Notes under the pieces: model-generated
Database searches by the model: none
Seen by the model: only the letters and a program-made list of their open reading frames with translations
Told to the model about the DNA's origin: nothing
Assembly: GCA_021413865.1 (NCBI GenBank)
Contig: JAIOPN010000010.1
Location: 1-32,013, forward strand
From: Planctomycetota bacterium
GTDB lineage: Bacteria; Planctomycetota; Phycisphaerae; Phycisphaerales; Phycisphaeraceae
DNA: 32,013 bases
Direction of reading: 5' to 3'
Part shown: positions 1 to 32,013 of the stretch, in pieces
Layout of the letters: every line of letters starts with the position of its first letter
Numbering within the stretch: the stretch's first letter is position 1
Position numbers and translations under genes: made by a program

Positions 1-311
1 CGCAGGTGCTGGCCCCGCAGCTCAGGCCCGGCGACCTGGTGGTGATGGACAACCTCTCGAGCCACAAGCGAACACGCACACGCGGGCTCATCGAGTCGGC
101 CGGCGCACAATTGCTCTTCCTGCCGCCCTACAGCCCGGACCTGAGCCCGATCGAGATGGTCTTCGCCAAGGTCAAGCAGTCGCTGCGCTCGCTGGCCTGC
201 CGGACCGGTGAGGCCCTGTGGTCGGCGATGCAGGGCGTGCTGGACCGCGTGACGGCTTCAGACGCGATGAACTGCTTCCGCCACTGCGGGTATACGCTAC
301 AGACGGAATAG
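1..311 (+). CDS. IS630-family transposase, C-terminal part (cut by window start)
   Basis: The frame is open at the window edge, so this is the C-terminal part of a longer DDE transposase. The first in-frame start-like codon is GTG at 6. Counting from there, the motif VMDNLSSH holds an Asp at residue 15, and LPPYSPDLSPIEMVF holds a Glu at residue 50. The D-34-E spacing and the PPYSPDLSPIE block are typical of the IS630/Tc1-mariner DDE superfamily. The protein would cut and rejoin element ends at TA targets. The stop is TAG at 309-311, eight bases from the probable element end at 319, followed by TA at 320-321. An identical copy of its end, in the opposite orientation, closes the window. The N-terminal helix-turn-helix part is outside the window, so I cannot say whether the gene is intact. 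Confidence 0.9.
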   Translation, partial: QVLAPQLRPGDLVVMDNLSSHKRTRTRGLIESAGAQLLFLPPYSPDLSPIEMVFAKVKQSLRSLACRTGEALWSAMQGVLDRVTASDAMNCFRHCGYTLQTE

Positions 312-321
312 GAATGCTCTA
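183..321 (+). mobile_element. Right end of IS630-type element with TA flank; inverted copy at 31875-32013
   Basis: Bases 183-321 are identical to the reverse complement of 31875-32013. Identity stops right after the TA at 320-321, where the flanks diverge, and it is limited on the other side only by the window end. This places the element terminus at 319 (inner end ...GGAATGCTC) with TA as the probable duplicated target, as expected for IS630-type elements. The element also covers 1-182, which the other copy does not reach. Confidence 0.85.
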
Positions 322-360
322 AAACACATCACCGGGTCCGATTCGATTCCCATCTTCAGT

Positions 361-515
361 GAGGTAGGGTGTGTGGAGCGCAGCGCAACGCACCAATGCC
401 GCGCCCCATCGCACGGAGGCGTACGGATATCACGGCCGGGTTGATGTGCGTGAACGATTTCAGCAAAACGGCTGCGGGAATGGTGCGTTGCGCTGCGCTC
501 CACACACCCTACCTC
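361..515. repeat. Inverted pair of 35-base REP-like palindromic repeats
   Basis: Bases 361-395 and 481-515 are perfect inverted repeats of 35 bases, separated by 85 bases. Each arm is also an imperfect palindrome (GGTGCGTTGCGC against GCGCTCCACACACC). The pair fills the space between the IS end and the 3' end of glyA and ends six bases before its stop codon. Two inverted REP-like units with a spacer match the layout of REPIN/BIME elements mobilised in trans by REP-associated tyrosine transposases. That family assignment is inference from layout. No such transposase is in the window. Confidence 0.7.
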
Positions 516-521
516 CGCTCC

Positions 522-1808
522 TCAGTGCGGCAGCGGGAACTTCGCGCACAGCTCCGTGATCTGCCCGCGCACCTGCGCCGCCACCGCGGGGTCGCCCTTG
601 CTGGTGAGCACGCGGTCGAGCCAGTCGGCGACCTGCTTCATCTGGGCTTCCTTGAGCCCGCGCGTCGTGAGCGCCGGGGTGCCCAGCCGCAGGCCCGAGG
701 TCACCTTGGGCGGGCGCGTGTCGTTGGGCACGCCGTTCTTGTTGGTGATCATGCCGGCGGCCTCGAGCCACTTCTCGCCGTCCGCGCCGGTCAGGTCCGC
801 CGAGCGCGAGCGCAGGTCCACGAGCATCAGGTGGTTGTCCGTCCCGCCGGAGACCAGGCGGTAGCCCTTCTCCTTGAGCGCGGCCGCCAGCGCCTGGGCG
901 TTGCGGACGATCTGCCTGCAGTATTCCTTGAACTCGGGCCTGAGCGCCTCGCCGAAGGCCACCGCCTTGGCGGCGATGATGTGCATGAGCGGCCCGCCCT
1001 GCAGGCCGGGGAAGACCGCCTTGTCGATCTTCTTGGCGATCTCCTCGTCGTTGGTGAGGATCAGCCCGCCGCGCGTGCCGCGCAGGGTCTTGTGCGTCGT
1101 GGTGGTGACAATATGCGCGTGCGGGAAGGGCGAGGGGTGCACGCCCGTCGCCACCAGGCCGGCGATGTGGGCGATGTCCGCCATCAGGATCGCGCCGCAC
1201 TTGTCGGCGATGGCGTGGAAGCGGGCGAAGTCGATCACCCGCGGGTACGCCGAGTAGCCGCAGAGCACCATTTTGGGCTTGTGCTCCAGGCAGAGCTTCT
1301 CGGCCGCGTCGTAGTCGATCTGCTCGAACTTCGGGTTGTTGAGGTCGTAGATCAGCGGGTAGTGGATCGGCTTGAAGTACTTGCCCGAGAAGTTGATTTT
1401 CATCCCGTGCGACAGGTGCCCGCCGTCGGAGAGCACGAGCGAGGCGAAGGTGTCGCCGGCGTTGAGCAGCGCGAGAAAAGTCGCGGCGTTGGCGTTGGCG
1501 CCCGAGTGCGGCTGCACGTTGGCGTACTTGCAGCCGAAGAGCTGCGTCGCCCGCTCGATGGCGATGCGCTCGATCTGGTCGTGGAACTCGCACCCGCCGT
1601 AGTACCGCGCGCCGGGGTAGCCCTCGGCGTACTTGTTCGTCAGGCAGGTGCCCGCGGCCTCCATCACCGCCTTGCTCACGTGGTTCTCGCTGGCGATCAG
1701 CTCCAGCGTCGTCGCCTGGCGCTTCTGCTCCGACTGGATGCAGCGCCAGATGGCAGGATCGCTCGCGGCGATGGCGGAAACGGTGTCGTTCAGGGTGTCG
1801 GTGGCCAT
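522..1808 (-). CDS. glyA: Serine hydroxymethyltransferase
   Basis: The 428-residue product is a PLP enzyme that interconverts serine plus tetrahydrofolate with glycine plus 5,10-methylene-tetrahydrofolate, the main cytosolic one-carbon source. The PLP lysine is K240 in TTTTHKTLRGTRGG. The family usually has Pro where this protein has Thr (TLRGPRGG), a small departure next to the active site. Other family signatures are LELIASEN (35-41), NKYAEGYPGARYYGG (58-72), QPHSGANAN (99-107) and the PLP aspartate in MADIAHIAG (209-217). The ATG at 1808 is chosen because GAGGAG lies about seven bases upstream and the protein then starts at the usual place; the frame is open 48 bases further upstream. It is the last gene of the minus-strand group, with a REP-like repeat pair directly downstream. 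Confidence 0.97.
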   Translation of the reverse strand: MATDTLNDTVSAIAASDPAIWRCIQSEQKRQATTLELIASENHVSKAVMEAAGTCLTNKYAEGYPGARYYGGCEFHDQIERIAIERATQLFGCKYANVQPHSGANANAATFLALLNAGDTFASLVLSDGGHLSHGMKINFSGKYFKPIHYPLIYDLNNPKFEQIDYDAAEKLCLEHKPKMVLCGYSAYPRVIDFARFHAIADKCGAILMADIAHIAGLVATGVHPSPFPHAHIVTTTTHKTLRGTRGGLILTNDEEIAKKIDKAVFPGLQGGPLMHIIAAKAVAFGEALRPEFKEYCRQIVRNAQALAAALKEKGYRLVSGGTDNHLMLVDLRSRSADLTGADGEKWLEAAGMITNKNGVPNDTRPPKVTSGLRLGTPALTTRGLKEAQMKQVADWLDRVLTSKGDPAVAAQVRGQITELCAKFPLPH

Positions 1809-1943
1809 GGTCAACTCCTCGGTTCGAGACCCGGATCGTAGTGGCCTAAGCGACAACTCTCAACGCCGGGTTCCGGGAAGATAGCGTATTGTTTTGGGCT
1901 CGCCGCGTCGGGTAACATGGCTTTCCCACCCCACTGAACGCCA

Positions 1944-1965
1944 GCGTCGGGCGAGCCCGACGGCT
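1944..1965. repeat. GC-rich palindrome at the 3' end of the isomerase-like gene
   Basis: CGTCGGGC (1945-1952) and GCCCGACG (1955-1962) form an 8-base perfect stem separated by GA, followed by GCTAACC. It starts a few bases after the isomerase-like stop codon (reading the minus strand) and lies between that gene and glyA. A close relative sits at 3881-3902. There is no T-run, so it is more likely a dispersed palindromic repeat that may stabilise mRNA ends than an intrinsic terminator. Confidence 0.6.
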
Positions 1966-1970
1966 AACCA

Positions 1971-2804
1971 TCACAGCGCCATCATTTTTTGCATCGTCGC
2001 CGCGACCCGCCCGACGGCGGCGTCGGCGGGGATGTCGCCCAGTTCGCGCATGAACGGCTCGGCGGTCACGGGGCCGTCGTAGGCGATGTCGCGCAGGGCG
2101 GCGATGAAGCCCTTGAGGTCGATCACGCCGGTCTCCGTGGGCAGGGCGCGCTCGTTGTCGATCTGCTCTTCGGGCGTGCGGCCGGGGCGGGCGTCGTTGA
2201 CGTGGACGAGGACGACGCGGCCGGTGAGCTTGGCGCGGATGTCGCCGGCGGTGTTGCGGGCGCAGTGCCAGTGGAAGGCGTCCAGCAGCAGGCCGGTGTT
2301 GGAGCCGATGGCGTCGGCGAGTTCGAGACCGGTGTCGATGTTGTGGACGAAGGGGTGGGTGAACTTGCGGCGGAGGGTGAAGGGGGCGACGGGCTCGATG
2401 CCGAAGCGGATGCCGTGCTCGGCCATGAGCTTCGCGGCGCGGGCCAGGCGGTCCACGTGCACCTTCAGGTTGTCCTTGTACTCCAGCGTGTTGTGCGCGG
2501 GCATGATCCACGTGGTGCAGCGCGTGCAGCCGGCCTTCTGCGCCAGGGGCATCGCCTTGTACAACGCGTCAAACCCGCGGCAGTACACCGTCTCCTCCCC
2601 GCGGAAATCCACCGGCAGCCCGAACGCGCCCCAGCGCAGCCCCGCGTCACGCACCAGCGCCGCCGCTCCCGCCGGGTCGGCCTGCACCAGCGGATCGCCC
2701 AGCGGCAGGTCGATCCCCGCGAAGCCGTGCTTCTTCGCCAACGCGATGGTCTGTTTCAGGTCGGCGCTGACGCTCACGGCGGACGGTGCGAGATTGAGGT
2801 ACAC
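1971..2804 (-). CDS. Sugar phosphate isomerase/epimerase-like TIM-barrel protein
   Basis: The 277-residue protein has the xylose-isomerase-like TIM-barrel pattern (AP endonuclease 2 superfamily): GFAGIDLP near the N-terminus, then the metal-binding positions E137 (FGIEPV), D175 and H178 (LLLDAFHWH), H201 (LVHVND) and E249 (VTAEPF). These fit a divalent-metal-dependent isomerase or epimerase acting on a sugar or hydroxy-acid, but the substrate cannot be told from sequence. The start is GTG at 2804, with GGAG about ten bases upstream; there is no signal peptide, so it is cytosolic. It follows trxB by 50 bases on the same strand and is probably co-transcribed with it, although the two functions have no obvious link. 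Related annotations such as hydroxypyruvate isomerase or myo-inosose dehydratase are possible, but I see nothing that selects one. Confidence 0.85.
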   Translation of the reverse strand: MYLNLAPSAVSVSADLKQTIALAKKHGFAGIDLPLGDPLVQADPAGAAALVRDAGLRWGAFGLPVDFRGEETVYCRGFDALYKAMPLAQKAGCTRCTTWIMPAHNTLEYKDNLKVHVDRLARAAKLMAEHGIRFGIEPVAPFTLRRKFTHPFVHNIDTGLELADAIGSNTGLLLDAFHWHCARNTAGDIRAKLTGRVVLVHVNDARPGRTPEEQIDNERALPTETGVIDLKGFIAALRDIAYDGPVTAEPFMRELGDIPADAAVGRVAATMQKMMAL

Positions 2805-2854
2805 GCAATGGCTCCGAGGAATTGACCGCGGACTGTTTTTACATCCCGGGAAAC

Positions 2855-3850
2855 TCAGTGGATCCCCTGCTCCGCCAGCCAGCGCTCGGCGTCGATCGCC
2901 GCCTTGCAGCCCATGCCCGCGGCGCTCACCGCCTGGCGGTAGATCGAATCCGCGCAGTCCCCGCCGACGAACACGCCCGGCACCGTCGTCGCGCTGCGGA
3001 AGCCGTCCACCAGCTTCACGTACCCCTTGTCGTCCAGCTCCACGCCGGTGTCCTTGAGGAAGCCCGTCGCCGGCGTGTGGCCGATCGCGATGAACAGGCC
3101 CTTAACGTCCAAGTTGGACTCGGCCTGGGTCTTAAGGTTCTTGAGTTTCACGCCCTCAATCTTCTCGCCGCCCAGCACATCCACCACGGCGCTGTCCCAG
3201 ATCACCTTGGCCTTGGGGTTGTCGAGGATGCGCTTCTGCATCACCTTGGAGGCGCGGAACTCGTTGCGGCGGTGGATGACGTACACCGTCGAGGCGAACT
3301 TGGTGAGGTAGGACGCCTCCTCCATGGCCGTGTCGCCACCGCCGACCACGGCCAGCGGCTGGTTGCGAAAAACCGGCAGCGCCCCGTCGCACACGGCGCA
3401 GGCGCTCACGCCGCCGCCCGCCATCGCCAGACGCATCTCGTTCTTGAGCCCGATCCAATTGGCCGTCGCGCCGGTCGCGATGATGACGGCGTGGGTTTTG
3501 ATGACCTTGTCCTCGTCGTCGGTGAGGGTGAAGGGCCGCTTGGAAAAGTCACACTTGGCGATGTCGCCGGTGACGATGCGGGTGCCGAAGCGCTCCGCCT
3601 GGGCCTTGAAGTCGGCCATCATCTGCGGGCCGGTCACGCCGTGCGGGAAGCCCGGGTAGTTCTCAACCTCGGTGGTGAGCATGAGCTGGCCGCCGGGCAG
3701 GACGATGGAGGGGTTCGTCTTGGGCCTGCCCTCGTAAACCAGGGGTTTGAGGTTGGCCCGGGCGGCGTAGATGGCGGCGGTCCAGCCGGCGGGGCCGGAG
3801 CCGATGATGACAACGTGCTCGACGTCGGGTGCTTGTGCGGTGCTGGTCAT
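2855..3850 (-). CDS. trxB: Thioredoxin reductase
   Basis: The 331-residue flavoprotein reduces thioredoxin with NADPH. It shows the FAD-binding GSGPAG (17-22), the PGGQL block (52-56), the redox-active CAVC pair C151/C154, the NADPH-binding GGGDTAMEEA (170-179), and the C-terminal GVFVGGDCAD block that closes over FAD. Most relatives have CATC or CAVC, so the active site is normal. Length is typical of the low-molecular-weight bacterial type. The ATG at 3850 has no clear Shine-Dalgarno sequence, but the next methionines lie past the FAD motif. No thioredoxin gene is adjacent. Upstream on the same strand is the hydrolase-like gene, separated by 52 bases that hold a palindrome. Confidence 0.96.
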   Translation of the reverse strand: MTSTAQAPDVEHVVIIGSGPAGWTAAIYAARANLKPLVYEGRPKTNPSIVLPGGQLMLTTEVENYPGFPHGVTGPQMMADFKAQAERFGTRIVTGDIAKCDFSKRPFTLTDDEDKVIKTHAVIIATGATANWIGLKNEMRLAMAGGGVSACAVCDGALPVFRNQPLAVVGGGDTAMEEASYLTKFASTVYVIHRRNEFRASKVMQKRILDNPKAKVIWDSAVVDVLGGEKIEGVKLKNLKTQAESNLDVKGLFIAIGHTPATGFLKDTGVELDDKGYVKLVDGFRSATTVPGVFVGGDCADSIYRQAVSAAGMGCKAAIDAERWLAEQGIH

Positions 3851-3880
3851 AGTCGGGGATTGTAGCCAACTGTTTTGTTA

Positions 3881-3902
3881 GCCGTCGGCCGAGGCCGACG
3901 GC
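3881..3902. repeat. Perfect 10-base-arm palindrome at the 3' end of the hydrolase-like gene
   Basis: GCCGTCGGCC (3881-3890), GA, then GGCCGACGGC (3893-3902): a perfect palindrome that abuts the TAA stop (3903-3905, minus strand) of the hydrolase-like gene. It shares the core and the flanking TTA/TAA context with 1944-1965. No T-run follows on either strand, so termination is uncertain. It may be a dispersed planctomycete-type intergenic repeat. Confidence 0.65.
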
Positions 3903-5054
3903 TTACGCCTCGATCTTCAGCAGCACCCCCTGGCCCGGGGCGAGGGTGCGTTGCTCGCCGTCGTAGGGGATAAGCCTGCCGCTGTAAGGCGAAACCATCT
4001 GCACGCGGGTGGGCGTGCGCCGCCAAGTAGGGTTGCACCACATGGAATCGCGGAAGCTCTTGTTGACGACCATCACCCAGCGCGAGCGGTCCCTATGCGT
4101 GAACTCACCGACGAGGACGTTGTTCCCGCCGACGCTGGCGACGAGGCTGGCGGCGGACGGGCCGTGCGAAGTCGGGGGCACCTGGTTCAGGTGGTACGCG
4201 TCGTCGCTGCGCAGGGCGAGGAGGTGCGGCGCGAGGTTGGCGATCTGCAGGTTGACGTGCTGGAGGTATTGCCACGTCGGCGTCTCGTTGCCGAACTGAT
4301 CGACGGCCGCCGCGCGGTAATTGCCGATCGGCGGGGAGAAATAGGTGAAGTACGAGAGCCCGCGCCCGCCGTAGGCCATCGTGGTGTACGCCTGGAACCG
4401 GGCGTCGGCGGCGGTCGGCTCGCGGTACTGGAAGTGGGCGACGGTGAGCACGATGTTCCAGAACGGGATGCGGTGCCGCACCGAGGCGGCGCGCATGGAC
4501 TCGATGTTGGTCCAGTACGCGGGGCGCACGTCCTCGTTTTCCATGAGCGAGTAGTTGTCGTAACTCAGGATGGAGGGGCGGCAGGCCTGGATGAAGCGTT
4601 CGAGGTGTTCGTCATAGGTCGGCGCACCGAGCTGGGCGGGCGTGGCGTAATCGGGAAAGAGATTGATGTACGGCCATTTCCCCGGCGCCAGGCGCCGGAA
4701 CTCGTTAGCGACGACCGCCAGCCCCGCGAACTCCTCGGCGCTCGGCTCGTCCTTGACGTAGTACCCGAACACGGCCGGGTGACGGTTCACCTCGCGCACC
4801 AGCGAAGCGACGTTACGTTTGGCCACGGCGGGATCGACGTTCCGCCAGTCGTATCCGCCGGCGCGCGGGTCGGAGACGATCGCCTTGAGCCCCGCGCGGT
4901 GGACGGCGTCGAGGTCCTTGGGCGCGACGAAGCCGGCGATGGTCAGCCCGTTCTCCTTCATGCGGCGCAGCGGGCGGGTTTCGACGGGCGGCCAGTTCCA
5001 CGCCATCACGGGGAAGACGGCGGCGACGGTTTTCTTCGTGGTGCGTTTGGCCAT
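3903..5054 (-). CDS. Putative glycoside hydrolase-like TIM-barrel protein
   Basis: The 383-residue product (start ATG 5054) resembles planctomycete proteins with a glycoside-hydrolase-type barrel and a small C-terminal beta domain. Visible signs are VFPVMAWNWPP near the N-terminus, alternating strands (GLTIAGFVAP, LKAIVSDPR), FGYYVKDEPSAEEF (96-109) in which E103 is a candidate acid/base, an aromatic-rich LSYDNYSL segment, and AYGGRGLSYFTYFSPP late in the barrel. The C-terminal part (VMVVNKSF ... GQGVLLKI) looks like the beta-sandwich often found after such barrels. No signal peptide is visible, so the location is unclear. The frame is open upstream to 5186, but that part runs through a repeat hairpin and is low-quality sequence, so the ATG in MAKRTTKK is preferred. 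Substrate unknown; family assignment is by pattern only. Confidence 0.65.
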   Translation of the reverse strand: MAKRTTKKTVAAVFPVMAWNWPPVETRPLRRMKENGLTIAGFVAPKDLDAVHRAGLKAIVSDPRAGGYDWRNVDPAVAKRNVASLVREVNRHPAVFGYYVKDEPSAEEFAGLAVVANEFRRLAPGKWPYINLFPDYATPAQLGAPTYDEHLERFIQACRPSILSYDNYSLMENEDVRPAYWTNIESMRAASVRHRIPFWNIVLTVAHFQYREPTAADARFQAYTTMAYGGRGLSYFTYFSPPIGNYRAAAVDQFGNETPTWQYLQHVNLQIANLAPHLLALRSDDAYHLNQVPPTSHGPSAASLVASVGGNNVLVGEFTHRDRSRWVMVVNKSFRDSMWCNPTWRRTPTRVQMVSPYSGRLIPYDGEQRTLAPGQGVLLKIEA

Positions 5055-5096
5055 GGCGGGTTTCCCGGTCCATATATAAGGAGGTGTCAGTGTAAT

Positions 5097-5232
5097 CCCT
5101 CTCCCACCGGGAGAGGGTGGCGGCGTCTTCGCCGACGGGTGAGGGGACGTTCGACGGGAAGGGTTTCGCGCACCCGCACGACCCATCCGGCCGATGATCC
5201 CCTCACCCTAACCCTCTCCCGGCGGGAGAGGG
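5097..5232. repeat. Inverted pair of REP-like hairpins between divergent genes
   Basis: Two hairpins have the same stem, CCCTCTCCC/GGGAGAGGG: 5097-5117 (loop ACC) and 5212-5232 (loop GGC). The accompanying GGGTGAGGGGA (5137-5147) and TCCCCTCACCC (5198-5208) are inverted relative to each other, so the whole block is an inverted pair of two REP-like units. A further small hairpin, CGGCG-TCTT-CGCCG, lies at 5121-5134. The block fills most of the 273-base space between the divergent hydrolase-like gene and polX. I see no convincing promoter motif there. Confidence 0.7.
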
Positions 5233-5327
5233 GACCGGAGTCGGGTTCTCAAACCGTGCACAGCGTTTGACCCCCGCGCCATACACGGGTGTAATTCAAC
5301 GCCCTCTCCCGTGCCGGCGGTATCCCC

Positions 5328-7091
5328 ATGGCCACCACCAACGCGCAGCTCGCCGCCCTCTTCGCCCGCATGGCGGACGTCATGCAGATCATCGGCGTGG
5401 ACGGCTTCCGCGTGAACGCCTACCGCAAGGTCTCGCGCGTCCTCGAAGACCTCAGCGAGGATATCGCCAAGATCGGCCCGGACATGAAACGCCTGACCGA
5501 GATCGACGGCATCGGCAAGGGCTCGGCCGAACGCATCATCGAGTTCCTCAAGACCGGCAGGATGAAGGACCACGACGACCTGGTCTCCCAAATCCCGCCC
5601 GGCCTGCCGGCGCTGCTGGACATTTCCGGCCTGGGGCCCAAGACGGCGGCCCTGCTCTGGAAAGAGGGCGGCATCGAGAGCGTCGAGCAACTCAAGGAAA
5701 AACTCAAGGACGATTCACTGGCCGCGCTGCCGGGGCTGGGCGAGAAAAAGCTCGAATCGCTGCGCAAGAGCCTGACGTTCACGCAATCGACCGGAGGCCG
5801 TGTGCGCATCGGCCAGGCGATGCCCGTGGCGCGGTGGTTCGTCGAGAAGCTGCGCACCATTCCGGGCCACAAGGTGAAGGAGGTTGCCTTCGCCGGGAGC
5901 CTGCGGCGCGGGCGGGAGACGATCGGGGACATCGACCTGCTCGTCGCCGCCCCCGAGGCCGACGGCGGGGCGATCAGCGATTACTTCGTGAAGCTCGAGC
6001 CCGTGGGGCAGGTGATCGTCAAAGGTCCGACCAAGACCTCGGTGCGTACGAAGTCCGCCAGCGGCGACGAGGCCGAGGGCATGCAGGTGGATGTGCGCAT
6101 CGTCCCGCTGGAGTGCTACGGCGCGGCCCTGATGTATTTCACGGGGTCGAAGGAGCACAACGTCTCGCTGCGCCAGCGCGCCATCGACCGCGGGCTCAAG
6201 CTCAGCGAGTGGGGGCTCTTCAAGGGCGAGCAGCGCATCGCCGGACGGACGGAGGAGGAGGTTTACCGCGCCCTGGGCTTGGACTTCATCCCGCCGGAGC
6301 TGCGCGAGGACCGCGACGAGATCGCGCAGGCCGAGAGGCACACGCTGCCGGACCTGTTGAATATCGAGGACATCCACGCCGAGTTGCACGCCCACACCAC
6401 CGCGAGCGACGGCCGGTGGTCGATCCGCGAACTGGCCGAGGCCGCGGTCGCACGCGGCTTCCACACCCTGGCCGTCACCGACCACTCCAAGAGCCAGCCC
6501 ATCGCCAACGGCCTGACGGTGGAACGGCTCGAGCAGCACATCAAGGACGTGCACGAGGTCGCCGCGTCGATGAAGGGGAAGATCCGCATCCTCGCCGGCT
6601 CGGAGGTGGACATCCTCGCCGACGGCACGCTCGACTACCCCAACAGCGTGCTGCGCGAGCTGGACCTCGTGGTCGCTTCGCCGCACGCGGCGCTCTCGCA
6701 GGACCCGGAGAAGGCGACCAAGCGGCTGCTCAGGGCGATCAACAACCCCAGCGTGACGATCATCGGTCACGCGACGGGCCGGCTGATCAACCGCCGCGAG
6801 GGGCTGCACCCGGAGATGAAGGCGCTCTTTGCCGCCGCCGCCGAGCGCGGCATCGCCTTCGAGATCAACGCCAACTCCTACCGCCTCGACCTGCGCGACG
6901 CCCACGCCCGGGCCGCGCTCGAGGCCGGCGTAAAACTGGCGATCAACACCGACGCCCACGGCCCGCCGGACCTCAACGAGCTGATCTACGGCGTAATGAC
7001 CGCGCGTCGCGCCGGTGCCACAAAACACAACGTGATCAACTGTCTCTCACGCGACGCCCTGACCAAATGGATCGCCTCCACACGCGCTTAG
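5328..7091 (+). CDS. polX: DNA polymerase X with PHP 3'-5' exonuclease domain
   Basis: The 587-residue protein is a bacterial family X DNA polymerase/exonuclease that fills short gaps in base-excision and end repair. The N-terminal 8-kDa-like domain (1-80) and helix-hairpin-helix segments (IDGIGKGSAERI at 59-70, ISGLGPKTA at 99-107, LPGLGEKK at 134-141) bind DNA. The palm has GSLRRGRETIGDIDLLV, with metal aspartates D201 and D203 and a third at D255 (QVDVRIV). The PHP domain (about 350-587) carries ELHAHTTASDG (352-362), TDHS (384-387), GSEVDIL, IIGHATGR and INTDAH metal motifs; the usual Asp before the first LHxH is Glu here. Length is normal for the family. The ATG at 5328 is the first sensible start. 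It is followed 42 bases later by a PhyH gene on the same strand. Confidence 0.96.
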   Translation: MATTNAQLAALFARMADVMQIIGVDGFRVNAYRKVSRVLEDLSEDIAKIGPDMKRLTEIDGIGKGSAERIIEFLKTGRMKDHDDLVSQIPPGLPALLDISGLGPKTAALLWKEGGIESVEQLKEKLKDDSLAALPGLGEKKLESLRKSLTFTQSTGGRVRIGQAMPVARWFVEKLRTIPGHKVKEVAFAGSLRRGRETIGDIDLLVAAPEADGGAISDYFVKLEPVGQVIVKGPTKTSVRTKSASGDEAEGMQVDVRIVPLECYGAALMYFTGSKEHNVSLRQRAIDRGLKLSEWGLFKGEQRIAGRTEEEVYRALGLDFIPPELREDRDEIAQAERHTLPDLLNIEDIHAELHAHTTASDGRWSIRELAEAAVARGFHTLAVTDHSKSQPIANGLTVERLEQHIKDVHEVAASMKGKIRILAGSEVDILADGTLDYPNSVLRELDLVVASPHAALSQDPEKATKRLLRAINNPSVTIIGHATGRLINRREGLHPEMKALFAAAAERGIAFEINANSYRLDLRDAHARAALEAGVKLAINTDAHGPPDLNELIYGVMTARRAGATKHNVINCLSRDALTKWIASTRA

Positions 7092-7133
7092 CGCCGCCCC
7101 AATCCGCGTCCGTCCGCACACGCGAGGATTCCC

Positions 7134-7883
7134 ATGCCCCTCACCGAAGAAGACATCCAGCATTTTTACCGCGAGGGTTACGTGCTTGTGCCCGGCCTCG
7201 TGCCGCGCGCCTCGACCGACGCGATGATGCGCGAGGCGCGGGCACGCGTGCGCGACGGCGACACCTGGCAGGCGGTCTGCTTCGAGCACGACAAGCCCGA
7301 GAAGGACGCGCCGCTGCACCGCCTGCTCTGGGAGCCGAGTGTCGTCGCGGCGGCGTCGGCGCTCCTGGGCAGCCCGGCGCGGGTCTATTTCGGCATGCTC
7401 GCGATCGTCACGGCACACGGCGGGCACGGCCTGCCCTGGCACCAGGACAACCAGTATTCCCACATCCTCGGCGGCGCGCTCAACACCTTCATCGCCCTGG
7501 CGGACATCGAGCAGAACATGGCGAACCTCTGGGTCGCGCCGCGCAGCCACCTCGCGGGCGCACGCCCCTCCAAGGCCAACGAGACCACCGCCAAGGGCCA
7601 CCGCGAATCGCTCGAGACACCGGAGAACGGCATCTGCCTCCCGCCGCTCAAGGCGGGCGACGCCTGCATCTTCGACCGCTGCACGCTGCACCGCTCGCTG
7701 AAGAACGAGAGCGACCGGCCGCGCTTCGCCTACGCGGCGCAGTACCAGGCCGACCTGGCGCGCGAGGCGTTGACCGGCCGGCGCGACCCCAAACGCATGC
7801 GCGCGACGGACCTGGGCGACCAGGTGCGTTCGATCGTCGAGGCCGCCGATCGCGCGGCGGTGGCGGGTGGCGTCAAAGCGTGA
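7134..7883 (+). CDS. Phytanoyl-CoA dioxygenase (PhyH) family protein
   Basis: The 249-residue protein belongs to the Fe(II)/2-oxoglutarate-dependent PhyH family. The metal triad is H103 and D105 (LPWHQDNQ) and H186 (DRCTLHRSLKN); R196 in SDRPRF is the likely 2-oxoglutarate-binding arginine. The N-terminal EEDIQHFYREGYVLVPGLV is the family's usual opening. The product is a soluble hydroxylase; the substrate cannot be read from sequence, since planctomycetes carry many PhyH paralogues. The ATG at 7134 has GAGGA six bases upstream. The gene ends tail to tail with the epimerase gene, overlapping it by 11 bases (7873-7883). A second, more distant PhyH protein is encoded at 11872-12708. Confidence 0.93.
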   Translation: MPLTEEDIQHFYREGYVLVPGLVPRASTDAMMREARARVRDGDTWQAVCFEHDKPEKDAPLHRLLWEPSVVAAASALLGSPARVYFGMLAIVTAHGGHGLPWHQDNQYSHILGGALNTFIALADIEQNMANLWVAPRSHLAGARPSKANETTAKGHRESLETPENGICLPPLKAGDACIFDRCTLHRSLKNESDRPRFAYAAQYQADLAREALTGRRDPKRMRATDLGDQVRSIVEAADRAAVAGGVKA

Positions 7884-8832
7884 GCTGGCCCGACTCCAGC
7901 AAATAGTCGAGCGACTCGGCGTAAATCTGCTCGGTCGTGAAGCGTGGACTATACCCAAGCAGGCGACGTGCCTTGTCGATGCTGGCGCAGGGCGAGTGCG
8001 TCACGTGCTCGCGGATGATCCCCGCCGAGCGCTCGCCGACGTGTCTGGCGAGTTGATCGAGCGGCACAAAAGCAAGATTGGCCTCCACGCCGAACATCCC
8101 CGCCACGGCGCGGCAGCAGCCGACCAGCGACATCGCGTACGGCGCGACGGTGCTGAAGCTCTGCCCCAGCGAGGCCTCGCGGCGGATCAGGCAGAGCTCG
8201 ATCATCTGAGCTACGTCATCGCCGTGCACGTGGTGGATGGTCGCAAGCCCGTCGTCGGGAAGATGGACGGCCTGACCCGTGGCGAGCCTGCGGTAAACGT
8301 CCACGCCGTCGCGCGAGCCTTGCGGATCAATGGGCAGCCAGCGCCGGCCGGAGATGTGGCCCGGGTGCACGATGGCGGCGGGGAACCCCTCGCGGCGGAA
8401 GAGATCGGACAGCTCGGCCTCGATCGCCGCCTTGTGCCGGCCGTACTCCGTGATCGGGCGGCGCTCCATGTGCTCCTCGTAGGGCACGCGCTCGCTCGGG
8501 CCATACGCCCAGACCGTGCCGCAGTGGATGAAGTGCGTCACCCGGCCGCGGAACGCCTCGACCATGACCCGGCTCTGCTCGGGCGTGTAGCAGAGCAGAT
8601 CGACGACCGCATCCACGTCGATCGATCGCATCCGCTGCGCCCACGCGGCGGTGCGTTCCTCGGCGGCGCGGTCGGCGATGATCCATTTCACGCGCTTCCA
8701 ACCGAGACGCGCGTCGGTGTACTGCGGCTTGGCGTGCCGTGCGACGACGCTGACCTCGTGCCCCGCGATGGTGAGGCGCGGGACGAGGTAGCTGCCGATG
8801 TGGCCCGTGCCGCCGATGACGAGGATACGCAT
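7873..8832 (-). CDS. NAD-dependent epimerase/dehydratase (extended SDR)
   Basis: The 319-residue protein is an extended short-chain dehydrogenase/reductase. It opens with a Rossmann motif, MRILVIGGTGHIGSYL (GGTGHIG at 7-13), and has the catalytic Y130 and K134 (TEYGRHKA) and a preceding HCGTVWAYG segment in the usual position of the active-site Ser/Thr. Such enzymes epimerise, dehydrate or reduce nucleotide sugars or related alcohols; the substrate is not evident. The frame is open far upstream, but ATG at 8832 is chosen because GGAAGGG lies eight bases ahead and the Rossmann motif begins immediately. It lies 28 bases downstream of the glycosylase-like gene and is probably co-transcribed with it. 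Confidence 0.9.
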   Translation of the reverse strand: MRILVIGGTGHIGSYLVPRLTIAGHEVSVVARHAKPQYTDARLGWKRVKWIIADRAAEERTAAWAQRMRSIDVDAVVDLLCYTPEQSRVMVEAFRGRVTHFIHCGTVWAYGPSERVPYEEHMERRPITEYGRHKAAIEAELSDLFRREGFPAAIVHPGHISGRRWLPIDPQGSRDGVDVYRRLATGQAVHLPDDGLATIHHVHGDDVAQMIELCLIRREASLGQSFSTVAPYAMSLVGCCRAVAGMFGVEANLAFVPLDQLARHVGERSAGIIREHVTHSPCASIDKARRLLGYSPRFTTEQIYAESLDYLLESGQLTL

Positions 8833-8860
8833 GAAGTGCCCTTCCACCGAGAAATGAGAT

Positions 8861-9838
8861 TCAGGTGTTCGGTGCGTCTTTGAGGTTGGCGGCGGTGAAG
8901 GTCGGGCCGTGTTTGGCGGCGTCCCAGTTCCACGCGTCGCCGACGCGGCGCTCGTAGGCGCGCCAGAGCTCGAACCAGTAGGCGAGGAACTGGAACGGGG
9001 CGTAGCGCTTGTAGTGCCGCTCGATCTTGCCGTGCAGATCGCGCGGGGAGCCGTCCGCCTTGTGGCGCACCCCGTGCTCCTGGCGGAAGTGGCGGTAGGT
9101 CTCGGTGTCGATGGGGAGGCGGTCGTATCGGCCGAGCAACTGGCAGATGTTCGCCGCCGCGTACGGGCCGATGCCGTGGATCTCGAGCAGGTCGCCGAAA
9201 ACGTCGTCGGTGGTGCGCGACATGTCTTCGAGCGGCGCGAGGTCGAGCCGGCCATCGACGACGTCGCGCGCCAGCTTCACGATGCGCTCGGCGCGGTAGC
9301 CGACGCGGCACGACGCCTTGAGCTTCTCGGGCGACCACCCGGCGAGCTCGCCCGGCGTGGGGAATGCGCCGTTGCCGACCCGCGCGGTGAGCAGGACATT
9401 CATCCGCATGGTGTTGGGCCAGGTGACGTTGCAACTGGTCATCGTCTTGACGATGTCCTCGAAGAACGTCGGCGAGCGGAAGACGCGGCCGAACCCCCGC
9501 CGCGCGGCCTCGGGGTGGAGCTTGCGCCACGCGCGGTACCGCGACTCGGGCTCGTCGAGCCGGAGGATGCGGCGGAGCTGCGTGAAGAGGAGCGCGCGCT
9601 CGGCGCGATCGACCCTCGTGTCGCACGCGATCTTCAATAGGTCGGAGCGCGGCCGCTGGCTGAGCGTGACGTGGATGAGGCGGTCGGCGTTGCCGCGCAG
9701 CGGGCGGTGGAAGCGCTGCGTCGTGGTGTCCCAGTGGTTGGGTGCGAGGATGAAGTAGCCGTAGCTGCAGATGGCCCGCGTCAGGTCGAACCGCGCGGGG
9801 AGCGGGAGAGTGATCGTCGAGCCGGGCATGAGCGGCAT
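8861..9838 (-). CDS. HhH-GPD superfamily DNA glycosylase (AlkA/OGG1-like)
   Basis: The 325-residue protein has an N-terminal beta-rich domain (FDLTRAICSYGYFILAPNHWD) like that of AlkA/OGG1 enzymes and a helix-hairpin-helix base-excision domain. LLEIHGIGPYAAANI (217-231) is the hairpin and D244 in LPIDTETYRHF is the catalytic aspartate. Where OGG1-type bifunctional lyases have Lys (GVGTK), this protein has Tyr226 (GIGPY), so I infer a monofunctional glycosylase, more like AlkA, that removes alkylated or otherwise damaged bases. FVRS/FFEDIVKTM-type sequence near 120-133 is also family-like. No iron-sulphur cysteines follow. The start is the ATG at 9838; the Met three residues later is an alternative, and neither has a clear ribosome-binding site. 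It is the first gene of a minus-strand pair with the epimerase. Confidence 0.88.
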   Translation of the reverse strand: MPLMPGSTITLPLPARFDLTRAICSYGYFILAPNHWDTTTQRFHRPLRGNADRLIHVTLSQRPRSDLLKIACDTRVDRAERALLFTQLRRILRLDEPESRYRAWRKLHPEAARRGFGRVFRSPTFFEDIVKTMTSCNVTWPNTMRMNVLLTARVGNGAFPTPGELAGWSPEKLKASCRVGYRAERIVKLARDVVDGRLDLAPLEDMSRTTDDVFGDLLEIHGIGPYAAANICQLLGRYDRLPIDTETYRHFRQEHGVRHKADGSPRDLHGKIERHYKRYAPFQFLAYWFELWRAYERRVGDAWNWDAAKHGPTFTAANLKDAPNT

Positions 9839-10224
9839 TGTAGGGAGGGCGGTGCGTTGTTTTGAAAATGAGGTGCCACTGGTCGCGTCTTCGAGACCAG
9901 TGTCTGTCTGGGCTCAAGAGCACTGGTCTGCTAAGAAGCCGACCAGTGGCACCCTCCTTCAACCAAGTCTTTCGAGGTTGCCCGCTGCCGTTTCGACAGT
10001 GTGCGCGCGGCTTATGCACGCTTAGGCGGCACGGAGCCGAAGGTTGAAAGAGAGCCGCCAGACGTGGCCTCTTGTAAGTGTTTCGACGGCAGATGCTTGT
10101 CTCACATGGGCCGGGAGGCACCCGACACGGTTCTCCGAGAACTCCGGCATTGCGTTTGCGTATTCAACAGGGGCATTGCGCGCGTGACCAAGACGCCACC
10201 GCGCACCCCGGAGACCGATTCCAA
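9839..10224. other. 386-base intergenic region between the glycosylase and htpX genes
   Basis: This non-coding stretch separates two divergent genes. Its main content is the long inverted repeat at 9872-9953. The remainder holds a small palindrome GTTCTCCGAGAAC (10130-10142), which could be an operator, and a GGAG at about 10210 that serves htpX. I see no convincing sigma-70 promoter, no CIRCE element and no RNA gene. Short open frames in it lack coding character. Confidence 0.6.
9872..9953. repeat. Long imperfect inverted repeat (hairpin, about 82 bases)
   Basis: GGTGCCACTGGTCG (9872-9885) pairs perfectly with CGACCAGTGGCACC (9940-9953), and the inner AGACCAGTG (9894-9902) pairs with CACTGGTCT (9921-9929), leaving an 18-base loop at 9903-9920 and a few mismatches between the two stems. 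The motif ACTGGTC occurs four times counting both strands. This looks like a dispersed palindromic element or small MITE rather than a terminator, as no T-run follows. Confidence 0.7.
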
Positions 10225-11067
10225 ATGCAACGATTCATGAACAACCTCAAGACCGCCATCTTCCTGGGCGCCCTGTTCGGCATCGTGCTGCTGATCGGCT
10301 CGGCGTGGGGCACGCGCGGGCTGACTATCGCATTCATCGCCGGCGGCATGATGAACGTGGTCGCCTATTTCTTCAGCGACAAGATCGCGCTGGCGTCGAT
10401 GCGCGGGCAGGAGGTGGACGAGAAGACCGCCCCCGACCTGGTGCCGATGGTGGCGCGGCTGGCGAAGAACGCCGGCCTGCCCATGCCGCGCGTCTATGTC
10501 TGCCCGCAGGAGGCGCCCAACGCCTTCGCCACCGGCCGCAACCCGCGCCACGCCGCCGTCGCCGTCACCCGCGGGGCGCTGCAGCTGCTCAGCTTCGACG
10601 AGCTCGAGGGCGTGCTCGGCCACGAGCTGGCGCACGTGAAGCACCGCGACACGCTCATCAGCTGCGTCGCCGCCACCATCGCCGGCGCGATCAGCTACAT
10701 GGGTTACATGGCGATGTGGATGGGCGGCGGGGGCAACAACCGCGACAGCGGCGTGAACCCGATCGTGGCGATTTTGATGCTGATCCTCGCGCCGATCGCG
10801 GCGGGGCTGATCCAGGCGGCGATCAGCCGCAGCCGCGAGTTCGAGGCCGACGCCGAGGGCGCCCAGATCGCCGGCACGCCGCACGGCCTGATCAACGCCT
10901 TACTTAAACTCGACGCCACCGCCCGGCGCATCCCCCTGGAAAACGAGATGCCCTCGCAGAACCACATGTTCATCGTCATGCCCCTGAGCGCCCGGGGCAT
11001 GGCCAACCTTTTCTCGACCCACCCGCCTACCGCCCAGCGCGTCGCACGGCTGCGTGCATTGGCCTGA
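10225..11067 (+). CDS. htpX: M48 family membrane metalloprotease HtpX
   Basis: The 280-residue protein is a zinc metalloprotease of the inner membrane that degrades misfolded membrane proteins. Two hydrophobic segments near the N-terminus (about 11-28 and 34-50) are followed by the cytosolic catalytic domain. The zinc site is HELAH (133-137), with the third ligand E205 in SRSREFEADA, and two further hydrophobic segments lie between them (about 145-166 and 179-199), which matches HtpX topology. A Gly/Asn stretch (GGGGNN) separates the latter two. The ATG at 10225 has GGAG 12 bases upstream; the ATG at 10237 (MNNLKTA, the more usual HtpX opening) is an alternative. The frame is open further upstream, but that part is not protein-like. 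The gene appears to stand alone. Confidence 0.93.
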   Translation: MQRFMNNLKTAIFLGALFGIVLLIGSAWGTRGLTIAFIAGGMMNVVAYFFSDKIALASMRGQEVDEKTAPDLVPMVARLAKNAGLPMPRVYVCPQEAPNAFATGRNPRHAAVAVTRGALQLLSFDELEGVLGHELAHVKHRDTLISCVAATIAGAISYMGYMAMWMGGGGNNRDSGVNPIVAILMLILAPIAAGLIQAAISRSREFEADAEGAQIAGTPHGLINALLKLDATARRIPLENEMPSQNHMFIVMPLSARGMANLFSTHPPTAQRVARLRALA

Positions 11068-11122
11068 ACCAGCTCCTCAAGTATTGATCCTTATCTCTTC
11101 GCGGAATGATATTAACTCCCGT

Positions 11123-11152
11123 CCCTATTTCTTCTCCCCTATTTCTTCTCCC
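11123..11152. repeat. Tandem duplication of a 14-base unit
   Basis: CCCTATTTCTTCTC occurs twice head to tail (11123-11136 and 11137-11150) and is followed by CC. It lies in the AT-richer gap between htpX and the orphan gene, next to GAATGATATTAACTCCCGTC. Read on the other strand, this resembles the AATAGGGGAC-type tails that often flank IS200/REP-associated transposase elements, so it may be the scar of one. That link is from memory of the motif and is uncertain. Confidence 0.55.
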
Positions 11153-11159
11153 AGACAAG

Positions 11160-11621
11160 TCACGGGCGTCGCGCAGCAAGGGCTTGGCCAATCGCAGCGG
11201 CCAATGCAGGTGGCAGCGGAAAGGGTTTTCCTCCAGCTCGTTCAAATTCTTGAATCCATCTCTGGTCCCCGGCCAGAACATCTTCCCCAAGGGCCTCGAG
11301 CGCTCGGGCATTCCATTGTGCACCTGCGGCGATCTCTTCGCGCCACGTTTTGGGCGAAGGCACGTTTGCCGTGATCGTGCCTTGCGCTCGGTGGGCCAGT
11401 TCCATTCCAAGGCGATATGCCTGGAAGCCTCCACGGGCATCTTGCCGGACGTACCACAGGTCTAAGCCATCACGGTCGATAGGCAGCCAGAACAACACCT
11501 TCTCGCTGATGATGAACAGCTCATCGCCGTTGAGGACGACAGTTCTTGCCTGCAAGCGACGGATGATGTCGCCGAAGGCGGTGGAGATATCCCGATACGC
11601 TTCCTCAAGGTTCCTAACCAT
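11160..11621 (-). CDS. Hypothetical protein, 153 residues
   Basis: I do not recognise this protein. From the ATG at 11621 (MVRNLEEAYRD) it is 153 residues, acidic to neutral, soluble and without signal peptide or membrane segment. It starts with a probable helix (NLEEAYRDISTAFGDIIRRLQ), continues with beta-like segments (RTVVLNGDELFIIS, LDLWYVRQDA) and ends in a helical tail, PPALAAAIGQALAARR. The mixed alpha/beta character and small size recall immunity or SUKH/SMI1-like proteins, but no diagnostic motif is present and this is a guess. An upstream extension of the frame to 11744 looks non-coding. The gene lies alone on the minus strand between htpX and the PhyH cluster. Its codons are less strictly GC-ending than those of neighbouring genes, which suggests transfer. 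Confidence 0.6.
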   Translation of the reverse strand: MVRNLEEAYRDISTAFGDIIRRLQARTVVLNGDELFIISEKVLFWLPIDRDGLDLWYVRQDARGGFQAYRLGMELAHRAQGTITANVPSPKTWREEIAAGAQWNARALEALGEDVLAGDQRWIQEFERAGGKPFPLPPALAAAIGQALAARRP

Positions 11622-11871
11622 GGCTATCGACCTTCTGGAGGGAAGAAAAGGGGATAAGTTCGGGTCTTCCGGATGAAGAAGAGGTTGCGTGCGTCGGGGT
11701 CCGTAACACCCCTCCATGATGTCCCTTGGGGAGCGGGATTTCAAGACGATCCACTATCGGTCCGCCGGGCTCTCGGAACCGCCGTTTCCAAAACGCGGTT
11801 TTCTGCGTACCCTTATCCGCCTCCATCCGCCTGAAAAATCCTCACACACACTCATACACGGAGTCGGGTCC

Positions 11872-12708
11872 ATGGCCTTCCGTTTTGAAGACTGGATGAT
11901 CAACCATTACCTGCAGCAGGGCTACGTGGTCTTCCGCGGTGTCGTGCCCCCCTCGCTCTGCGACGACCTGCGGCGCGAGATCGACAAGGCCCGCGACATG
12001 GCCCACGCCATCAACCCGCAGGCGCAGCGGCTCCAGCCGGTCGCCAAATACGAGGGGCAGATCGATCAGAAGCCGTTCCAGGATTACTGCGACCTGCCGG
12101 CGCTGCGCGACGCGATCGACCGGCTGCTGGGCCCGGACTTCACCACCGGCCAGCGCAGCATGATGGGCATCTTCGTCGAGCCGCGCGACCAACCCTGGAC
12201 GATCGGCTGGCACCGCGACGGCGTGGTCGAGGTGCCGCTCGAGGCGCAGGACGAGGAGCTCCGCCTGGCGATGGACGAGTTCTGGCACGACCTGCGCGGC
12301 TGGAACCAGGTCAACTGCGCGATCTACGCCGACTCCTGCACGTGGTACGTCCCGGGCAGCCACCTGCGCTCGCGCGACCTGCCGGGCGAGAAGCAATACA
12401 ACACCGACAAAGAGATCAACACGCGGATCGCGGCGATGTCCCCCGCGGAGGCGGAGCGCAAGTGCCTGGACCTGTGCCACCGTTTCCCGGGCGCGGTGCA
12501 GATGCACCTAGGCCCGGGCGACTACATGCTCTACCGCCAGTTAGCGTGGCACAACGGCAACTACACGCCCTGGGCGCGGCGCGGCACGATCCACGACGGC
12601 GCGTTCTACACCAAGCCGCTCCCGCCGGCGATCGCCAAGTGGCAGGAGACCAAGAAGGCGGCGGTGGCGCGGATGAACGCCCGCCAGGCCGTGCCGGTGA
12701 CGGTGTAA
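11872..12708 (+). CDS. Phytanoyl-CoA dioxygenase (PhyH) family protein
   Basis: The 278-residue Fe(II)/2-oxoglutarate-dependent dioxygenase has its metal triad at H114 and D116 (IGWHRDGV) and H227 (QLAWHNGNY). The first block, FEDWMINHYLQQGYVVFRGVVPPSLCDDL, is the usual PhyH opening; CTWYVPGSHLRSRDLP (156-171) and GPGDYMLYR (214-222) are family blocks between the ligands. It is likely a soluble hydroxylase of unknown substrate. The ATG at 11872 has GGAG nine bases upstream; the frame runs open to 11716 but without coding character. A hairpin with a short T-run (11777-11803) lies upstream, so the gene probably has its own promoter and leads the following plus-strand cluster; the MFS gene begins 52 bases after its stop. 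Confidence 0.93.
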   Translation: MAFRFEDWMINHYLQQGYVVFRGVVPPSLCDDLRREIDKARDMAHAINPQAQRLQPVAKYEGQIDQKPFQDYCDLPALRDAIDRLLGPDFTTGQRSMMGIFVEPRDQPWTIGWHRDGVVEVPLEAQDEELRLAMDEFWHDLRGWNQVNCAIYADSCTWYVPGSHLRSRDLPGEKQYNTDKEINTRIAAMSPAEAERKCLDLCHRFPGAVQMHLGPGDYMLYRQLAWHNGNYTPWARRGTIHDGAFYTKPLPPAIAKWQETKKAAVARMNARQAVPVTV

Positions 12709-12760
12709 AGCCATTGGCCGTGGCCTCGGCGCGGGGCGTGTATCATGGCCCGACTCAACC

Positions 12761-13954
12761 ATGACGCGCCTGGCCCGATCCATCGTGCTGAACCTGCCCG
12801 TCTCCTTCGTGGCGATGATCGCCTGGTTCGGCGTGTACACGCTGGTCAACGCCTACGTCACCAGGGGGCTGCACGGCAGCGACGATCGCTGGGCCACGCT
12901 CAGCCTCTGCCTCTCGGTCGGCATGGTGGTCTCGCTCCTGGTCTGCACCGAGATCATCCTCCTGCTGGGCAAGCGGAACACGGTCACGCTCTCGATCGTC
13001 CTAGCGGCGGCGGCGTTCGTCGCCATCGCCTTCACGGAAAACTTCGTCGTCATCGGCGGCGCGCTGGCGGTGATGGGCTTCACGCAGGCGGCGCTGGCCA
13101 CGGCTTACCTCTCCCTGCTCACGCACGCGGCGGGCGACCGGCCGGGGCGGGCGCTGGGGATTTACCAGTGGACCGTCACCGTGGTGACGATCCTGATCCT
13201 GCCGCCCTGCGGCTACCTCGCCGAGCAGGGCTGGTACCGGATGATGTTCCTGCTCATCGCCGTCGTCTGCGCCGGGTGCGCGGCCGCGTTCCATTTCACC
13301 GCCAAATCCATGGGCCATCAGGAGACCGAGGTGGTCAGTATTTGGCGGCTGTCGCGGCGTGACCTGTCGGAGCTGCTGCACGGGCCGTATGTCCGCGTGC
13401 TGCTCCTGGGCATCTGCGGCGAGCCCTGGTACTACCACATGGTCAACCAGTTGTTCCGCAACCACGCCCACGACGCCTTCGGCCTGGGCGAGGACACGAT
13501 CAGCCAGGTCGTGGCCCTGGGCCGGATCCCGAGCCTCATCAGCCTCTTCGTCGTGGCGCACTTCATCGACAGGCTCAACATCACCCGTTTCTACGGCATC
13601 GCGCTGGCGGTCTCGGCGGTCGCCGCGGCGCTCATCACCGCCATGCCCGCCTCCGGGCTCATGATCGGGGCGTACTTCCTCTATTACGCGGTGCACGGCA
13701 CGGTCTGGGGGTCCAACAGCGCGGCCGTCAACGCCCAGATCGCCCCGCGCCTCCGCGAGTCGGCGTTCACCCTCATGTCGCTCGCGCAGTCCGGCGCGAT
13801 GATCGTCGTCGGCGTCACGCAGCAGCGCATGCTCGCCTACGGCATGACGTTCCCGTCGATCTATGCCGTCTGTGCTGCGGTCGCCGTGCTCTGCGGGGTC
13901 GCGCTGGCGGTGACCTCCCGGCGACGGGCCGAGCCGGTGCTCGCGGTAGGATGA
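12761..13954 (+). CDS. Major facilitator superfamily transporter
   Basis: The 397-residue integral membrane protein has about twelve hydrophobic segments in two halves split by a charged central loop (about 180-215, with SIWRLSRRDLSELLHG). It has the size and layout of a 12-helix MFS permease that moves a small solute by proton or solute coupling. An MFS motif-A-like loop (HFIDRLNITRF) lies in the second half. The substrate is unknown; the neighbours suggest an amide, amino-sugar or polyol-like compound. The start at ATG 12761 has no clear Shine-Dalgarno sequence, but the hydrophobic N-terminus begins right after it. Its TGA stop overlaps the next gene's ATG (ATGA at 13951-13954), which implies translational coupling. 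Confidence 0.92.
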   Translation: MTRLARSIVLNLPVSFVAMIAWFGVYTLVNAYVTRGLHGSDDRWATLSLCLSVGMVVSLLVCTEIILLLGKRNTVTLSIVLAAAAFVAIAFTENFVVIGGALAVMGFTQAALATAYLSLLTHAAGDRPGRALGIYQWTVTVVTILILPPCGYLAEQGWYRMMFLLIAVVCAGCAAAFHFTAKSMGHQETEVVSIWRLSRRDLSELLHGPYVRVLLLGICGEPWYYHMVNQLFRNHAHDAFGLGEDTISQVVALGRIPSLISLFVVAHFIDRLNITRFYGIALAVSAVAAALITAMPASGLMIGAYFLYYAVHGTVWGSNSAAVNAQIAPRLRESAFTLMSLAQSGAMIVVGVTQQRMLAYGMTFPSIYAVCAAVAVLCGVALAVTSRRRAEPVLAVG

Positions 13955-15291
13955 GCCAAACCCAGGTGACACCCATGAGTGAAGCCGCCGCCAAAGATTC
14001 GATCCTCCTGCACACCTTCCGCATTGACGTGACGCCGCCGGTGGGCGACTACCTCTGCGGCGGGCTGCACACCACCTCGATCGGCGTGGAGCAGCCCATC
14101 GACCTGCGCGGGGTCGTGCTCACGCACAACGGCGTGCGGCACGTGCTGGCGTCGCTGGACTTCTGCTACGTCTGCGGCCGGTCGAACGATCGGCTCATCC
14201 GCGCCGTCGCCGACGGGGCGGGCACGGACGTGTCGCGCGTCGTCGTCCCCTCCAACCACCTGCACGACGTGCCGCTGATCGACGAGGAGCCGCACGCGAT
14301 CGTGGCCGAGCTCTCGCCGTTGAACGTGCACAACGAGTCCTGGTGGGCCGCGCTGCTCGGCCGCGTCACGGCGGTCCTCCGCGAGACGCTCGCCTCGCCG
14401 GGGCGCGCGGTGACGCACGTGGGTATTTCGTGGGCGGCGGTGACGGATTTCGCGTCGATCCGGCGGGTTATCGACGTGAACAACCGCGCCCACACGCGCT
14501 ACAGCAAATGTATGGACCCGACGCTCAAGGCCGCGCCCGACGGGCCGATCGACCCCCTGCTGCGCCAGGTCACGCTCTACTGCGGCGAGAAAAACCCGGC
14601 GGTCTGCCTGCACTCCTACGCGAGCCACCCGCAGGTCTCCGACGGCCGGCGGCTTGTTTCCGGCGACACGGTCGGCGTGGCCCGCGACCTGTTCGCGCAC
14701 TCGTTCCCCGACGTGCTAGAGGTTTATTTTTCCGGTTGTGCGGGCGATGTCACTGCGGGCAAGTACACCACGGCGCGGCCGCAGCGCGACAGGCTGAACT
14801 TCGGCGTGCGCCTGGCCGACGCCATGCACGCCGCGCATCTCGCCGCCGCGCCCCAGCCGCTGCGCTCGCTCTCGTGGTCGGACCACACGGTCACGCTCCC
14901 GCTCGCGGCCGTCGCGCCGACCGAGGCCGATCTGCTCCGCGACCTGCGCGACCCGGCGGTGCCGCACAACGTCAAGTACCTGCGTGCGATGAAGCTCGAC
15001 CGCCTGCGCCGCCGGTTGAACGAGTACCCGTACCGCCTCACCGCCCTGCGGCTCAACGACATCGCCCTGCTCTTCCTCCCCGCCGAGCCGCTCATCGAGT
15101 ACCAGCACTTCACCCATGCGCGTTACGGCGCGCGCCTCATGGTCTCGGGTTACGGCGATTCGTTCCTCAAGTACGTCGCCACCGATCACTGCTTTGCACA
15201 GGGCGGTTACGAGGTGGACCCGTGGTGGACGGAGATCAAGCCCGGAGCGGAAGCGATGATCAAGGCCGGGATCGTGCGCGTGATGGGGTAA
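13951..15291 (+). CDS. Neutral ceramidase-fold hydrolase-like protein (variant metal motif)
   Basis: The 446-residue protein resembles the N-terminal domain of neutral/alkaline ceramidases, zinc amidases that cleave N-acyl bonds. FRIDVTPPVGDYLCGG (23-38), SNHLHD (101-106), CLHSYASHPQ (219-228) and SGCAGDVTAG (261-270) fall in the family's conserved order. The usual THTHSGP is replaced by SNHLHD, which keeps the H-x-H pair (H103, H105) but not the flanking residues, so a different substrate or reduced activity is possible. No signal peptide is seen, unlike secreted ceramidases, so it is probably cytosolic. The ATG at 13951 overlaps the MFS stop; the Met nine codons in (13975) is an alternative with a better-spaced AGGTG. 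A paralogue lies at 16671-17924, with the aminotransferase gene between them. Confidence 0.75.
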   Translation: MSQTQVTPMSEAAAKDSILLHTFRIDVTPPVGDYLCGGLHTTSIGVEQPIDLRGVVLTHNGVRHVLASLDFCYVCGRSNDRLIRAVADGAGTDVSRVVVPSNHLHDVPLIDEEPHAIVAELSPLNVHNESWWAALLGRVTAVLRETLASPGRAVTHVGISWAAVTDFASIRRVIDVNNRAHTRYSKCMDPTLKAAPDGPIDPLLRQVTLYCGEKNPAVCLHSYASHPQVSDGRRLVSGDTVGVARDLFAHSFPDVLEVYFSGCAGDVTAGKYTTARPQRDRLNFGVRLADAMHAAHLAAAPQPLRSLSWSDHTVTLPLAAVAPTEADLLRDLRDPAVPHNVKYLRAMKLDRLRRRLNEYPYRLTALRLNDIALLFLPAEPLIEYQHFTHARYGARLMVSGYGDSFLKYVATDHCFAQGGYEVDPWWTEIKPGAEAMIKAGIVRVMG

Positions 15292-15402
15292 GGGGAGAAC
15301 TGCCGCGGAGGGGAATCGCGACCCCGTTGACGCCGTGGCGGGCCTTCCTATGTAATAAGCCCGCCATCGCGCCGCGAAGCCCGACCCAGGAGACGCCAAG
15401 CC

Positions 15403-16659
15403 ATGTCCAAACCCGCGCTGCTCGGCGGCAAACCGGTCTTCTCCAAAACCCACCGCTGGCCCAGGTGGCCCCAGAGCGGGTCCGGCGACCGCAAGCGCGT
15501 GCTGGACGTGCTCGACGGCGACGAGTGGGGCATGGGCTCGCGCGCGACCGCCGAGTTCGCGCGACGCTTCGCCGGATATCTGGGCGCGAAATATGTCCTG
15601 CCCGTCAACACCGGCACCGCGGCGCTCGAGCTGATCGTCAAGGCGCTGGGCATCGGGCCGGGTGACGAGGTGATCGTCCCCTCCTACACGTTTGTGGCCT
15701 CGGCGACCTGCGTGCTGGAGGTCGGCGCGGGCGTGATCTTCGCCGACATCGACCCGCGCACGTTCAACATCGATCCCGAAGACGTCGCGCGCCGCATCAC
15801 GCCCCGGACGCGGGCGATCATCGCCGTCCACTTCGGCGGCAACCCGGCTGACCTCATCGGCCTCAGGGGCGTCATCGGGAAACGAAACATCGCGCTGATC
15901 GAGGACGCCGCCCACGCCCACGGCATGCTCTACCACGGCCACGGCGCGGGCCGCTTCAGCGCCGCCGCCGCGTTCAGCTTCCAGAGCTCCAAGAACATGA
16001 CCTGCGGCGAGGGGGGCGCGATCGCCACGCGCGACAAGAAACTCTTCGAGCTGGCGGGCAGCTTCCACTCCTTTGGCCGTAAGCCCGGCAAGGCGTGGTA
16101 TCAGCACTACTACCTGGCCTGGAACGACCGCATCTCCGCGATGCAGTCGGCGCTGCTGCTGGGGCAACTCGACCGGATCGAACCGCAGACGCGCACACGT
16201 TTCAGCAACGGCGCGTTCCTCAACCGCGAGCTGGCGAAGATCAGGGGGCTCTCGCCCCAGGCCGACGGCGACAGCCACCCGGATACACGGCGGGCGTACC
16301 ACGTTTACATGCTGCGCTACGACGGGCGTGAGACGGGGCTGGACCGCGCGGCGTTTCTCGAGGCGTTGCAGGCCGAGGGCGTGGGCTGCTCGCCGGGTTA
16401 TCCCGCGCCGCTGCAGGAGGCGCACCTGTTCACCGGCCGGCGGTTCTGGCACGCGCACCGGCTGGGCGGCGGGCCGAGGCTGTCGCACGAGCCGGACTAC
16501 CGGAAGATGAAAACGCCCGTCGCGAAAACGTACTGCGACGAGGCGGTCTGGCTGCCGCACCCCTACCTGCTGGCTTCGCGGAAGGAGATGCAGGGCGTGG
16601 TGGACGCGGTGGCGCGCGTGGTGGAGAACGCCGGCACGCTGCGGAAGCGTAGGTCATAA
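15403..16659 (+). CDS. DegT/DnrJ/EryC1/StrS family aminotransferase
   Basis: The 418-residue PLP protein of aspartate aminotransferase fold type I has the DegT signatures: NTGTAALELIVKALGIGPGD (69-88), VIVPSYTFVAS (90-100), the PLP-ring aspartate D168 (IEDAAHAHG) and the Schiff-base lysine K197 (SFQSSKNMTCGEGG). Members transfer an amino group to a keto-sugar or cyclitol; some act as dehydratases, but those usually lose the lysine, which is present here. There is no neighbouring nucleotide-sugar dehydratase, so the substrate may be a cyclitol or other keto compound. GGAG lies about 12 bases before the ATG at 15403. It is the fourth gene of the cluster, 111 bases after the first ceramidase-like gene and only 11 bases before the second. 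Confidence 0.92.
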   Translation: MSKPALLGGKPVFSKTHRWPRWPQSGSGDRKRVLDVLDGDEWGMGSRATAEFARRFAGYLGAKYVLPVNTGTAALELIVKALGIGPGDEVIVPSYTFVASATCVLEVGAGVIFADIDPRTFNIDPEDVARRITPRTRAIIAVHFGGNPADLIGLRGVIGKRNIALIEDAAHAHGMLYHGHGAGRFSAAAAFSFQSSKNMTCGEGGAIATRDKKLFELAGSFHSFGRKPGKAWYQHYYLAWNDRISAMQSALLLGQLDRIEPQTRTRFSNGAFLNRELAKIRGLSPQADGDSHPDTRRAYHVYMLRYDGRETGLDRAAFLEALQAEGVGCSPGYPAPLQEAHLFTGRRFWHAHRLGGGPRLSHEPDYRKMKTPVAKTYCDEAVWLPHPYLLASRKEMQGVVDAVARVVENAGTLRKRRS

Positions 16660-16670
16660 GGAAACGGATC

Positions 16671-17924
16671 ATGACGCTGCGAGCCGGTTTCGGATCGGCG
16701 GACATCACGCCCGCGCTGCCGTGCGACATCGATGGATTCGCGGGCAGGACGCAGCCCGCGGTCGGCGTGGCCGAGCCGGTGCTGGCTCGCGTGGTCGTGT
16801 TCACCAGCGGGCGCAGTGTCGCGGTGGTGGCGGTGTGCGACGTGCTGGGTTTCAGGATTGAGGACTCGGTGCGGCTGGAGCACGCCGCCGCGCGGGCCGC
16901 GGGCTGCCCGGTGGGCAACGTCTTCATCGCCTGCACGCACACGCACTCGGGGCCGATGTCGCAGCCGCTGGGCGAGTGTTTCCGGTTCGACCCCAAATAC
17001 ATCACGCTCGTCCGGCGGAAGCTGGTCGAGGCGGTGAAAACCGCGTGCGCGGATTTGTCGGCTGTCATCATCGCGCATGCCGGCTCGGTGAAGGCCACGG
17101 GGTTGGGCGAGTTCCGCTGCGCCCTGAGCGAGCCGGGCCGCGAGCGGTGGCCGGGGATGCTCTCGGCGTGGCGGCTCGTGCGCGAGCGCGGCGGGCCGAT
17201 CACGTTCTGGCACCTGGGCGTGCATCAATATCTCCTCGGCGGCCAGAGCCGCGTCATCCACCCGGATTACCCGGGGACGGCCTGCGGCATGATCGAGCGC
17301 GACGCCGGCGGCCACGCGCTCTTCCTGCCCGGCTGCGCCGGCGACGTGACGCCAATCCCGCAGATGCTCGACTCGATGAAGGAACTGGGGCGTTACTCGC
17401 GCCGCGTGGCGACGGGCGTCGAGGCTGCGCTCAAGAAGGGCGCCCCCGTGGCCGTGGAACCGCTCCGCGCGGGCGTGATCTCGCCGCGCATCCGCTATGG
17501 CTTCGAGCCCAATCTCAAGCAGGTCCTCGCCGACAACAGGCCGCCCCGCGCCGACGACTCGAAGCACGACCGCAACCTGCGCCGCTGGGCGCGGCTCTGG
17601 CGGCAGGGGCAGTTGCCGACCTCCGCCCACTTCCGCACGCACCTGCTGCAACTGGGCGGCGTGCTCCTGCTGGGGATGCCGGCCGAGCTTTTCTGCGACA
17701 CCGGCACGGAGATCACCGCCGCGCTGAAAAACATCCGCGTGCTCCCCACGGCCCACACGGGCGGGAACATCGGCTACCTCTGCCGCCCCTTCGCGTACAA
17801 GCACCACACCTACGAATCGCAGGCCCACGTCTGGTACGGCACCGCCGGCGCGGTTGTGCCGGGCACCGAGGCGAAGGTGCGCCGCACCGCGGTCCGCGCG
17901 GCGCGGGTGCTGACCCGGCGCTGA
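16671..17924 (+). CDS. Neutral ceramidase-fold hydrolase-like protein
   Basis: The 417-residue protein carries classical motifs of the neutral/alkaline non-lysosomal ceramidase N-terminal domain: GFGSADITP (6-14), IACTHTHSGP (86-95) with zinc-type H90 and H92, VIHPDYPGTACG (195-206) and LPGCAGDVTP (219-228). The family uses a zinc-activated serine to hydrolyse N-acyl amides, but many short bacterial members like this one lack the C-terminal immunoglobulin-like domain and have unknown substrates. No signal peptide is present. AAGGAAA stands eight bases before the ATG at 16671, and the gene follows the aminotransferase by 11 bases, so the two are surely co-transcribed. It is the last gene of the plus-strand cluster and converges with the YXWGXW gene, leaving 12 bases between stop codons. 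Confidence 0.88.
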   Translation: MTLRAGFGSADITPALPCDIDGFAGRTQPAVGVAEPVLARVVVFTSGRSVAVVAVCDVLGFRIEDSVRLEHAAARAAGCPVGNVFIACTHTHSGPMSQPLGECFRFDPKYITLVRRKLVEAVKTACADLSAVIIAHAGSVKATGLGEFRCALSEPGRERWPGMLSAWRLVRERGGPITFWHLGVHQYLLGGQSRVIHPDYPGTACGMIERDAGGHALFLPGCAGDVTPIPQMLDSMKELGRYSRRVATGVEAALKKGAPVAVEPLRAGVISPRIRYGFEPNLKQVLADNRPPRADDSKHDRNLRRWARLWRQGQLPTSAHFRTHLLQLGGVLLLGMPAELFCDTGTEITAALKNIRVLPTAHTGGNIGYLCRPFAYKHHTYESQAHVWYGTAGAVVPGTEAKVRRTAVRAARVLTRR

Positions 17925-17936
17925 GGCTGTGTGTTC

Positions 17937-19958
17937 TTATTTACCCCTGCGGCCACCCTCGCGGCCCGACGCCGCCGCGCGGGAATCGCCGTTGTCACCG
18001 GAGTTCGAGCGTGAGTTCGAGCCTGATCCCGAGCCCGAGGAGTCACCGCGGTGCGAGTCCGAGCCGCCGCCCCTGCGGTTCTCTTCGGATGACGGCCGGG
18101 AGGGCGGGTTGCCGTCGGAAGAACTTCGGCCTCCGAACCCGCCGCTGGGCTTATCGGAGATCGGCGGGGTCGGGATCTTGACCCGCTCGGGCCCGGTCAG
18201 CGGGACGCTGCGCGGCGGGAAGAACGGGTTGGCGCGGTCTGCGGAGGATTTGCCGGCGGAATCTTTCTTCGCAGCGGAGGGTGAAGGCGAATCCCCTCGG
18301 TCCGACGACTGGCCCCGCGGCATCGTCGGGCCGACGCGCTCGGAAGGCGTGGACGAATCCTTCTGCGACGGCGCTTGCGGCATCGACGGGGTGGCGCGAT
18401 CCGTTGATTTTGCCTGGTTGCCGCGGTTATCCGCCGGGGCCGACGGTGCGGCGCCCGGTTCTCTGCGGGTTTGCTGCGGCGCCTGCGGCCCGGTCGGGGC
18501 CGTTGCGCCGTTGCGTTGGTTGTATTGCGTGAACGGGTTCTTCGCGCCGGGGTTCTGGTCGGGAACGGCCGGGCCAGCCGACCCGCCGCGGTCACTCAGC
18601 GGAACCGAGCCGCTCTTGATGCGCGGGTCGGTCTGTGCCGTCGCGGGGGCCGACCGGCTGTTTTCCCAGCGGGTGCGTGCGTCGCGGAAGTTGTTCTGAT
18701 CGGCCGACTGGCGGGCGATCCTCTGCCGGGCCTCGTTGCTGACCGGCTGGAACTTGGTCGGCGCGTTCTTCTCGGCGACGACCTTGTTGAATGGCCGGGC
18801 CACTTCCATGCTCCTGCGTTCACCCGGCGGCGCCTTGGCCACCCGGGCCTCCATCTCGCGGTAGGTGCGCGGCGGGCGCAGGTTCTTGTCGGCGCGGCGG
18901 CGGTCGTACTCGTGCCGCTCGTGTTCGACCCAGTGCTTCTCGGTCTTGTGCCCGTGCCAGCGGCGGTACTCGAAGCAGGGGTCGTACCAGGTGCGGACGC
19001 GGTGGCAGTCGAACCACGGGTAGATGCCCACGCTCACATACACGTCGTCGTAGTAGTCGCCGAAGTAGTAGTGGCTGTAGCGCGGGTAGGCGAAGAGGCT
19101 GACGGTCAGCGTGTCAAGGCTCAGCACGATGTTCGGGGAGAAGACGAAGCCGGCGCGGACGTGGACGCGCGGCGGGACGTACACCGGCGCGAAGAGCACG
19201 CCGCGGCGCTCGAGCGGGTAGTCCCAGTGGCCGCGGAGGAAGACGTAGCCGCGCGGCGTCCAGTGGTAGTAGGAGGGAACCCAGACCCAGCCGACCTGCG
19301 GCGTGAGCCAGTAGCCGTTGCGGATGATGTACCGGCCGTCGTTCCAGTAGTAGCAGGGCGGAACCCAGATAACGTCCACCGAGGGGGGCGGCCCGGCTGG
19401 CGGCTGCGCGTCGGAGATGACGGGCGGCGCGGGGAGGTACTCGATCTCCTGAGAGCCGGCCGGCGTCCAGAAACCTGGGACCCACTCGAACCCGCCGGCT
19501 ACCGGTTCCCAGTACCCGGGAACCCAGGACATGCCCGGCGGCGCGACGCGCCAGCAGCCGGTGGTCCAGATGTAGCCGTTGCGGTCGGCGTCCCAGGCCC
19601 AGTAGCCCGGGATCCAGACGATGTGGTCGCCCTCGGGCCGTTCCGCGGGCGCGGCTTCGTTGAGGCCGGCCGGCGGCGCGATCGGGGCGACCAGGCCCCC
19701 CTGCGTCTGCACCTCCACGGGTTCGGCGAAGGATTCATTCACCGGGCCGCGGGTCAGGACCTCGGGCTGCTCCTCGGCCGGCGCCGGCGGTGGGGTGGCG
19801 CTTGGATTGTCACTCAGGGGTTGCTGCGGCTGGACCTGCGGGGCCGGCTCGTAGGCGGCCATTGTTGAACCCGCCCCGCCGCTCATCCCATATCCGTATC
19901 CCAGTGATGCAGCGATCAGAAACGCCGTGGTCCAATTTGTGGAAGTCTGCTGAAACAT
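17937..19958 (-). CDS. YXWGXW-repeat protein with long disordered tail
   Basis: The 673-residue protein has tryptophan/tyrosine repeats between residues 113 and 245: VWIPGYW (114-120), WVPGYW (145-150), WVPGFW (159-164), WVPPCYYW (198-205), WVPSYYHW (226-233) and LRGHW (241-245). These are typical of YXWGXW-repeat proteins, common in planctomycetes and probably in the periplasm or envelope. A Tyr-rich section follows (YPRYSHYYFGDYYDDVYV, 291-308) with a charged coil near 330-360. Residues from about 440 are low in complexity, ending in Ser/Gly/Asp/Arg-rich sequence. The N-terminus (TAFLIAASLGYGYG) is only weakly hydrophobic and lacks basic residues, so the export route is unclear. CAGGAGG lies eight bases before the ATG, an unusually strong site for this region. 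There is no PEP-CTERM tail. Function unknown. Confidence 0.85.
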   Translation of the reverse strand: MFQQTSTNWTTAFLIAASLGYGYGMSGGAGSTMAAYEPAPQVQPQQPLSDNPSATPPPAPAEEQPEVLTRGPVNESFAEPVEVQTQGGLVAPIAPPAGLNEAAPAERPEGDHIVWIPGYWAWDADRNGYIWTTGCWRVAPPGMSWVPGYWEPVAGGFEWVPGFWTPAGSQEIEYLPAPPVISDAQPPAGPPPSVDVIWVPPCYYWNDGRYIIRNGYWLTPQVGWVWVPSYYHWTPRGYVFLRGHWDYPLERRGVLFAPVYVPPRVHVRAGFVFSPNIVLSLDTLTVSLFAYPRYSHYYFGDYYDDVYVSVGIYPWFDCHRVRTWYDPCFEYRRWHGHKTEKHWVEHERHEYDRRRADKNLRPPRTYREMEARVAKAPPGERRSMEVARPFNKVVAEKNAPTKFQPVSNEARQRIARQSADQNNFRDARTRWENSRSAPATAQTDPRIKSGSVPLSDRGGSAGPAVPDQNPGAKNPFTQYNQRNGATAPTGPQAPQQTRREPGAAPSAPADNRGNQAKSTDRATPSMPQAPSQKDSSTPSERVGPTMPRGQSSDRGDSPSPSAAKKDSAGKSSADRANPFFPPRSVPLTGPERVKIPTPPISDKPSGGFGGRSSSDGNPPSRPSSEENRRGGGSDSHRGDSSGSGSGSNSRSNSGDNGDSRAAASGREGGRRGK

Positions 19959-20483
19959 GACTTGGCCTCCTGAGTCCGGTCTGCCCGGGGGATTCCTTCC
20001 GAACGGGCCGCCCTGCTTACGGGGCCGGGCGGCCGGTTGCGTGCTCCTGCTACTGGACTAACGTGGGTGCCGGGTCGATCATGCCGACCCGCCACCCATA
20101 CAACGCGGCGTGAGGATCGCCTGTTCGATTGTAGGGAACGTCGTCCATAATTACTGCTACAAAAGATGTTTACGATTTTTATTGCGGTTGAAAATGTGGC
20201 CACGACACACGGCATGCTGAACTGCCGGACATGACAATCACGGGGGGTGAGCCATTCGGTAAGACCATGTTTGATCAGGGCTGGGGCGAGCATCCCGGAT
20301 GTGACGGTTGGCTCGCCGAACGGAATTTGGTGCGGTCCGATACGTCAAAATGGATAAGATGCACGTAGTTACTGGGGTGGCTTGCCGATAACGACCTTGT
20401 CCCCGGGCGAACTGGCTGTTCGCCGGGTCTAAAGCGGGCGGTCTGGGAAGGGTCAGGGTGGACCCGCAGGGTACGGCGGCGGC
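19959..20483. other. 525-base divergent intergenic region with structured leader
   Basis: No convincing gene lies here. Two GC-rich hairpins sit on the YXWGXW side: 20006-20034 (GGCCGCCC/GGGCGGCC, 13-base loop) and 20065-20097 (GGGTG-C-CGGGTCG against CGACCCG-C-CACCC). Both would lie in the 5' leader of the YXWGXW gene if it is transcribed from further upstream. An AT-richer stretch (about 20140-20190, e.g. CATAATTACTGC and GATTTTTATTGC) is the best place for promoters of both divergent genes. A further hairpin, CGAAC-TGGCT-GTTCG with extended GC arms, lies at 20401-20429, just before the FemAB-like gene. I see no clear sigma-54 promoter and no riboswitch consensus. Confidence 0.6.
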
Positions 20484-21596
20484 ATGATTCAGGTGATCGA
20501 ATCCATTGAACCCGCACTGGCGCGGGAGGTGCGCGAGTACCTCCTGCAGTCGCCCGGCGCGTGCCCCGAGCACGACCCGCGGTGGCTGGATGTGCTGCGC
20601 CGCGGCCTGCATCACCGGCCGATCGCGGTCATATCGAGGGACGAACAAAACATAGGCCGGATCGACGGCTACCTGCCACTGGCCTTGGTAAGCACAAAGT
20701 TATTCGGACGTTTCCTCGTTAGCCTCCCCTACCTGAATCGTGCCGGCGTCGTGGCGGACGACCCCGCGATCGCGGCGGCGCTGATCGATGAGGCGGTGCG
20801 GCAGGCAGAGCGGCTGAACGTGCAATACCTTGAATTGCGCCACGGCGGCCCTATTGAACATGGATCACTACCCGCTCGTCGCGACGAAAAAGTGCGGATG
20901 GTGCTGGAGTTACCGCCCAATGAAGAGGCGCTCTGGAAGGCGATGGACGCGAAGGTGCGGAACCAGGTTCGCAAGGGGGACAAGAGTGAGCTGACGCTCC
21001 GCTGGGGCGGCTTGGACGTGTTGGGTGATTTCTACGACGTTTTCGCGGTGAACATGCGTGACCTAGGCACGCCGGTCTATTCCAAGGGCCTGTTCCGCGA
21101 GATTTTGAGCAATCTGTCCGATCTGGCCGAGTTGGCGGTGGTCAATTACCAGGGCAAACCGATCGCCGGGGCCCTTCTGATCCACGACCTCCCGCTCGCG
21201 TCCGGCGAAACCGTACCGGATAAGAACGCCGTTCATGCGCTCGGCTCCGGCCGCGCCGCCTCGACGCAGGTGCCCTCCGCCAGCGCCCTGCGGGAACACA
21301 GTTCCACGAGCGCGAACATGTGGATGTATCACAAGTTATTGCTGCGCGCGATGGAGCGGGGCAGCCGGGAGTTTGATTTCGGTCGATCCAGCCTGGACTC
21401 GGGGACGTACCGTTTCAAGAAGCAATGGGGCGCGGCGCCTCAGCCGACGGTGTGGCAGTATCACGTCCGCAGTGGGGACATCAACGCGGTCCGGCCCGAT
21501 AGTCCCAAGTACCGCCGTCGCGTCGAAACGTGGCAGAAGCTGCCGGTCTGGCTGACGCGCCTGATCGGTCCTTCCATTGTGCGAGGTATCCCGTGA
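20484..21596 (+). CDS. FemAB-like acyltransferase of exosortase (PEP-CTERM) systems
   Basis: The 370-residue protein matches the FemAB-family, GNAT-fold proteins that accompany exosortase/PEP-CTERM loci and are thought to act in peptidoglycan or exopolysaccharide assembly. Diagnostic blocks are HDPRWLDVLRR (30-40), GYLPLALVSTKLFGRFLVSLPY (62-83), LNVQYLELRH (111-120), KVRNQVRKGDKS (157-168), TPVYSKGLF (196-204), VPSASALR (263-270), TSANMWMYHKLLLRAMERG (275-293) and FDFGRSSLDSGTYRFKKQWGA (297-317). Residues about 235-262 look like an extra loop compared with relatives, where the VPSAS block follows the preceding strand closely. The product should be cytosolic. The ATG at 20484 has no strong Shine-Dalgarno sequence. 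Its TGA overlaps the next gene's GTG (GTGA, 21593-21596). Codon use is less GC-extreme than in the following genes. Confidence 0.9.
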   Translation: MIQVIESIEPALAREVREYLLQSPGACPEHDPRWLDVLRRGLHHRPIAVISRDEQNIGRIDGYLPLALVSTKLFGRFLVSLPYLNRAGVVADDPAIAAALIDEAVRQAERLNVQYLELRHGGPIEHGSLPARRDEKVRMVLELPPNEEALWKAMDAKVRNQVRKGDKSELTLRWGGLDVLGDFYDVFAVNMRDLGTPVYSKGLFREILSNLSDLAELAVVNYQGKPIAGALLIHDLPLASGETVPDKNAVHALGSGRAASTQVPSASALREHSSTSANMWMYHKLLLRAMERGSREFDFGRSSLDSGTYRFKKQWGAAPQPTVWQYHVRSGDINAVRPDSPKYRRRVETWQKLPVWLTRLIGPSIVRGIP

Positions 21597-23482
21597 GCAC
21601 CCAGCCTCAACCCGACCCCACGGCACCGGCGCCCACCAGCGGGTCGGGCGCACCGCCGCGCGCGATCTCGATCCCGGTGGATGAACGGCCGCGCCTGCGC
21701 GGGGTGGACGTGCGGGCCCTGCTGGCGGCGGCGGCGCTGCTCACGGTGGGGTGGTGGAACACATTTGGCGAGATGTGGCTGCGCTGGTTCCCGGCGTGGA
21801 CCCACACGGACCTGTCGCTCTCCAAGCGCCTGACCGAGGGCGACTCCTATTACACGCACGGCCCGATGGTGCCGCTGATCAGCCTGTTCATCGCCTTCTG
21901 CATCCACAGGCGCGTCGGCGCGCCGTGCAGCCGGACCACGCCCTCGCGGTTCCTCGCGGTCTGCGTCGGGCTCTTGAGCCTGGTTTTCATCCGCCTGGGC
22001 GCGTCGTACATGGGCGAGGCGCTGGGGCGCGCGACGTTCCTGCTCCCCGCGGGGGCCTGCATCGGCGTCGCGGCCTGGCTCTACAGGCGCGGCGGGACTC
22101 TGCCGGCCACGCTCGTGGGCGGGCTCATGCTCGCCGGGTCGCTCCTGCTCCACCTGCTGAGCGTTTACGCGCGGGTCACGTTCGTCTCTGGCTTCGCGCT
22201 CATCGGCACGCTGGCGGCGCTGGTCGTCCTGTGGGGCGGGTGGTCGCTGCTGCGGGCCTACTGGCTGCCTGTGGTGTTCCTGATCTTCATGGTGCCGCTG
22301 CCGATGGAGAAGATCGCGCAGCTCAACTTCGAGCTCAAGTTCCTCGCCGGTGAAGCGGCGGTCTGGACGACCAACCGCGTCTTCCACGTCCCGGCGGTGA
22401 TGTCGGGCAGCTACGTCCATTTCCTGCCCGGGCCCGATGGCCAGCCCAAGACGCTCGTCGTCGAGGACGTCTGCTCGGGCCTGCGCAGCATGATCTCGCT
22501 GATCTGCTTCGCGTCGCTCTTCGCGCTGGTCTGCCGCGTCAAGGGGCTCTGGCGGGTGCTGCTGCTCCTGCTCGCGGTGCCGGTGGCGGTGTTCTGCAAC
22601 ATCGCGCGGATGACGTTCCTTAATCTGATCGCGCACTACTACACCACCCGTGACGCCGGCCCCGACAGCGCGCTGCACGGCATGTCGGGCATGCTCGTGT
22701 TCGCCCTGGCGCTGGCGATCCTCTTCGGCGTCGAGCAGATCATCCTCTTCGCCGGCCGCAGGCTCCACCGCGACTGGTCGGACGAGCGCCTCCTGGGGTT
22801 CCTCGACGCCCTGCCCAGACTCAAGCACTCGCTGCCCGCGGTGGCGCGGCCCGGGGTGCTGGCGGCGCTGGCGCTCTCGGCGGTGCTCTCGCTCTACTGG
22901 TCCCGGCAGGCCGTCGCCCAGAACGTCAGCGGCGAGGCCAAGCAGGCGGTGCCCGCCTCCGTCACGATCGACGGCAAAGTGCTCAAGGGCCAGGACTACG
23001 ACCTCGACGAGAAGACCCTGATCATCCTGGAGACCAACGACTACATCTACCGCCGCTACGCCGCCGCCGCGACGGGGCGGGGCGTGGACCTGCTCATCGT
23101 CTTCAGCGCCAGCAACCGCAAGGGGACGCACCCGCCCGAGGTCTGCCTCCAGGGCGCCGACCAGCAGATCACCTCCAAGCAGGAGTACGAGGTGAAGCTG
23201 CCGCGCACCGGCTCGATCCGGATGCGCGAGCTGATCACGCAGCGCAGCCGCGGCGGCCAGACGCTGCACCTGTACGTGTACAAGTGCGGCGACAAGTACA
23301 CGCCCGATTTCACCGCGCAGCAGGCGACGATCTTCATCAACAGCCTGCTGCGCCGCAACGCCTCGGGCGCGCTCATCCGTTACAGCGTGGACGTGACCGG
23401 AGACGACCTGGACGCGGCCCGGCGCACCGCCGTTGCCGCCGTCGAGGCAACGATGCCCGTCATCGACAAGCACCTGCCCTGA
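21593..23482 (+). CDS. Exosortase fused to EpsI-type C-terminal domain
   Basis: The 629-residue inner-membrane protein has about eight to ten hydrophobic segments followed by a periplasmic EpsI/DUF3485-type domain. The exosortase core is clear: GDSYYTHGPMVPLI (83-96), the catalytic Cys294 (VVEDVCSGLRSM), Arg339 (CNIARMTFLN) and His362 (ALHGMSGML), the transpeptidase-like triad that cleaves PEP-CTERM tails. After a final membrane segment (about 419-436), the C-terminal part carries the EpsI signature HPPEVCLQGA (513-522). GTG at 21593 is chosen as start: it overlaps the FemAB stop and has GAGG seven bases upstream, whereas the frame upstream lies inside FemAB. The N-terminus has a Pro-rich cytosolic lead (1-38). 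No PEP-CTERM substrate is encoded in the window. Confidence 0.93.
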   Translation: MSTQPQPDPTAPAPTSGSGAPPRAISIPVDERPRLRGVDVRALLAAAALLTVGWWNTFGEMWLRWFPAWTHTDLSLSKRLTEGDSYYTHGPMVPLISLFIAFCIHRRVGAPCSRTTPSRFLAVCVGLLSLVFIRLGASYMGEALGRATFLLPAGACIGVAAWLYRRGGTLPATLVGGLMLAGSLLLHLLSVYARVTFVSGFALIGTLAALVVLWGGWSLLRAYWLPVVFLIFMVPLPMEKIAQLNFELKFLAGEAAVWTTNRVFHVPAVMSGSYVHFLPGPDGQPKTLVVEDVCSGLRSMISLICFASLFALVCRVKGLWRVLLLLLAVPVAVFCNIARMTFLNLIAHYYTTRDAGPDSALHGMSGMLVFALALAILFGVEQIILFAGRRLHRDWSDERLLGFLDALPRLKHSLPAVARPGVLAALALSAVLSLYWSRQAVAQNVSGEAKQAVPASVTIDGKVLKGQDYDLDEKTLIILETNDYIYRRYAAAATGRGVDLLIVFSASNRKGTHPPEVCLQGADQQITSKQEYEVKLPRTGSIRMRELITQRSRGGQTLHLYVYKCGDKYTPDFTAQQATIFINSLLRRNASGALIRYSVDVTGDDLDAARRTAVAAVEATMPVIDKHLP

Positions 23483-23508
23483 CCCGCGGGCGACCCGCGC
23501 GCACCACC

Positions 23509-26367
23509 ATGAAGAAACGTCTGACGATCCTGGGTGTCGCGGTGGGGGCGTTGATCGCGCTGGTGGTTGTGCTGCAGGTGTTCCGCGGGCGCATCGCCGA
23601 CGCCAACATGGGCGAGTTGGAGCACCGCCTGGCCGGCGGCGACCCGGAGGCGCGCCGCGCCGCCGCCGCGATGATCCTGCGCGTCAGGCCCGACCACCCG
23701 GAGGCCCTGATGGTCAGCGCCGAGGGGCTGCTGGACCTGGGCAAGCGCGAGGACGCCCGGCGCATCCTCGAAGGCATGACCGCCCGCGCCGATGCGCCCG
23801 GGTTCCGCCGCGCCGTCATGCTGCTCACGCGGACTTATCTCGACGAGGCGGCCGATCAGGTCTATACCGGCGACGTGGACCTGGCGCTGGAGCGTGCCGA
23901 GCCGCTGATCGATCAGGCGCTGGAGGTGCGCGGCCGCGTCAAAGACGACGAGGGCGGCGACATGCTGCTGATCGAGGCGCGTGCGATGGACCTGCGCGCC
24001 ACGCTCCTGGAGAGGCGCCTGCGTGCCCGCTCCCTGGAACTGGCCAAGGCGCGGGCGGTGAACTACGAGCAGCAGGTCGAGTCCCTGGCGCAGGCGGTGG
24101 ACGAGACGGCCACGCTGATCACGGCCGAGGACATCAAACTCGCCGCCGTCTGCCTCCGCGCCAACCAGGCCGCGCCCGAAGACCCGTACGCCTACCTGTA
24201 CAACTTCCGCCGCTTCCTCCGCGCCGGCAACACCGCCGAGGCCCGCGCGGTCGCCGGGCGGTTGCTCGGCCTGAAAATCATCGACCGCGCCGTCGCCGGC
24301 GAGGTGGCGCACACGCTCCTGAGCATCGAGTCCATCTACGCCCGCCCCGTGACGCCCCAGGACATCTCCGTGGCGCACGCGCTGCTCAGCTCGCCCGCGC
24401 TAAGCCGCACGCCCAGCCTCTGGCATCGCCTGGCGGAGACCGAGCTGGCGCTCGAGGAGCACAGGCCCGCCGACGCCGAACGCCTGGCGCGTGCCATCCT
24501 GGGCGACCCGGAATCCCAGGGCCACCCGCGCGCCACGAACCTCCTGGCCCGCGCCATGATCGATCAGAACCGCGCCTCCGAGGCCGTGGCGTTCATGACG
24601 CGGTTCAACGACCGCGTGTTGACCTCCGACGGGTTGATGATGCAGGGCATGGCGCACCTGGCCGACGGCGACAACAACCGCGCGCGCGAGGTGCTACGCC
24701 AGAGCCTGGACCTGGACCCGCAGAACCTGCCGGCGCGGCTGGCGATGATCCAGTCGATGGTCGAGCGCAACGCCGTGCTCGAAGCCGATCAGGACATCCT
24801 TATCGCTCAGAAAATCAGCCCCGACCACCCGCGTGTGGTGGCGTTCTGCGCCCGGCTGTTCATCGAGAAGCTCGACAGGCGGTCGTTGCTCAAGCTGCTG
24901 GCGCCGGTGGTGACCCCACAGGCCGTCACGCCGCGCGACGTGCGGCTCGCCGCCCTGATGGCGCTGGACGACCGCGCCGCCCTCGAGCCGGTCGTTGCGG
25001 CGCGACTGGGCGGCAAGGCCAGCGATGTCCTGGCCATCTTCGCCGACGCCTGGCTGCGGTGCGGCGCCCGCCGCAGGTGGGAGACCGCTTTCCTCATCAA
25101 CCACTGCCTGTTCGACGCCCTCACCTCCGACCCGTTGCGCCTGGCCCACGCCCCCGTGAGCCCCGCGCCGCTCGACCCTTCGCTCCTCCCGGTGATCACC
25201 CCCGAGAGCGACGCCCCCATGGTTCCCTCCGAGGTGGACGCCAGGTACTTCGTCCCCTCGCTGCCGCAGGCCGCGCTGGCGGTGACGGAGGTCGCCGTTG
25301 ATCGCTGGCCGGGCGAACGGCCGGCCCTCCTGCCGGTGATGATCGAGCTGGCGCTCTGGTCGGGGCGCGACGAGGCGGCGCGCCGGTTGTTGAGCGAGGT
25401 CTCGCCACCGCCGGCGGAAGGCACCCTGCTCGCGGCCGTGCGCGACTATCTGGGCGGCTCCACGCCAACCAGCCTCGACGGGCTGCCGGCCTCGCCCACG
25501 CGGTATTGGCTGCAGCTCGCCGTTGCGCTGCGCTCGTCGGACTCGGACCGCCCGCTGCTCCGCCTCACCAGCCTGATCACCGCGCACAGTTGGGCCGAGC
25601 CGGCGCTGCTCATGTTCATGCGCACCGAGCTGGAGCGTGACGACGTGGTCGGCGCCAAGCTGGCCATCGAGGCCACGCAGAAGCTCAACCCGGAGATGGC
25701 GCGGCTGGCCACGGGGCGGTTGAACCTGGCGCAGCGGTACCCGCGCGAGGCGATGGAGGAGGCCGACGTCGTCGGGCACGACGAGGCCGCCGATTCGGAG
25801 GTCCGCATCCAGGCCGCGGAGATCGCCGCCCGCGCCTACCTGCTGGTCGGTCAATCCGAGATGGCGACCTTCGCCTTCGACAGCCTGTCCTACTCCATGC
25901 CCGACCGCAAGCTCGACATGCGGATGCACGCGCTGGACATCCTGATCCTGAGCCGCAAAACGGCCACGGCCTCGGCGAGCTCGCTCGCCGTCGAGGCGCA
26001 GAACGCCCGCGCCGTGCTCGACCGCGTCCTGGTCCGCGCCGCGACCATCATGCCCCCCCAGCGCCTCAACGTGCTGATCGACAACATCCTGCTCTATCAG
26101 CCCAACGAGCCGATACTCTGGCTGCATCAGGCCAACGCGCAGGTCGCCTCGGGCGAGTTGGGCCGTGCCCGCCGCCTGCTCGAACGCCTGCGCCAGGTCG
26201 TGCCCGACGCCCCGCGCATCGCGGAGCTGGCGCGGAGCATCGAGCACGCCCAGACACAGCCGGCGACCCGCCGCTCCGACACAGCCCCGCCGCCCGCGCA
26301 GCCCCCCCGGCCCGGCGATCCGCCCCCGCCCGCCACCCAACCCTCGGAGACGGGAGGCGGCGAGTGA
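23509..26367 (+). CDS. Membrane-anchored TPR protein of the exosortase operon
   Basis: The 952-residue protein has an N-terminal membrane anchor (LTILGVAVGALIALVVVLQVF, about 5-25, preceded by KKR) and a long series of helical tetratricopeptide-like repeats, for example HPEALMVSAEGLLDLGKRED and GMAHLADGDNNRAREVLRQS, ending in GELGRARRLLERLRQ. The last 40 residues (913-952) are Pro/Thr/Gln-rich and disordered. The repeats should form a periplasmic solenoid for protein contacts; anchored TPR proteins are regular members of exosortase/exopolysaccharide loci. The ATG at 23509 lies 26 bases after the exosortase stop and lacks a clear Shine-Dalgarno sequence; the frame upstream overlaps exosortase and is not coding. 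Its TGA overlaps the GTG of the protease gene. It is unlike the second TPR protein in anchor type and sequence. Confidence 0.88.
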   Translation: MKKRLTILGVAVGALIALVVVLQVFRGRIADANMGELEHRLAGGDPEARRAAAAMILRVRPDHPEALMVSAEGLLDLGKREDARRILEGMTARADAPGFRRAVMLLTRTYLDEAADQVYTGDVDLALERAEPLIDQALEVRGRVKDDEGGDMLLIEARAMDLRATLLERRLRARSLELAKARAVNYEQQVESLAQAVDETATLITAEDIKLAAVCLRANQAAPEDPYAYLYNFRRFLRAGNTAEARAVAGRLLGLKIIDRAVAGEVAHTLLSIESIYARPVTPQDISVAHALLSSPALSRTPSLWHRLAETELALEEHRPADAERLARAILGDPESQGHPRATNLLARAMIDQNRASEAVAFMTRFNDRVLTSDGLMMQGMAHLADGDNNRAREVLRQSLDLDPQNLPARLAMIQSMVERNAVLEADQDILIAQKISPDHPRVVAFCARLFIEKLDRRSLLKLLAPVVTPQAVTPRDVRLAALMALDDRAALEPVVAARLGGKASDVLAIFADAWLRCGARRRWETAFLINHCLFDALTSDPLRLAHAPVSPAPLDPSLLPVITPESDAPMVPSEVDARYFVPSLPQAALAVTEVAVDRWPGERPALLPVMIELALWSGRDEAARRLLSEVSPPPAEGTLLAAVRDYLGGSTPTSLDGLPASPTRYWLQLAVALRSSDSDRPLLRLTSLITAHSWAEPALLMFMRTELERDDVVGAKLAIEATQKLNPEMARLATGRLNLAQRYPREAMEEADVVGHDEAADSEVRIQAAEIAARAYLLVGQSEMATFAFDSLSYSMPDRKLDMRMHALDILILSRKTATASASSLAVEAQNARAVLDRVLVRAATIMPPQRLNVLIDNILLYQPNEPILWLHQANAQVASGELGRARRLLERLRQVVPDAPRIAELARSIEHAQTQPATRRSDTAPPPAQPPRPGDPPPPATQPSETGGGE

Positions 26368-27239
26368 CCCGTCCCCGCTTCAAGACCCATCGCCTCTGCG
26401 CCGCCGCGTTGTCGCTGTTGGCGTGGCTGTCGGTCGCGCCCGCGTGGGGCGCCGAGCCCGCCGCGACACAGCCCGCCGCCGCGCCGGTGGACCCTTACGT
26501 CAAGGCCGTCGCGCGCGTCAGGCCCAGCGTCGTGGGCGTGGGCAGCTACTACTACAAGGACACGCCGAGCGTTCAGTACGCGGGCACCGGCTTCGTGGTC
26601 GGCGACGGGTTGACCGTTGCGACCAACCAGCACGTCGTCGAGGCCATCCGTCAGCGTGACCGCACCGCGCAGCTGCGGGTGTTTTTCCCCGACGGTGCGG
26701 CGACGGACGGCCGTCGCGCCACTGTGGTGGCGGAGGACCGCTTCCACGACGTGGCGCTGCTGAAGATCGAGGGCCCGGCCGCCCCGGCGCTGGAACTGAG
26801 CGAGCAGACCCCGGCGCAGGGCCAGTCCGTGGGGATCCTGGGCTACCCGATCGGTCTGATGCTTGGTCTGGTGCCGGCGACGCACCGGGGCGTGGTGGCG
26901 GCGGTGGTGCCCTCGGTGCTGCCGCTGCCCACGGGGGCGAAGCTGACGCCGGAACTGGCCGAGGCCATCAAGCGGCCGTATAACCTGTACCAATTGGACA
27001 TGGTCGTGTTCCCAGGCAACAGCGGCAGTCCGATGTTCGACGCCGGTGACGCGCGGGTGCTGGGGATCATCAACAAGACGTTGGCCGATCGCACCCGCGA
27101 GCACCTGCTAACCAACCCCAGCGGCATCTCCTACGCGGTGCCGATCTGCTGGGTGCGTGAGCTTATGCTCCGGAGCGCCGCGGAACGGGCTGAAACACCG
27201 GGTGTCCCCGCGACCCCCGTCAACGGGACAACCCCCTGA
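26364..27239 (+). CDS. Exported trypsin-like serine protease (S1C/DegP-like, no PDZ)
   Basis: The 291-residue protein has a signal peptide (LCAAALSLLAWLSVAPAWGA, cleavage near 29-30) and a short Ala/Pro-rich linker, then a trypsin-fold protease domain. The triad is H90 (ATNQHVVEA), D129 (RFHDVALLKI) and S220 (FPGNSGSPMF). GTGFVV (75-79) and GYPIGL (160-165) are typical of the HtrA/DegP group, but no PDZ domain follows, as the protein ends soon after the protease domain. It should act in the periplasm or at the surface, possibly maturing or clearing envelope proteins handled by the exosortase system. GTG at 26364 overlaps the upstream stop (GTGA), with GGAGG six bases ahead, which supports coupled translation and fixes the start. 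Confidence 0.92.
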   Translation: MTRPRFKTHRLCAAALSLLAWLSVAPAWGAEPAATQPAAAPVDPYVKAVARVRPSVVGVGSYYYKDTPSVQYAGTGFVVGDGLTVATNQHVVEAIRQRDRTAQLRVFFPDGAATDGRRATVVAEDRFHDVALLKIEGPAAPALELSEQTPAQGQSVGILGYPIGLMLGLVPATHRGVVAAVVPSVLPLPTGAKLTPELAEAIKRPYNLYQLDMVVFPGNSGSPMFDAGDARVLGIINKTLADRTREHLLTNPSGISYAVPICWVRELMLRSAAERAETPGVPATPVNGTTP

Positions 27240-27292
27240 TCGCATCAACACACACCGGCACGGTCCACGCGACCGGCCAGGGAGGCTTCATC

Positions 27293-30200
27293 ATGCGGAC
27301 CTTTAGGCACATCATGACCGGTTTGGTGATCACGACGGCGGCGCTGGCCGTGACGGGCTGCGGCGAGAGCCCCGAGCTCAAGCTCCAGCGCGCCAAGATC
27401 GCCCTCTCCACGGACCACCCCGAGCAGGCGCTGCGCCTGGCCGAGTCGGTCCTCAAGGAGCAGCCCGACAACAGCGAGGCGGTCCGCTACAAGGCCATCT
27501 CCCAGATGCGTCTGGACAAGCTCGAGGAGGCCCGCGCGACGCTCGACGGGCTGCTGAGCAAGAAGCCCGACGACCTCGAGGTCCGCAAGCTCCTGACGGA
27601 GTGGGGCTTCCGCCGGCTCGCCGAGCTGATGCGTCAGAGCACGTTCGCCGGCAGCGCGGAACTACAGGCGGAGTACGACAAGGTGCTCGAGCAGGGCGTG
27701 CAGCAGGCGGAGTGGATGGAAACCAAGGGCAAAGACACGGCGGAAGCCCGGTTCCTGCGCGGCCGCTACGCCGAGGCCGACGCCCTGCGCCTGACCGCGA
27801 TCGCGCGCGACAAGCGTTCCGACCCGGCGAACCTGAGCCCCGACACGAAGGAGCCGACGGAGATCGCCAACGAGGCGATCCGCCAGGTCGAGGCCAAGGC
27901 TCTAGCGCGCGGGCGCGAGGCCTCCGAGCAGATGCGCTCCGCGCTCGAGGCGAACCCCCGGCTGTTCGACGCGGCGGAGATGTACGCCCGCCTGCTCACG
28001 CTCCAGGAGGATTGGTCGATGCTCTGGGCGATGGCCAACAGGCTCGCCGGCGAGGGCGAGATCCCGGTGTCGGTCTTCGAGCGGGTGTCGCTGGGATTGA
28101 TGCGGATGCCCGACGTGATCCACCCGACGGCGGATCGCCTGGGCCTGGCCCGCAAGCTCCAGGAGAAGGTCGGCAAGACCGATCAGCAGTCCACCGCGTG
28201 GAAAGTCACTTCGGCGCGGCTGGACCTCATTGAAAAAAACTACAGCCACGCCGGGACGCTGCTGGACGAGGTGCTCCAGGCCAATCCCCGCGACGTGGAC
28301 GGCCGGTACCTCAAGGCGCAGTCGCTGTACGGCCTGGAGAAGTACGCCGACGCCAAGGCGATCCTCGACAAGCTCAGCACCGAGCAGGCGCGGTCGCCGC
28401 TGGTGCAGGCGCTCTACGGCCTGACGCTGGTGAAACTCAACGATAAGGTGCTGGCCAAAGAGGCCCTGCGCCGCGCGACGGAACTCGACCCCGCCAACGC
28501 GCTGGCGCGCGGGGCGTTGATCCAGCTCATGGCCGAGGAGGGCCGCATGAAGGACGCGAAGGAAGACGTGGAGGTCTTCTACCGCAATAACCCCGGCGAC
28601 CCCAGCGCCATCCGCATCAAGATGGGCTACGAGATGTCCAACGGCCAGGTGAACAACGTCAAGGACCTGCTCGAGCGGGTGGACAAGGTCTCCCCGCGCA
28701 CGCCCGAGCTGATCAACATCCTGGTGGACGGTTACGTGGCGTTGAAGAACTACCCCCGCGCCGAGCGGTTCGCCGCCGAGCTGGTGCGGGCACGGCCCGA
28801 TGCGCTGGGCTCGCACCTGGCGCTGGCGCAGGTGCAGCTTCTGCAGGGGCGTGACGACGAGGTCCGCACGAGCCTCGCCGCGCTGAAGGAGAAGTTCCCC
28901 AAGGCCGGCGGCGTCGATCAGATGCTCGGCCGGCTGTACCTGCAGCGCGGCTCCTTCGACAAGGCCGTGGAACTGCTGCGCAACGTGGTGAAGCAGGAGC
29001 CGGCCAACCAGGGGGCGCGCCTGTCGCTGGCGCAGGGGCTGATGGCGCTGTCGCTGCCGGACGAGGCGCTCGAGCAGGTCCAGGTGGTGCTGGACCGTTC
29101 GCCGCAGGACGTGCAGGCGCACGCCCTGGCGGCGCGGACGTACCAGATGATGGGCCAGGCCGACAAGGCCGCCGAGCACCTCCAGCAGATCGACCTGGCG
29201 ACCGTGGATGAAACCAGCAACCCGACGCTGGTGGCGCAGCTCAACCTGCGGCAGGGCCAGCTCGACCAGGCGATCAGCGTCGCCAACCGCGCGGTGGCCT
29301 CGGGCAACCCCGACCCGTCGCTGCGTCTGCTGCTGGCCGACGCCTACAACCGCAAGCAGGACTACCCGCAGGTCGAGACGAACCTGATCGCCCTGGTCAA
29401 GGCGCAGCCGACGAACTCCAGGGCATTCGAGATGCTCGCGCGGTTCTACGTCGCGACCAAGGACATCGATCGCGGCCTGCTCTCGCTGTCGAACCTCCAG
29501 CCGGTCAACGAGGTGCTGTCGCGCATCAGCCAGGCCGCCGTCCTGTCGGCGGTGGGTCGGCGCGACGAGGCGCTGCAGCGCGTGGACCCGGTCTATGCGC
29601 CGCTGATCAAGGCCCGGTCCAAGGACGCGCTGGTCGTGGCGGACGCGATGGCGTCGATCTACGTCATCCTGGATCAGCCGGCCAAGGCGTTCGCGGTCTA
29701 TGAGCCGCTCAACGAGGCCAAGCTCTTCCCCGTCGAGGTCGCCATGCGCCAGATGCAGCTCACCTCGGGCAGGGACAAGCCCGACGAGGTGCTGGCCAAG
29801 CTCGAGCGCGTGGTCTCGCTCCTCACGCCCGAGCAGAAGATGTACCGCCGGCCGATCGTGCTGCGGTACATGTCGATCGCCAAGTACGACCGCGCCCTGC
29901 AGTTGATCGACGGCTGGCGGCAGGCGGACGCCAAGGACGTGTCGCTGATGATGCTCAGGGGCGAGGTGTACTCGCAGATGGGCCGGACGAAAGAGGCGAT
30001 CGAGTCCTACAACGCCGCCATGGCCGCGGAGCCGGAAAACGTCCGTGTGCGCCAGACCCTGGCGCAGGCGCACGTCGAAGACCGGGACTACGCGGGCGCC
30101 GAGGCGGCGCTCGACGAGATGGCGAAGATCGATGATGGCGCGCGGATCATGTCGCTGGCGATGAAGGGCCAGATGTTCATGGAGCTGGGCCTGTTGCAGC

Positions 30201-31738
30201 AGGCGACCGCGACGTTCGAGGAACTGGACCGCACGGGCAAGGCGCGTGACCCCAGGGTGATCTTCGCCATGGGCCGTGCCTACTCGGGCCTTCACCAGGA
30301 CGAACTGGCGATGAAGCGTCTGGCGGAGGTGCCCGCCTACGCGCCGCAGTACGCGCCGGCGCAGATCCTGCTGGCCAGGCTCGAGCAGCGGCGCGGCAAG
30401 GGCGACCAGGCCAAGACCCGGCTCGAACAGCTCGCGCGCAGCCCGGCGACCGTTTACGCCGCCACCCACGAGCTGTTGGCGCTCAGCGCCAAGAACCAGC
30501 AGGACGAGGAGCTGCTGCGCTGGAGCGACCAGGCCCTGTCGATCGAGCGGTTGCCGCCGACAGCGCGGGCGACGTGGCTCAACACACGCATCACGCTCCA
30601 GGCCAATCGCCGCGACTGGACCGGCGTCGCCAAGACCCTCGAGGACCTGGCGGAGATCAAGAAGGACTCGCTGAGCGTGGCCGCGGCCCGGACCGTGGTG
30701 ATGCTGCACCTCCGCCGCCCCGAGGACGCCCAGCGGATTTTCCGCTCCCAGCCCAAGCTCGCCCAGGCGCCAGACGCCTACGCGCTGGCGTTTCTCCTGC
30801 AGGAAAAGGCCGCCAAGCAGGACCTGCCCATGGCGGACTTCATGATCGCCATGGCCTCGGGCGACCCCGCCGCGGCGCGCTCGGCGGCCGAACGCATCAA
30901 GAACCGACGCACCCTCTTCCGTGACGACCTGCTCTCGGTCGTCAACCGCCCCGACGCCTCATCCCCCGAGATGAGCGCCGCCTTCCGCGACTTGACGTTT
31001 GCCATGGTCGCGCTGGAAGTCGGTCTGCCCCAGATCACCACCGAGGTCTCGCAGGATGTCATCAACCGGTTGCCGGCGATCGTGCCTGCGTACGGCCTGA
31101 TGGCGCAGAGCCTCAACGACCGCGAGCTGCCCGCCGATGAAACGCTCGATCGTCTCAAGCGCGCCGTGCCCAACAGCGCCACCGCCCTGCTGCTCTCCGC
31201 CTTCGACAAGATGCGCAGCAAGGACAACGCCGGCTCGCTGGCCGACTTCCAGGCCCTGCTCAAACGCGAGCCCGACAACGAGCACCTCCAGTACAACGTC
31301 GCGCAGGCTCTGCAGCGCCTGAACAACGTTGACCAGGCCATCCCTCTGCTACAAAAAATCTACGACGCCAACGGCGCGTACAAGTTCGCCGCCGCCAACG
31401 ACCTGGCCTATCTGATGGCCGTGCACCAGCCCGGGAAACTCCCCCAGGCCAAGGAGATCGCACAGACCGCCTTCAAGGTCGCCCCACAGTTCACCCCACT
31501 GCTCGATACCGTCGGCTGGATCGAACACCTGCAGGGCAACGACAAGCAGGCCCTTGCCCTGCTCAACCGCGCCCTGGCGGGACTAAAGGACGTTGCGGAG
31601 GTGCAATACCACCTCGGCGTCGTCTATCAAAAATTGGGCAACAAGACGTGGGCGGGCTACCACCTCAAGGAAGCGCTCGCCAACGGCGACAAGGACGCCC
31701 AGTGGCGCGCCGACGCGGAAAAACTCCTCAAGGGCTGA
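27293..31738 (+). CDS. Giant TPR-repeat lipoprotein (PrsT-like)
   Basis: The 1481-residue protein has a lipoprotein signal peptide (MRTFRHIMTGLVITTAALAV) with the lipobox VTGC and lipidated Cys23. The rest is a continuous array of TPR-like helix pairs, for example LAESVLKEQPDNSEAVRYKA, KEALRRATELDPANALARGA, GSFDKAVELLRNVVKQEPAN and NRALAGLKDVAEVQYHLGVV. This fits the PEP-CTERM-system TPR lipoprotein PrsT, though it is clearly longer than the roughly 900 residues I recall for that family. It probably forms a periplasmic scaffold for exopolysaccharide or protein export, anchored to a membrane. GGGAGG lies seven bases before the ATG at 27293. It is the last gene of the operon, 53 bases after the protease, and is followed by a strong terminator 17 bases after its stop. 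Confidence 0.9.
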   Translation: MRTFRHIMTGLVITTAALAVTGCGESPELKLQRAKIALSTDHPEQALRLAESVLKEQPDNSEAVRYKAISQMRLDKLEEARATLDGLLSKKPDDLEVRKLLTEWGFRRLAELMRQSTFAGSAELQAEYDKVLEQGVQQAEWMETKGKDTAEARFLRGRYAEADALRLTAIARDKRSDPANLSPDTKEPTEIANEAIRQVEAKALARGREASEQMRSALEANPRLFDAAEMYARLLTLQEDWSMLWAMANRLAGEGEIPVSVFERVSLGLMRMPDVIHPTADRLGLARKLQEKVGKTDQQSTAWKVTSARLDLIEKNYSHAGTLLDEVLQANPRDVDGRYLKAQSLYGLEKYADAKAILDKLSTEQARSPLVQALYGLTLVKLNDKVLAKEALRRATELDPANALARGALIQLMAEEGRMKDAKEDVEVFYRNNPGDPSAIRIKMGYEMSNGQVNNVKDLLERVDKVSPRTPELINILVDGYVALKNYPRAERFAAELVRARPDALGSHLALAQVQLLQGRDDEVRTSLAALKEKFPKAGGVDQMLGRLYLQRGSFDKAVELLRNVVKQEPANQGARLSLAQGLMALSLPDEALEQVQVVLDRSPQDVQAHALAARTYQMMGQADKAAEHLQQIDLATVDETSNPTLVAQLNLRQGQLDQAISVANRAVASGNPDPSLRLLLADAYNRKQDYPQVETNLIALVKAQPTNSRAFEMLARFYVATKDIDRGLLSLSNLQPVNEVLSRISQAAVLSAVGRRDEALQRVDPVYAPLIKARSKDALVVADAMASIYVILDQPAKAFAVYEPLNEAKLFPVEVAMRQMQLTSGRDKPDEVLAKLERVVSLLTPEQKMYRRPIVLRYMSIAKYDRALQLIDGWRQADAKDVSLMMLRGEVYSQMGRTKEAIESYNAAMAAEPENVRVRQTLAQAHVEDRDYAGAEAALDEMAKIDDGARIMSLAMKGQMFMELGLLQQATATFEELDRTGKARDPRVIFAMGRAYSGLHQDELAMKRLAEVPAYAPQYAPAQILLARLEQRRGKGDQAKTRLEQLARSPATVYAATHELLALSAKNQQDEELLRWSDQALSIERLPPTARATWLNTRITLQANRRDWTGVAKTLEDLAEIKKDSLSVAAARTVVMLHLRRPEDAQRIFRSQPKLAQAPDAYALAFLLQEKAAKQDLPMADFMIAMASGDPAAARSAAERIKNRRTLFRDDLLSVVNRPDASSPEMSAAFRDLTFAMVALEVGLPQITTEVSQDVINRLPAIVPAYGLMAQSLNDRELPADETLDRLKRAVPNSATALLLSAFDKMRSKDNAGSLADFQALLKREPDNEHLQYNVAQALQRLNNVDQAIPLLQKIYDANGAYKFAAANDLAYLMAVHQPGKLPQAKEIAQTAFKVAPQFTPLLDTVGWIEHLQGNDKQALALLNRALAGLKDVAEVQYHLGVVYQKLGNKTWAGYHLKEALANGDKDAQWRADAEKLLKG

Positions 31739-31755
31739 AGCCAACCCGAATCCTC

Positions 31756-31787
31756 AAAAGACCGGCCTTCATCGGGCCGGTCTTTTT
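31756..31787 (+). terminator. Rho-independent terminator of the exosortase operon
   Basis: AAAAGACCGGCC (31756-31767), a seven-base loop TTCATCG, and GGCCGGTCTTTT(T) form a perfect 12-base stem ending in a T-run. An outer pair AGCCAAC (31739-31745) and GTTGGCT (31788-31794) could lengthen the stem. The A-rich 5' arm makes it potentially bidirectional, so it could also stop transcription coming from the IS on the right. Confidence 0.92.
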
Positions 31788-31874
31788 GTTGGCTGAAAGC
31801 CCCGACGGGTTTTGTTCGGTTGATTGAGGGTCATTGCATTGGACTGGATGAATACAAGCTAATCACGGCCCAAC

Positions 31875-32013
31875 TAGAGCATTCCTATTCCGTCTGTAGC
31901 GTATACCCGCAGTGGCGGAAGCAGTTCATCGCGTCTGAAGCCGTCACGCGGTCCAGCACGCCCTGCATCGCCGACCACAGGGCCTCACCGGTCCGGCAGG
32001 CCAGCGAGCGCAG
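31875..32013 (-). mobile_element. End of second IS630-type copy, inverted relative to the left copy
   Basis: This is the exact reverse complement of 183-321, beginning with TA (31875-31876) and the element terminus GAGCATTCC at 31877. The copy runs off the window. The 80-odd bases between the operon terminator and this element hold nothing I can recognise. Confidence 0.85.
31885..32013 (-). CDS. IS630-family transposase, C-terminal fragment (cut by window end)
   Basis: Read on the minus strand, this encodes the last 42 residues or so of the same transposase as at the left edge, from LRSLACRTGEALW through HCGYTLQTE, with the stop TAG at 31885-31887. No catalytic residue falls inside the fragment, because the DDE glutamate lies upstream of the cut, beyond the window. 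Identity to the left copy is complete over the shared part, which means recent transposition, gene conversion, or an assembly effect at a repeat. Confidence 0.88.
   Translation of the reverse strand: MRSLACRTGEALWSAMQGVLDRVTASDAMNCFRHCGYTLQTE

Follow-up and report, generated by a model that had tools for sequence, protein, structure and literature searches.

In a genome with two exosortases alongside dozens of PEP-CTERM proteins, the question is which enzyme serves which protein. The window analysed here, a stretch of 32,013 bp from a planctomycete-like bacterium that represents an entire contig (C5), carries one such exosortase in an operon, while the second exosortase of the same genome is located on contig C47 within an ordinary exopolysaccharide cluster.

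A sequence-only reading of the window had described a compact operon of FemAB, exosortase-EpsI, two TPR proteins and a protease. All five genes are present on the forward strand, in the order FemAB, exosortase-EpsI fusion, TPR, trypsin-like protease and TPR, with tight spacings of −4, 26, −4 and 53 bp. The first gene (20484–21596) encodes a FemAB-family protein of the XrtA/PEP-CTERM-associated type (TIGR03019, 323.7 bits, above the cut-off of 260.35). It is followed by the exosortase fused to EpsI (21593–23482; PF09721, 146.8 bits, cut-off 25.7; DUF3485, 75.0 bits, above cut-off), whose best start, the GTG at 21593, shares 4 bp (GTGA) with the end of the FemAB gene. TPR1 (23509–26367, start ATG at 23509; TPR_19, 73.3 bits) has an N-terminal membrane anchor when read by eye. 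The trypsin-like serine protease (26364–27239; PF13365, 75.0 bits, cut-off 27.6) shows, by eye, the His, Asp and Ser motifs and a signal-peptide-like N-terminus; a profile search yielded no match to a PDZ domain. The last gene (27293–31738) encodes TPR2, a large PrsT-like TPR protein, which is probably a lipoprotein, judging from the lipobox LAVTGC read by eye. With the PrsT model TIGR02917, TPR2 reached 248.8 bits and TPR1 52.8 bits, both below the cut-off of 312.2. A hairpin with a T run resembling an intrinsic terminator was recognised by eye 3′ of the operon, at 31756–31788 on the same strand.

The fusion protein contains the Cys (CSGLRS), Arg (NIARMTF) and His (LHGMSG) motifs of the exosortase part and the EpsI motif HPPEVC. 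C286, R331 and H354 (numbering of the aligned sequence), which we take to be the catalytic residues, are invariant in 16/16 exosortases. At family level, the protein exceeds the cut-offs of PF09721, TIGR04178 (49.1 bits, cut-off 23) and, for EpsI, TIGR02914 (58.8 bits, cut-off 42.8). With the subfamily model TIGR02602 it scored 94.4 bits, below the cut-off of 105.55, although several relatives that share its type score above this cut-off. The best-scoring named model is that of XrtD, the VPLPA-CTERM-specific exosortase (TIGR04152). It spans both the exosortase and the EpsI-like parts and matches all 16 aligned members (best E 5.4e-71), but the score of the window protein is 199.8 against a cut-off of 400 bits, and the tails seen read PEP-V/I-T-A instead of VPLPA. 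The second-best named model, XrtW (NF038142), covers the same span, but with 153.6 against 425 bits. The window exosortase thus falls below the cut-off of every named exosortase type. Together with the tail class that co-occurs with it, this supports the earlier suggestion of a distinct exosortase subtype, on grounds other than those first given. A search of PDB sequences with the exosortase profile gave no match at E ≤ 0.01. A largely hydrophobic stretch of 54 codons inside the gene (21935–22096, forward strand) is nearly all missing from the 15 aligned relatives, two of which have a short, different insertion at this site.

PEP-CTERM proteins, by which a PEP-CTERM system is recognised, are present in the window's own genome. 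A genome search yielded 24 TIGR02595 matches over the cut-off, all on contigs other than C5. Two classes of tails can be told apart. Class A tails of this genome read PEP-[AST]-S-[LIV], with 14–15 residues to the arginines in 23/23 cases. Class B tails read PEP-[VIL]-T-A in this genome and, more broadly, PEP-[VILA]-[TS]-A, and mostly have 17–19 residues to the arginine cluster (18–19 in 6/6 tails of the own genome, 17–19 in 43 of the class's 45 best tails), and their membrane segment in the own genome is longer by about one helical turn. The 13 class B matches at E ≤ 1e-3 in the own genome overlap with the TIGR02595 set. All 55 tails examined are located at the C-terminus. Only in the own genome does the spacing rule hold cleanly, since some other tails in G115 and G160, as well as many Omnitrophota tails, have 16–18 residues. 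Because the general Pfam PEP-CTERM model also recognises some of the class B tails, class B is to be regarded as a subclass. Two pairs of paralogues in the own genome carry different tails, namely C4:232165 (class B) with C4:233315 (class A) and C60:181545 (weak class B) with C3:7074 (class A). Among the titles and openings of abstracts listed, with subscription literature mostly outside the scope, no mention of two PEP-CTERM tail classes in Phycisphaerae was found.

PEP-CTERM tails as such do not discriminate between genomes with and without the window-type exosortase and were rejected for this purpose, because 50/51 genomes of the family have tails and 51/51 have an exosortase match. Strong class B tails (E ≤ 1e-6, a line chosen after seeing the table) were found in 18 of the 21 genomes of the family that have the window-type exosortase and in 0 of the 30 that lack it. 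After removal of the three genomes that supplied the class B model, the values are 15/18 and 0/30. At E ≤ 1e-3 the counts are 19/21 versus 14/30, the 14 matches being weak. In an order-wide control, class B matches at E ≤ 1e-5 were obtained for 19 of 201 genomes, which are 18 of the window type and G142, a genome of 66% completeness from the same genus as the window-type G145; none of the 150 genomes outside the family had one. This control is less sensitive than the family table, because at most 41 candidates were scored per genome. The exceptions among genomes with the window-type exosortase are G115 (95% complete, well assembled) and G166 (51% complete), both without a class B match, and G160 (82% complete), with a weak match only.

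The gene neighbourhood points in the same direction. Of 13 relative loci with enough sequence, six have a PEP-CTERM gene directly after TPR2, and none was found there in the other seven. In four of the six (G118, G100, G011 and G106) the tail is class B, although the adjacent genes of two of these, G118 and G100, helped to define the class. The remaining two, in G070 and G109, have a PEPG tail that is nearer to class A. In G100 the gene directly beside the operon is the sole class B match of the genome, which makes the two a minimal pair of enzyme and putative target. Among 70 exosortase loci, searched for class B tails near more distant exosortases, class B matches of at least 39 bits occurred only in the already counted G118, G106, G011 and G100, and the next-best match reached 21.6 bits; these values refer to the loci.

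The window exosortase thus seems to be matched with a tail class of its own. We consider it rather probable that the operon encodes a second system for sorting PEP-CTERM proteins, with its exosortase reserved for class B and the C47 exosortase serving the common class A tails. A short tail rule separates the two classes within one genome and, on this reading, predicts the enzyme.

The principal alternative, which we regard as doubtful, is that class B results from lineage drift within ordinary PEP-CTERM proteins, so that either exosortase handles either class and the co-occurrence reflects shared ancestry. Shared ancestry does weigh on the counts. On an rpoB tree of 47 of the 55 genomes (a quick search without bootstrap; six genomes had no rpoB match and G142 and G091 were too short) the exosortase changes state five times, giving three supported independent pairs (five in all). 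With so few contrasts, the raw co-occurrence counts overstate independence. Class B goes the same way as the exosortase in 2.6 of three pairs on average and never in the opposite direction, but the sign test is not significant. Drift would also accommodate G115 with the exosortase and no class B, the weak matches in 14 of the 30 genomes without the window type, the class B tails that match Pfam PEP-CTERM, the PEPG tails encoded next to the operon of two genomes and the intermediate spacings in G115 and G160. It fits poorly with the presence of both classes with non-overlapping spacings in the own genome, with the lack of a single contrast in the wrong direction and with class B genes adjoining the operon, including the lone one in G100.

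A dedicated class B system could be pictured as follows. Secreted class B proteins would be retained in the membrane via their C-terminal helix, and the Cys/Arg/His site of the exosortase would cut them near the PEP motif. The cut protein might then be transferred to an anchor that FemAB, two glycosyltransferases and an acyltransferase produce or decorate, with the TPR lipoprotein and the protease possibly having a periplasmic role in transfer or quality control. In the own genome, the anchor glycosyltransferases and the acyltransferase would be encoded away from the operon. Our tentative proposal is further that two exosortases in one membrane may tell their substrates apart by the residues flanking PEP in combination with how long the membrane segment at the C-terminus is, so that even paralogues with different tails could be directed to two different anchors.

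Dedicated sorting pairs are known, such as GlyGly-CTERM/rhombosortase, for which co-occurrence of enzyme and tail and a lone target adjoining the enzyme are described (PMC3237569). Both features resemble those of the window type, but the enzyme families are unrelated.

Another known system to compare is the PEP-CTERM/exosortase A system (XrtA, EpsH) with FemAB and PrsT. It is improbable, in our estimation, that the locus is merely an ordinary one of this kind, lacking substrate preference and cut by the contig end and rearrangement. The FemAB protein passes the XrtA-associated equivalog model, the EpsI domain passes its model and a PrsT-like TPR protein is present; glycosyltransferases lie upstream in most relatives of the window locus, and the best model for the GT4-type glycosyltransferase on contig C64 is the XrtA-system glycosyltransferase stp2, with a score far below the cut-off. 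However, the window exosortase, itself fused to EpsI, reached 96.2 bits with the XrtA model TIGR03109, far below the cut-off of 208. In addition, the operon carries the serine protease gene as well as another gene for a TPR protein, and it co-occurs with a distinct, longer-spaced tail class.

What had been noted as missing from the window is indeed missing there: C5 has no TIGR02595 match at E ≤ 10 and no listed class B match, and the ORFs scanned, which are not all ORFs of the window, gave no match to a glycosyltransferase, chain-length or polymerase family. Both contig ends lie inside copies of an IS630-like element. The left copy (6–321, forward strand) contains the DDE_3 transposase C-terminus (PF13358, 58.1 bits), and the right copy at the contig terminus (31875–32013, reverse strand) forms an identical inverted repeat of 139 bp with 183–321. 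The own genome consists of 67 contigs and thus has 134 contig ends; the IS end was not found elsewhere in the 40 stretches searched, mostly contig ends, or in eight other loci.

The separation of the sorting machinery from exopolysaccharide genes and targets therefore holds locally and fails for the genome as a whole, where the exosortase is not without partners. That the system altogether lacks glycosyltransferases and substrates, as their local absence might suggest, is very improbable and is refuted genome-wide by the best matches on C64 and C4, the C47 cluster and the many PEP-CTERM proteins elsewhere, provided that the assembly represents a single organism (contamination estimated at 3%). 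The local absence is explained by rearrangement and a contig cut at the IS, and the locus is better described as split. In relatives, the gene order is NuoB-like (reverse), GT, GT4, acyltransferase, FemAB, exosortase, TPR, protease and TPR, with single genes absent in some, and at least one glycosyltransferase lies upstream in 15 of 18 loci with upstream sequence, the window included (the others being G000, G082 and G160). The best own-genome matches of these upstream glycosyltransferases are located on C64, with 71% and 56–60% identity, where they adjoin a NuoB-like gene as in the relatives (by eye), and that of the acyltransferase is on C4, with 69% identity.

The five-gene operon described in the sequence-only reading is present with refined coordinates, and all of its genes lie on the plus strand: FemAB (20484-21596), the exosortase-EpsI fusion (21593-23482), a first TPR gene (TPR1, 23509-26367), a protease gene (26364-27239) and a second, PrsT-like TPR gene (TPR2, 27293-31738), followed 3' by a terminator-like hairpin (31756-31788, plus strand). 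The genome comprises 67 contigs (4.37 Mb), and the window is an entire contig, C5. Both of its ends (1-321 and 31875-32013) carry copies of what we take to be an IS630-like element (DDE_3), with 139 bp in common, identical and inverted; further copies of these ends were not found in 48 searched stretches of the genome. The hairpin ends just 86 bases short of the 139-bp repeat, and the sequence once located 3' of the operon is therefore absent from C5.

PF09721 and TIGR04178 place the window protein within the exosortase family. The suspicion that it might be a distinct subtype agrees with its profile classification, in which it stays below the cut-off of every named type, e.g. XrtD (199.8, cut-off 400), XrtW (153.6, cut-off 425), XrtV (105.4, cut-off 313) and XrtA (96.2, cut-off 208). 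The XrtD and XrtW models match 16/16 aligned members, the comparison with cut-offs applying to the window protein alone. XrtC (VPDSG) and XrtD (VPLPA) are named in NCBIfam after their own tails, so a dedicated pair of enzyme and tail is of a known kind. The window protein also features an in-frame, largely hydrophobic stretch of about 50 residues (21935-22096) that is missing from aligned relatives, is not repeated within the window and finds no clear counterpart among the fetched relatives.

TIGR02602 finds two exosortases in the genome, that of the window and a second one on contig C47. The latter extends beyond the exosortase domain; its end appears EpsI-like by eye, and the EpsI model gave no match at E ≤ 1e-5. 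It sits within a polysaccharide cluster with an export protein (EpsE scoring best among the models at 74 bits, below cut-off), a large TPR protein (best match below cut-off), a Wzc-like kinase (124 bits; above the TIGR01007 cut-off), an epimerase (recognized by eye) and a WecA-like transferase (best match below cut-off, 125 bits). A third kind of exosortase, roughly 300 aa long, accompanied by a separate EpsI-like gene and set in polysaccharide-type neighbourhoods, was observed in family genomes additionally or instead (loci L102, L106, L107, L108 and L110); its tails may represent a further class.

The window was said to lack PEP-CTERM targets, which holds for C5 (no TIGR02595 match at E ≤ 10) but not for the genome, where 24 of 30 matches at E ≤ 10 exceed the cut-off. 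When all 30 were read, 23 were assigned to class A and six to a different class B, while C10:51161 turned out not to be a tail. Class A tails consist of PEP, A/S/T, then S (21/23), mostly followed by L, with PEP and the arginines 14 or 15 residues apart (23/23). Class B tails show PEP, V/I/L/A, T or S and mostly A, with 18-19 residues (6/6). A class B model trained on these six tails and two operon-adjacent tails of relatives (G118, G100) scored its six own-genome training tails at 44-54 bits and the others at ≤ 15.3, and yielded 13 own-genome matches at E ≤ 1e-3.

In fetched loci, all 55 tails of at least 20 bits end at most five residues before the stop codon. Seven stem from genomes without the window-type exosortase; when read, that of G142 was of class B, and the other six were of class A or intermediate. 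The 45 best tails all belong to window-type genomes; their spacing is 17-19 residues in 43 cases and 15 in the other two, which come from G082. A spacing of 16-18 occurs in some non-class-B tails of G115 and G160, and spacing by itself is not a clean rule beyond the own genome.

Four own class B proteins scored 16.8, 13.0 or not at all with TIGR02595 (cut-off 16), and three reached 16.4, 23.1 and 28.5 with the Pfam PEP-CTERM model (cut-off 20.7). Since some of the tails score on these models, class B is a PEP-CTERM subclass, with no model of its own in these scans. Of the four own proteins, one exceeded the cut-off of the NF038130 family model (116.6, cut-off 60) and one that of choice-of-anchor K, both via their bodies. 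According to a passage in the founding paper (PMC1569441), PEP-CTERM regions resemble each other more within a species than across species. With tails excluded, the paralogues C4:232165 (class B) and the adjoining C4:233315 (class A) match at 32% over 207 residues, and C60:181545 (weak class B) and C3:7074 (class A) at 52% over 225.

Among 201 genomes of the order searched, the window-type exosortase was found in 20 relatives (46-60% identity), every one in the same family. Class B was detected with a best E ≤ 1e-6, a line chosen after the table was seen, in 18/21 family genomes with this exosortase versus 0/30 without (Fisher p 5e-11; 51 genomes), or 15/18 versus 0/30 minus the three model-source genomes. 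At E ≤ 1e-3 the values are 19/21 versus 14/30, the added ones being weak (best 1e-5). Order-wide, 19/201 genomes carry class B at E ≤ 1e-5, all within the family; G142 (66% complete, same genus as the exosortase-bearing G145) is the sole one without a detected window-type exosortase. Kinship among the genomes lowers the weight of these p-values. An rpoB tree with 47 genomes (43 family members, four outgroups) shows five changes of exosortase state; in three supported independent pairs (five in all), class B changes in the same direction in 2.6/3 on average and never in the opposite one, numbers too small for significance. The exceptions with exosortase and without strong class B are G115 (95% complete; locus without TPR1 and protease), G160 and G166; their tails, as far as read, resemble class A or belong to PEPTT types.

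Of 13 relatives with at least 1 kb past TPR2, four have a class B-tailed gene next (G118, G100, G011, G106) and two a PEPG-tailed one (G070, G109); a motif scan past the operon found no PEP-CTERM tail in the remaining seven. G118 and G100 helped define class B, which leaves G011 and G106 as independent cases. In G100 (88% complete) the adjacent gene is the sole class B match. Enzymes paired with a single target are termed 'dedicated system' in a passage of PMC3237569, which states that such targets tend to adjoin the enzyme.

We infer that class A is served by the C47 exosortase, because this class is nearly universal in the family. The Cys/Arg/His residues of the exosortase would cleave near PEP, and the cleaved protein would be transferred to an anchor that FemAB produces together with the glycosyltransferases and the acyltransferase, with putative roles for the TPR proteins and the protease. 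Motif, length or both may decide the enzyme-tail choice.

Glycosyltransferases, reported as missing, are indeed absent from the window locus but not from the genome, given the C47 cluster and the matches on contig C64 below. In relatives, the genes run from two glycosyltransferases through a hexapeptide acyltransferase, FemAB, the exosortase, a TPR gene and the protease to a second TPR gene, preceded by a NuoB-like gene in reverse orientation (identified by eye; 7/20 of the stretches fetched), and single genes are absent in some; a tblastn check covered 18 of the same loci again and is thus no independent evidence. At least one upstream glycosyltransferase was found in 15/18 loci having upstream sequence, the window counted and the cut loci of G166, G088 and G145 left out, and in none of G000, G082 and G160. 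In G097, which the rpoB tree places as the sister genome, the exosortase is preceded by a row of both glycosyltransferases, the acyltransferase and FemAB (no protease called). With proteins of G097 as queries, the best own-genome matches were C64:29121-30302 for the GT4 enzyme (71%; runner-up on C35, 44%), C64:27815-28963 for the other glycosyltransferase (56-60%) and C4:406721-407275 for the acyltransferase (69%). The two C64 genes adjoin each other and, as seen in relatives, directly follow a NuoB-like gene. Given the intact row in G097 and the own best matches on C64 and C4, the most likely history is a split of the locus within the lineage of the window, provided that the assembly is correct.

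The FemAB-exosortase module likewise stands without upstream glycosyltransferases in L078 (G160), where it follows rpoB and an rpoC-like gene, and in L071 (G082). A cluster further upstream in the window (11716-17924), perhaps for the catabolism of sugars or lipids, encodes a PhyH dioxygenase-like protein, an MFS transporter, a DegT-type sugar aminotransferase and two enzymes, one of them weakly like neutral ceramidase. A 673-aa protein (17937-19958, minus strand) with neither a Pfam nor an NCBIfam match at E ≤ 0.01 features repeated W-x-PGYW-like motifs, and its gene lies directly upstream of FemAB, the position of the acyltransferase in most relatives.
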